Part shown: positions 1 through 64,000 of the stretch, piece after piece
Layout of the letters: each line of letters opens with the position of its first letter
Position numbering within the stretch: position 1 is the stretch's first letter
Assembly (NCBI GenBank): GCA_950295325.1
Contig: OX485807.1
Span: 18,445,666-18,509,665, forward strand
Source: Polytrichum commune
Taxonomy: Eukaryota > Streptophyta > Polytrichopsida > Polytrichales > Polytrichaceae
Direction: 5' to 3'
Length of the DNA stretch: 64,000 nt
Translations under genes and position numbers: made by a program
The notes under the pieces: model-generated
What the model saw: the letters and a program-made list of their open reading frames with translations, nothing else
The model's database searches: none
Told to the model about the DNA's origin: nothing

Positions 1-307
1 GAAGGCTTCAAATATATTTGCACCCCTCTCTCGAGCTGCAAACAAGACATCCCTTTGTCGCTTGTCTACTGACCAGTCATAAGGGGCGTCTGGGCCTGAC
101 TTGAACCCTGGTATGTCACCAAATGGACGGAGGTTTGTGTCAAAAGTGAGGTCGGCACCTCCACCTATGTTATAGCGCACAATATTCATACCAAGGCCCT
201 TCTTAGGATCAAACAGCAAATCCACAACGTAGTCAAAGTCATCCTTTGGTAGCCCACCTACAAAATTCGCCCACCTGCCCACATTGGTGTTAATCCAGTT
301 GTGAAGT
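1..307 (-). CDS. GH30 endo-beta-1,6-galactanase-like protein, partial exon
   Basis: On the minus strand this stretch reads open from a likely splice acceptor (AG at 309-308) to the window edge, about 102 codons. The translation includes GLGMNIVRYNIGGG, RPFGDIPGFK and YDWSVDKRQRDVLFAAREKG-like text (seen here as ARERGANIFEAF). I recognise this as the N-terminal part of the catalytic barrel of glycoside hydrolase family 30 endo-beta-1,6-galactanase-like proteins, which cleave beta-1,6-galactan side chains of arabinogalactan proteins outside the cell. An in-frame TGA lies just before the acceptor, so an upstream exon with signal peptide and start must lie to the right; I could not identify it. 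The catalytic glutamates would lie beyond the window. The family assignment is by recall; the splice site is inferred. Confidence 0.75.
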
Positions 308-391
308 CTTCATTTAAAGACTCAGAAACAATGCATTCTGTCTGGAAGACCAGTAAAAGTCCTATAAAGTGGCTTGGACACAGCCTGTAGG

Positions 392-650
392 GGAGGCCAC
401 ACATGTTCGAAAATGCCAGTATTAAAACGGAGTTCAGTAGGTCAGGTAAAAGAATTTTGGCCTTGACATGTGCCTAATGTTGAGGAGCTTGGTCTCAAGG
501 TTTGGGCCCTCTTTTTATGGGCCTAAAACCTCCACTAAAACCTTATAACCAAGCTCCTCAAGATTAGGCACATGTTTAAGGCCAGATTTCTTTGCTTTGA
601 CCCACCGAACTCCGTTTCAAAACTGGCTTTTTTGAATGTGTGTGGCCTCC
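392..650. repeat. Long imperfect inverted repeat (hairpin)
   Basis: The left arm (392 to about 510) and the right arm (about 521 to 650) are inverted copies of each other. Both outer ends carry GGAGGCCACACA, further in both carry a CATGTGCCTAAT block and GAGGAGCTTGGT, and the innermost GGGCCC/GGGCC pair closes on a short TCTTTTTAT loop. The arms are similar but not identical. It lies just upstream of the partial GH30 exon, probably in its intron or upstream region. It could be a fold-back MITE or a young MIRNA-like hairpin; no flanking duplication was evident. Confidence 0.7.
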
Positions 651-1397
651 ACATGCGCTCCGGCTATTAGGAAACGGTAGGGCTTGGTGCAGTTTCATGC
701 TTATCCAGTTTTATCAATATAGCTAAATGAACACAAATATTTGAGTTTGGAAACTGTTCATAGCATTCTTAGGCATGTGTAAGGATGCCCTTTTTCTGTT
801 CTAGCTTTAAGAGTAAACTTTCTAGAATCAAGGTCCTCGAGCTACAGGCATGAATGCTGTGCATAGTCAAGTGGCAAACTATCATTCCTTGCCTATTTTC
901 GGACACAAAGCTTACTTCCATCTACCAAGATTCATTTGAAGATATGTGTCCCAATGGAATCATTCTTAGGTTGTCCTGATTACTGAAAAACTGTTCCATT
1001 TACATTGAAATCCAGGTAGGCTCAGACTTAAGAAAGTTATGAAATAGTCAAGTGCCAAGCTCTCATTAGTCTACACCTCCTTCATTGTTGCCTATCTTCA
1101 GAAGTTCGGATAGTAAGCCTTCTTCCATCTACCACGATTGAATTGAAGATGTGCAAGCCCAATGGACTCGTTCTTAAAAACAACTACCCAAATATAATTC
1201 CATGTGCATTCAAACCTAAATAGGCTAAGACTTCAGAATGTTATGAAATGGTTACATAAAGTGATCCAACAGTCGACGGCATGCTTCCTCTAGCTGCACA
1301 CACAATTCCATATGCAGAGGAAAGAAGGACAAACTTTTACTTTTTCCCACTTGGTTTTCCAGCAAAGGCAAGCATTGACACTTACCAGCACAAGGAT
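651..1397. other. Intergenic or intronic stretch without recognisable gene
   Basis: AT-rich sequence with no convincing open frame. Two blocks (about 840-960 and 1045-1165) repeat the wording of a cttccatctaccaagattca-like segment, suggesting an old partial duplication of about 200 bp. The GH30 upstream exon could be hidden here, but I cannot place it. Confidence 0.4.
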
Positions 1398-3720
1398 GTT
1401 CCCCAACCCTCCCATATCACAAAAACACCTTCGGGTTCTTTCGGAACCTGAATGAACTCCTCCTGATCTCCACCCAGCCAAAACCCTATCACAGATCAGA
1501 TATGCAAATGCGTGTTGAAAATTGCAGTAAACCGTATGGGAATCCAAACGGGAGTTTTAAACCCAAGGGCTTAACCCCCATTCTGTGGGAATAATGAGGT
1601 AAGCCGCCTTAAGGCAGCAAGCAATAGTAGGTACTGAAATGGGTGATCTTCCTAGCACTTGATGTCTGGTGCACCCTACCACCTCTGGTCCACACAATCA
1701 TAGTGGGGGTTTCCGGGTGAACCCGAAATTTTCAACCCGCCGTGTGGGAACCAAGGGGCTTGTCCGCGCCCATTCATTTACCTTTAAAAGGAAGCAGTAG
1801 TCTTCGGGGGCCCTCTAATTCTTGTGATACCCGTTTTGAGTTTACATCATAGACATAGTTAACGCCACAGACAACATCGGAGTCATCTTTCTTCCGTTTT
1901 GGAAATTCAAAACCACCATGACAAGACACTTGAGTAAAAAAGTAACAAATTATACTGACCTTTGAAGGAATACTCGGCCATGCACCAATCCATGCGAAAA
2001 AACTCTGCACCTGCCCAACAAATCCCTTCTTCTCCACTTTGATGATTTTTTCATCCGCTGCCTCCTTTGAAGTATAATCTGGAGTACTGGGTGAAACAGG
2101 ATCCATTTCTTCAGTTGCTTCTTCTTCTTGTGGAGGCTTCAAAGATGAGAAGATCTGAGTCGACGTCCTCCCTCTATGCAAGTAGGGTCTAGCTACCTCT
2201 AGTTTACTTGTGCTCTTCAATTGGTAGGTATCCTCGCTCAGACTCAAATGTGGAACACTTCGAGGATTGCTTCTTTCTTTTTTCTTCAGGTTCTTCCGGT
2301 CCCAGCAATTGGGCTCTCCAAATGCGTTCTTGACAGGGTATGGAATCCTGGAAGCGATGCCATGGCAACCCACCACCCCAGTATTCTCACTTTGCCAAGT
2401 TGCAGCGGCTTGAAGTGGGCAGGTTGCCATCTAAATTGGATGCAACGCTCAAAATTGGAAGATTAAATCCTGCACTGAAAAAATGCAAAAAATATGCATC
2501 AGAAAACATATCAAAACATACAAAAACTCATTGAATCCGCATTTCATCCTGTGTTTCGAGATTTTCACTAAGCCGACCGGTATCTTAACCGGGCTCTCAT
2601 ACATACCGTAATTTGAAATTATACAATGTGAATGCGCATTTTGAGGTGAAGTTTTGGTAGACAATGACAGCCTGTTGTCTCGGAAGGTTGCATTTCTTGA
2701 CACCCACACAAAAGAGCTTGGAAAGAATCTGATGAAGCTTCATATTATGCAGTATAAAGAGTGAATACACAATAACTTTGAAATAGCTAAAGTCGTGAAA
2801 GGGTTAAGCAAGAGACTTTCTTTGCTTGTAACAATTGGTTCCATAGCAAAATTTGGTCGAAATCAGAGGTATGTGTGCCATCAAAGTCCTATCTCATAGT
2901 ATATAAATCATGCCATGATTCTGGAGGAAACTCCAACTACTTCCGGGCAGTGCATGCATTTTGTGCTTTCTTGTACAGTTTTTAATGGCTGATTGTTTAG
3001 CAAGAATTTTTCTTTCTACCGACAAGGCAGTTATGGTGTAAAGATGCTCAATGGAATTGCAAGTATAAAACTTTTAAAGCACAATCGTAATCTCATAGTT
3101 CTGAGCTTCATTACAAGTGCTGCAAGTTCTGAGAGTTACTTGCACAATACACAAACTGGAAAAATAATCTAATATCAACAATGTGCACACTGAACCTTCA
3201 GTGTCAAAATTATATACAACAGAATATTTGAAGGTTTAAACTGAGATATCCAGAGGTGTCTCACACATGGTGATGGAATTATCTTCCAGATTTTGGTGTG
3301 GTACTTTGAATTAACTTCCAACGAGAACTTAAACGAAGGTTTTGATGTAAAGGGCGATCCCAATTTGACCCAAGACACATTAAACAAGAAGGGAAACAGT
3401 TTGCCCAAAATTCAAAATTCAGCTCAAACTCACAAATTTTTCTTCTCTGTAACTATCATCTTCAACACCTACATCGTCCTGTAATTCTGTAACTTAGCCA
3501 CAGAAGCTCTCGAAGAAGCAAAAGGGAGTCTACAGAGAAGCTCACAAAACACAAGAAAAATCGGTGACGAGGTTCGAAGCTTACCCGAAATAACTCCCGT
3601 GAATTGTTTTTTCTTTGGATGCTCTCCTGTGTCGAAAATCTTGAATACAAGCTCCAATATTCGGAGCAAAAAAATTGGTGGAGTTTCGAGAAATTTGCGA
3701 TGAAATAAGAAGGCTGTGAG
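1398..3720 (-). CDS. Unidentified multi-exon gene, best exon 1774-2430
   Basis: I do not recognise this gene. The best supported exon runs from an acceptor near 2475 (TTTTTTCAG, minus) with a start at 2430 and stays open to 1774. The protein begins MATCPLQAAATWQSENTG and is rich in serine, basic and acidic residues, with a short hydrophobic patch (QVQSFFAWIGAWPSIPS). A donor-like aaag/gtaaat lies near its 3' end. A possible further exon at about 1398-1470 reads FIQVPKEPEGVFVIWEGWG up to a GTAAGT donor. A leader exon probably spans about 3585-3720, ending at a GGTAAGC donor. The serine-rich N-terminus would suit a plastid protein, but that is inference. Exon joins are not proven. Confidence 0.35.
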
Positions 3721-3749
3721 TGAAGCTCGTTGTTGTCAGTCCCCTACGT

Positions 3750-3825
3750 CCGCCACGTGGCTGCGCTTCCCCACGTTCCCAACGAGATCGAAGAGATAGG
3801 AGACCTTCCTTACGTTCCACGTGGC
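3750..3825. promoter_or_regulatory. Two G-boxes upstream of the minus-strand gene
   Basis: CACGTG occurs at 3754-3759 and 3818-3823, both in a GC-richer block (about 3735-3870) just upstream of the presumed transcription start near 3720. G-boxes bind bZIP and bHLH factors and are common in light- or stress-responsive plant promoters. The spacing of 64 bp and their place next to a leader-like exon support promoter function; this is inference. Confidence 0.45.
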
Positions 3826-3959
3826 GAACGCGCTCCTTTCGTTCTCTGACGTTCCCTATGCATGGGAACATGGCAACTTTTTTAAGTAAGTTCTCCATGG
3901 GTTCCATCTGCCTTAGGGTCAGTTTCCATGTAGGCCACTCGCCCACCAGATTATAGTGG

Positions 3960-6900
3960 AAATGTAGATTTCACCCAAATGCTTCACCTAACCATTAATG
4001 ATGATATATGATTTAGGTAGGGGAAACCAAAAACCAAATAATATCGGTATATTTATTTGTTTTCAATATTTATCAATGAAAATTTGGGTACTCATACTCC
4101 CTCATATTGTTTATAAGTTGTTATTTGAATATTGACATGTATATGGGGGAGGGGGCAGTGAGATTGTCCCCTGCTTTTCACTTTGAAGGAAAAGGACTTT
4201 GGAGGAGTTAGTTGTTAGCAGTACATTAAATAAGATATTTAGTGTTTATTTATATTTAATGTTGTTACCACCCTACCTTACTCAATAATAATTTTCAATC
4301 TTTTTTACAATTAGTGCTAGAAGATATGTTGGAATTCTCCTTTTATCATTGTTATTTTAATTTTTCATATCCTTACTAACACTAAATTCAAACATGTAAC
4401 TTCCACATATTACCATAGTTCATATTTAGTGTTTGAGTTTACATTTAATATTACTCAATTTTATAGGATTATTGATATTTAGTGTATGCATTCATATTTA
4501 GTGCATCAAATACTAATTATCCTATTTAGTGTTGTTGTATGAGCTACGCTATATATGATAATTAGTGTCATATGGGATTTTATGTCACTATGCTAACTTT
4601 TCAGATGACATTGAATAAGCGAACAAATATTGTCATGGATGGTGGATGAGTTCATCCATTGGCCAAAACCCTACCTTCTATTGTCAGCAACTTGTGATGA
4701 AATGTTATCATGGATGACTGAAATTTGCATGTGAAAATACTTGGTAAGTGACAGTAATTGCAACACTATAAATTTATAAACCCCCAAATTTTTTTGGTAA
4801 GAAATGACAAATAATGTTGGGTTAACATTTAGTGTCGGTGACACTATTATGATTTACAATTAATATTGAGCAAGACAATTAGAATTGGTGACATTAAATA
4901 TCATATTTAGTGTGTAGTTGGAATCGGTTCTCATATTTGAGCAAGGGAGTTAGGTTCTTAGTTCTTGGTAATGAAGATGTTAGAGGATACTTGAGAGAGA
5001 AGATATGATATCCATGTAGAAGATTTTCAATTGCATATGGAAGGAAAGGTTTGAGAAACCTAGATCTAAGGCATTCTTGTAGTGGTCTCTTGCAAGTAAG
5101 GTTGATGCTTAGGATTAGCAAACTCCCTTCTCGGATCATTATGACGGTGTGTAGGTTAGAAAGACATGGTAACTATAGAAGACGTCTAACTAGGGTTGCA
5201 AGAAGTTCGAGATAGGAATATATATTTAGGTCATAATATAGCAGATTTAAGACCAATGACATTTAGGATGTAGTCATATCCAGAGACCGAAATCAAGCTA
5301 GGCGTAGTTTAAGCACCTCCATATCTACTAGGAAAACCACAGATGAAGAAAAGAAGTTGTTGGTTAGGTGTAGTTCATATTGGAAGACAAAGTTGCAAAT
5401 CCTAGTAGATCAAGTTGGAATATGCCATGATAGCATGTTGATTTTGACCAAAGAGGCAAGAAACCCTTCGAGTATAAATCGAAGATAGGTAACGTTCAAA
5501 GCCTTGGTATTTGTTGTCCATGTTTGCATTTGCTCTCTCCCAAACCCTTATACACCTTCAATCTTGTTCACAACCGGTTTATGTCAAAAACCAAAGGAAG
5601 AAGAAGTTGCTCCATATTTCAATATCAATATTTCAAATCTAGTTGAGTATAAACACATTATTGGGACCACGCGCGGGGGGGGGGTATTTCAAATGACTAT
5701 GAAAACATTGTTAGGTGGATGATGATAAGAGATCCCAAATCATAAGATATTGAATGTGGAACTTAGTGAATTCAATTAGGATTAGTTGAGTTAGGAGAAG
5801 TACTTAAAGCTTGGCCAACATGACATTATAAATGTGCTTTCTAGAAATCAAGGACGGTTCTCTAAACTAGCATTGAAGTATATTTGGACAAATCACTTGT
5901 CCAAAATTAATAAAGAATGTGCACTTGTGGACACGAAAACATCAAACAACATCAAAAGCAACAATAAAATAACCACAACTTCGGCCGTTTGTATTCCATG
6001 TTTGCCAACCACCATATATATGTAATTTTGCGATTTAGTTTACGTCATACTAGTTGTTGGAATTTTCCATAATGCATGCATAAATCCATATATACTTAAA
6101 TCCTAGTTTCTATAATGCCCGAGATAAAGATGCATGTCTTTATATAATTATGTAGAAACCTTGACTCTCAAGTCAAGAGCTTTGCATGAAATTTAGTGAT
6201 TGCAATGTTATACACGCCCATTTATGTTGGTCCTATCAAATACTTCAACATTTCCACTTTGGTTCTTGCTCATGTTAAAAAAAACATTGTGTATTGGTTG
6301 TGAATACCAAGTGATTATCACTTTGGCAATGATTACCCATGCTCTAGATATGTTACATGAAGTTGAACCTCACGTTGAAAGACTTCCTTTCTGCTCATTC
6401 TTGTTTGACGAATCAATGTGATATTCATCCTATTGACGAGGATAAAATCCCCATAAACGGATGAGAATTTGGGCACCTCTTATAGTAATCTTTGATTGAA
6501 AGTATTGGCAATCTAAGGAACATACCTTTTGAGAGCCACATATTGTTGTTTGGCATATTAACCAACTTATGAGGTTTTGAACTCCACTTCTTCAACTTCT
6601 CCTCCAACTAAACATACAATTCAATTCAAAGCATTAGATTATTGAAAACCCCAAGATTATGAAATAATTTCCTTCGAGATATATCTAGCGAGCAAAACAT
6701 GAGAGTGTTAAGGTAATAATTAATATAAGTAAAACTTAAAGGATAGTTGGTAAATTAAGTTGAGTCCTATTTGGCATCGTTTGGACTGTACTAGTTTCAT
6801 AAGTGTCCCAAATGGAAGATGATTTTATTTTTGAAAACTAAGAACAAATCAAATAATTTCCTATTGGTCATCGGTGGTAAACGGCTTTGAATTGGTTAGT

Positions 6901-8590
6901 TACTCCTATTCCTTTGAATTGTGGGGAATATCCGGGAATACTACGTGGAATATTGTCAATCCCACAAAGCATTGTTATGGATATGAATAATGTTATGAAT
7001 CTACAACTCTTAATTATAAAATAAGAATTTGATTGATTCTCGCATATAAATGGAGAAGCCATGTTCAATTGCATAGAAATGTGAAGCCGCTCTAATTTGA
7101 TATGAACTTTCCAAGATGATGGTCAAGGAGCTAGCCCCCCACCCTCACACACACCATTATGTTGACTATGGAGTTTAGAATGGTAAATATATCTTAGAAT
7201 GGTAGTCCAAGTTTTTCTAATCATATGTCGTTTTGAGCCATTCTTAGATTCACACCAAACCTCACACCACTCATAATAGGTGTTCTTCCAAGATAAGTAA
7301 CTGAATTAGGCTCACTTATCTTAATCCATGTGAGCCATGAAGAGGCATGTGATCTTGAACTTACATGTGGATAGTTGATGATAGCAGGTAAAATGATTCT
7401 CGATAGGTTAGTCACCGTAATAAGTACTTACATGCTTTAAAAATGAAAGTATTGTTTTACATTTTGAAAATTGGTCCTTATGTTCAATTCTAGAGTACCC
7501 CAATTCCTAGAAAAATGGACCCTTGAAATTTGGATTCCAATTCCAATTGTGAGATTTGATAAGGCATATATAGGTGCCTATAACAATGGAAGCTTCACAA
7601 ATATATGTGCATGGGGGATGTTTGAAATGTAAACTAGCATGATGTTGGCAACTATACACCTAAATGGGCTCCAACCGAAAACTTGCAAAGTTTAGGGTTC
7701 CTATTAAATCTTTGGATCTATTTCCATGTTTTGTAATTCTAATGAAATTATCGTAGGCCTATTTATGAATTGTGACAATAAGGTAGGCAAATCATTTGTG
7801 GTCCAATTTCTTGACTGGGGACCTATACGTTGAGTGGTATTTGGCATGCTTGTATTTAAGAATGGACACCAAAAGACATGTGTTACAACATACTATGTGC
7901 TCAAAATATATTGATTGTTTTATATTTAATCGTTAACGCAATTGAAAGGGTTTACAAGATCACTTGTGGAGAATGTTATTTTCCGCTTTTACCTCTTTTA
8001 CATGTTGCATCTTCCCCTCCCCCTCAACTTTGAAACTTGAAATGACGAATTATGATATTTGCAAATGTTAATTGGAAGAGACAATCCTTGACTTACTCCA
8101 ATGGTCAAAACTGTATGTGGAGTTGGAGGCGCCTACAATGAGGCCACATACCTTACAACACCTCCACTTGCATATTGCTACAAACATCACAGTGAAGGGG
8201 TCATTTGTGAAAAAGCAACGAGCATGGCAATGGGACCTCCACTGCAACTCCCACTATTGTATAGGGGAATGGTCCATCTTAAAAATGAATAACGAAAACA
8301 AAAATTCTAACATCACATCCTTCCCATAATGTTTATCAACATATAAGTTTACATAATAGAGTTGATCTTACCTATTTATGAAGACATTGGACACAACATT
8401 CAATAAAGGTTATAGATTGTTGTATGATAATCTTGTGTGAGTGTTATTTTATTTCAGAATTAAAGGTGCCCCGTAGTCCTCCACTAAAATACACGAGCCA
8501 TATCTTTTTGAATCCTTTTGATGTGGGATGCCCTTGGTACAATGCAAATTATGGAAGTTCATAACTTTACTCAACATAGGGATCGAGTCC
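3960..8590. other. AT-rich intergenic region
   Basis: No gene is recognisable here. Open frames are short and lack familiar domains. From about 4200 to 4915 the word ATTTAGTG (or its close variants) recurs about eight times, and the same word recurs in 14600-15300, so both stretches may derive from one repeat family. A G-run follows GCGC at about 5670-5685. Confidence 0.6.
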
Positions 8591-8594
8591 CTCT

Positions 8595-8695
8595 CTAAAA
8601 GGAGAATACTCCCCCCTAGGTTACCTATGTAGAAGTATTACCCTAGGGTATGTAGAAATCATGGGGTAACCTAGGGGGGAGTATTCTCCTTTTAG
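8595..8695. repeat. Fold-back repeat with 31-bp perfect arms
   Basis: Arm 8595-8625 (beginning CTAAAAGGAGAATACTC) is perfectly inverted at 8665-8695, separated by a loop of about 39 bp. The loop contains CCCTAGGGTATGTAGAAATC, which is repeated almost exactly in direct orientation just outside the right arm at about 8706-8728. This looks like a small fold-back element or a decayed MITE. Confidence 0.75.
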
Positions 8696-8774
8696 GAGTA
8701 TTCAACCCTAGGGTATGTAAAAATCATACCTAATGTAAAAGCTAGCCATGTACAGTGCCATGTAGAATCATAAT

Positions 8775-8998
8775 GAGAGTTGCTCCAATGTGTGGAGAGA
8801 TATTTGGATATAATCAGTCAAAACCCTAGTGTTTCCAAGTCCAACTGGTTACATGTTGTGATCTTTTGGTTTTTCTTTACTAATATGAGGTATATTCCAT
8901 AGATTCCTCTAAAATGATCGGTAATTTTCCTGGAGTCTTGAACTTCAACTGGTTAGTTCTCAAACTCAACCTGTTACAGTAATCGGTAACTAGCGGTC
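8775..8998. repeat. Inverted-repeat partner of 14135-14335
   Basis: Read on the opposite strand this block matches 14135-14335. Shared segments include AGTGTTTCCAAGTCCAAC, GTTGTGATCTTT, CATAGATTCCTCT and GTAACTAGCGG. Similarity is partial, with indels, so the copies are old. Together the two blocks bracket about 5.1 kb that contains the H2B gene. Confidence 0.65.
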
Positions 8999-9118
8999 GG
9001 TTCTCCCTGTTCATTGAGCCGTTCAAATCACCATGAACTTGGGCCGTGGATCTCAGTCTCCACGCCGTATCTCCAGCCGTCCGATCGTCGATCCGTGCCT
9101 AGAGCGCGAGACCTCCCC

Positions 9119-9345
9119 ATTGGATGCCACCTATACACCGCCACTTCCAATTTACAAATTTCCCTCCACAACCAGATTCAAAAGAGACTCTTTCCCACGC
9201 TCGCCACACCATAAGAGCCACTCGCCCACTTCGCATTCCCATCTTACTTTCGCTTACATCCGTTCATCGATCACTCTTGTTTCCTAGGTTTTCCATTTCT
9301 CTCGCTTCGTAGCAAGCTCGCAGAGTTTCAGATTCATTTGCAGCA
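9119..9345 (+). promoter_or_regulatory. H2B promoter and 5' leader
   Basis: The 300 bp before the H2B start are GC-richer than their surroundings and pyrimidine-rich on the plus strand, as expected for a histone leader. An inverted CCAAT box (ATTGG) lies at 9119-9123. A sequence near 9075-9095 (GATCGTCGATCCGTG) loosely resembles plant histone octamer elements, but is not a match. No clear TATA box was found. Confidence 0.4.
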
Positions 9346-9860
9346 ATGGCTCCCAAGGCAGCAGAGGCCGAGCAGAAGGCCGCCAAGACCAAGGCCGAGA
9401 AGAAGCCAGTAGGCAAGGCGAAGGCGGAGAAGAAGCCCGTATCGAAGGAGGGAGGCAAAAAGAAGAAGAACAAGAAGAGCACTGAGACTTACAAGATCTA
9501 CATCTACAAGGTGTTGAAGCAGGTAATAATCTGTTCCGAAATTTCTTTGAATCTTTTGGTGTTTGTTCTGCGAGGTACTACTTTGTGGGTTGAATGTATC
9601 TGACGGTTTGGTTTGTTTGTGTGCAGGTGCACCCTGACACTGGAATCTCATCGAAGGCGATGGGCATCATGAACTCTTTCATCAACGATATCTTCGAGAA
9701 GCTTGCGCAGGAGGCTGCTCGTCTTGCTCGGTACAACAAGAAGCCGACGATCACTAGTCGCGAGATTCAGACTGCTGTGCGTTTGATTCTTCCTGGAGAG
9801 TTGGCGAAGCACGCTGTATCGGAAGGAACTAAGGCTGTGACGAAGTTCACAAGCGCTTAG
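9346..9860 (+). CDS. Histone H2B, two exons
   Basis: Core nucleosome histone. Exon 1 is 9346-9522 and exon 2 is 9627-9860, separated by a 104-bp GT-AG intron (GTAATA at 9523, TGTGCAG ending 9626) that falls between codons. The spliced product is 136 residues, normal for plant H2B. The N-terminal tail (1-50) is rich in lysine and alanine. The histone fold starts near [14 protein letters not shown] and continues with [35 protein letters not shown] and [20 protein letters not shown]. The end [15 protein letters not shown] carries the conserved lysine that Bre1-type ligases ubiquitylate. Most angiosperm H2B genes lack introns, so the intron is notable and suggests a polyadenylated, possibly replication-independent form. 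All landmarks are intact. Confidence 0.97.
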
Positions 9861-12800
9861 GTTTTTTCTGGGCGCGACACAAAAATCTGGTGTTTATTAA
9901 CACCACCTTTCTTATGGAAAGCACCACTCCTATGCATCTGTTGTTTCTTCAGTGGTTGTTGTGGTGGCATGAATATTTGGCGGGTGTAAATGTTCGGAAC
10001 GCATTAGAAGGAATTCTTCACATCTTTTCACAACCTCAGAACTTTTAAATTTATACCTCTCCATAAGGTATTCAAACAAAGTGAGCTCGTTAAGCGGATT
10101 AATTACTTTTCAGTTGTCTGGAACAAGGAACCCTAATATGCTAGGATGTGGCGAATCCATGTCGCGCTATTACATCCAGTGGCCATATGTTGCTCTTACT
10201 CTCATTCCCTCTCGGACTCTTGCTAGCTCTTCGCTCTCCCTTTTAGAGTTTAGCCTCTCCACAACTTTAAAGGTTACAATCCATATCATTGGCCGTCCAG
10301 ATTCTTAAACATAAATTCTTTGAAGCTTGCGTGCGAATAGGATTTGGTAGCACAAGGTCAACCTCGCAAACTTTTATGGCTAATTAATCAATTGGGCGTG
10401 CGAGGGATTGGCTGTTTCTTCTCCAGCATGTAGAGAACATGGTGTTTTCGTCGCTTCCCCTGGACCGAGGGATCTGGTGTGTGATGATGTTTGTTTGTTT
10501 ACTTGTTGATGATATATGGAGTTTTTGTAGTGAACTATGGCTTTACGTTGTTTCATTTATGTAAACATATGCTTAGAGTTTCCTTTCCTCTTTTGTTTCT
10601 GTTATCAAACCTCTAGAAAGTGGAGTTTGTGAATATCCGGTAAAAACCCCCTTAAAAAAATTCAGAACAAAAAGTGAGTTTTTGCTCTTCAGAAATGAAA
10701 AGTAGGATTGCATAATTTGGTAGGATGTATAGAACATGGCTGAGAAGGAAACAGAACATCACAGGCGGTCAGTTGGTGCTAATGAGGTTGAAATCGAGCC
10801 ACCCATCCATACTTGTTTCCATTTTGATACGAGAAATTCCACTGGTTTACATTCAATGCATGCTTTCTTGAACTTGTCTGTCTTGCTTTGCATTTAATGC
10901 ATGCTATCTTGAACTTGTCTGTCTTGCAAGCAGTGGAACTAACCGCCCTCGTAATACTGTAGGTGCTTGTATCTCGCAGTCCAAAAACTTTGTGTTTGTG
11001 ATTTTTTGTCCATAGAGAAGATGCTAGTGCTCATGGAGGTGGGGGGAAAGAGAGACACTTTTCATACGATGCATATGCGGACCTTGCTTGTACTAAGCGC
11101 TGGAGTCAAAGAAGTGAGGTGAGATCAACTGCATATTCCATCTCAATAGAAGTGATTATGTTTACATAGATATCGAATTTCACTCCAACTAATACTCTCC
11201 TAATAGGAGTGGATCGGTGATTTGATTGACGGGCAGTCCATCACTACAATATAGAATGACTTTGCATTAATAATAGATAAGTCCGTTGACGCTTTCTTCC
11301 ACCTTGAGAAGCAGGAAAACTCTAAAATTTGCATTGACAAATCATCCAATTTTAGTGTCAAATTTGGTTTTGAAAGTGTATTGTTGGGCAGGACTTTTGC
11401 CGAAATTTACAAGCTGCAACCCACTGCAACACAACTATAAGTTGACGCAAGTTCTCCTACCAAGCGGCACATTAATGAGGTTTGCATGTATGAGCTGTCC
11501 TGTCTATCGAGGGCACATTTGTCTGTACAATTAATGCAAATTAGGTTCATTTTGAGCTCCATGTTAGTCGAACTTTTGACTGATGGGGAAATTTTGAAGT
11601 TGTACAAATGTATCAGGTTTCATGCTACGTTAATTAATGATTTAAACTATCTGTAAGTCTCATCACGCGGGAAATAAATTTGGTGGTCACTTGGACTTCT
11701 AAGAATTTGAAGAGAGAAGTTTTATTGTCCTTTCAATGGCCTTGTTGGCAAGCTTGGAATACATATGTTGCTTAATGAATGTTTTTGTATATTCTTGGCT
11801 ATCCATTATGTGCAGTTTTTCCATGTTTAATCACATTTAAACCTTTGTATTTGTCCCACTTAATAGGAGATTTCCTGCAAGCCGACCTTTGTTGTTCTTG
11901 TAAGTGGTCCCTCTTAAAAAACATTTATCAACTTTCTTGCAATACTGTTCATGGAAGGAGGAAATTGTTTACCTCCAGCTCAATGCTTTTCTTTCTGAAC
12001 CAGGTAGCGCGACGCAGGAGAACTTAGAATTGTAATCTCGTCACGAGCAGCGTTCGACTGAGCTTCTCCAACGCCTAGGTACCAAGATTGTGGCTCTCCC
12101 AGGTTTATGCCTACGTAAGCTGCGAACACAACACGCGCAACACGAACCTCTGCGCCTCCCATCCATCGCCCTCATCACCACAAACCCATCCAGGTATTCG
12201 CAAACGTGCAGTACACGGTTTCAAACGTGCCGCTCCACGTGGCCATCGTTTCGCACACGCATCTGGTTAACAAACCGGGTCAGTAAGTTAAAGCCTCAAC
12301 AAAACAATGTCACGAAAGGGACGGCATCTGCCGATCGAGGAAGCGTGAATGTGGGTTGGATGTAACAAGAAGCACAGTTTGCTAGTAGACAATGATCCCC
12401 TAAACAAGCATTGGTTTGATGATAGGCAGCAATTCAACGAAGCCCCCTTGTGTTCCTCTAAAATTGTCCCATAGCTATGGAAGAGCCAGAGAGGTAGGGC
12501 TCGTACAAGATCGGTAGCGGCAGATCATGAATTCACTTACCTGGGCGGGGTCAATCCGTGATCCAGAAGGCGGATGGCCTGGAGGATTCTGCCCCATTGC
12601 ACTTCGGGTCGGGTGACTCTAGTATCTTCCTCCGGGAGGCATATGCGTCACAATTTGTGGCAGCGGGGGCTCGCGTTCGCGCGGCCCTCACCCAAGCGTC
12701 TATGAAGTCGGAAACATCTTGAAACAAAACGATTTGAGTAGACAGATCTATGTCTGTTAGCTTGTGTAATTTTGCATAATCGTGGTATATGTGTGATATT

Positions 12801-14134
12801 CGAGTGGTTTTTCATAGGCCTGGAAATTGGTATTACAACGTTTAACAATAAAATCGTTTTTTTTCCAGTTTTGAAATTACTGTGAATTTTCAAAGGCAAG
12901 AGTCTCGTTCAACTCATTATCATCACAGCATAGGTCCTTGGTTATGATATTAGGAGACGAAAACCTGGGTACAAGTAGTGTAAGAATCACATTAGAAAAT
13001 CACAACTACATGTACGCAACTTCATGAGTTTAGGGAACTCTATGTATTCAGATTGGGAAGGGTTCAAAAATGGGTATTTTTACTCTAAGTTGGAAGCAAG
13101 ACGATTAAGAGTTTAGGGCAAGGTAGGTTCACAGTATAAACTGTCAAAATTGGAGGACGAGCCTCCCTACAAAAGCATGATTCTTTGAATGGTTTAAGGA
13201 TAGCTCTAGGCTATGGTAATGGGGTGTTGATTCGATCCCCTTCCCAACAACGCACCCCATGCATGCCTCTTGAGAGGGTCAAGTTCCAGAGGAGGCTTGA
13301 GTGGCAAGCATTTTTGTTATGCCTACAATGACTCTCCTTCGTGGTGGACCCACCCCAAATCCACGGCCTTGCAAGCTCGGGATGTTTCCATGAGACAGGG
13401 CAATACGTATACGCAATATGCATTCTTTTTTGCATCTAGCCTCACACCTATCCTCCAATAGAAACTCTTCATTACATGGGACCTAACTTTGTAAGTGGAG
13501 CACGCTTTAAACCATTTGATTGTCTCTGGCACAAATCGGCAGTGGGTCTCCGGCACAAAGTGGGGTTGGTTTTGAGCAAACATCGGGATGTAGCTAAGGG
13601 TGGGCCTCTTGTATGTTTGATTTGATATCATATGCAAAAATGATAGAGGATCAATTTTTTTCAAGACATTTATGGTGGAGTGTTGGCTCTGTGTGTGTGT
13701 GTGTGTGGAGGGGGGGGGGGGGGGGGGTTGTTATGGGTGGAAGTGAGGGGAATTTTTTGAGAAAACGAGGTTGGTTATGGACGAGGGTCGGGGTGGTTTA
13801 GGAAGATGTTTGTAGAGGAATGGGTGTGGGTCTAAGGAGGGATCGATTAAAGTAACTATGGGTGAGTGATTTCAAAAATGTGTACTACATTCCTATAGTG
13901 TGCAAATTGTTATATTTGGTATTTATCATGTCTAGGCCACCAATTTGCATGCACACCACAAATTCATTTGGACTTCAAAAAAGGGGCTAAATCAGTCAAA
14001 GAGGTGGTATATTAAGCACCCGTGCCCTAACACTCCACCCCATTTGAGAAACCAAACTTAAAACTTGGGTTCAATATTGTGTCCAAAAGCCAGGTGTTGG
14101 GGACGTTTTGGGAGATGAATTGGGACAAGTGGCC
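9861..14134. other. Intergenic region downstream of H2B
   Basis: No complete gene is recognised. About 10851-10930 holds a roughly 40-bp tandem duplication (GCATGCTTTCTTGAACTTGT-like). A GC-richer block at about 12000-12300 looks leader-like but has no identifiable product. At about 12545-12715 a short plus-strand open stretch reads SGDSSIFLREAYASQF then VRAALTQASMKSETS and stops; it may be a gene relic. A microsatellite (GT)n followed by a G-run of about 17 lies at 13690-13727. Confidence 0.5.
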
Positions 14135-14335
14135 GCTAGTTACAGATAAACTGGTTGAAGTTCAAGAGTTCAAGAAGATTTCCGATTATTCGAGAGGAAT
14201 CTATGGCATATACCTCAAACTATTAAAAAAATGAAAGATCACAACATACAATCGGTTGGACTTGGAAACACTAGAATTTTCACCAATTATGCCCCAAAAT
14301 CTCCCCAGACACTGATTTTGGTTCCGAAATTTCTT
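14135..14335. repeat. Inverted-repeat partner of 8775-8998
   Basis: Divergent inverted copy of 8775-8998 (see that entry). It ends about 60 bp before the tRNA-Val gene. It may be the far terminus of an old transposon that once included or flanked the H2B region, or simply a second copy of a dispersed repeat. Confidence 0.6.
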
Positions 14336-14397
14336 GGATGCTGGACCTAAATGAAACTGAGAGCAATTTAGCCGTAATTTTCCATACCAAGTAACAT

Positions 14398-14471
14398 GTC
14401 TGGTTGGTGTAGTTGGTCGTCATGCTAGTCTCACACAATAGAGGTCCCCGGTTCGAACCCGGGATCAGACA
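14398..14471 (+). tRNA. tRNA-Val (anticodon CAC)
   Basis: A 74-nt cloverleaf, close to plant tRNA-Val(CAC) as I recall it. The acceptor stem GTCTGGT pairs with ATCAGAC, including one G-U, followed by discriminator A. The D arm GTGTAGTTGG carries a good A box. The anticodon loop CTCACAC places CAC at 34-36. The T arm CCCGG-TTCGAAC-CCGGG is perfect and holds the B box GGTTCGAACCC. The anticodon stem CTAGT/AATAG has one G-A mismatch. No T-run lies directly downstream, so termination, and hence activity, is uncertain. There is no intron. Confidence 0.85.
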
Positions 14472-16295
14472 ATCAAGCGGTCTCCAATCTGAAACATGGC
14501 TTGGATGAGAGTTCAGTTTGTCAGGGTGAAGATATAAGGCCCAGGCAAGATTTTAAGTTTTAATGTTAATTTTCTTAATTTTTTTTAGCCTTGTGCTACG
14601 TGTCCGCTTCACTGTTTATGGAAATTAGTGTCACATGCATAACTTATCCTATTTTGAGGTGTATGCTAAGTTACACTACACCGTTTAGGATATTTAGTGT
14701 GACTTACTATTTGAAATTACGCAATGCAATACCTTTCTTATTCGTGAGTTCAATGCTCACTACTGAGAGTTGAATAGGTTGTCTGGACAATATAGAATAG
14801 AATCAACTTTGCTTGGTAGAATATTACATTCTCAATAAATAATCCGAATAGTGAGTGACACTAAATACCATAAACAGAGTAGTGATCAACAACTTCATCA
14901 TTTGCATGCGTATGAGTATGTTCAAAAGTGTTGTGATGTGTATGCCTATGTTACACAATGGTCTGCAAGTTAACTAAAGTGTACACAATTGACACTTGGC
15001 ATTAATATGTTCAAGAAGATTTCCTCTTGTCCTTTTAAATGTAAACACGTGACACTTGCCATTAGTGTGCTCAATAATATCTTCCGCTTGCATATTAAAC
15101 CGCAAAACTATCATCTCAAGTATCCCAATGTGCTATGCTAAATGTCTTAATGTAAATAATCACTTACTTTAAAATCTTATTTATTTTGATGAATAGTATG
15201 ACATTTGCAATTAGTGGACATGACACTTTGAGACCTCTAGGCATCTAGTTTAGGCCCTTCACATGTAGTGTACATGACAATAAATACATAAACAATGTAG
15301 TACACGTGATTTGGTTGCACCATTCATTCAAACTAAGTATTACGTGCAATCGCAACATACTCTAAAAGCCCTCTTAATACAATCTTTATTTTTATTTTGT
15401 TTGATTGTTTGTTTGTTTGTTGTTGTTGTAGTTGTAAAATTAACAATACATGTACAATTTCAACGATCAAAACAATATGCATACATAAAAGAGTTACATT
15501 TATATATAGTCATTAACTTTTGAATCAAAACTAGACTAAATTAGCAATAAGTTACTAACATATATGGTTTTAAATGATAATTAAGTATCCTTAATTCATC
15601 CTTAATTTTAATTAGAAAAGAGAATTAGCAATATTAATGTAATATAATATGGAGGCATGTCCGCTTAGGCAACTTGTGGATTCGCACCATGAAATGCTCT
15701 ACGTGAGTATTGATTGAAAAGGGCAAAAATATATATATATATGGATAAATATGGATGAAACGAGGATGAAAGATGGATGGGGATAGCATAGAGGCTGGTA
15801 AGCTAAATCCTATTGCAAGCCATGAGGGATTGATGTTTGCTTCACAACGCAATAGGGCTTTGATGTGGAAGTAGAAATGAAAATGGTTGTGGGAGAGCTC
15901 CCCATATAACTACTTTCAACATGGTCACATTACCCTAATGGATCACAATTCTATATAGATAATGTGTAGACTATATTGCATTATGAGTGGTTTTCGTCGA
16001 AGTTTTTTGTCTGCCATCGCCATTTTAAGAGATGTTATAACAGTGCTAACGATCCGCCTTCACAATTCATTCCGAAAACACCTCTCACAATGTGTGCACT
16101 ATCAGTATCACTCATGCGGCGCAAAATCAAATCATCACTCCTTCCATGACTCTCTCTAACATGTTTGAATATGTCATGTCATGTCATGTACCTCATACCT
16201 TCATTGTCAATTTGTCAAGTCCAAAAACGTGGCATAAAGGTGATTATCACAAGTGACCTAAATATAGTCATATTCTATAACCTTCACATAAATTA
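14472..16295. other. AT-rich intergenic region
   Basis: No gene recognised. It contains scattered AGTGTGA and ATTTAGTG words like those at 4.2-4.9 kb, a TTTG/TTG-rich tract near 15400-15430 and a short (AT)n near 15730. Confidence 0.55.
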
Positions 16296-16306
16296 CACAT
16301 TGTAAC
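16296..16306. repeat. Target-site duplication, left copy
   Basis: CACATTGTAAC, exactly repeated at 29892-29902 and directly abutting the left terminal inverted repeat. An 11-bp duplication is within the range seen for Mutator-like elements (8-11 bp). Confidence 0.85.
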
Positions 16307-16380
16307 GGGGAGTGCTATCTTATGAGCGGTGAGCAATGAGCGGTGAGCGATGAGCGGTAACTTATGAGCAGTGAGGAAGA
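16307..16380 (+). repeat. Left terminal inverted repeat with 7-bp periodic motif
   Basis: After the terminal GCTATCTTAT the sequence runs as consecutive heptamers: GAGCGGT, GAGCAAT, GAGCGGT, GAGCGAT, GAGCGGT, AACTTAT, GAGCAGT. The same heptamer grammar occurs at the right end. Such subterminal iterations usually bind the transposase; that is inference here. Confidence 0.8.
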
Positions 16381-16411
16381 TGAAAATTTTGGTAATAGGG
16401 CCACCAATATC

Positions 16412-18207
16412 TGTGAGGCCAAACCCCCCACCCTTAAGCGTCCGTAGTCCGAGTAGTGGGTTTGGGCTCACATTCCTCCGCGGTATTGGATTTGGACTTG
16501 GATGAGTCCATAGTGCAAGGTTCACCCTTCAAGTGGTCTTGGATTTAACTAGCTCCTTCATAAACCCAGCTCCTTCATAAACCCAGCTTCTTAGCTTCTA
16601 ACTAAACAAACCCAGCTCCTTCATGAACCCAGCTCCTTAGCTTCTAACTAAACAAACTCAGGTCCTTCATAAACCCAGCTCTTTACTTTCTAACTAAACA
16701 AACCCAGCTCCTTCATAAACCCAGCTCTTTACTTTCTAACTAAACAAACCCAGCTCCTTCATAAACCCAGCTCTTTACTTTCTAACTAAACAAACCCAGC
16801 TCCTTCATAAACCCAGCTCCTTCATGAATCCAGCTCCTTAGCTTCTAACTAAACAAACCCAGGTCCTTCATAAACCCAGCTCTTTACTTTCTAACTAAAC
16901 AAACCCAGCTCCTTCATAAACCCAGCTCCTTCATGAACCCACAACTTTGTAGTTGTAATCCCCAACTACCTCACTAATTATTCAAGCCCTTAACTAATCT
17001 TCCTACCTAATTTCCCTAATTCTACTAACAACCCCTTTCTAATCACACAATTCTTCTCTAATCCTAAAATCCTAAAATCCTAGAGAGGAGAGGGGGAGAG
17101 AGAATTTCCTAACTTCACTAAGACTAACTAATCCACACAAGTATATTTTTGCACTCATCACAACATCAAGTGCTCAACTCTTAAACATGGAACTTGCAAC
17201 CACGTGTATTCAAAACATGAACTTAAAGTACCACAAATTGGAATCATGAATTAACTTTAAAATCCTTCACGTCAACACTAATTCTACCAAGAGGTCAAGC
17301 CCTCTTCAAGGCTAACAAGCCTTGGCTCTCAAACTAAAAACTAAGCACACACATGTGCTCCAATATGGCTTCCCACACCCACACTTATAACTCGTGGGGT
17401 GCCTTGGAGCACAAAGGAAAGAGAGGATGAGTGAGGGAAGAATGAGGGATTATATAGTAAGCTTGAGGGGGTGAGCACCCTCAAGGCTCACGATAAGCCC
17501 TTGAGATTTCCTCCTACTTAGTAGGCGCCAATCCTATCTTCTAAGTCTTCCTCCCTCAAATGATCAACAAGGATCCTAATTCGAACATTTAACTAGCCTT
17601 GGCTTTCTACCTACCACACTTTACCAAACTTGGGATGCTTAACTAGCCTTGGCTTTCTACCTACCACACTTTACCAAACTTGGGATGCTTCAACCCAAAC
17701 TTAGCCTCCTTCGCTTTCCGCCGCCATAACTTTCTCCCCTTACTTTCCCAAATCGTCGCTCACCACTTAATTCAAACCACGATGCTTAACTCGTGATTTG
17801 ATTGGTGCTTTGAGAATTTGCTTATCCTCCACCTTGCATTCTTCCTTGGGCCTTCCCCATTAAGTGGCCATGATGAGGTGGTCCACTTGTGCGCTCCATG
17901 TGATCCTCCATTCATCCCAATTCGAATGCACTTGCCTCTTGAGTCACTTTGGTTGTCTCCATCCATTTGTACTAGCCTACTCACTAACTACTCAATCCAA
18001 GTTCTCCTTACCTATCCTCATTCACTCAAATCCTTCCGAAGGTAAAAACACAATAACAACTCACATCCTAGCCTCTTACAACATGGTACTTCTAAGACTA
18101 ACATTTCACTCTTTTTATATTTTTGTGAAGTAACATGCTACTTCAAAGTGCATCAACTAACGTTTCAAGGGTCTAAGACTAAATGTGGGCACCCTTTTGG
18201 GCTCACA
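16412..18207 (-). mobile_element. Solo LTR A (1796 bp) inside the DNA transposon
   Basis: It starts TGTGAGGCC and ends GGGCTCACA, has the TG...CA ends of an LTR, and is flanked by a 5-bp duplication ATATC (16407-16411 and 18208-18212). It matches 48640-50339 in reverse orientation over its length, so both are solo LTRs of one family. No internal retroelement coding is present. Internal features are tandem copies of an AGCTCCTTCATAAACCC-type repeat (about 16550-16935) and a duplicated 60-bp block at about 17590-17690 that copy B lacks. The insertion post-dates the DNA transposon. Confidence 0.9.
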
Positions 18208-18304
18208 ATATCCTATAACCGTGGAATTGTGGCCTTAAAAATGATGATTTTAGGGTTTAGTAATAAGAGGCTTGAGAAGGATAAACAACATGAAGTCCAA
18301 AAAT

Positions 18305-21300
18305 TTATTCATCAGTAGTAGCACTAGACATGAAACTATCTTTTGCCTCGTCATCTATATATATTCGAGCACCTTTGCATTGCGAATTGATTTTGGAACT
18401 ATAGCAAGATTCTTCATTTGGATCCGAATCTTCGAGATTCAACATTGCAATTGCAACATTCTCGGCATATGATGGGAGACGCGGGCTACGGCTTGGACTT
18501 CGTAGGAATTGTCTATGTGCCCAAAACGGGAGACATGTCCTCTTTCCAATCGTATTCCTGAAATCAAATCGATGAAACATGTAAATAATGTGAAGAAATA
18601 AAAATGAACCAATGAATTGAATGAAACGAATGAATTGAATAAAAATTTATTGTATCAAAACTTACTCACACTCAAATTCAAGCATCTCCTCATCCGAGAG
18701 GTCATCATCTTCTTTTGTGAGATCTTGTATATTCTCCTTAGATGACCCCTCTTTCAAAACCTTTTCCAAAAGCGGTTTCAATATGTGCTCAAACATGTCA
18801 TTATCACCCTCAAATGCAAGAAGATGTCTGCCACATGCGCGTGTTGCTAGGATAGAAGCTCCAGTGGAACACGTCAAATCAACAACGCGTCCATTCGATG
18901 GTGTAAACAATTCAATAAGATCTTGAAAAAAACGCGGCGATTTTTGATATGGCCCCCTCCAAGGTCTTCCCGATTTTTGAAGAAGCATGTTTTTTTCATC
19001 CACAAAATTGAAAAGCAAGTTTTTGCTTTTCAATCCAGTGCCAAAAAAAGTGGAGTTTGGTTGTCTCGTGGATTTTGTGGTAGTAAAATCCCTTACCAAG
19101 ACATGAACCATAAATGCCGGAGTCTACAAAAAAATATAAATTGTGTTAAAACTATATACAATACAAATAACACCAAAATAATTAAATAGAAACAATTGTG
19201 ATGTGTTATACTTACGGTGTACGTTGGAGACTCCGGATCCTTGAACACCATGTACGAATTGAGGCAAATAAAAGTCCTAACAACTTTCATGTTGCCGTTG
19301 TGTAAGGTTGAATTCAAAACCTTCTTGGTTTGCATATCGATAGCAGAAAATACTATGAGGACGCCATCATCAGACAAGATGGACTTGCACAAGGACATTG
19401 TTGCAACCATCCAGTTCTTCTCATATTTATTCCAAAGAGGAATTTCAGCAGGTTTATTGGAGAGGTTGAAGTCAAGACCGTCGGGAAATTGGAGAAAAAC
19501 CAAGTCAACGGCAAAGGGAGTCGGACTTCCCATGACATGAAATTCGCGATTGTCATTGAACTGAAATACCACAACATATCACAATATAAGACATAAAATA
19601 AAACCCAAATGAAAGTAAGAACATTAGAAGAAATTCCAAAACAATAACACTTACGTTTTCAATAAATTCCCGCCATTGGATCCACTCAGGAGGGCCTAAA
19701 TCCACCCTTTTAGACTTGTTCTTGACAGCAGTAGATCGAGCAAACGAGAGCGTGAGAAAGTTCTTCAATATGAATAACTCTTTTCTCAAAATATCCGTTG
19801 GCGCACGATGAATAGCGTCATAGGTGCTGGAGTAATGAAATTCCAATACATCGCACCCAGACTTTGAACTTTCGCCTCCAAGTGGATTCTTATCCAAATC
19901 ATTGGAAAGAACAAGCAATTCTTCATGTTGTGAAATTTCCGATTGACCTTGTATTTTGGTTTCAGGAACATGTTTCCTCTTACGACGTTTTGTCTCTTTT
20001 GGTTCTGGCTCTCTAAGTTTAAGCTGCACAATTTGTGCTTGCAAAATTGCAGTATCACGAGGATCCACATTTTTAGCATCATTTATCTGACGGATTGTCT
20101 TCTCACTTGACGGGCATGCATCCTTAGGACAATCAAGATACCAACCACAATCCTCATAGTGTGGGAGCGACCAATCCAAACAAATCTCAGTAGTGAACAT
20201 GCATGAATCTCCTGCACCAGTGTCACGCCAATTTGGGAAAAAACGAGGTTCCCCTATAACGCATTTATGTGGAATCAAAACATATCGAAAATACCTGCAC
20301 ACAAAAATATTGTAAGTCAAATATTCCATGACAATTTGACAAATGGAATCAAAAAAATCAAAAAAATAATAAGATTAGGTTGTACCTGTATAATACACGT
20401 TTCATAGCAAGATCAATATTAGGTTGCTCATCCCAACCGTTGTGTTTTTTAACTTTTCCGCTTTGGAATTCACGATAGAATATTGAATTGAAAGCCGCAA
20501 ACTTCCAGGTTTGGATATACTCGGAGAGAGTAGGCACATCTGCAGGCAACTGAAGAGGAGATGAAAGAATACTTTGAAGCTCTTCGATAGCTTTTTTTTC
20601 CAACTGTGCCCAATATGTAGACTTTGATAACCAATCATCAAGTGCAGAATCAGAGAGGGGCGATTTCGGGAAGTGCAATGCATCTTTGTCAAATCTATTG
20701 CCATTCCAAAGTTTGAGCCATCCAACTTTGACTTCTGAATCCACATTACTGACAGCAACACGATGAAGTTTCTCTTGTAGCATTTCAGGCACCGAAAATG
20801 AACCCCAATGGTGCTTAACTTCTTTAAGGAAAGCAGAGGTAAGGTTGATGTCGGCAATCGCTAGTTGTTTCGTAAAACTAGAAGATAACATTGCACGTTT
20901 TTTGTTGACAGCTACGGACATTGCTTTTGAAACTCCGTCTGATGTCCGTTCAAGAGGATGAGTTTCATTGTACTGGTTGAGAGCAATATCGCTAGCCTCA
21001 GGAAGTTCTTGCTGAAAAATCAAACAAAAGTCAATATTTATAAGTACATATAGATGTAATGTAAAATGAAGATGAATAAACATAAGGCACATATTAGCAA
21101 TGGTAGAAGAACTTACACTGTACATGTAATCCAAAAAAAGTGGTCGTGTCAAAGAATACCAAGTTTCAACGGACTTCTCCTCACATCGTTTATAATTCTT
21201 TGGATCCAGTTGCTTTCTGAAGGAAGTCAAAGGCATGGTGCCTATACTTTGCATCCGATATAAAGTATGCACCAAATTGGTGGATACGTGAGAATTTTCG

Positions 21301-24300
21301 GTTGACCTAAAAAAAAATTTAAATTGATTAGATTCATGATGATATAATTTGGATAACAAAATATAAACTAGAAATAAGTATAAAAAATAGGTAAGAACAT
21401 TACTTGTTGATGTCATGCATAGCAGTCAACAAACTTGGAATGTCGTCAAGCTCGGGCGCCAAAATGATAGAATCCACGAAGACATGACGTTCATAATCTT
21501 CGGTATATACGCGGTCAATATAATTTTTCCAAGCAAAAAATCTGTGATTTCCATCCCATATAAAAAACATCTTGTTCTTGTATGACGTCAATGACAAATC
21601 TGTATCCAATTGAGATTCAAACAGGGCATTGGCTTGAGCCCAATTTGGGCTCCAAGATGCGCGAACCTCATCATCCACGAATTGAAAGTTTCCCTTAGAA
21701 TCGGTGGCCGATATATAAAACACACGGTCACCATCACGATAACCATTAAAAAAATCAGCCTCCAATTTAGTAATGTCACCCTTCAAAGCAGGACGCACAA
21801 TCGGCATAGGAACCATGCGACATAAGGGTACACGCAAGCGAGCATTAGGTCCAGCACGGATTGAGGAAATTGTGGAAGTGGAATTGACCTTTCGTTTGTT
21901 CGTAAGCTCCCACACTTTCTCTTGATAAGTTTTATTGTCACCATCATTATCTTCATCCGAATCAAAATCATCTAGGGATTTATTTATTTTTTTCTTTTTC
22001 TTATTATGAAGATTTGACGATATATCCTGATGATGATGAACCTGTTGAGATGGACGATCTTGAGTTGAATGCATTGTGCAATCATCATCAGTCGAAATAA
22101 GAGTTGTTCTCTCCAAATCCATTGATTCGTCCTAAAACAAATGAAATAAGTTTCATAAATAATCCAAAACCAGTAGCAACACATTAGCAATAACATTACA
22201 AAACCAACAGCAATAGCAACAACAATAACAACATAATACCACGAACACAGGGAAAAATGACAAAAATTATTCTACACATTGCCATTTACATCTCTAAATA
22301 TTGTACGATTACGGTGGCCGCTCACCCCAAAACTACAAGGGCAGACCCTGTGCGTTAACGCACAGGGTCTGTGTGTCCAACTACAGGTCTACAAAAGTTG
22401 GGCGCGAGGTTTGCGTCGAACGACCCAAACTGCCCACCCAGTTTCGATCGAACGACCCAAACCGCCTACAGCCAGTTTGGGTCAGATGACCCAAACTTTC
22501 TACGCGTGGTTTGGGTCGGCCGACCCAAACTAGGGGGACAGTTTGGGTCGGTCGACCCAAACCATGCTCACAGTTTGGGTCGACCGACCCAAACCATGCT
22601 CCTAGTTTGGGTCGACCGACCCAAACTAGGCGGACAGTTTGGGTCGGTCGACCCAAACTAGGCGGACAGTTTGGGTCGGTCGACCCAAACCATGCTCACA
22701 GTTTGGGTCGACCGACCCAAACTAGGGGGACAGTTTGGGTCGGTCGACCCAAACCATGCTCACAGTTTGGGTCAACCGACCCAAACGAGGCGGACAGTTT
22801 GGGTCGACCGACCCAAACTGTCCGCAATTTACGCCTGAATATGCGCAAATACCCTGTCATCACGAAAGTACAAACAAACCTTGTACTGCACCTGTAGATG
22901 AGAGAGCTTGCAGCGTCGAGCTAAGGTCCGACAGATGAGAGAAAAAAGACTGAATGCTTTGGGGGTGTGGCAATTTATACTACTCGTCCCTGCAGCCATA
23001 TTTAGCGTGGCTCTTCGTGGCCCTGCATAGCCGCTAGAAAGTTGTCAGCGTAGACCCTGTGCGTTAACGCACAGGGTCTACGCTGGCAACTTTGAGGCCA
23101 CTGTGCGTTAGCGCATAGACCCTGTGCGTTAACGCACAGGACCGAGGCATGAATTTTATAAAAAACTTTTTTTTTTGAATTTGATAAAAAACTGTCTGGA
23201 ATTGGTAGATTTGCCAAAACTTGTAAAATCTGGAAAAAATGCTAATGGGGTCCAAAAAAAAAACAAAAATATGCTATATTATCTAAATCTCCGTAGCTAA
23301 AAATTCTTCTCATATTTTTTTTTTGGTTTGAAATCATTTTCTTTTCTCATTCTTCTATCTATTTCCTTGTTTTGGGCCACCTCGTAGATTTTGGGTTTCG
23401 GGGCAAGAAAAAAATTATGCTATTTTGTGTCATTTTCTAGCTCCTATAACGTATTGCATGCATTCTAACCCCGTTTTGAATAGTTTTTTTGGTCCTACGC
23501 TCTGAATATCGATTTAAATTCATACAATAGATATTTGTTTTACTTTTAGGCTCTCCTAGTCGTTTTACCTCCCAATTTTTGGCGTTCCTAAGTTGCTCTT
23601 ACAAACCCTGTGCGTTAACGCACAGGGTTTTAGCTCCGAACTTTGGCCTTCCTAAGTTGCGCTTACAAATCTTGTGCGTTAACGCACAGGGTTTCTCCTC
23701 CCAACTTTTTGCCACCTAAGTTGCTCTTACAAACCCTGTGGATTAACGCACATGGTTTCCCTTCCTAACTTTTGGCCTTCCTAAGTTGCTATTACAAACC
23801 CTGTGCGTTAACGCACAGGGTTTTAGCTCCCAACTTTTGGCCTCCCTAAGTTGCTCTTATAAACCCTCTGCGTTAACGTATAGGGTTTTACCTCCCAACT
23901 TCTCGACTCCTAAGTTGCTCTTATAAACCCTCTGCGTTAACGTATAGGGTTTTACCTCCCAACTTCTGGCCTCCTAAGTTGCTCTTATAAACCCTCTGCG
24001 TTAATGTATAGGGTTTTACCTCCCAACTTCTCGACTCCTAAGTTGTTCTTATAAACCCTCTGCGTTAACGTATAGGGTTTTACCTCCCAACTTCTCGACT
24101 CCTAAGTTGCTCTTATAAACCCTCTGCGTTCTCCTCCTGACTTCTAGCCTTCCTAAATTTTTGTTATATACCATGTGCATTAACGTATAGGGTTTCTCCT
24201 CTCCAATTTCTAACCTCTATAAATTGCTACTACAGGACATGTGAGTGAACGTACAAGGTTCTCCGTCCTAACTTACAACTTATGCACTATCAAATTATGT

Positions 24301-24601
24301 GAACGTTGAACTGACTTACCTTTTTGTTTGTCATCTTCTTTGAACCCGTCTTCAATTCGGACTCTGATACACGATCGTCTACATCTTCTTTGCTCTTTGC
24401 ACCTTCATCATCCTCCATCGCATCAAAATCCAGTGTCTTCACAGTTTCCTCTACCATACTCAACAAGTTTCTTTTCCCTTTCTTATTTGCATTCTTCTTT
24501 CCCACACTCAGTCTGAATCTCTTTTTCTCGGAAGTGAAATACAAAGCTTTCCTACGTCTTCTCTTCGGCCTCACGGGTGTTCTCTCTACATCGTCCACCA
24601 T
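18305..24601 (-). CDS. ParB-like plus DNA methyltransferase-like protein of transposon
   Basis: Eight exons (24601-24320, 22131-21404, 21306-21117, 21011-20386, 20294-19655, 19560-19216, 19123-18666, 18557-18305) join at GT-AG sites with matching phase to 3522 nt, 1173 residues plus stop. Residues 1-94 are basic, with RPKRRRRK as a likely nuclear signal, followed by acidic stretches. About 285-295 reads IWDGNHRFFAW, the GxHR motif of ParB/sulfiredoxin-like nucleases. The C-terminal third follows beta-class N6/N4 DNA methylases (DPPY motif first, SAM motif last): VDLVFLQFPDG (841-850) in the place of motif IV, SDDGVLIVFS, KSPRFFQDLI, then VVDLTCSTGAS (1017-1027) and AFEGDND for SAM binding. 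The usual (D/N/S)PP(Y/F/W) is replaced by QFPD, so catalysis is doubtful. It is divergent from the transposase gene. Function in element regulation or DNA marking is inferred. Confidence 0.8.
22345..22375. repeat. Single GTTAAC-centred palindrome beside the 32-bp array
   Basis: An inverted pair CCCTGTGCGTT/AACGCACAGGG stands alone just left of the 32-bp palindrome array. It is the same palindrome that recurs at 23.05-23.14 and 23.6-24.2 kb in the same intron. Confidence 0.75.
22415..22826. repeat. Array of about 12 palindromes, 32-bp period, in methylase intron 1
   Basis: A 22-bp palindrome with half-sites GTTTGGGTCG and CGACCCAAAC around a two-base centre recurs from 22440 onward (near-regular starts at 22541, 22573, 22605, 22637, 22669, 22701, 22733, 22765, 22797). 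Spacers are mostly 10 bp (TAGGGGGACA, TAGGCGGACA, CATGCTCACA, CATGCTCCTA). The centre alternates between GT and AC. It lies wholly inside the 2.2-kb intron 1 of the methylase-like gene. It makes all frames open, so short reading frames on it are not genes. The same palindrome recurs in intron 1 of the transposase gene. Confidence 0.92.
23049..24250. repeat. Second palindrome array, GTTAAC-centred, period about 58 bp
   Basis: CCCTGTGCGTTAACGCACAG and its variants recur at about 23049-23140 (three copies) and then about ten times from 23600 to 24190, each within a unit that also carries CCTAAGTTGCTCTTA and CTCCCAACTT. Early copies are perfect; copies after about 23860 decay in one arm (CTCTGCGTTAACGTATAGG). 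It fills the rest of intron 1 of the methylase-like gene. Poly-T/A tracts and no coding lie in between (23160-23570). Confidence 0.9.
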
Positions 24602-25123
24602 CGTTGGTGTCTATGATATGTTTTCTATCAGGTACTATCATTTATTCTTCCAATGTATCTATCTCACAAAATCCGGCGTATATTATGATCACATGTTGTA
24701 ATTGGCGTTCAATGAGCGAGATATTTCGACGCGTTTGTCATTATGTGTTTATTTTTGTTATATCCGCCAAAATTTTCTGACACCTACTTTGTTCTATTCA
24801 TAATGATCAATAATTTATTTTTCCAACCAATTTTAATTCTTTCTACATCTACGTCAGTCCACACATATATATTTTAAATTTCTACCAATATTTTTAGTAT
24901 TTGACGCCATTTTGTGTATATCTTGCTCGTAAATATTCTCTGACTATTATTGTGTTATGTCCACTTCTGTATTATTAGATGCTATGTATCACACGCTTTC
25001 ATCTCCATCCATTATTGTATCACACGTTTTCATTTCCATTCATTTCCTCATACAACTCTATACAAAAGTAACATTCACCCCATATTCTTGTGATGTATTG
25101 TTCATATGTTCTTTTGATTTTCT
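24602..25123. promoter_or_regulatory. Shared divergent promoter region of the transposon genes
   Basis: The two start codons (24601 minus, 25124 plus) are 522 bp apart and point away from each other, so this AT-rich spacer must hold both promoters or leaders. No coding is apparent. TATA-like words occur (for example ATATATATTTTAAA near 24870), but I cannot assign one to either gene. Co-expression of the two genes is inferred. Confidence 0.6.
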
Positions 25124-28100
25124 ATGGCTACCATTAGAGCTCATGGATCTTTTGTTCCCTTCATCTTGCCACTCCAAGATGGTGGTCATGTGAGTGTTTC
25201 AGAGGATTTACTTAGTTTGAGATTCAACCTCCAGATAGGAACCATGTATTTAGAGCATGAGATGTACTCTGCAAATGGAGAGGTGTATGAAACGATTTTG
25301 GTTCCAAAAAATAGAACTGATGTTGGTTTTATGTTCCTAGGACCTGGTTCATTTAGGGTGATAGGACTTTCTGAGTCTCAGATGCAAGTTTCAACTGTCA
25401 TTTTGACAAACGAATCCGGTACATCCACAGTTCAAATTCCCTCTATCGCACATGTTAAGGTGGAACCCCTTGATGATAGTGTGTTTGTGCTATCAGATTC
25501 AGAAGATGACATTTGTGCATCTATTGATCTTTCAAACACATCGCCATTTCCATTTAGAAGTGTTCATTCTACTCCTTCCCAACTTCCTATACATGTAGCC
25601 AAATCCCCTTGCGGTCTTATGTACAAGAAGGTGGTTCCCCAAATCTCACCTTCTCAACGTCCTCTACTACACCCTTCACCTTCATCTACAGGGTTGACTA
25701 TGATTGATGCCTTGAAGCTGACAAAGTTAAGAAAAAGATCAAAGTCCGATCTTGCATCCATTGATTTTGACAGTATAGATGTTCGTGAAGTCAAGTACTT
25801 ACCATCTTCTTTTAATGGTGATGTTTTGTTTCTCTTGCCTCCTGTGGCACTCAAAGCTCCAAATACGTATGGTCGCTCAATGGACGGCATGGACAAGATG
25901 TGCGACGGTCACCCTTGGTGCACCACCAAAACCACGAATATCCAAAATGACTTTGAACTGTCTTTCCGGCGCTCTACTTGTGCTGGTCATCTCGAATGTC
26001 ATAATGACTACTGTGATTACATGAATCGCAATGGGGGCCTCCGGAACAACACTGAATGGGCCGGTTCAACTCCTATCCCATTTGCTGTGGGTGTTGTTCC
26101 CCCTACTAAGTCCACTGTCGAGTGTAAGGTATGTCGTTCCACACCTGTGTGCATTGCTTTGTGTAATGCTCGAATCATATACATCCAGTCCACATCCGTT
26201 GGAATGTCCAGGGCTTGCATTCATCTTGGTGTACATGATCACCCTGTGGCCAATGGCACATGCCGTGAATCATTGGACATGGCATACCAATGCGTTGCAA
26301 ATGAGGTATTGAAAACACCCACAGCAAAAAATTCAGCCATAGTTATGGCGGCGAGCAAACAATTCTTGGCCGATTACCTTCTCAAATCTCCCGCAAATGT
26401 CGAAGGCCATCACTTGGTTGGTTCATCCCTAGAGGTCGTCATGGACAAATTCAGCACTCTTGCGTCTCCAAATTGTCGTAACTTTGTATCTGGATCAAAG
26501 CGTTTTTTGCGTAGTGGAATGGGAACTATGGATAGTATTATGGCGCTCAAAGACCACTCTGCTTTCAAATTCGTCCATGGTAGTCGGTTCCCAGGGCAGT
26601 CAAAGGACAAAGTGTTTATTTTCAAGATGTCTGTAGACCTTCCAGGTAGTGGTGTGGAGCTTGTGAAGAGGATGCAAGTCGGTGGGGATATGGAGAATTC
26701 ATGGATTATGTTTGACCATGTCAAACGTTTGAAGGACTGGACGACCATGGCTTGCCATGTGTACGACAGTCGATACTGTAAAGTGTTGACTATTGCGTGT
26801 TGTGACATGCAATCTGAAGATGGTGCAGCACAAATTCTCTTTTGGGAAAATTTGAATGCTGTCATGGCAGAAAATGGTGTACCAAACGTAAACTTCAAAG
26901 GATTTATGGCTGATAGTGCTCAAGCTAATTGGAATGCGGTGAGGGCGATTTACGGGGATGGTGATCCAAGTCTACCCATGGTTGCACGTGAGCGTACATG
27001 TCTTTTCCATTGGTCCGCAAGCTTGGATAAGGTGACCCAAAAGTATATCAAACCATCATTACAATTTCAACACAAACAAATATGCAAGGATTACAAAGAC
27101 GTGAAAACAATGGACGACGCTGAGACCAAGTACCATGTGATTCATTCTTGGTGGTTGTCATCTGGAGCTGCCTCCGAAGAAGGCATCCTTGGCCTTTCAG
27201 AGTGGTTGGGATTTTGGCACTTTCGTTACAGACAATGGGGTGGCCATATGCTACTTGTAAGTACATATCAAATTTCATTATTCAATGTAATATATCTTAT
27301 GTTTTTCTTATCTTTGTTTTTCTGTGTTGTTCATAGGATATGACAATAGAAAAACGTGCGGGAATGCCAACATGCAACCTTGCAGAGACTGTACACAACA
27401 AACAACAAACAGTTTGGGTCGTTCGACCCAAACGTGGCAGCCATTTTGGGTCGAACAACCCAAACTGCGCAAACAGTTTCGGTCGTTCGACCCAAACCTT
27501 GTAGGCAGTTTGGGTCGTTCGACCCAAACGTGGCAGCCATTTTGGGTCGAACGACCCAAACCTAGATATATAATCTATCTTATGTTTGTCTTATCCTTGT
27601 ATTTGTGTGTTGTTCATAGGATATGACAATAGAAGAGCGTGCAGAAATGCCAACATGCAACCTTGCAGAGACTGTACACAACAAATGGCTCCAACAGTCC
27701 GGCAACAAGATGACTTGTTTATATGAAGCTACAGTGGACGACATGATCCGTGCCTTCATGCAAATTGCAAATTACCGGACATGGTTGAAAGGGGGGTCTG
27801 ATGGTAAAGGTCCTGATTCGGCCTCCTTGAAACTCAAAGCAGCTGCCAGGTGTGGAGATCCAAAAATGTTGGCTGATGCCATGAAGTCTTACCCAGGGGC
27901 AGAAGACGTCAACACTAGAGATTGTGCATTGGAAGGGTCAGAACTCTTTGGTTCTACCAAACGCAAACTCAACCTACCACCGGGTGCTGATTGTGACTCT
28001 CATCGACCCGACAAAGTGAACTATTCCATTCCTCGTCCCAACACCCGAGCAACTCGTCAACGCATAGAGGAATCGTTGAGTTCTGCAATTCATGATGTGG

Positions 28101-28987
28101 CTCATACTACATCCGTGTTAGAGACTGATTGTCTTGCTTCCAACTGGCACATTGCAAGATTACCACCCAACTCAGCCAAACGATGTTGGGCACTGCAGGC
28201 CATTACATGGACTATGTGCAATGCTAAAATCGGGACTGGGAAACATGGCACACCTGCCCCAACATACAAAGGGCTCAGGAAGGAATTTCGATCTCCCAAC
28301 AATGTGGAGTATGAATTTTGGTTTTGCCCTGACGACATCAAGCGTTGTGTGAGTGGCAGTAAGAAGAAATATGTGTTGGACTGGCCTATAGTACCCAACA
28401 CGTGGCCGGTGAAGATAGGTACCAATCTATCGAGAGAGGAGGTTTTGGCACTTGAAGATGCTGGATTTCAACTACAGCAGAGGGAGGCATTGTCCCCTCG
28501 TCGTAGGCTTTCAACAATTGCAACTCTCCCCATCCCTCGCTCGTATTTTTCTATACCACCAAACCCGGATGCCCACCCTACATTCAGGTTTGGGAAGACA
28601 GTGCGTCGTAATCCAACAGCACCGCTAGCGGATCACAAAAACAAATGGGAGAGTGCCGGACTCATGGAGGGTTACTATGTGGTTGGGATCACTGCCATTC
28701 CATATCCGGGCTTTGGAGTGATAATCAACATTGTCTCCAAGCAGGATATCACCTACCATGTGACAATTGGCGACATCCCGCATTGCACATGCCCGGATTT
28801 CACGAAAATGTCCTCTCATGCATTGGGAAAGAAAGGAAAATGGGTGTATTGTAAACATCTTTATTATGTGTTTAGATTTTTGTGCAAGGTGGATTACGAG
28901 AGTGACAAGTTCATTCATGCACCTACATATACCTATAATGAGGTCATGCGACTACTTGAACTTGCTGGTATTGTAGAATGTGAGTAG
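25124..28987 (+). CDS. DDE transposase with zinc motifs and SWIM finger
   Basis: Two exons, 25124-27256 and 27620-28987, join in phase 0 to 1166 residues. The first 250 residues are of unknown fold with an acidic patch (LSDSEDD). Zinc-chelating motifs follow: STCAGHLECHNDYCDYM (about 285-300) and CKVCRSTPVC with CIHLGVHDHPV (about 335-375), resembling WRKY-GCM1-type fingers. The catalytic core shows CCDMQSEDG (about 560), GFMADSAQANW (about 595) and ERTCLFHW (about 623), and a glutamate in SEEGILGLSEW. The C-terminal SWIM finger is C1100-x-C1102, C1122-x-H1124. It should cut and insert the element through its terminal repeats. No internal stop is present, so it may be functional. MULE-like assignment is inferred; KDZ is the alternative. 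Confidence 0.85.
27287..27685 (+). repeat. Palindrome array between duplicated exon starts in transposase intron
   Basis: About 116 bp containing the end of the intron, the acceptor TTCATAG and the first 22 codons of exon 2 occur twice: 27287-27402 and 27570-27685. Between them (27411-27561) are five copies of the GTTTGGGTCG/CGACCCAAAC palindrome. The first exon copy runs into the array and reaches an in-frame stop, so use of the first acceptor would truncate the transposase before its SWIM finger; the second gives the full protein. The layout suggests that the array arrived with or between a segmental duplication. Confidence 0.85.
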
Positions 28988-29670
28988 TATTGCAAGTGTT
29001 CTATTAAACAACATATATTTCAATGTCAATAAATGACATGTTTTGGTTTGGATTATTATAATAAAAATTAGCAATGGACTGAAAGTATTTCAAATGATTC
29101 AGTAACTTCATTTCTATTTAGACTACACCCAACCGTGAGCGGTTTCATTTATTCATACGGATAAATAATAACAAGTTTCTAAAAATAAAAAATAATTAAG
29201 AAGATTCTACGCACATCCGCGTAGTAATGTCTTCTTGGTATCCACCTATAGATTATTCCTTCTTTATCACTAGCTCAATTTGGGATAGCACCAGTCAATG
29301 TAACCAACCAGATTCGAACCCGGGCTGATCCAGACCTAATACCAGTCTCTTACACAACTCGCATCCACAGGCGGATGTCTCAAAACCTAGTAACTACCTA
29401 CATATTGACAATTTCTATTATCTAATTTCCTTGTTTTTGTAGATTGTGGGCCTTAATTCAACCCGTGAGCGGTTTGAGTGGCTCACAATTATGGCACCTA
29501 CATATACGTATAATGAGGTTATGCACCTACTTGAATTTGCTGCTGTTGTAGAATGTGAGTAGTTGTACAAGTGTTGGTTGTAACTACATGTATAAGGATG
29601 TCAATAAATTACATGTATTTGTTTGGATTATTATAATAAAAATCAGCAATGTATTGAAAGTGCTTTAAAT
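28920..29670 (+). repeat. Partial duplication of transposase 3' end
   Basis: The last 20 codons plus about 80 bp of 3' flank (28915-29070) are repeated at 29492-29665, including CACCTACATATAC, GTAGAATGTGAGTAG and TTTGGATTATTATAATAAAAAT. Between the copies is about 420 bp holding a B-box-like GGGTTCGAATC on the minus strand near 29310. The second copy is a relic and not coding by itself. AATAAA-like words lie in both copies, so they may supply alternative polyadenylation sites. Confidence 0.75.
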
Positions 29671-29814
29671 GATCCATGGCAATAGGGCCCTTTCACTTAT
29701 GTTTCATTTAAAATTCTTGCAATTTACAATTGAAAATATGCAATTAATTTGTCAAAATTGTGGTTGTGTACCCTAAACCCGTGTGTCTTTACTAAATTTG
29801 GATTCATTGCTCAT

Positions 29815-29891
29815 ATGTTACTGCTCATTGCTCATGTGTTACTGCTCACCGCTCACCGCTTACTGCTCATCGCTCATAAGATAGCTTCCCT
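29815..29891 (-). repeat. Right terminal inverted repeat with heptamers
   Basis: Read on the minus strand from 29891: AGGGAAGCTATCTTATGAGC, then heptamers GAGCGAT, GAGCAGT, AAGCGGT, GAGCGGT, GAGCAGT, AACACAT, GAGCAAT, GAGCAGT, AACATAT. It is the inverted partner of 16307-16380 with the same 7-bp period. Confidence 0.85.
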
Positions 29892-29902
29892 CACATTGTA
29901 AC
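29892..29902. repeat. Target-site duplication, right copy
   Basis: CACATTGTAAC, identical to 16296-16306. Confidence 0.85.
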
Positions 29903-31760
29903 TATGTGTGTGAATCAATACTGCAATGAAGGGGTCGCCCTTATATTGATGTTTCTCACAATATCGGGAGGCCTCTCGATGCTTACACATTTCAAGTTTT
30001 TTGGTATGCTTCAAGGGACCCCAAAAGAAATATTAATTTGTTCAAAATCCAACTCAGAACTCTAGAAATTTGAGGTGCACATCCCACATAATGAAGTTGC
30101 ATCTAACAAATATTAAATTATGATTTTGAATAATTTGAATAATTGGATGTATGTAATAATTTGAATAATTTGATTTGATTTGTCACTTTTTTTGTCACTT
30201 TCAAAGGGACAAGAATGACAGAGGCTCATCGACCTTTACAATGAAAGACATTCATGATGACAATTCTCCTGCTTAACATGGGTTGATGACAAAATGGGTA
30301 CCATTGTCAAGGATTCACAACACAGATAAGAATCCTAGGATAACGATTCTATCTAAGAGATTGGAGGAAATCCTATGAAGCCAATGGAGGAGCATTGAAG
30401 GCTTGAATAAGATGAGGTTGATATGAGAATGACCTCCATGGAAGTCCATACATAACGTTTCCTTTTGAATTTGTGACCTCTGGAATCTCATGCTTCTCGG
30501 TCCTTGTGTGTCACTTCACACTACTATGTAGTTTGTATGTGCTTCTCTTGTCATAGTGTGTATGTGTTTTTTAGTCTTCATCCTTACATATTAATACACT
30601 CGTAGTTATTTCATATTCGATCATCCATATGTTCATCCATCCTTTCAACCATTATTTTCATCCAATGTGATGCCATTACTAATATAGTTGATGCATGCAT
30701 GAATGGGTGGTCTCCCGACGCTAGAAGGAATCGTGTCCAAATCAACCCTCCTCTGCGGTGATGGCAAGGCTTGTGTCCACTGCCATTGTGACTAAAACCC
30801 GGAGTCTAACTGCCGCCACGACTACAGTTTGGGTATTTGTTAGCAAATGTTGGATGTAACCTGGTTTAGATGGGTGACGGTTGTGATGTCAACCCGGTCG
30901 GGTGACCGCCACCGTTTTGGTAGCCTTTGGGTGGCGTTCTTTGTGCATCGGGTTTGGGTTTTGGGCATAGGGTTGCAAGCGGGTTGGCGTTCATGGGTTG
31001 CACAATGCACTGCCGAGGGTGGCCATCATATGTGGATGGCTTGGCACCCGTGTTGGGTGTCATTGGCGCCCCCCGGGGCATTTGTATGTTGGCCATTTCC
31101 TCTCCTTTCCCTTGATGGGCTTGTACTCTCCCAGGGTGTCTGCTACCCAAACATAACCCGATTTTCCCAGGGGAACGGGTTTCTTCACAAACATGAAGAA
31201 TTGTTCAATGCGAAACCCTAATGTGGGAGGGAACAACATTTGCCTTTACACAGAGAAGCTTTTATTGCGACCCTGGTTGCCTCATATTTGTGGGTCCAGA
31301 CCACAATGGGAGATGGTGACCGCAAGCCCCCTGGTAACTGCAATTGCCATGAACATGGGGGGAATTCGCATCCACAATGCGCCTCCTCGACATCGAGAAC
31401 CATGCTCCATGCACATGTCCGTGGTTTAGGGGTGTTCCCTGCACACACAGAGGTCGCTCGCACAATTGCTTCCATGCGCGACATGTGTGGAATTGAGCTA
31501 CATGGGCATGCAATTGCTGCAAGTGCGGCCGATACAGGTGGGGTTTCCATGGTTTAGGGCTATTCATGTGGGCACGCCGCAACTTCGATTCAAAATTGAA
31601 CCATAACACAATATTCATTAAAATGAGAGTTTTCCAGTGAATTGAGAGTACATAAAGCAAACTATTAATCCAAGAATGAAATTGAAACCATTGGTAAAGT
31701 TGTAGAGTACAAGTCAAAAAATAACATTTGATTTTCCGCCGTAAATTCTACTGTAGTTTT
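29903..31760. other. Intergenic region right of the transposon
   Basis: No gene recognised. The stretch 30840-31560 is GC-richer and has short open frames on both strands without domains. It may be a decayed coding or LTR fragment, but I cannot support that. Confidence 0.5.
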
Positions 31761-31981
31761 CATTAAAATGAGAGTATGTTAAGCTGGGAAATCGACTCAT
31801 TTAGGTCGACTCAACCTAAATTGACAACATATTGTCCTCATTTAGGTCGACTCAACCTAAATTGACACATAATGTCCTCATTTAGGTCGACTCAACCTAA
31901 AATGACAAAATATTGTCCTCATTTAGGTCGACTCAACCTAAATGAGTCGATTTCCCAGCTTAACATACTCTCATTTTAATG
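31761..31981. mobile_element. Small fold-back element with internal repeats
   Basis: A 221-bp element whose outer 46 bp are a perfect inverted pair (31761-31806, beginning CATTAAAATGAGAGTATG, and 31936-31981). Inside are four tandem units of about 42 bp containing TCATTTAGGTCGACTCAACC. The units themselves are partly palindromic (AGGTCGACTCAACCT). A related CATTAAAATGAGAGT word lies nearby at 31618. No coding. It resembles a MITE with an internal minisatellite. Confidence 0.8.
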
Positions 31982-32289
31982 GAAACCACATGTCTGAAGT
32001 ATAATCTAGTATTTATCAACCTAACATGACTTTTAGGTGTCCAAATGGCCAATATTATTTTGAGAGGATCCCACTCTCTCAAAATATTGAATATCGTGTT
32101 CCATGGGATTCTCTTTTTGGTTGTGTGGGTCACGTGCTTTCATTTTGTGCGGTGATTTAGGTTTGTGTGATTTTGCACGTGCTTCATACCGGAGTTCGAT
32201 TTTGTGTCAGCACCTTTGGATTCTGAACATCATCATTTGTGGTTTTAATTTTTGATTTTCAATCATTGTTGCACGGCACTTCCGTCCAT

Positions 32290-33092
32290 ACTTAAGATGA
32301 TTGGGATCTTTATTTATCCTTGGTTGAGTTTGCATGCATAATTCTTGGCAAAAATCTATTCAAACCACTCCTTTTATGTTGAATCATGGTCAACATCCCT
32401 TGACACCTTTGAATGTTGGGATCAGCAAGTGTCATGTCCTTGCTGCAAAAGACTTAGTACAATCGATGTCTAGTATTATGCAAGAGGCTAAGAAGCATTT
32501 GCTAGCAGCACAAAATAGACAAAAGTTCTATGTTGATATAAAGAGACGTGAAATCTCTTTAAATGTTGGAACTCAAGTGTTGTTGAGTACGTCTAACATT
32601 AAGTTAAAGATACCATGAGTATGGAAGTTGCTACCTAGATGGATTGGTCTTTTTAAGGAATAAAAAAGGTGGGCAAAGTAGCTTACAAATTAGAATTGCC
32701 AAAGACATTGAAAATACATGATGTATTTCATATCTCACTTCTAAAATCATATAAGAATTCTGGCAAGGTACAATCTTTGTCACCACCAATCCTAGAAGAT
32801 GAGGAATTGCCATTTGATGTTGAATGTTTTCTTACACATGAGGTAAGAGGTAGTCTTAGAAGGCCTCGGAATTTTTTACCTCATCAAGTGGCTTGGATAT
32901 GGACTTGGACATAAGTCTTGGGAGGCAAAGAGGAATTTGAGTTTAGAAGTGCTCAAAGAATATTGGGACACAATGAAACATTCACATGAACGGCTAACAC
33001 AAAATAAAGGTGTTGAGAATGTAAGTGTGTCCAATAAGATCAATGCAAGAAGCAATTTTAAGCAAAAGCAAGCTGATGGCTTGGAAGTTTAA
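32290..33092 (+). pseudogene. Ty3/gypsy chromovirus pol fragment (integrase C-terminus, chromodomain)
   Basis: Broken frames on the plus strand read SIQTTPFMLNHGQHPLTPLN, typical of the integrase C-terminal region, then GKVAYKLELPKTLKIHDVFH, then a chromodomain-like FLIKWLGYGLGHKSWEAKRN in another frame. Stops and frameshifts occur at about 32620 and 32880. It is a dead fragment attached to the 3' end of the LRR gene, and the same fragment lies at 50430-51890 on the other arm, so it was present before the duplication. Confidence 0.85.
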
Positions 33093-33159
33093 GATAGTGT
33101 ACCATTTGAACAGAGACGCTCAAAATTAAATGGGAACAAGTATAACATGGGCCTTTATT

Positions 33160-33340
33160 GATACATGTTGAGTTCCCCAATCCCTCCGGTATCCTTGTCA
33201 AGCTCGTGCACCAATATAAATGAAGGGTTGTCAAAGAACTCAAGTTCCCCAATCCCTCCGGTATCATCGTCAAGCTCGTCCATCCTGTCAAATGAAGGGT
33301 TGTCAAAGAACTCAAGTTCCCAATCCCTCCGGTATCCTTG
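33160..33340 (-). pseudogene. Out-of-frame tail of the LRR array
   Basis: Two to three further LRR units (SSLTTLHLTGWTSLTMIPE and one ending in GLGN) continue beyond the stop of the LRR exon, displaced by two single-base deletions (short AGTTGAC and TTCCCAATCC compared with neighbouring repeats). The array ends at 33170 where the gypsy-side sequence begins. Confidence 0.75.
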
Positions 33341-36300
33341 TCAACTCCTACACCCTGTCAAATCAAGGGTTGTCAAAGAACTCAAGTTCCCCAATCCCTC
33401 CGGTATCCTTGTCAAGCTCGCACACCCTGTCAAATCAAGGGTTGTCAAAGAACTCAAGTTCCCCAATCCCTCTGGTATCGTTGTCAAGCTCGCACACCCT
33501 GTCAAATCAAGGGTTGTCAAAGAACTCAACTTCCCCAATCCATCCGGTATCCTTGTCAAGCTCCAACACCTAGTCAAATCAAGGGTTGTCAAAGAACTCA
33601 AGTTCCTGAATCCCTCCGGTATCGTTGTCAAGCTCGTACACCCTGTCAAATCAAGGGTTGTCAAAGAACTCAACTTCCCCAATCCATCCGGTATCCTTGT
33701 CAAGCTCCAACACCTAGTCAAATCAAGGGTTGTCAAAGAACTCAAGTTCCCGAATCCCTCCGGTATCGTTGTCAAGCTCGTACACCATTTCAAATGAAGG
33801 GTTGTCAAAGAACTCAAGTTCCCAAATCCCTCCGGTATCCTTGTCAAGCTGGAATAATCTCTCAAATGAAGGGTTGTCAAAGAACCCAAGTTCCCCAATC
33901 CCTCCGGTATCCTTGTCAAGCTCGCACACCCTGTCAAATCAAGGGTTGTCAAAGAACTCAAGTTCCCCAATCCCTCCGGTATCGTTGTCAAGCTCGCACA
34001 CCCTGTCAAATCAAGGGTTGTCAAAGAACTCAAGTTCCCCAATCCCTCCAGTATCGTTGTCAAGCTCGTACACCATTTCAAATGAAGGGTTGTCAAAGAA
34101 CTCAAGTTCCCAAATCCCTCCGGTATCCTTGTCAAGCTGGAAGAATCTCTCAAATGAAGGGTTGTCAAAGAACCCAAGTTCCCCAATCCCTCCGGTATCC
34201 TTGTCAAGCTCGCACACCCTGTCAAATCAAGGGTTGTCAAAGAACTTAAGTTCCCCAATTCCTCCGGTATTCTTGTCAAGCTCCGACAATGTATCAAATG
34301 AAGGGTTGTCAAAGAACTCAAGTTCCCCAATTCCTCTGGTATTGTTTTCAACTTTGGGCAATATTCTAGATGTAATTCCATTAAAGGAATGATTGAAAAC
34401 ATTTCTTTGGGTATTTGATTCAGGAATGAACATCCGCACAATTGCAAAACTTGTAATTTCACAAAAGATTTCCAAAAATGAGCATTTGTCAATAGATCTT
34501 TACAAGTCTTCAATCTCATGTCATCCCAAATATGTGATGGCATCTCATCCCAAATATGTGATAACATCTCATCCCAAGTTAATGGTATTAAGTTTATCAT
34601 GAAGCATTTCAAGTTGAAAGAGCGTGCAGCAAATGAACAAATGTAGTCTATGTTGTTGATGATATTTGAAATCTTCATGTCCTTGGCATGAAATCTCAAT
34701 AGGCGAAGATAGCTCAGACCACCATCTTGGATTTGTGGAACTTGAAATAGGTTGTGGCTTATGCCATTGCCAAAGTAAAAACAACCTTGAAGTTTACCCA
34801 CATCCTGTTTTTGAGAGTATGTGAAAGTATTAGCATATTATACTTGTGTAAATTTTTTCAACTACTAGTACATGACATAAATTTGTGCTAAGCATCTATA
34901 GCATCCTAAAACTTTACCCAATACCCATCCAAAATGTCATTCTAAATTGAAGGTTTTCCATCAAGCCATATGTTTTAAGAAATCGTTTACAATTAAAATA
35001 CATAAGACACTATCTTAATATAGCCAATGTTAGTAGAATACCGAGCAGCTTGTAAGTCCGTTTGTGTTCCAAATTCGAGTACCCGCATATTCTTTCTCAG
35101 CAATCATTTGTCCCATGGCACGCAAGTGGTCGTGCATTTGCAAAATTTCATCACAGTCACCATCAATTTCTACGGTTACCAATGCTCGATGGACCAAATT
35201 CTTCAATGCAGAAATTGGAGGGATGTTGTTATCGGCCCACACGCGTAGGGCTCTTTCTTTGGACATGCCACTAGGATGCACATCTCCACCGAAGAAGCAA
35301 GCTATGTCCAAGAACATATTTTTTTCTTCTTGAGTCAAACCATCATCGAAGCTTACTCTCAAGGTATTCCATATCTCATCGTCCTCTCCGTCCAAATTTC
35401 TTCCCCTTTTCATCCTTTGGAATGCACGTTCCCAACTTCGCAACTTTCCTTTTCCACGTAAGTATGCCCCCATGACTTTCAAACTCAAAGGCAAACCCTT
35501 GCAAGCTTCCACAATTATGTCCCGTATATCATTAAATTCTTGTGATAAATGAGATGCTTCCCACAAAGAATGAATGGTGAAGAGAGTTTTTGCTGCATCA
35601 TCATCTAACTTGCTCACATCAAATCTTCTACCACTCGCCCTCACACGATTTCTAATTGCACCCCAATCACGAGTTGCTATAATGAGTGTGGTACCCTTGC
35701 TTTGATCTAAAATGGCCGTTGGTATAATGTCGTCCACTTGAGCTTCATCCTTAACATCGTCCAAGATCAAAAGGACTTTCTTTTTGTCCAACAATTCTTC
35801 CATCAACTTGTGCCCATGCACCAAATCCCTGACCTCTTTGTCCACACCAAATTTTGAAAAGATTTCACGTAGAATATCAAGCAAACTCCTTCTTTTCAAT
35901 TGCCCCACAAAGCATGATGCATCGTATGTGGACTTCACATCATCAAATATGGCCTTCGCCAATGTGGTCTTCCCTATTCCACCCATACCGACAATACCCA
36001 AGGTATTCACTTCTTTGAGGTGATATTTTACTCTTGCAAGGTTGTTCTCGAAATTAAGCACCGTTCGATCAATCAATAATGTTCCATCAAACACCTATAT
36101 GTACAACACATCAATATGTCAATAAAGTCTAATATACCTCACCACAAAAAATGCATCTTCAATTTCAAACATCCAAAATAATAAATCAAAGCAATTATTA
36201 AATTGAGAATAAATCAACTAGTGAGCGCATTGTAATGGAAGTGGCATTTACCTTCTCACTATCATGATTTGGTTTTTCTTTGCAAATTTCCAGTGTTGTT

Positions 36301-37892
36301 GACATCTTTCGAAGAAGAATCCTAACTCCATCGTACTGCGGAACCATAATACTCAAATATGTTCCCTTCATGAACATTTTCTTCAAGCCTATGAGTCTTT
36401 TGCAAATATCGGAGAATGTTGGCCTTTGTAAGGGGTCCTCCCTCCAACATTCCTCAATCAATTTGGTAAGCTCCCCACAATTGATAGGTAGCTCCGGCCT
36501 TTCACCCGTCTTTATTTTTTGATGAATTTCTCTCATATCATTTGTGTGATGAAATGGCACCTTCCCCGAAAGGATCTCTGAACATGTCATAGCAAAAGAC
36601 CATACATCCGCTTGGAAAGGACACGCCATACAAGCCAAGTTTTTTTCCCTTGCCTCAGGTGCCATATACCTTGGTGTACCAACAATATATTTATGCTTTT
36701 GTATTTGCGGTTTGCTTTGAACTTCCATTTTGGAAGTGCCATAATCGATCAATTTGACATTACAATGGTAACGACTTGTATCCTTTGCTCCATCAATGGT
36801 CGTGGAGCTTAAAAGCACATTGTCTGGCTTTAAATCGAGATGGGCGACATGCATGTCATGAAGATACCACATGCCGCTTCCAATTTGAAGCATAACATCA
36901 ATTGCAACAATGTATGGTAAAAGTGTCTTGTTGAGCTTCTCCAACATTTTTGTCAAACTCATGTCCATCAACTCCATCACCAAATGTAACTCGTTACGTT
37001 CTTCGTCTATTCCACAGCAAAAGTATTTGATGAGGTTCGGGTGGCTCAAGCCTGCCAATATCCCCACTTCTTTGCGAAAACCAGAACAATCATCTGGAAC
37101 TGCCAACGTTTTTGTTGCACTTGGTAATCCCAACCATTTTGATTTGTACACTAATCCAAACGCACCACCACCCACTAGTTCCACAAGCATAGGTTTTGGA
37201 AAGTCTTTAGGTATTTCCAAAGCATCCAATTCTCCACCTCTCACTTGTTGCAAATCACATTTCAATCTCTTCAACAAATGCTTTGCTAATATGTGTTCAT
37301 TGGAGTCCTCAAGTGCACTTTCAAGCTTCTTCTGCAAGTCTTGTTCATCGCCTTCAACTTCCTTCAAAGTAGCCACATTCAAATCCTTGCACATTGTGTA
37401 GTTTTGCGGATTCGGGTGGTTTGTCAAGTACATCTCGTGCATTGCCTCCCAACAACACTTCAAATCAAACACGACTTCCCAAAAGGCCTCTTTGTTGTTT
37501 AATTGGAAAATAGCTGCATGGCACCAATCTCCACTCCCACATTCATTCACCAATGCTCCCCCTTTTTGTATGATACGATGCAACTCCATCACCACAATCC
37601 TTACTTGGAAGGATTGCTCGATGGATGTGATCATCTCAATAATACTATGCACGGTCGTAGAAAGCTTGGCGACAAGATCTGTGCATTGCCGCTTATTCAA
37701 CACATCATCTCGTCGGAGAATAGTTTGCATTTTGATCATTTCTTCCTCTTCCCATTCTAAAAATTCCGAAATCTCACATCGATGCGGTTTCTCTTTGTGA
37801 ACAAGTGTCAAGAAGTATACGAAGCAAGTGATGATGAACCGCCATAGCATTGAAAGTTGGTTCACCAATAATTGCCCAAGCTCGATGGCCAT
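33341..37892 (-). CDS. Protein kinase-NBS-LRR immune receptor-like protein
   Basis: Three exons (37892-36252, 36094-35042, 34804-33341), all phase 0, give about 1385 residues. Exon 1: a hydrophobic segment near 13-32, then a kinase with G-loop GGGAFG (241-246), lysine K261, HLDLKPDN (HRD changed to HLD, 351), DYG (383) and APE (411). Exon 2: P-loop GIVGMGGIGKTT, kinase-2 KKKVLLILDDV, RNBS-B TTLIIATRD, GLPLSLKV and MHD (MHDHLRAMG). Exon 3: an N-terminal linker, then about 14 LRRs of exactly 24 residues (LTTLDLTGC.SLT.IPEGLGNLSS). Such kinase-NBS-LRR proteins are known from mosses and would sense pathogens in the cytoplasm or at a membrane. The last exon ends at a TGA created by small deletions near 33330-33345; two more LRRs continue out of frame to about 33170. 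Whether the shortened protein works is unknown. Confidence 0.88.
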
Positions 37893-40800
37893 GACGGATT
37901 AAAACCTACATTTAACATCAATTTTATCAGCATTTCATTCTATGACTTGTGTTAACATACGCAAAACCCATACTCCCAATTTCACTTACTACGAACAAAT
38001 TATTTTAAACACCTTTACAAATTAGTTCTAAAATTCATTCTAATTGAGAATTCTAGATCTAGGTTAATGTCATGCACCTCTCCATGAGGAGTGCCCAAAA
38101 CACCATGGGCACAAGGGGGACCCCGGAGTGACACCCGGGACTTGTGGCGCCGTTGGTGAGAGAGCCCAAGTGATCCTAGTGTGGGTGGGGGCCCCAGGCC
38201 CCAAGCGCTGGGAACGCCTCCCACCCATGGAGACTGAGGCACGAGGGTAATGCCATAAGCTATGAGTAGCTTATGGCGTGTGAATTCTAGAATGCTCAAG
38301 AACACCTCAATTGGAGATGTGAGGTAGTGGGGCGTTGTCTCGAGACAACGCCCTCGTACATTAGTGGCCTGGGAGTGGCTCCTAGGACTGCCAAGGTTTG
38401 AACACGCATAACTTCCTCAATGCTTGCTCGAATGGGGCAAGTCAGGAGTCCATTGGCATCTACATGAAGTGTAAATGACAATGGAATGGTTGTTTGTTAA
38501 CATCAGATATTTTTCAAGGAAGTTATGGTGTTCTGAAGCTGTTGGGGGCTTATAGCCCCAGCGCCTAAGGGGAAATGTCTACTTGGACCCAACTCTTGGT
38601 AGAGAGACAAAAGGTTTCTTGACGGTGGGGTAGGGGCCTTGCCAAAGATCCTAGAGGCTTATATGGGTGAGGTGGTGTGGCCGAACCCACCCGAGGCCGA
38701 ACGGCACGGCCTTCATGGACATTGGCCCAATGTGAGGGCATATTTGCTTAGTATGGTTCGGGTTGTTATAGTGTTGCTCCGGCAACGCAATGATCAACAT
38801 AAGATTGGACTTCCATGGATGGAAGTCCACATCTAAGAATTGGTTACCGATTAAGGGGTGAGTCATGAAAGCAAAGTAGGAAGGTTGGTTCCCCTCTTAT
38901 GAACTAAGGGCCGCGGTAGGAGGAGCTAACCATTAGCATGGCGGAATGCAAAGGGTTAGCGCTCGTGACCCTTGCTAGAAATAAAAATGACCAAATTAGT
39001 TAAGGGGAGCTAGTGAGGGTTGCGACAGTCAAGCCCTACAATTTCAAACAGAGATGGACAGTGAACCAACATAACATAAGCATTCAAAAGAGCACACTTC
39101 ATTTGTTCTCCTCATCTAATCGTGCTCATAATTGAATCTCCATTCCTTCTATTCTCCCAACATAAATAACATGGCCACATGTTTTTGTGTTGACTCAGTT
39201 ATATTGGTTGGGGAAACATTTTGTGGGAGTTCCCATGCAACTCAAAAATTCATTGTGTGCATCACTAATCATTAACAATGACTAGCCTAGGAAATTTAAT
39301 GAATAACATAGGCAACCTCCGCATACAAGCGATAAAACATGGCGTTAGAACACGAAACTTTTACCCTACTCTCATCTACTATGGTGAAGTTACAGGGTTC
39401 AATTACTATGCAAACATAAAATACAAAGATCACCTGAAACAATACAAACAATAAGCCATATATGTTGATTTCAATATTGATTACATTATTGATTTTCATT
39501 GCAAATGATGGAGTTTAGAGTTCCATCCAAGCTATAAGCAGACAAGTTGTTGTACATGCGGCTTAGTATAATGAATTTGGTTGCATTTTCTTGTATTTTT
39601 TTGTACAATAATATGTCGAGTAAAATAAAAATGGAAAAGAAAAGTCCGTGTCTTAGGACTTCAAAGATAATAATTCCAAACATTCAATTTAAGGACAAGA
39701 TAATGGACGGAAAGTCATTGAAATTGATTGGTTCTCACCACATAGTAGCCAAAAAACATGCAAAGTAGGGAGGGTATACAAATTATCCATAAGGATTACT
39801 AAATGAGCCCAAAACAATTCATCAACCCAATACCAGTGCATCCCAATCATCAAGCATCCTATATCCACGTAACATATTTATAGGGCTTCCCCCTTGTAAT
39901 CATAACCCTATGTTACCTTAAAACTTATGAACTTATTTTTTTGTCGTATCCATAACTTTATTAAGCCTCTAAATAATATGAGGCACCCTATTATCCTTAT
40001 TGGACATAGCTTTTAGAAATGAGAAAAGAATTACATTCAACATAAATTGAATAATTTTGAGTTTAGCCTGAACATCCTCACATTCAAGACATAAGAAATG
40101 ATTATTGAAGAGCAAAGTAAGGCATATGCAATTTGTGGATCACAAAACTCGATGCATGGCTAAATCCCGTCGTCCACACTACAAGGTTTAAAACGTGACC
40201 ATACTTTGCGACATTTTGTCGCCGACCAAATACGAATGTCACTGTGACTGTGTTCCGGGAATATAATAGATAACTTAGCTCACATACACATGCAAACTAC
40301 TTGAACATTCAACATGAAAGTGGTCATAGGCTCACCTCAAAGTACTTTTGAATATTCTCCTCCACAAAAATTAGCCGTGGCGCCGCGTCAGTTTAGCTCA
40401 ATGTGAGCCTAAACACAAAGCCAACAAAAAGATTGCAATGAGCACACATGGCCACCGATATATTTGACATATTGTAATAAAAGTCAAAGAATTTGGAATT
40501 TTTTCGAAATCTCATATTTTGATTTTCCTATTCATCATTTGCAAAGCCCTTGTTCAACTTGTTATCATACTCTAGGAGTCACTACAACCCCATGTTCCTC
40601 CAAACATGAAAATAAGGGTAATTGTCCAGAACCTCACAGACTTGATTGAGAGGTGTTCAATGCAAGTGTAAAAACCGCAACATTTCATAAACATGTCATT
40701 TTCCAAATCCTAGTAGCAGAGCATGATGTTCTTTACCCTCAACGATGCAAAATTGTTGTTTTTGAATATACTCACTACTAAATGTCATAAGTTACTCAAG

Positions 40801-43786
40801 GGAATGTTGTTGCTCATTCAAAATTTGTTGGAATTTCATGTTGTAGATTCCTCAAAAACATCAATTAATGGTGCTTGGTCTAGCAAAATGCAAGACATGA
40901 TTGTTATTCTTTGGTCTTGTTAGGCAGCTCTGTGAAGTCAAGGGCACAAGTTCTACCTTATCTACTCATCTCTAGAAAATACATCCAAGTTTCACTGACT
41001 TTCAAATTAAAATAGTTAAGAGTCCTTGCATTCTAGGGTAAATATTACTCTAATAACACGGGTGATAGGCAAGGTAAGCACTTTGGTGTCAAAATGCTCA
41101 TTCTTCAAGGTGACTCGTGAACTTCTATAGAGGTTGGACACTTGATGTGGGGATGAAATATAGATCCAACACCAAAGTTGCAAATGCTAATTGATCAAAC
41201 ATCCGAAAAAAGGTCAAGCATGAAAGCAAAAGATAAAAAGCTCCACAAATTTAACCAAAGCATATTCGCTCAAGACACCACCTCAGGATTTCGACACAGG
41301 TTGTGTCATATTATGTATAGGAGATCCACTTGTCTATGGGATGGAGCTGCTTTCTAGATTTTCTAATTTGGTCATTTTTTTTAGCAATATTGGTGTGTGG
41401 TCAGAAAGACTTGAAGTTCAAATTTTGCATGAATGTCTCATACTTTGTGGAGAACCTAATGCATGCTTCATGAAACACTACCAGATTGTATCACAATTAG
41501 AGATACAAGTGACCATTACTACCAATCCCATACTTCATAAACTAGTCCCCCTCCGTTTAAAACTTGCAAATTTCAATCTCAAAAATTGTGCATGGTCTGG
41601 ATTACGACTGGTTGCTTTGAACGGATACAAACTAGGCATTGTTCAAAATTTGCAGACATCACACGATGTAGATACTGACCAAAAGTTCTGTAAAATTTGA
41701 GAACTTCATTCATGACAACGATATTCATCCTTAGAACCATTTAGTTGGTAAAACGACATATCAAACTACGTCTTTCCAATTGTAGACAAAACAATTTATT
41801 TTCTAGTCTACATCTTAGACTAGTGTTGAATCCTACAAGAAGAACTATAACTTATGATGTTGTAAATCAACCAATAGTTGCATTCATGCAACATTCATAA
41901 AGACTTCCATGATCTTGATGTTCTACATTCTCTTAAGCTGATGATTATGAATTCCTTCAAGTTTCATAATGAAGAACATATATGAATTTCCCATGTGTAT
42001 CATTGCCCACTCAACAATAAGAGGCACCACTTAGATCGATATCCAAACGCTAAAATTTCAACCATTTAAAGATCCTTCATGACGCATGTGAGATTGAACT
42101 AGTTGGCATTGACTTGACTACACTATTCAATATTGTAGAACCGCATAACCTTGCAAAACAATAATAAACTCCACATATTACAATTCAAAGTGCTCAACCT
42201 TTTGCAAATTGTGATAGTAGAGAAAATCACAAAACTCCAAGCCTAGGTGTCCAAAGCTAGCAAAGAAAGCAACTAACGTGGTACTACGACGCCTACTTGC
42301 GCTCCCTCGCCTACTTACATGAATCATGAGGCTTACAAAATTAGGGATGTTTGGCATTGGATTACCGTAAGCGGATCTATAACTTGATGCAACAAAAAAC
42401 TCTCGATAGACTTTCACTTCTCACACTCCCTACGTCTTGAAATCCTCCACATCTAGATCCTCTCGCTCTTGAGCAAACCTCATAATTGTCTACCTCCGCC
42501 AAGCCAAGAGTTGAAGCCCGAGATGAAACTCAAAATGCAATGCAATCAATCAATGTTTCATTAGTCGGAGAGGGCGAGGAGGAGCTCACTTTGAAGGAGC
42601 CAACAAACTAAGGCGCAAGTCTGGGCCAAACCTCACACAGTAGGTTCACGCGGCTGGCTTCAGAGGCTCGGCAGTCTTGGACATAAGAGAGATAAGTGTG
42701 ACTAAACTTATGAAGTTAGCATGTCACTTAAGTTTCCTTGAAACTTGGTAGATGGGGCCACCACATATATGGACCTTCACCATCCACATGTGCCATTTTT
42801 TCCTCCTCCTCACAGACCCTAAAGTTCATCAACTCTAATCCCACAACCAAGATAATGGTAGGTGTACCAATTTCACCTGCTAGATACTTCAAAACATCGG
42901 CAACAATCGGGATCTAGTTAAACCCAACCCGCATCCCTTACACCAAAATGACTTAATGTCAGTGCAACGACTTAATGTCACTGACATTGGCCTTGGAGAA
43001 TTGAATACGGGGGAAGAAGTATAGCACCACTAAATATCCACAAACGCTCCCTGATCACAATGCGTGCAAGAAGTCCTAGGCAACCAAGACGTCTTCACAC
43101 AGATGTGCATGAACTGCAATTGAGCGTGTGCACTCCGCCAAATCCTTAGTTCCTACAGAAAAATAGTTTCAACGGGTACTCGTCCTCGCCGCCGCAGTGC
43201 GGGAAGTGGATCGAAGCTCAAGCATCACAATACATAACGACGCTCGCCACTCGCAAAGTACTTACTCTAAGCCCGAATTCCATCTGACTGCCTCGCAGGA
43301 ACTCCATTACAAACAAAGCATGAGAAGTATAATAAAATCAAACGCAAACAAGGCACATCAAACACCTCGCCGCAAGAGCAGCAAAAGAATAGACAGGCCC
43401 TCAAATAGAAGTTGCTCTCTAGCAGCCTTTTCAAGCAAAGGCAATGACAAAGACAAAGACAACACACACTTCACTCACTCTCAGAAATCATCAAAAAGCA
43501 AATTCTCCAACAAGAGAGCGACCCGGGGCGTGGGAAAAAAGGCCTGACAAGAGGGAGGTGTTGTTAGTTTCGCGAGAGGGGAACGGAGAGGCGATTTCTG
43601 TGCCTGTCTATCTAATACCGGAAGAAGCAGGAGGTGGTGCGGAAGAAGAGTGCGAAGGAGGAGGAAGAAGAAGAAGGGAAAAAAAAACAGAGCAGTGGAG
43701 GAGTCTCGCATGAAGGCCAGGTGCTTATCTATGGACGGTGGCAATGATGACTCCGCGTTCTTAGTTAGGACCTGTAGAAATTGATG
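37893..43786. other. Spacer between LRR duplication arms; no recognised gene
   Basis: Mostly AT-rich, without domains. The stretch 38045-38360 is a GC-rich repeat (separate entry). Plus-strand frames at 41341-41700 and 43197-43547 (a basic, serine-rich 116-residue frame) have no recognisable homology. The stretch 43500-43720 is purine-rich and leader-like. The sequence upstream of 43787 is unrelated to the kinase-NBS exons, so the right-arm copy lost or never received its kinase and P-loop parts. Confidence 0.5.
38045..38360. repeat. GC-rich dispersed repeat with two hairpins
   Basis: It contains the pair GCCATAAGCTA/TAGCTTATGGC (38252-38262 and 38267-38277) and a perfect 22-bp palindrome of half GGCGTTGTCTC (38331-38352). 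The block CCCAAGTGATCCTA to GGCACGAGGGTA (38163-38251) recurs in reverse orientation at about 51891-51970, so this is a dispersed family. Confidence 0.7.
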
Positions 43787-46700
43787 GTGACCGTAGAAAT
43801 TGATGGTGACGGTGATGAAATTTTGCAAATGCACGACCACTTGCGTGCCATGGGACAAATGATTGCTGAGAAAGAATATGCGGGTACTCGAATTTGGAAC
43901 ACAAACGGACTTACAAGCTGCTCGGTATTCTACTAACATTGGCTATATTAAGATAGTGTCTTATGTATTTTAATTGTAAACGATTTCTTAAAACATATGG
44001 CTTGATGGAAAACCTTCAATTTAGAATGACATTTTGGATGGGTATTGGGTAAAGTTTTAGGATGCTATAGATGCTTAGCACAAATTTATGTCATGTACTA
44101 GTAGTTGGAAAAATTTACACAAGTACAATATGCTAATACTTTCACATACTCTCAAAAACAGGATGTGGGTAAACTTCAAGGTTGTTTTTACTTTGGCAAT
44201 GGCATAAGCCACAACCTATTTCAAGTTCCACAAATCCAAGATGGTGGTCTGAGCTATCTTCGCCTATTGAGATTTCATGCCAAAGACATGAAGATTTCAA
44301 ATATCATCAACAACATAGACTGCATTTGTTCACTTGCTGCACGCTCTTTCAACTTGAAATGCTTCATGATAAACTTAATACCATTAACTTGGGATGAGAT
44401 GACATCACATATTTGGGATGACATGAGATTGAAGACTTCTAAAGATCTATTGACAAATGCCCATTTTTGGAAATCTTTTGTGAAATTACAAGTTTTGCAA
44501 TTGTGCGGATGTTCATTCCTGAATCAAATACCCAAAGAAATGTTTTCAATCATCCCTTTAATGGAAGTACATCTAGAATATTGTCCAAAGGTGAAAACAA
44601 TACCAGAGGAATTGGGGAACTTGAGTTCTTTGACAACCCTTCATTTGAGAGATTGTGGGAGCTTGACAACGATACCGGAGGGATTGGGGAAGTTGAGTTC
44701 TTTGACAACCCTTGATTTGACAGGGTGTGCGAGCTTGACAAGGATACCGGAGGGATTGGGGAACTTGGGTTCTTTGACAACCCTTCATTTGACAAATTGT
44801 TCGAGCTTGACAAAGATACCGGAGGGATTGGGGAACTTGAGTTCTTTGACAACCCTTGATTTGACAGGGTGTGCGAGCTTGACAAGCATACCGGAGGGAT
44901 TTGGGAACTTGAGTTTTTTGACAACCCTTCATATCACAGAGTGTACGAGCTTGACAACGATACCGGATGGATTGGGGAAGTTGAGTTCTTTGACAACCCT
45001 TGATTTGACAGGGTGTAGGAGCTTGACAAGTATACCGGAGGGATTGGGGAACTTGGGTTCTTTGACAACCCTTGATTTGATAGATTGTTCGAGCTTGACA
45101 ACGATACCAGAGGGATTGGGGAACTTGAGTTCTTTGACAAACCTTGATTTGACACGGTGTAAGAAGTTGACAGGGATACCGGATGGATTGGGGAACTTGA
45201 CTTCTTTGACAACCCTTGATTTGACAAAGTGTACAAGCTTGACAACGATACCGGAGGGATTGGGGAATTTGAGTTCTTTGACAACCCTTGATTTGACAAC
45301 GTGTACGAGCTTGACAACGATACCGGATGGATTGGGGAACTTGGGTTCTTTGACAACCCTTCATTTGAGAAATTGTTCGAGCTTGACAACGATACCGGAG
45401 GGATTGGGGAACTTGAGTTCTTTAACAACCCTTCATTTGATATGGTGTAGGAGCTTGACAAAGATACCTGAGGGATTGGGGAACTTGAGTTCTTTGACAA
45501 CCCTTCATTTGACAGGGTGTACAAGGTTGACAACGATACCGGAGGAATTGGGGAACTTGAGTTCATTGACAACCATTTCTTTGACAGGGTGGACGACCAT
45601 GACAATGATACCGGAGGGATTGGGGAAGTTGAGTTCTTTGACAACCCTTCGTTTGAGATGGTGTATGAGCTTGACAAGGATACCGGATGGATTGGGGAAC
45701 TTGATTTCTTTGACAACCCTTGATTTCACAGAGTGTAGGAGCTTGACAACGATACCGGATGGATTGGGGAAGTTGAGTTCTTTGACAACCCTTGATTTGA
45801 GAGATTGTTCGAGCTTAACAAGGATACCGGATGGATTGGGGAACTTGAGTTCTTTGACAACCCTTGATTTGACAAGGTGTAGCAGCTTGACAAAGATACC
45901 GGAGGGATTGGGGAACTTGATTTCTTTGACAACCCTTGATTTGACAGAGTGTACGAGCTTGACAACGATACCGGATGGATTGGGGAACTTGATTTCTTTG
46001 ACAACCCTTGATTTGACAGGGTGTACGAGCTTGACAAGGATACCGGAGGGATTGGGGAACTTGGGTTCTTTGACAACCCTTTGATTTGACAGGGTGGACG
46101 AGCTTGACAATGATACCGGAGGGATTGGGGAACTTGAATTCTTTGACAACCCTTGATTTGACAGGGTGTAGCAGCTTGACAAGGATACCGGAGGGATTGG
46201 GGAACTTGAGTTCTTTGACAACCCTTCATTTGATATGGTGTAGCAGCTTGACAAGGATACCGGAGGGATTGGGGAACTTGAGTTCTTTGACAACCCTTGA
46301 TTTGACAGGGTGTAGGAGCTTGACCAAGATACAGGAGGGATTGGGGAAGTTGAGTTCTTTGACAACCCTTGGTTTGAGATGGTGTACGAGCTTGACAAGG
46401 ATACCGGAGGATTTGGGGAACTTGGGTTCTTTGACAACCCTTGATTTGACAGGGTGGACAAGCCTGACAATGATACCGGAGGGATTGGAGAAGTTGAGTT
46501 CTTTGACAACCCTTCATTTGAGAGATTGTTCGAGCTTGACAACGATACCGGAGGGATTGGGGAACATGGGTTCTTTGACAACCCTTCATTTGAGAGATTG
46601 TTCAAGCTTGACAAGGATACCGGAGGGATTGGGGAACTTGGATTCTTTGACAACCCTTGATTTGAGCAGTTGTACGAGTTTGACAATGATACCGGAGGGA

Positions 46701-49700
46701 TTGGGGAACTTGAGGTCTTTGACAACCCTTGATTTGACACGGTGTGCGAGTTTAACAAGGATACCGGAGGGATTGGGGAACTTGAGTTCTTTGACAACCC
46801 TTGATTTGACAGGGTGTACGAGCTTGACAACGATACCAGAGGGATTGGGGAACATGGGTTCTTTGACAACCCTTCATTTGAGAGATTGTTCAAGCTTGAC
46901 AAGGATACCGGAGGGATTGGGGAACTTGGATTCTTTGACAACCCTTGATTTGAGCAGTTGTACGAGTTTGACAATGATACCGGAGGGATTGGGGAACTTG
47001 AGGTCTTTGACAACCCTTGATTTGACACGGTGTGCGAGTTTAACAAGGATACCGGAGGGATTGGGGAACTTGAGTTCTTTGACAACCCTTGATTTGACAC
47101 GGTGTACGAGCTTGACAAGGATACCGGAGGGATTGGGGAACTTGGGTTCTTTGACAACCCTTCATTTGAGAGATTGTTCGAGCTTGACAACAATACCGGA
47201 GGGATTGGGGAACTTGGGCTCTTTGACAACCCTTGATTTGAGCAGTTGTACGAGTTTGACAATGATACCGGAGGGATTGGGGAACATGGGTTCTTTGACA
47301 ACCCTTCATTTGAGAGATTGTTCAAGCTTGACAAGGATACCGGAGGGATTGGGGAACTTGGGCTCTTTGACAACCCTTGATTTGAGCAGTTGTACGAGTT
47401 TGACAATGATACCGGAGGGATTGGGGAACTTGAGTTCTTTGACAACCCTTCATTTGACACGGTGTACGAGTTTAACAAGGACACCGGAGGGATTGGGGAA
47501 CTTGAGTTCTTTGACAACCCTTGATTTGACACGGTGTACGAGCTTGACAAGGATACCGGAGGGATTGGGGAACTTGGGTTCTTTGACAACCCTTCATTTG
47601 AGAGATTGTTCGAGCTTGACAACAATACCGGAGGGATTGGGGAACTTGGGCTCTTTGACAACCCTTGATTTGAGCAGTTGTACGAGTTTGACAATGATAC
47701 CGGAGGGATTGGGGAACTTGAGTTATTTGACAACCCTTGATTTGACACGGTGTACGAGTTTAACAAGGACACCGGAGGGATTGGGGAACTTGAGTTCTTT
47801 GACAACCCTTGATTTGACACGGTGTACGAGCTTGACAAGGATACCGGAGGGATTGGGGAACTTGGGTTCTTTGACAACCCTTCATTTGAGAGATTGTTCG
47901 AGCTTGACAACAATACCGGAGGGATTGGGGAACTTGGGCTCTTTGACAACCCTTGATTTGAGCAGTTGTACGAGTTTGACAATGATACCGGAGGGATTGG
48001 GGAACTTGAGTTATTTGACAACCCTTGATTTGACACGGTGTACGAGTTTAACAAGGACACCGGAGGGATTGGGGAACTTGAGTTCTTTGACAACCCTTGA
48101 TTTGACACGGTGTACGAGCTTGACAAGGATACCAGAGGGATTGGGGAACTTGGGTTCTTTGACAACCCTTGATTTGACAGGGTTGACGAGCTTGACAATG
48201 ATACCGGAGGGATTGGAGAAGTTGAGTTCTTTGACAACCCTTCATTTGAGAGATTGTTCGAGCTTGACAACGATACCGGAAGGATTGGGAACTTGAGTTC
48301 TTTGACAACCCTTCATTTGACCGGGTGTACGAGCTTGACAACGATACCGGAGGGATTGAGGAACTTGAGTTCTTTGATAACCCTTGATTTTACAGGATGG
48401 ACGAGCTTGACAATGATACCAGAGGGATTGGGGAACTTGAGTTCTTTGATAACCCTTGATTTGAGAGGGTGTAGAAGCTTGACAAGGATACCGGAGGGAT
48501 TGGGAACTTGAGTTCTTTGACAACCCTTTATTTGACAGGGTGTACAAGCTCGACAACGATACCGGAGGGATTGGGGAACTTGAGTTCTTTGACAACCCTT
48601 CATTTGACAGGATGGACGAGCTTGACAATGATACCAGAGTGTGAGCCCAAAAGGGTGCCCACATTTAGTCTTAGACCCTTGAAACGTTAGTTGATGCACT
48701 TTGAAGTAGCATGTTACTTCACAAAAATATAAAAAGAGTGAAATGTTAGTCTTAGAAGTACCATGTTGTAAGAGGCTAGGATGTGAGTTGTTATTGTGTT
48801 TTTACCTTCGGAAGGATTTGAGTGAATGAGGATAGGTAAGGAGAACTTGGATTGAGTAGTTAGTGAGTAGGCTAGTACAAATGGATGGAGACAACCAAAG
48901 TGACTCAAGAGGCAAGTGCATTCGAATTGGGATGAATGGAGGATCACATGGAGCGCACAAGTGGACCACCTCATCATGGCCACTTAATGGGGAAGGCCCA
49001 AGGAAGAATGCAAGGTGGAGGATAAGCAAATTCTCAAAGCACCAATCAAATCACGAGTTAAGCATCGTGGTTTGAATTAAGTGGTGAGCGACGATTTGGG
49101 AAAGTAAGGGGAGAAAGTTATGGCGGCGGAAAGCGAAGGAGGCTAAGTTTGGGTTGAAGCATCCCAAGTTTGGTAAAGTGTGGTAGGTAGAAAGCCAAGG
49201 CTAGTTAAATGTTCGAATTAGGATCCTTGTTGATCATTTGAGGGAGGAAGACTTAGAAGATAGGATTGGCGCCTACTAAGTAGGAGGAAATCTCAAGGGC
49301 TTATCGTGAGCCTTGAGGGTGCTCACCCCCTCAAGCTTACTATATAATCCCTCATTCTTCCCTCACTCATCCTCTCTTTCCTTTGTGCTCCAAGGCACCC
49401 CACGAGTTATAAGTGTGGGTGTGGGAAGCCATATTGGAGCACATGTGTGTGCTTAGTTTTTAGTTTGAGAGCCAAGGCTTGTTAGCCTTGAAGAGGGCTT
49501 GACCTCTTGGTAGAATTAGTGTTGACGTGAAGGATTTTAAAGTTAATTCATGATTCCAATTTGTGGTACTTTAAGTTCATGTTTTGAATACACGTGGTTG
49601 CAAGTTCCATGTTTAAGAGTTGAGCACTTGATGTTGTGATGAGTGCAAAAATATACTTGTGTGGATTAGTTAGTCTTAGTGAAGTTAGGAAATTCTCTCT

Positions 49701-50430
49701 CCCCCTCTCCTCTCTAGGATTTTAGGATTTTAGGATTAGAGAAGAATTGTGTGATTAGAAAGGGGTTGTTAGTAGAATTAGGGAAATTAGGTAGGAAGAT
49801 TAGTTAAGGGCTTGAATAATTAGTGAGGTAGTTGGGGATTACAACTACAAAGTTGTGGGTTCATGAAGGAGCTGGGTTTATGAAGGAGCTGGGTTTGTTT
49901 AGTTAGAAAGTAAAGAGCTGGGTTTATGAAGGACCTGGGTTTGTTTAGTTAGAAGCTAAGGAGCTGGATTCATGAAGGAGCTGGGTTTATGAAGGAGCTG
50001 GGTTTGTTTAGTTAGAAAGTAAAGAGCTGGGTTTATGAAGGAGCTGGGTTTGTTTAGTTAGAAAGTAAAGAGCTGGGTTTATGAAGGACCTGAGTTTGTT
50101 TAGTTAGAAGCTAAGGAGCTGGGTTCATGAAGGAGCTGGGTTTGTTTAGTTAGAAGCTAAGAAGCTGGGTTTATGAAGGAGCTGGGTTTATGAAGGAGCT
50201 AGTTAAATCCAAGACCACTTGAAGGGTGAACCTTGCACTATGGACTCATCCAAGTCCAAATCCAATACCGCGGAGGAATGTGAGCCCAAACCCACTACTC
50301 GGACTACGGACGCTTAAGGGTGGGGGGTTTGGCCTCACACAGAGGGATTGAGGAACTTGAGTTCTTTGACAACCCTCAATTTATATTGGTGTATGAGCTT
50401 GACAAGGATACCGGAGGGATTGGGGAACTC
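43787..50430 (+). pseudogene. Expanded LRR pseudogene from kinase-NBS-LRR
   Basis: It starts with the last NBS residues (EIDGDGDEILQMHDHLRAMG), an intron (about 43926-44161), the same LRR linker as the intact gene (DVGKLQGCFYFGNG) and then about 56 units of 72 bp up to 48639. It lacks the kinase and P-loop. The frame breaks at least three times: an extra T at about 46081, a missing G at about 48287 and another at about 48505. Solo LTR B interrupts the array at 48639, and one last LRR resumes at 50345. From 46660 to 48130 a 288-bp higher-order unit (four LRRs, marked by TTGAGCAGTTGTACGAG) repeats about six times, sometimes in shortened form. Repeats are nearly identical, so the expansion is recent. 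A truncated LRR-only product (44162-46084) is possible but unproven. Confidence 0.88.
48640..50339 (+). mobile_element. Solo LTR B (1700 bp) in the LRR array
   Basis: Starts TGTGAGCCC, ends GGCCTCACA and is flanked by the 5-bp duplication CAGAG (48635-48639 and 50340-50344). Both duplicated bases and reading fit a single LRR unit cut in two. It is nearly identical to solo LTR A (16412-18207, inverse), with fewer internal tandem repeats. A TATA-like TATATAATCCC at about 49340 may be the LTR promoter. No internal retroelement region is present, so it formed by LTR-LTR recombination. Confidence 0.92.
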
Positions 50431-51890
50431 AACATGTATCAATAAAGGTCCATGTTATACTTGTTCCCATTTAATTTTGAGCGTCTCTGTTCAAATGGTA
50501 CACTATCTTAAACTTCCAAGCCATCAACTTGCTTTTGCTTAAAATTGCTTCTTGTATTGATCTTATTGGACACACTTACATTCTCAACACCTTTATTTTG
50601 TGTTAGCCGTTCATGTGAATGTTCCATTGTGTCCCAATATTCTTTGAGCACTTCGAAAGTCAAATTCCTCTTTGCCTCCCAAGACTTATGTCCAAGTCCA
50701 TATCCAAGCCACTTGATGAGGTAAAACATTCCGAGGCCTTCTAAGACTACCTCTTACCTCATGTGTAAGAAAACATTCAACATCAAATGGCAATTCCTCA
50801 TCTTCTAGGATTGGTGGTGATGAAGGTTGTACCTTGCCAGAATTCTTATATGATTTTAGAAGTGAGATATGAAATACATCATGTCTTTGGCAATTCTAAT
50901 TTGTAAGCTACTTTGCCCACCTTTTTTATACCTTAAAAAGACCAATCCATCTAGGTAGCAACTTCCATACTCATGGTATCTTTAACTTAATGTTAGACGT
51001 ACTCAACAACACTTGAGTTCCAACATTTAAAGAGATTTCACGTCTCTTTATAAATATCAACATAGAACTTCTGTCTATTTTGTGATGCTACCAATGCTTC
51101 TTAGCCTCTTGCATAATACTAGACATCGATTGTACTAAGTCTTTTGCAACAAGGACATGACACTTGCTGATCCCAACATTCAAAGGTGTCAAGGGATGTT
51201 GACCATGATTCAACATAAAAGAAGTGGTTTGAATAGATTTTTGCCAAGAATTATGCATGCAAACTCAACCAAGGATAAATAAAGATCCCAATCATCTTAA
51301 GTTGGACTAACATAATGCCTTAGGATATCTTCTAGAATCCTATTACACGGGTAGATCACTCCATTGTCAAGTTGAACACCACGTGCGGCCAAAAAAAAAT
51401 CTTCTTTTGGTAAGTTGCACCACCAAAATGGGTCAAAATTTTATCAAATTTTTTTCATGAGTAGATCTACACAATATCTATGACATAGTTAAAATTGGTA
51501 ACTAAATTTGATGATTTGTTTTTTTCATAAAACATACCATTTCTAACTAGAATGACACAGAATTGAACTAAAACAATTACTAAAAAAATAAAGATGACTA
51601 AAAATTTCAAAAAAGTATACAAAAGATACTATCAATGGTTATGTATATGTAGAAAAAATATCATAAATTTTAAAATTATATATGGCATGTAATATAGGGG
51701 TAGCAAACTTTGTCCGCACGTGGTGTCAACTTGACAATGAAGTGACCTCCCCATGTCCTATTAACTCTCTCCGTCTGCCCATTTGTTTGAGGATGAAAAG
51801 CTATAGACATAGCTTATTTTATGCCCAAAATATTACATAGTGCAACCCAAAACCAACTAGTAAATCGAGTATCTCGATCACTAACTCGAT
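50430..51890 (-). pseudogene. Ty3/gypsy chromovirus integrase-chromodomain fragment
   Basis: Minus-strand relic. From 51890 downward it reads an integrase core (SIAFHPQTNGQTERVNR, then LEDILRHYVSP), then the C-terminal GKVAYKLELP region and a chromodomain (FYLIKWLGYGLGHKSWEAKR, 50729-50508) ending in a stop. It is broken by stops and split at 51346-51755 by a MITE. The portion below 51302 is shared with the left arm at 32290-33092. LTRs are not visible. Confidence 0.85.
51346..51755. mobile_element. MITE (410 bp) with 8-bp target duplication
   Basis: Inverted ends of about 45 bp (left CACGGGTAGATCACTCCATT, right the complement with CCACGTGCGG about 35 bp inside) are flanked by an exact 8-bp duplication TCCTATTA (51338-51345 and 51756-51763). 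It splits the gypsy integrase relic. No coding. Its ends match those of the 4.6-kb element at 52650-57243, so both belong to one TIR family. An 8-bp duplication suits hAT, P or KDZ-type transposases; I cannot decide between them. Confidence 0.9.
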
Positions 51891-51979
51891 ACCCTCGTGC
51901 CTCCTAGTCTCCGTGCGTGGGAGGCGTTCCCAACCCCCGGGGCCCTCACCCACATTAGGATCACTTGGGGGCACAATTG

Positions 51980-52649
51980 GGGGGGGGGTCTCAGAACCGA
52001 GAGGGTGGTTGTGCTCTAGGTTAGTTGGACTTGAAAGAGCATATGTTTGTGAATGACATTGATTTAAGGTTGAAAATATGTGTTTGAAAAGTTTTGAGAA
52101 ATATGGTGTGGGGGGGGGGTCTCGGAACCGAGAGGGTGGAGGTAGTCTAGGTTAGTTGTACTTGAAAGAGGTTAAGCTTGTGAATGAGAAAGATTTAAGG
52201 TTGATAATATGTTTGTGAAATGTTTTGAGAAATATGGTGTGGGGGGGGGGTTCTCGGAACCGAGAGGGTGGACGTACTCTAGTTTAGTTGTACTTGACAG
52301 AGGATAAGCTTGTGAATGAGTTTGATTTAAGGTTGATAACATGTTTGTGAAATGTTTTGAGAAGTCTCGTGTGGAGGGGGGGGGGTCTCAGAACCGAGAA
52401 GGTGGACGTAATCAAGTTTAGTTGTACTTGACAGAGGATAAGCTTGTGAATGAGTTTGATTTAAGGTTGATAACATGTTTGTGAAATGTTTTGAGAAGTC
52501 TCGTGTGGAGGGGGGGGGGGTCTCAGAACCGAGAAGGTGGACGTAATCAAGTTTAGTTGTACTTGACAGAGGATAAGCTTGTGAATGAGTCTGATTTAAG
52601 GTTGATAATATGTTTGTGAAAAGTTTTGAGAAATTTGGTGTGGGGGGGG
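51980..52649. repeat. G-run minisatellite, left part
   Basis: About five units of 120-135 bp, each starting with a run of 8 to 12 G followed by TCTCGGAACCGAGAGGGTGG and ending AAGTTTTGAGAAAT(A/T)TGGTGT. The unit contains the small palindrome CTCGGAACCGAG. The array continues at 57244 after the inserted transposon. Confidence 0.9.
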
Positions 52650-54371
52650 CACGGGTAGATCACTCTAAGGCATTTTTGTGCACCACGTGCGGTTGGGGGT
52701 TATTTTTTGGGGGGCTATTTACCTTCAAGGGTTGAATTAAAGCCTCCCTATAATTACTTATATTTCAAAAATGGCCCATTTGTTTGCACCCTTTCATTAC
52801 TTATATTGTCCAAGTCGTTGCAATTTTTTGTACTCTATATTCCTTTTAAGTAATAAAAGCTAATCTACTTCCTAACGCAATTGACGAGTGTTGAGGGAAA
52901 GCATGGAAACAAAGAAGGGTGCAAACAATAATACCATTGCAAACAAAGTTATGTAGAACACATATAGGAGACCATAGCAAAGTAATACCATTGCAAACAT
53001 TGTTATAATGAAAGCACTTAGGACAGTGTAGCTTGTGTGTGAGTTAAGTTAACCCTGTATATGGTGGCGATACATGCGAAAGTAAAGTTGACAGACAGAT
53101 CGCATGCATGATTCTGTAAGAGAGGAGGAGATCGGACTTACTGGGGCACCCTTGGTCCTGCCCGCTCCTCAACTTGGCTGACCAAAAGCCAAATTCATGA
53201 TTAGTTCTAATGTACATAAAGAGTCAAAGACGGCCATTAAGTACATGTCATCCACAATGGCCTCAACTGTGCATGCACAACTTGCAGTTCAGCAGCATAG
53301 AGCCATTCCAGATATTGTGGGTGAAAAGAAGCATATATTGAAATCGATTTGAGACAAAAGTAGTCAAATTGAGCCCTTGCTCAAAATAACACTTATTGGT
53401 TTGTGAGATATAGATATAATGGGTGTGCAAAGATCTAGAGATCAACCAAGGGTCCAATTGGTCCTTCATTATCTGATTCTCTCATCTTCTATTCATTTCT
53501 TTTTTCTATATTCTTCAAGTTCCTCTTGTAACCTAAATGTCCAAAAAGTGACATCTGAAATCTGATCTCTTCACCCCCAGTTCTCCAACATTGATAAAGC
53601 ATCTTCAAGCTTACCCAGCTATGTACATTCAAATTGGTTCAGTTAGAAGTCCATTGATAACATTATAAAAACTTCCCAGAAGTACGATTCAATCTGCTCT
53701 ACTTAATCTGTCACCAAGTTGGTCACCACCAAACCTATATAAGTGGAGGATGTAAAGCATACTTGTCAACACCATGCTCACCACAGAAAGAAAGAAATGT
53801 AACCATTGAGATCCCTCCAAACCTAGGATGCATGGCCACCGAAGAAACATTGAAAGCATTGCTCAAAAAATCTCACTTGGTAACATAACTCAAGAATGAC
53901 ACAGGATCTCAATATGAGGTTGAACCTATATCCAATCTAGACATAGTGACCGCCTCACTGATTTATTAATCATTAACAAGCTTCAGACAGGAATAAACAT
54001 GCTACACTCTCACAATATTTGCACATTTATCCTGTGAAGTGTGATCATTGACATTGATGTTGGAAATTGTTAGAGTGTCAATGATTTTGTGGAAAATCCA
54101 AGGGTGATGTCTCTACTGATGGCAGAGATAGACCCAAAAAAAATAAAAAAATAAAGAAGGAAGTCCTCGATACAAACAAGGAAGTGATAAAAGATGAGTA
54201 GAACACATGGTACACAACCAATCCAAAAAAATGCTTTGGAAGCAAAAATCAACTCGCAACTGCTTGTGTCACTGCATGAACATCATAAACATGCTAAGAG
54301 TACTAGAAGGTGGAAACCCTAAACCACTTTGCATCCAGACATATCAATTTATTCATCATCGTCTGAATAGA

Positions 54372-55082
54372 TTACAATAGGCCTTGGTTTAGAAGTTCAG
54401 CTTTCATTTCAGCTGTATATTCTATTTCCAACCTACTTTCAAATTTGGAGTCACTGCAATTGAGCATCCAGGCCAATGGCCATTGGGTACCCTTATCTAT
54501 GATTTTTGCGAATCGCGGTCGGATCCTTCTTTGAAGGTCGTATGTCAAAAATTTAGGGTACTCTAACAACGCTCTGATATCCCTTTTCATCTCCTTCACA
54601 AGAAAATCTGCATTTGGTTTCATAGCTTTCTCAACACTTATGGCAAGCAACTGTGGGCACCTGACCACCATATCACTCACCTCACTCTTTGCAAAACCCA
54701 GGTCCCTTAAAGCGTTAACTCGTTTGGTACCGGATGGCACATTCATCAAAAGGATTTGAGGCAATTTCTCAATAATCTGTCGCACATAATCTTTTCGAAC
54801 ACCAACTTAACCCATGAGCCAGGGCAGCTTTGTTTGCACTTTGTCCATCACCTTCATTCCAAGGATGTCAGGAAATTGCACAAGAACTTGAGGAATCGCT
54901 TCCTTCCGCACCCCAAAGTCCAAGAGAGTATCCACAACATCATTGACAGGGATGCCTACTTCAGCTTTCATCGTTGTCTTCTGAACACAAGCTGCAACAC
55001 TGTAGAATGAAATGCACTTTTTGAGATTGGGTTGCGAGGTGCTGGTAATACCTGAAAAGGCTAAGAATAGCTGGTTGAGCAC
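54372..55082 (-). pseudogene. mTERF-like fragment with in-frame stop
   Basis: mTERF proteins bind organelle nucleic acids through repeated helical motifs. Here the minus strand reads VVDTLLDFGVRKEAIPQVLV and FPDILGMKV, then after one TAA (54807-54809) continues in the same frame with RQIIEKLPQILLMNV, LRDLGFAKSEVSDMVVRCPQ and LLEYPKFLTYDLQRRIRPR to a stop at 54372. That is about four mTERF repeats including the C-terminal ones. The upstream transit peptide region is missing or unrecognised. The single stop and the position inside a TIR element argue for a captured, decayed copy. Confidence 0.8.
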
Positions 55083-55113
55083 GTTCTATCTCTTCCACGA
55101 TCTGTGAATGCAC

Positions 55114-55766
55114 CTAGTTGTGAACTAAATGTATCAGAGATTCGACTTCTCTGGTCATCACGCAATCTTCATTTCTGCTTTGTCTGAACATCCATAGCAC
55201 TACACAGGTGATTGTCAATAAAGGAGGGTCAATGTTGCTGACATTAAAATCTTCGCAGTTATGAACAGATTGTACAATAGACTCCAGCAGGTTTTTAGCA
55301 CCATCCATATTTACACAAAACACTTGGGGATGATGAAATTGGACCAATACACCCTTTGCATATATGCTTGCGCCTGTGCAAATTATCTTGTGGTACATGT
55401 CTAACACTTCACTGAGTACACAACTGGATTTCACAGTTCTCCATGTGTCCATGAGTGCTATATGCTCCAAGCTTGGTAACCAGGTCTTTCCATGAATCAT
55501 GTGCGGCCTCAGTGGAAGGACAAAGACTCCGTGACCAACAAGGTCGTTTAGGGCTTCGAAGAACAAACCCTCAAACTGTCTTGTGGAATCCATGTCGTTA
55601 ATATGTATCTCCAGTAGCGCACCAAGTCATTGGGCTTCTCGCATTCACGGTTGTTGCTGCCCACTTGCTTGCATACTAAATCCATGGTATATTGTAGGGT
55701 ATTCACTGCATTTTTCCCACTAAATTCTTTGTACCATAGCTGGATAATTGGCCTGACAGAATCCAC
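55114..55766 (-). pseudogene. Unrecognised captured coding fragment
   Basis: Two overlapping minus-strand frames (55766-55548 and 55593-55114) read VRPIIQLWYKEFSGKNAVN and then, in another frame, FEGLFFEALNDLVGHGVFVL through SVHNCEDFNVSNIDPPLLT to a stop. The composition is protein-like, with helical, leucine-rich text, and the switch between frames implies a frameshift or a lost intron. I do not recognise the family. It lies directly upstream of the mTERF fragment in the same orientation, but nothing shows that they were one gene. Confidence 0.4.
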
Positions 55767-56769
55767 AACCTTAAGAGATGTGAAGGCACCGATCAGGTGA
55801 AGGAACGTGATGCAAAACTTGCATAAAAACTTGAGCTTGTAGGGTTTAGGGACTGAGGTTCAATTCTGAAACTGAAAGTTGACCACTGCCGACACAGTAT
55901 ATGCACTCTTATGCAGGTATGCTTCGTTGCGGAATTGATTGCCAAGATGAACCCACTGCAAGCTCACAAGGAGATCTCTCAACCAGAAAGAATGTAAATT
56001 GGACAAATCTCAAACTACTTCAGTTTATATCCCACAATTCAATGATCATTTGAGCTCAAGAAACGCTTCATGAAGAGACTTTGGTTCAAGAAATCGTCTC
56101 TGCTGTATGAATGGCGCCATTTCTCCCCTTCGAACAGTTGTATGCAAAGAGGAGTGCCATCCTTGGAAAGAGTGCATTGATAGGAATTTATTGATTCCAT
56201 TTGTGGCTGAAAATTACGCAAAAAAATCACACTTTCAATTGTCGTTCAAATTTACAGAACTGATTCGAAGCAGGGGCTGGCCACCATCTACACGCCCTAG
56301 GTTTTTGATCGAGTCTAAGAAGCTCTATGGATTTGTTCCCCAGAATTTATACGATCTTTAGTTCCGTTTGTAACTTATCACCTTGGAACCCTACAAACGG
56401 AAGATGAGGAATGAGATTTGCCCTTTTGAAGAACTCCTACAATCAGGAGATGAGGAGCATTCCCCGACTGTCCCTAAATGTACTAGCAGGACACAAGCCA
56501 CACATAAAAGCGCGCCTCCTCCGAAACAGAGCACTCTCAAATGCAATGTTGCAAAGCTGAGATACTAGAGACTAGTCGCACACTCTACCTGAATCCTATT
56601 GCCCAGAAAACCTTGAGGTGTCAGCACGAACTCTTCCGGTGAGTGTGTGAGCACTTCGTGATGAAAACTCCATAGCCATCAAATAGGGGAAGCGGTGGAT
56701 AAAACTGAGCAACATACCTCAAGCCGATGTAGTCGGTACAGGCACTTAAAGCCTTACTGTTCAGCAGCA

Positions 56770-56860
56770 CTGCCGTGCCTCCTCCAAAACAAAGCTTCCT
56801 CCGAAACAAAACCTCCTCCAAAACAAAGCCTCCTCCGAAACAGAGCTCCTCCTCGAACAC
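56770..56860. repeat. Short tandem repeat CCTCC(G/A)AAACA
   Basis: Five copies of an 18-bp unit (CCTCCGAAACAAAGC-like); one more copy lies at 56515. It occupies the right part of the Pack-type element. Confidence 0.7.
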
Positions 56861-57243
56861 AGCGGACCGCGAAGCAAATTGAAACCCTAGCCATCAACAA
56901 CGGGCGTGGGGAAGACGACCCCAACGACATCACGTTCCTTTTTCATCCATTTTTAGACAGAAGAAAATCCCAATTATCATCCATCCCCGTGAGTCCTAAA
57001 CCCATTTACATACCATACTAAACATAACTTCTAGGATCCTTATCTTCAGCCCCTATATTAGTTTTACAAAAAAATAATGGCCCATGTTTTATGTGCACCT
57101 AACTTACTTATAATTTCATTGTCTACATTTAATGGCCCCTTCATTATTTGGAATTCCTTTATAATTTTTACTTCAAATGATTTTAATCCTCTCTATATTA
57201 TGCCGCACGTCGTTTTTAAAATGCACTAAGTGATCCACCCGTG

Positions 57244-57555
57244 GGGGGGGGTCTCGGAACCGAGAGGGTGGAGGTAGTCTAGGTTAGTTATACTTGAAAG
57301 AGGATATGTTTGTGAGTGAGATTAATTTAAGGTTGAAAATATGTGTTTGAAAAGTTTTGAGAAATTTGGTCTAGGGGGGGTCTCGGAACCAAGAGGGTGG
57401 AGGTAGTCTATGTTAGTTGTACTTGAAAGAGGATATGTTTGTGAGTGAGATTAATTTAAGGTTGAAAATATGTGTTTGAAAAGTTTTGAGAAATCTGGTG
57501 TGGGGGGGGGGTCTCGGAACCGAGAGGGTGGAGGTAGTCTATGTTTGTTGTACTT
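57244..57555. repeat. G-run minisatellite, right part
   Basis: About 2.5 further units of the 120-130-bp minisatellite, same orientation as 51980-52649. Removing the 4.6-kb element joins the two parts at a G-run. Confidence 0.9.
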
Positions 57556-59358
57556 TGTAGAGCTCAACTACCTCCACTTGTTCCTAGGGTTGACCGTATC
57601 ATAGTGACTTAGAGCATCGTCCATATTATGATGACCTAACTACCTAATTTCTTCGTTGTGCATTATTATCGTCTCGCGGTACGGTTGTCCTTTCTTTTAC
57701 ATTCGGTAAGTAGCCAAGTAGCCATCCTCAATGAAGCGAAGTTACCTTTCGTTCTAAAACTTTTTCCTCACTTGCAAACCTTATCTTTAGTCTTCTAAGT
57801 GTTAGGTTCCATTACCAAAACTTCTCTCCGTTGAAACATGTGTGGATAGTATTTTAACAATAATGAAGTGCTTGTTAGATACTTTCTTCCCATGTAAAGG
57901 AGATTTCCTCTTCACATGTGTAGTAATGCCTCTACTAATCTTCCATTTTCTTATCAACTCTTGAGGAGGCATCCTTGAGTTATCAACTCAACTTAGTCAT
58001 TCCTCTCATAATAATTTTCTTCCCCCTCGTGTGTCCTTTGGTTCCTCAATGTTTATAAAATACAATCTAATTTTAGAACAACCTCTTAATAATATTTCTT
58101 CAAGTATCCAAATGGTCATAAGTTTCTTCAAGTTACCAAGTACCGAGTAACAAGTAACTTTCTCTTCAAGTGACAAGTATCCAAGTCACACGTAACTTTC
58201 TTCAAGTATCCAAATCATCTTCCTCAAGTGGCCAAATGATCGTCTTCAATGTAACTAAACAACCTCCTCCGAGTGTCCAAGTGTCCTTCTTCAAACGGCC
58301 AAGTAAGCGTTTTGCGCTTCTTTCCAATACTCTTTCTTCTTTCTATTCCTCGAATTGTCAATCTCACAACCAATTATGGCTTCGCCACTATCTCATATGC
58401 AGTCTATTTTTAGGGCCGTAATCATATATATATCAATTACAGATATAATTAGACACAATCTATTTTAGCATATAAGATATAATCAATTGTATTTTATTTT
58501 TAGCATAGTCATGACATAACCGATCAAAGATTAAAGTAATATTATCATGTAGTCAAATCAAAGTGAATAAAGAACTCATCACACTTCATTCCTTGTTCAT
58601 AACTTTCCGTATTATATTCCAAGAACATTCAAGTTATGATTCATCAACCTCTTAGATATTGAAAGGTATATAGAGTTCATTGATACTTAGTGATAGCCAC
58701 TTATGTCATGGAATAATAATATACTTGTAATTGAAATGATTTGATCATGGGGTTCTTTCAAAATATCAATCACCAAGCAACTTTGTTGTATTATGAGAAT
58801 TATAAGATAGGAAGAATGAGAAGAATTATATGGATGTTAGTATTCATGCAATAGTTCCGCATAAAATTTTGCATTCATCATCTCTTTTTTTCTTACTCTT
58901 TATAATTTCCTTGTGTATCAACCAATCTTCTCACATCTATAATATCTTAATTTCACTTGTTAACACTCGCACTTAGAACCCTTCAAGTTTCACTTATTTT
59001 TGTATAATCACTTTGACAAAACTCCTATCCACTCTCGTGTCTATTCTCTCCTTCTTTGAGTATCCAATTCCCTCATCATATGTTTGATCCCATAAGTCAC
59101 ACCTTCATGATTGTCTCTCAATTTTTATGTCAAATTTTCAAATCAATTTGGTAAATACACTACCTCTCTCTAACTTATGTAATATCTCACTTCATGTGAG
59201 TTGCTATAGAACATCTCAAGTTGCCTTCACAATCACTCAACTTAACTATATCTAAGTTAATACTTTATTTTGCCTCCACCTTGAATATCTATGAAGAAGG
59301 TTGAGCTTGAAGCTCGTATATTCCAAAATGGTAAAGAATACAAAAGACCTAGCTCTTG
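57556..59358. other. AT-rich intergenic region
   Basis: No gene recognised. About 58080-58320 contains many CAAGT(A/G)(T/A)CCAA words, a loose short-period repeat. Confidence 0.5.
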
Positions 59359-59761
59359 TGTAGCCTATCGATGTGAATAAGGTAAGGTGTCTAACTCTAA
59401 TCCTAACTCTATATATATATATATTGAGAGGAGGTGTCTAACATCTGCCATCCTCTTAATTATTATTGAAGGATTCAAGAGAAGTAAAGAAAAGGTTGCA
59501 CAAACATTCACACATATACAAAGACATATGAACAATGTTTGGAGTGACATGGTTTTCCTCACCTCCGGCCTTGCCTTTTATTCATAAGTTTAGGTTACAT
59601 TGTGCCGGCCAACCCTAACTTCGGCGGCCAACCCTAACTCGGCCAACCCTAAACCGAGCATTGACTTCTCGATTTTCGTTGACTCTTTATTTACCAATGC
59701 AACCTTTGACCAAGAGCAACATTAAGGTTTTCTTTCTCCATTCAAAGTCTTTCCTTCTACA
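59359..59761 (-). mobile_element. Copia 3' LTR (403 bp)
   Basis: Bounded by TGTAG (59359) and CTACA (59761), the short inverted ends of an LTR. On its inner side at 59762-59775 is the polypurine tract (minus strand CGTAAAGTGGGAG), directly followed by the RNase H end of copia pol. It contains three GGCCAACCCTAA words. The partner 5' LTR lies beyond the right edge. Confidence 0.85.
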
Positions 59762-59769
59762 CTCCCACT

Positions 59770-61045
59770 TTACGAATTGTCAAAGACTTCTAAGCCCATT
59801 GTCCTACTTAATGAATGATGTCTATCCTTTGCTAATGTTTTTGTCAGTACATCCGCTATCATATGTTCCGTAGGACAATAACTCAAACATATCTCTTCCG
59901 TCTCTAATTTCTCCCTAATAAAATGGTGTTGGATGTCGATGTGTTTGGTGCGGGAGTAATGCATGAGATTCTTAGCAAGTTGTATGCAACCTTGGTTATC
60001 ACACATGATGGATGTGGCTCCTTCTTGCACATATCCCACGTCCGCCAATAGTTGTCGTAGCCAAATCGCCTATTTTGTACATTGGCTAGTAGCCATGTAT
60101 TCCGCCTCCGTTGTGGACAATGCAATGGTGGGTTGTTTCTTGCATTTCCACGAAATGGCTCCACGACCCACAAAAAATACGTACCCCGTCGTAGACCGTC
60201 GGTCATTGATGTCGCCCGCCCAATCCGCATCGCAAAATCCTACCAAAGATATATCGTTACCTCCAAGGGAAAGTTGGAATTCCAAACTCCCCTTCAAATA
60301 CCTCAAGATACGTTTCACGGCCATCCAATGCGACGGACCAGCCTTGGCCATGAATTGACTCACCGTACTTACCGCAAATGCGAGATCCGGCCGTGTGCCT
60401 ACCATGGCATACATGAGAGATCCCACCACCGTTTTGTACGGTACCCCTTCCATCTCCATTTGCACATTGCCAAATTCCTCATCCGAAAGTTTCTACAACT
60501 TGGAATTTGCATCCGATGGAGTTGCCACCGGTTTGCAATCTTCCATATTGAAACGCCTCAACACCTCCTTGATGTAGCTTGTTTGGCTCATGGTGATGGT
60601 GTGGGTCTTCCTATTCCTTTGAAATTGCACACCTAAACAATAATTCAACTCCCCGAGGTCACTCATCTCAAACTCCTTTTCAAGTTGCGATTCAAGCCAC
60701 TTCAATTTGGTCACATCGCTCGACAATATGATCAAGTCGTCTACGTAGAGAATGGTCACCAAGATGTAATCGCCCATTTGTTTGATATACAATGAGTGGT
60801 CCGTATGACTCCTACAAAAACCTTCATTGATAAAAAATGAATGGATTCGTTGGTACCATGCCCTCGGCAATTGCTTAAGCCCGTACAACGCTTTGATGAG
60901 TTTATACACGAGATGTTCTTTGCCCTTTTGCACAAACCCCTCGGGTTGGTCCATATAAATAACCACTTCCAACACGCCGTTCAAAAACGCGGTTTTCACG
61001 TCCATTTGGTGAATCTCCCAATCCATGGCCGCCGCTATGGCTAGG
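59770..61045 (-). pseudogene. Ty1/copia pol: reverse transcriptase and RNase H part
   Basis: Minus-strand pol, C-terminal half. Reading from 61045: AAAMDWEIHQMDVKTAFLNG, YMDQPEGFVQKGK, YGLKQ, the YVDD box (TILYVDDLIIL), FEMSDLGELNYCLGVQ, then GTRPDLAFAVSTVSQF, GFCDADWAGDINDRRSTTGY, STTEAEYMA and HIDIQHHFIREK. In-frame stops occur near 60490 and 60070. It is separated from its N-terminal half by solo LTR C. The catalytic aspartates are still readable, but the element cannot make an intact polyprotein. Confidence 0.92.
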
Positions 61046-62316
61046 TGTGAGCCCAAAATTGATGCCCACATTGGTTATTAATACTTATAAAACATTACAA
61101 GTGGTGTTTTGGTGATTTATGATTATTCACAAAAATATAAAAGAATGAAGCTTGAAGAAAGCTTAGTTTGAATCATTAGGCTTTTGTGGAGTGGATTTAA
61201 GTAGGAGAAGGACAAACCTTGGTAAAGTGTAGTAGGTAGAAAGCCAAGGTTAGTTAAATGTTTGAATTATGATCTTTGTTGATCATTTGCAGGAGGAAGG
61301 CTTAGGAGATAGGATAAGAGCCTACAAAGTAGGAGGAAATCTCGAGGGCTTATCGTGAGCCTTGAGGGTGCTCACCCCCTCAAACTCACTATATAATCCC
61401 TCATTCTTTCCTCACTCATCCTCTCTTTCCTTCGTGCTCATTGGCACTCCACGTGTTATAAGTGTGGGTGCGTGGGAAGCAAGATAGGAGCACGTGTGTG
61501 TGCATAGATGTAAGGTTAGGAGCCAAGGCTAGTTGGCCTTGAAGAGGGCTTGACCTCTTATTAGTAATAGTTGAGCGTGAATGATTTAAAGTTCAATTTA
61601 TGGCTTTGTTTGAATACTTGGATTTACATTGATTAGCCTTATACTTATGCGGATGTGCAAAGTCTCTTATTGGAGCATTTAGTTTTGTTGGACTTCATAT
61701 GAATTTTTGAGAGCAAAAAAACCGAGACTATGTCCAAACTTCCAAAAACTAGTGAAAAAGTGTAGATTCAAAGGGAACAGCGTAGAATTGCGACCATATA
61801 CTTTGTGGCAGTAGAAATATTATTACATATTCATGTAGAGGACTTCATTACCTATCCATGGATACCAAGAACTCATTTTTTGGACTTCATATGAATTTTT
61901 GATAGCCAAAAAACCGAGACTATGTCCAAACTTCCAAAAACTAGTGAAAAAATGTAGATTCAAAGGGAACAGCGTAGAATTGCGACCATATACTTTGTGG
62001 CAGTAGAAATATTCTTGCATATTCATGTAGAGGACTTCATTACCTATCCATGGACACCAAGAACTCATTTTTTAGACTTCATATGAATTTTTGAGAGCCA
62101 AAAAACCGAGACTATGTCCAAACTTCCAAACTTCCAAACTTCGAGATTAAGGAGTGTAAGAAGACATAGTATAGATTTGGCTAAGTTGCGTATATTCCAA
62201 CGATAGATTGGAATCATACATTGTGTTACAAAGAGAGAAATCTCTACATGTCATTATAAACTTTTCCATTCGGGCTAGGACGAAATTGAAGGGTGGAGGC
62301 TTTTGGTGACACTAGG
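61041..62316. mobile_element. Solo LTR C (61046-62311) in copia pol
   Basis: Starts TGTGAGCCCAAAA and ends TTTTGGTGACA, flanked by the 5-bp duplication CTAGG (61041-61045 and 62312-62316). Removing it rejoins the copia frame at ATCCTAG. Its first 600 bp are related to solo LTRs A and B (shared GGTAGAAAGCCAAGG, TGAGGGTGCTCACCCCCTCA), but it is shorter (1266 bp) and diverged, a subfamily. It also contains a tandem repeat of about 190 bp. Confidence 0.88.
61688..62115. repeat. Tandem repeat of about 190 bp in solo LTR C
   Basis: The segment starting GGACTTCATATGAATTTTTG occurs at about 61690, 61880 and (partial) 62067. The first two units are nearly identical, including ACAGCGTAGAATTGCGACCA and ACCTATCCATGGA. 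Confidence 0.85.
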
Positions 62317-64000
62317 ATACACCGAATCGTGATGAACTTGGCCACGGGTGCAAAGGTCTCGTCGAAGTCCACTCCCGCCACTTGAGAATAATCCTTTGCC
62401 ACCAACCGTGCTTTGTACCTTATGATGTTGTCCGATGCATCGTGTTTGGTGCAAAACACCCATTTGCACCCAACACTCTTACGACCCTCGGGAAGGGTGC
62501 TCAACTCCCACGTTCCGTTGGCCACGAGCGAGTCGTACTCCTCTTGGATTGCGGTCTCTCACTTGCTCGCATCCTCGGATCGCATGGCCTCACACAAATT
62601 CAACGGGTCGTCCACAAGTGCCATATTGGCACGTTCTTGTTCATGTTGGGGAATAATGTGATTTTTCCACCATTCTCCGCGTGGTCGCCGTTCCCTCAAA
62701 GGATACCTTCCATCCTTACTAAAATTCTTTCCATTGCCATCACTCAATGTGCGCATTGCATCACGAACATTTGCTCCATTGTCATCACTCATTGCATGCG
62801 GTTGCGGAGCCTCACTCTTCCGTGCCATCACTCAATGTTGGTCCTCCATTTTGAGCCACATTATCTCCCACTCTCTCCTTACACTTATCATTATGCTCAC
62901 GTTTTGGAGATTCGTCCACAATGACCACATTTGGTTCTTCATTACTCCCACTTGAACGTATCTCCGAATCACCCCCCATGCTTGTAGAATCCTCTAAGAA
63001 TTCCACGTCCCTATATTTTATGATTTTCTTTGTTTGCAAACACATAAGCCTATAGGCCTTAGTACCTTCACAATATCTTAGAAACAAACATTTGGTGCCT
63101 TTGGCGTCGAGCTTACCCCTCTTCTCGTCCGGCACCATTGCATACGCCAAGCATTCAAACACTCGCATATGCGCAACACTAGGTTTCTTCCCGCTCCACA
63201 CTTCCTCGGGAGTCATGCGCTCCAATGCCCTTGTTGGACATCGGTTTCTCGTATAAACCGCATTCACCACCGCTTCCGCCCAAAATGATTTGTCGAGCTT
63301 TTGAGCATGGATCATGCTTCTCGCCATCTCTACAATGGTACGATTCGCACATTCCGCCACTCCGTTTTACTGCGGCCGATACGGTGTAGACGTTTCTTTG
63401 GCGATGCCGTGGTCCACCAAAACTTCATGAATGCCTTGGACATGAACTCTCCGCCATTGTCCGAGCGAAACGCCTTGATCTTGTGCTCGGATTGCGTTTC
63501 CACAAGCGCCTTGAATTCCTTGAACCTTATGAAACATTCGTCTTTGGTCTTCAACGCGTACAACCACACCTTCCTCGAGAAATCGTCAATGAAGGTGACA
63601 AAATACTTTGCACCGCCCATGGATATGGTGCGCATGGGTCCGCATACGTCGGAGTGTACAATTTCCAAAGGCTTTGTGGCTCGCCTCGTCCTTCGGTGGG
63701 AAATGGCAACCGATGTTGTTTGCCTTCAATGCATGCTTCGCAAACCAAAGGCGAAGGACAAGAAACTTTGGTGAGGTCGATGCCAGTCGCCATGTTCCGG
63801 AGTGCACGTACGTCTTTCTCGTTCAAATGACCGAGGCGGCGGTGCCAAAGTTGGAGACCTCCGTCTCCTCCATTAGATTGCACCAAGTTGGCCGCATCCA
63901 TTTCGTGTACCTTTACAACATGCAAGTGATAAAAATTTCCCTCCCGAGGTGCAATGGCAACGGGATGACCATCGGAAGCCCGAATGATGCATTCGTTGAT
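62317..64000 (-). pseudogene. Ty1/copia pol: pre-integrase, integrase and RT start
   Basis: Minus strand from the window edge: GAG-pre-integrase (LQLWHRRLGHLNEKDV, then CEACIEGKQ), integrase core (VTFIDDFSRKVWLYALK, FRSDNGGEFMS), AECANRTIVEMARSMIHAQK, then the variable region and the RT start (VGCKWVFCTKHDASDN, LVAKDYSQ, FAPVAKF). Frameshifts lie near 63665 and 63370, and an in-frame TGA near 62560. The gag and protease parts and the 5' LTR would be to the right of the window. Confidence 0.92.

Follow-up and report, generated by a model that had tools for sequence, protein, structure and literature searches.

A MULE-like DNA transposon of Polytrichum commune carrying a phage-type methylase-like gene and palindrome arrays that look like recognition sites

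The window, by which we mean the whole stretch of 64,000 nucleotides of Polytrichum commune contig OX485807.1 that was analysed, contains a DNA transposon spanning positions 16307-29892. Terminal inverted repeats (TIRs) lie at 16307-16375 (plus strand, starting with GGGGAGTGCTATCTTATGAGC) and 29824-29892 (minus strand, ending with GCTCATAAGATAGCTTCCCTC), and are flanked by a 10-bp target-site duplication (TSD), ACATTGTAAC, at 16297-16306 on the left and 29893-29902 on the right. The initial annotation had described a complete transposon with two divergent spliced genes, and the ends, the duplication and both genes are indeed found in the sequence. It had also described matched ends sharing GCTATCTTATGAGC and an exact duplication of 11 bp; the inverted ends are present, GCTATCTTATGAGC falling within a longer inverted repeat, an imperfect one, with arms of 62 nt at 16314-16375 and 29824-29885 (87%), and the duplication is one base shorter. 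The longest common end strings are 10-13 bp, and the TSD was set at 10 bp from the right end common to the copies, TTCCCTC, so the eleventh base (C, 29892) is the element's own. A solo LTR of 1796 bp, with TG..CA ends and a 5-bp TSD, ATATC, at 16407-16411 and 18208-18212, is nested at 16412-18207 and does not belong to the element proper.

On the minus strand, the gene that we call MT is predicted at 18305-24601, with eight exons (24601-24320, 22131-21404, 21306-21117, 21011-20386, 20294-19655, 19560-19216, 19123-18666 and 18557-18305) encoding 1173 aa. Divergent to it, on the plus strand, the predicted transposase gene TP has two exons (25124-27256 and 27620-28987) encoding 1166 aa with a SWIM-like CxC...CxH at the C terminus. 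The spliced frames of both models are open, and the models are predictions without RNA evidence. The SWIM profile (PF04434) matched TP at residues 1090-1128 with E 0.1 and 12.6 bits, the cut-off being 19.6, and the CxC..CxH itself is present. The Pfam MULE profile (PF10551) did not match TP, the 142 genomic MULE matches, obtained with 150 of 271 candidates scored, do not include the window, and blastp of TP against the longest open frames of eight MULE loci gave no match. What the element has in common with the MULE superfamily is the combination of TIRs with a TSD of 9-11 bp: among nine copies with both end cores, the window copy included, eight have perfect TSDs of 10 bp, at unrelated sites and beyond what chance would give, and one (C7:12071884) has none.

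The left end has 243 genomic matches (≤1 mismatch). The window copy is 13.6 kb long, and of the other eight copies with both end cores one reaches 12.7 kb, the remaining seven being 11.4-12.0 kb. The first 19 TP matches listed, window included, are 93-100% identical, and in three C1 copies the synonymous divergence of MT and TP from the window copy is below 0.01. MT and TP were compared in 11 copies, at least two of which have both genes open; in nine, MT as aligned is interrupted by one or more stops, gaps or indels (in C3:1698720 the defect is one gapped codon, which may be an alignment edge). MT is cargo that travels with the element. Its last exon ends just inside a left end in 25 of the 26 checked, and all eight exons, some of them partly, were located in each of the 11 copies, the opposite of a methylase-like gene lying outside the terminal repeats, which the initial annotation had named as fatal to its proposal. 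The other possibility named there, an ordinary host gene, is ruled out by the 243 left ends together with the 25 of 26 last exons adjoining one. MT is under purifying selection, with a pN/pS of 0.225 (pooled over 55 pairs from the 11 copies); by part, the ratio is 0.160 for the ParB-like and 0.336 for the methylase-like portion, and it is 0.288 for TP. In some close pairs the ratio is near or above 1 (up to 1.06 for MT and 1.50 for TP).

The C-terminal part of MT contains a beta-class DNA-methylase-like domain (exons 6-7, 18666-19560, minus strand), as the initial annotation had proposed for a protein encoded inside a plant transposon. The domain is homologous along its length to phage beta-class DNA methylases (PHROG phrog_67, E 5.7e-7), the homology being seen also with a profile of six phage methylases and by tblastn (56 phage records, best 2e-4), and the match to Pfam N6_N4_Mtase (E 0.023) is under its cut-off. 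The motifs have changed. Motif IV (LQFPDG) reads QFPD, in place of the DLPY, DPPY or DIPY of all six phage enzymes, motif X reads GPYQKS for their HPTQKP, and motif I (VVDLTCSTG) has STG for the phage GSG, the first glycine being changed. QFPD and CSTG are kept in all 11 copies and the phage forms occur in none, motif X being GPYQKS in nine and GPYKKS in two (a stop lies close by in one of the two). The catalytic D/N/S-P-P-Y/F/W form of motif IV is thus absent from the 11 copies, and we class the domain as methylase-like rather than as an active methylase. Motif IV is changed also in the five metagenome relatives that cover it. Because motif IV reads QFPD in all 11 copies, it is unlikely that MT methylates the element's DNA, and the self-modification suggested by the initial annotation is not supported.

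Upstream, exon 2 of MT (21404-22131, minus strand) encodes a ParB-like segment with FIWDGNHRFFAW, for which the ParB evidence consists of the DGNHR motif only. The segment had no match in Pfam or NCBIfam and no significant one in PDB, exon 2 has no relatives in viral_contigs, and the AlphaFold model (pLDDT 46.6) was too poor for use; the ParB fold of the segment is putative. Residues 160-1120 of MT found no homologues in the protein database, where the methylase piece has 16 and exon 2 has 42 short metagenome relatives without Pfam domains. Sequence searches of PDB gave nothing significant, and neither searching plasmids for a generic methylase motif nor scanning for bacterial promoters was of help. 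A plant transposon with an MT-type protein was not found in searches of open-access PMC, and the best reading is that the architecture of MT is unreported.

Both genes carry arrays of palindromes in their introns, a feature absent from the initial annotation. Palindrome 1, GTTTGGGTCG-NN-CGACCCAAAC, occurs 13 times in MT intron 1 (22409-22818, mostly with a 32-bp period) and five times in the TP intron (27412-27561), where it is flanked by a duplicated intron end and exon-2 start. Palindrome 2 (CCCTGTGCGTTAACGCACAGGG) has a single site at 22346-22367 and nine further sites at 23055-24077, likewise in MT intron 1, with a 64-bp period within 23562-24130. The 18 sites of the 22-bp palindrome 1 and the 10 of palindrome 2 (≤3 mismatches) are all the sites in the window, all within the element, and none is expected in shuffles. 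The arrays lie about 1.8-2.3 kb from the start codons of MT and TP, on both sides of the divergent start region, and they occupy the same introns in 10 of 11 copies, being displaced in the rearranged one. Across 148 units of palindrome 1, the deviation rate is 0.050 in the half-sites, 0.68/0.62 at the centre and 0.449 in the spacer. A bias of selection does not explain the conservation of the half-sites, as units selected by their neighbours only still give 0.048 against 0.401, and four shifted selection registers give 0.059-0.094 against 0.38-0.50. A hairpin or cruciform role is disfavoured by the 75 single deviations, one uncompensated double and no compensated change. Near-invariant half-sites, a variable centre and spacers, and the absence of compensated changes together form a pattern like that of protein-binding sites, and the arrays look like candidate recognition sites. 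Homogenisation may keep the units of an array alike, though spacers vary within the same units.

Genome-wide, palindrome 1 has 9231 sites and palindrome 2 has 502; a prokaryotic or viral origin of the palindrome was rejected, exact matches of it being found in neither viral_contigs nor genome_contigs. The first 100 of the 9231 sites listed form seven clusters, of which three belong to the MT/TP family, one adjoins a TP relative of 40% identity and three belong to a second repeated family, family D, the spacing varying by place (32, 64, 78, 57, 36 or 35 bp). Family D carries a ParB-like motif of its own, IDGQHSVEASKK (PHROG ParB-like partition protein, E 0.055), and shows no detectable homology to MT or TP; its ParB-like segment gave an hhalign probability of 0.3% against that of MT and nothing significant by blastp. 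A methylase domain suspected in it by eye was not supported by the phage profile, whose two-sequence search gave E 0.10 and 0.16, and family D had no Pfam match, no methylase PHROG match and, for the piece compared with phages, no match there. Its three copies are diverged, and ends or a transposase were not found in them. Since the palindrome is common to family D and the ParB-like segments are not detectably related, the binder of the palindrome may be other than MT.

For the span of MT exons 2-8 the observed/expected ratio of CpG is 0.85, and for the array it is 0.96, compared with 0.56 for TP, 0.56-0.57 for the rest of the window and 0.31 for the nested LTR. The richness is not specific to the array, the rest of MT intron 1 having 0.93, and may stem from composition or youth. 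CpG transitions are barely raised in MT (0.031 vs 0.027) and in the half-sites are not below those of MT exons (0.035 vs 0.031).

We propose that the locus consists of a MULE-like DNA transposon that moved recently and whose two genes are both open, and that MT is a self-specific anti-silencing protein, comparable to VANC of Arabidopsis VANDAL, that binds the palindromes; taken as a whole, we give this reading an even chance. MT, whose phage-type methylase domain is devoid of the catalytic motif and is preceded by a ParB-like motif, would be a sequence-specific and element-specific DNA-binding protein, and would bind the 22-bp palindromes in the introns of both genes, flanking the divergent start region. 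That MT, and not TP or a host factor, is the binder, and that its binding counteracts silencing so that the element's own copies stay expressed, we infer. The initial annotation had mentioned evasion of silencing as one possibility, and the palindrome arrays make it the leading reading. Palindrome 2 is unexplained by this reading and was counted against it. VANC carries DUF1985, which is not among the Pfam matches of MT (E up to 10); MT may work like VANC but is not counted as a VANC member.

Other explanations were weighed. A role of MT as an active methyltransferase (N6-adenine or N4-cytosine), by which the DNA of the element is marked or protected, would suit the clear homology of MT to phage methylases, the pN/pS of the methylase-like part and the frequency of ParB-methylase fusions in phages, as far as these are covered in PMC12704722; the replacement of motifs IV, X and I, invariant among the 11 copies for IV and I, makes it very improbable. 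MT could instead serve through the palindromes as a transposition accessory or a transcriptional regulator, unconnected with anti-silencing. Comparisons would be mutB and MURB. The position of the arrays, which flank the divergent start region, the travelling of MT and TP as a pair and the separate inputs that two different palindromes could supply speak for such a role, which we regard as possible but rather unlikely: the arrays are internal and not subterminal, and so would make poor transposase sites, and the high CpG ratio over MT and its intron favours low methylation, a state with which a regulator is also compatible. A host protein or the transposase might also be what binds the palindromes, or these might be a selfish repeat spreading among repeats. 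The 9231 genomic sites, of which the first 100 were listed, and the occurrence of palindrome 1 in family D and beside the TP relative are in keeping with this; the ParB-like motif of family D itself, and the differences in spacing and spacer sequence among arrays, which do not fit one mobile repeat unit, leave it unlikely. A further, speculative and equally unlikely, proposal is that one parS-like palindrome code serves unrelated mobile-element families in this genome, and that ParB-like readers load on it and exclude the silencing machinery. The readers would be element-encoded proteins of phage ParB-methylase descent, perhaps nucleotide-switched clamps, and the code, if real, would amount to a eukaryotic, transposon-borne ParB-parS-like system of epigenetic self-recognition.

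Our preferred reading, that of a VANC-like MT, can be set beside known systems. ParB binds parS sites, which are clustered palindromes. The element resembles that system in that palindromic sites are clustered in it and its own protein bears a ParB-like motif, and differs in sequence and in its eukaryotic host, the binding here being putative. The phage fusions of ParB and N6_N4 methylase, as presented in PMC12704722, likewise belong to mobile elements and have a beta-class methylase domain after a ParB-like motif, whereas MT is spliced, 1173 aa long and encoded in a plant transposon, has lost the catalytic motif and is ParB-like at the motif level. Transposon self-specific anti-silencing has been described for VANC (PMC5735166). 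According to the parts of PMC5735166 and PMC10398659 drawn on here, VANDAL/Hiun is, like our element, MULE-type with an extra gene beside the transposase; the former source places the VANC21 motif arrays, like the arrays here, within introns and other noncoding stretches of VANDAL21, in numbers that vary by copy, and concentrated in the element family, whereas palindrome 1 occurs also in family D. By the same account, the VANC21 motif is the 9-bp YAGTATTAY in one orientation, in contrast to a 22-bp palindrome with a free centre, the passages on VANC mention no methylase domain, and anti-silencing was tested for VANC and is here proposed for MT from the sequence. VANDALs are, moreover, described as non-TIR elements, and the present element has clear TIRs. 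Eukaryotic mobile elements that encode proteins of DNA-modification type include, as far as the sources go, the fungal TET/JBP transposons (PMC12730594), with dioxygenases, and the DNMT retrotransposons of dinoflagellates and charophytes (PMC5890265), with C5-methyltransferases shown to be active; MT differs from both in combining a degenerate amino-methylase domain with site-like arrays.

MT appears to be an independent solution, in which a phage-type DNA-modification protein has apparently given up catalysis in favour of recognition, with the palindromes as its likely cognate sites. With this element one can test directly by what means a transposon discriminates between itself and its host, in what way modification domains of prokaryotes come to be exapted, and whether eukaryotic chromatin is open to action by a ParB-like protein.

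The element at 16307-29892, in a 408-Mb eukaryotic genome whose contig C5 carries the window, has near-identical ends (GGGGAGTGCTATCTTATGAGC... and ...GCTCATAAGATAGCTTCCCTC) and is flanked by copies of ACATTGTAAC. Of 4628 first-look candidates in a genome-wide transposase search, 40 were scored, the window copy and 39 others; ten of these 39 loci together with the window make up the 11 copies compared here. The exact left core occurs in ten of the 11 and the exact right core in nine; perfect duplications, set in unrelated flanking sequence, bound eight of the nine copies having both cores, and no flanking duplication was found for the ninth, C7:12071884. The common strings computed at copy ends span 10-13 bp. 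Judged against the right end common to the copies, each target-site duplication (TSD) is read as 10 bp, so the flanking duplication of the initial annotation stands, at 10 bp rather than 11 bp. Core to core, the window copy measures 13.6 kb and the eight other two-ended copies 11.4-12.0 kb in seven cases and 12.7 kb in one; the extra length of the window copy comes from a 1796-bp solo LTR at 16412-18207, itself flanked by a 5-bp duplication. This solo LTR inside the transposon is related (94%, opposite orientation) to the LTR copy at 48640-50339, which adjoins repeated LRR frames. Elsewhere in the window lie long repetitive LRR frames with open antisense frames (44105-48296, +), kinase-, NB-ARC- and LRR-like frames, named by eye, that are a probable resistance gene (33341-37898, -), Copia-type reverse transcriptase and integrase pieces, also named by eye (60493-61074 and 62812-63366, -), and a predicted tRNA-Val (CAC) at 14397-14472 (+). 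The kinase, NB-ARC and LRR frames, together with the seven large contigs of the genome, point to a probable moss host, which may have seven chromosomes.

In the first 19 rows of the transposase search, which include the window, identity is 93-100% across almost all of residues 1-715 of TP, the predicted two-exon transposase. The left end, with at most one mismatch, has 119 + 124 genomic occurrences (reversed control 0), and a search with MT, the predicted divergent eight-exon gene, scored 39 loci among 3294 candidates; the counts of transposase loci, left ends and MT loci are lower bounds. The initial annotation had proposed checking that the MT-type gene lies within the terminal repeats, and this held in nearly every case: among 30 listed rows for the last MT exon, less four on C7 left out since the list of ends (first 100) reaches only into C6, 25 of the 26 have a left end, oriented as expected, 152-250 bp beyond the end of the exon, and only at C1:56334088 was no left end found beside the exon among those first 100. 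The eight MT exons and the two TP exons could each be found in 11/11 copies, with most splice sites retained and partial exons in C7:12071884 and C2:44460210. As aligned, only two copies, the window and C1:63984878, have an MT without stops, gaps or indels; in C3:1698720 one codon is gapped, and the TG edge at exon 5 in six copies may be an alignment-end effect. At 27257-27690, the end of the TP intron and the start of exon 2 are duplicated in tandem on either side of a palindrome array, which yields two acceptor copies.

TSD length and terminal inverted repeats are consistent with MULEs, and the SWIM match of TP is weak (Pfam, E 0.1). Pfam MULE gave no match to TP, and comparison of TP with the longest open frames from eight of this genome's MULE loci showed no similarity; 'MULE-like' is used as a working name. 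MT matches Pfam N6_N4_Mtase at E 0.023 (15.1 bits, below the cut-off of 26.7) and the PHROG DNA methyltransferase family phrog_67 at E 5.7e-7. Searched against 50,697 phage records at E up to 1, its motif X-I piece matches 56, the best at 2e-4, every annotation among the 20 of 56 listed being methylase or methyltransferase, and a profile of six of those proteins matches MT residues 875-914 and 981-1061, with E values computed for a one-sequence search. When aligned with these six, MT has QFPD at motif IV versus DLPY, DPPY or DIPY, GPYQKS for HPTQKP, and STG for the GSG of motif I. LQFPDG is invariant in 11/11 copies, and all five metagenome relatives that span motif IV (P0001, P0002, P0003, P0004 and P0006) likewise lack DPPY. 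The beta-class methylase fold first proposed is upheld as homology to phage methylases, with motif IV changed. The ParB-like motif FIWDGNHRFFAW is retained in ten of the 11 copies, with FIFDGNHRFFAW in the other. This segment found no supporting match in profile, PDB or structural checks; its assignment is at motif level, resting on that motif and on the similar WDGNHRLLAW of P0048, a 39%-identical relative. In all, 58 short metagenome proteins (P0001-P0058) each match one or two MT exons, so environmental DNA holds relatives of the element, with plant material as their probable source.

Nei-Gojobori counts pooled across 55 pairs of the 11 copies give a pN/pS of 0.225 for whole MT (ParB-like 161-345, 0.160; 346-830, 0.206; methylase-like 831-1075, 0.336) and 0.288 for TP. 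The ratio scatters among pairs that differ at very few positions, reaching 1.06 for MT and 1.50 for TP; window versus C1:48094954 gives 0.88 and 0.95, respectively, and for MT the decayed copy C2:44460210 stands at 0.63. At synonymous sites, divergence is 0.22 in the ParB-like part of MT, about five times the 0.04 of TP, 0.11 in the middle and 0.03 in the methylase-like part, an unevenness that suggests an exchange of two MT alleles between similar backbones or subfamilies. The CpG observed/expected ratio is 0.85 across the span of MT exons 2-8 and, within MT intron 1, 0.96 in the palindrome 1 array, 0.84 in the palindrome 2 region and 0.93 in the remainder; TP has 0.56, the nested LTR 0.31 and the remainder of the window 0.56-0.57. 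Counted at CpG and at other C/G positions, transitions are 82/2648 vs 352/12998 in MT, 57/2398 vs 207/15246 in TP and 26/752 vs 46/1504 in the half-sites. As an indirect, sequence-based footprint, these values suggest that methylation is weak over the MT half of the element; the CpG signal is not array-specific.

Two 22-bp palindromes are arrayed in the introns. Palindrome 1, GTTTGGGTCG-NN-CGACCCAAAC, has 18 sites in the window (at most three mismatches), every one within the element; MT intron 1 holds 13 of them and the TP intron five. The ten window sites of palindrome 2, CCCTGTGCGTTAACGCACAGGG, all lie within MT intron 1. In 16.5-kb stretches of the 11 copies there are 6-15 exact palindrome 1 sites and 4-8 palindrome 2 14-bp cores per copy, at matching intronic places in ten and displaced in the rearranged C2:44460210; in C1:63984878, nine of 15 palindrome 1 sites lie beyond the left end, mostly at the 78-79-bp spacing of family D, a repeated family sharing palindrome 1. 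Across 148 units, the 20 positions of the half-sites have a heterozygosity of 0.050, the centre 0.68 and 0.62 and the spacer 0.449, and half-site deviations comprise 75 single, one uncompensated double and no compensated changes; controls for unit selection agree. Genome-wide, palindrome 1 has 9231 exact sites and the 18-bp core of palindrome 2 has 502, each with a reversed control of 0. Palindrome 2 (window 22346, 23055-24077) accompanies the TP/MT family and also occurs near a 40% TP relative (461.7-462.6 kb).

The first 100 of the 9231 palindrome 1 sites form seven clusters on C1. Three belong to the TP/MT family: 438 kb (TP 96%), 475-478 kb (MT 84% over 106 aa; no match in the 3-kb loci L019 and L020 at 475 kb) and 2154-2160 kb (TP and MT, 92-95%). 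The 462-kb cluster has the TP relative (40% identity over 135 aa), with nothing recognisable in the following 6 kb. The clusters at 616, 1180 and 2115 kb are family D (L051, C1:616000; L052, C1:1180400; L053, C1:2115300), in which palindrome 2 was not found; L051 holds five palindrome 1 arrays of differing spacings. The family D protein carries GDFWLIDGQHSVEASKKI (QYNVEASKKI in L052), and the motif given for the family is IDGQHSVEASKK. It has no Pfam match, family D shows no detectable homology to MT or TP, and its best PHROG match is a ParB-like partition protein (E 0.055). A palindrome code shared by mobile families and read by element-encoded ParB-like proteins seems to us unlikely, in part because the mobility of family D is no more than putative.

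In phages, ParB-CTPase folds are often fused to N6_N4 methylases (PMC12704722); the main text of that source has no word starting 'plant' or 'transpos', and ParB is absent as a term from the available text of PMC12730594, PMC13317346, PMC6446971 and PMC12695648. The Arabidopsis anti-silencing protein VANC21 is described as binding arrayed motifs in VANDAL21 non-coding regions, introns included (PMC5735166), and as inducing methylation loss (PMC5735166; PMC10398659). Both VANDAL21 and the present element carry arrays in introns; binding is known for VANC21, whereas for MT it is proposed. By analogy, MT might counteract silencing of the element, a step to which we give roughly even chances; most of the remaining weight falls jointly on MT being a regulator without anti-silencing and on a different binder occupying the palindromes. 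Because site-like arrays in the introns of both genes adjoin a conserved MT without the catalytic motif of its DNA-modification ancestry, the best reading of the two is a self-recognition system, in which MT would recognise the element's own intronic arrays.
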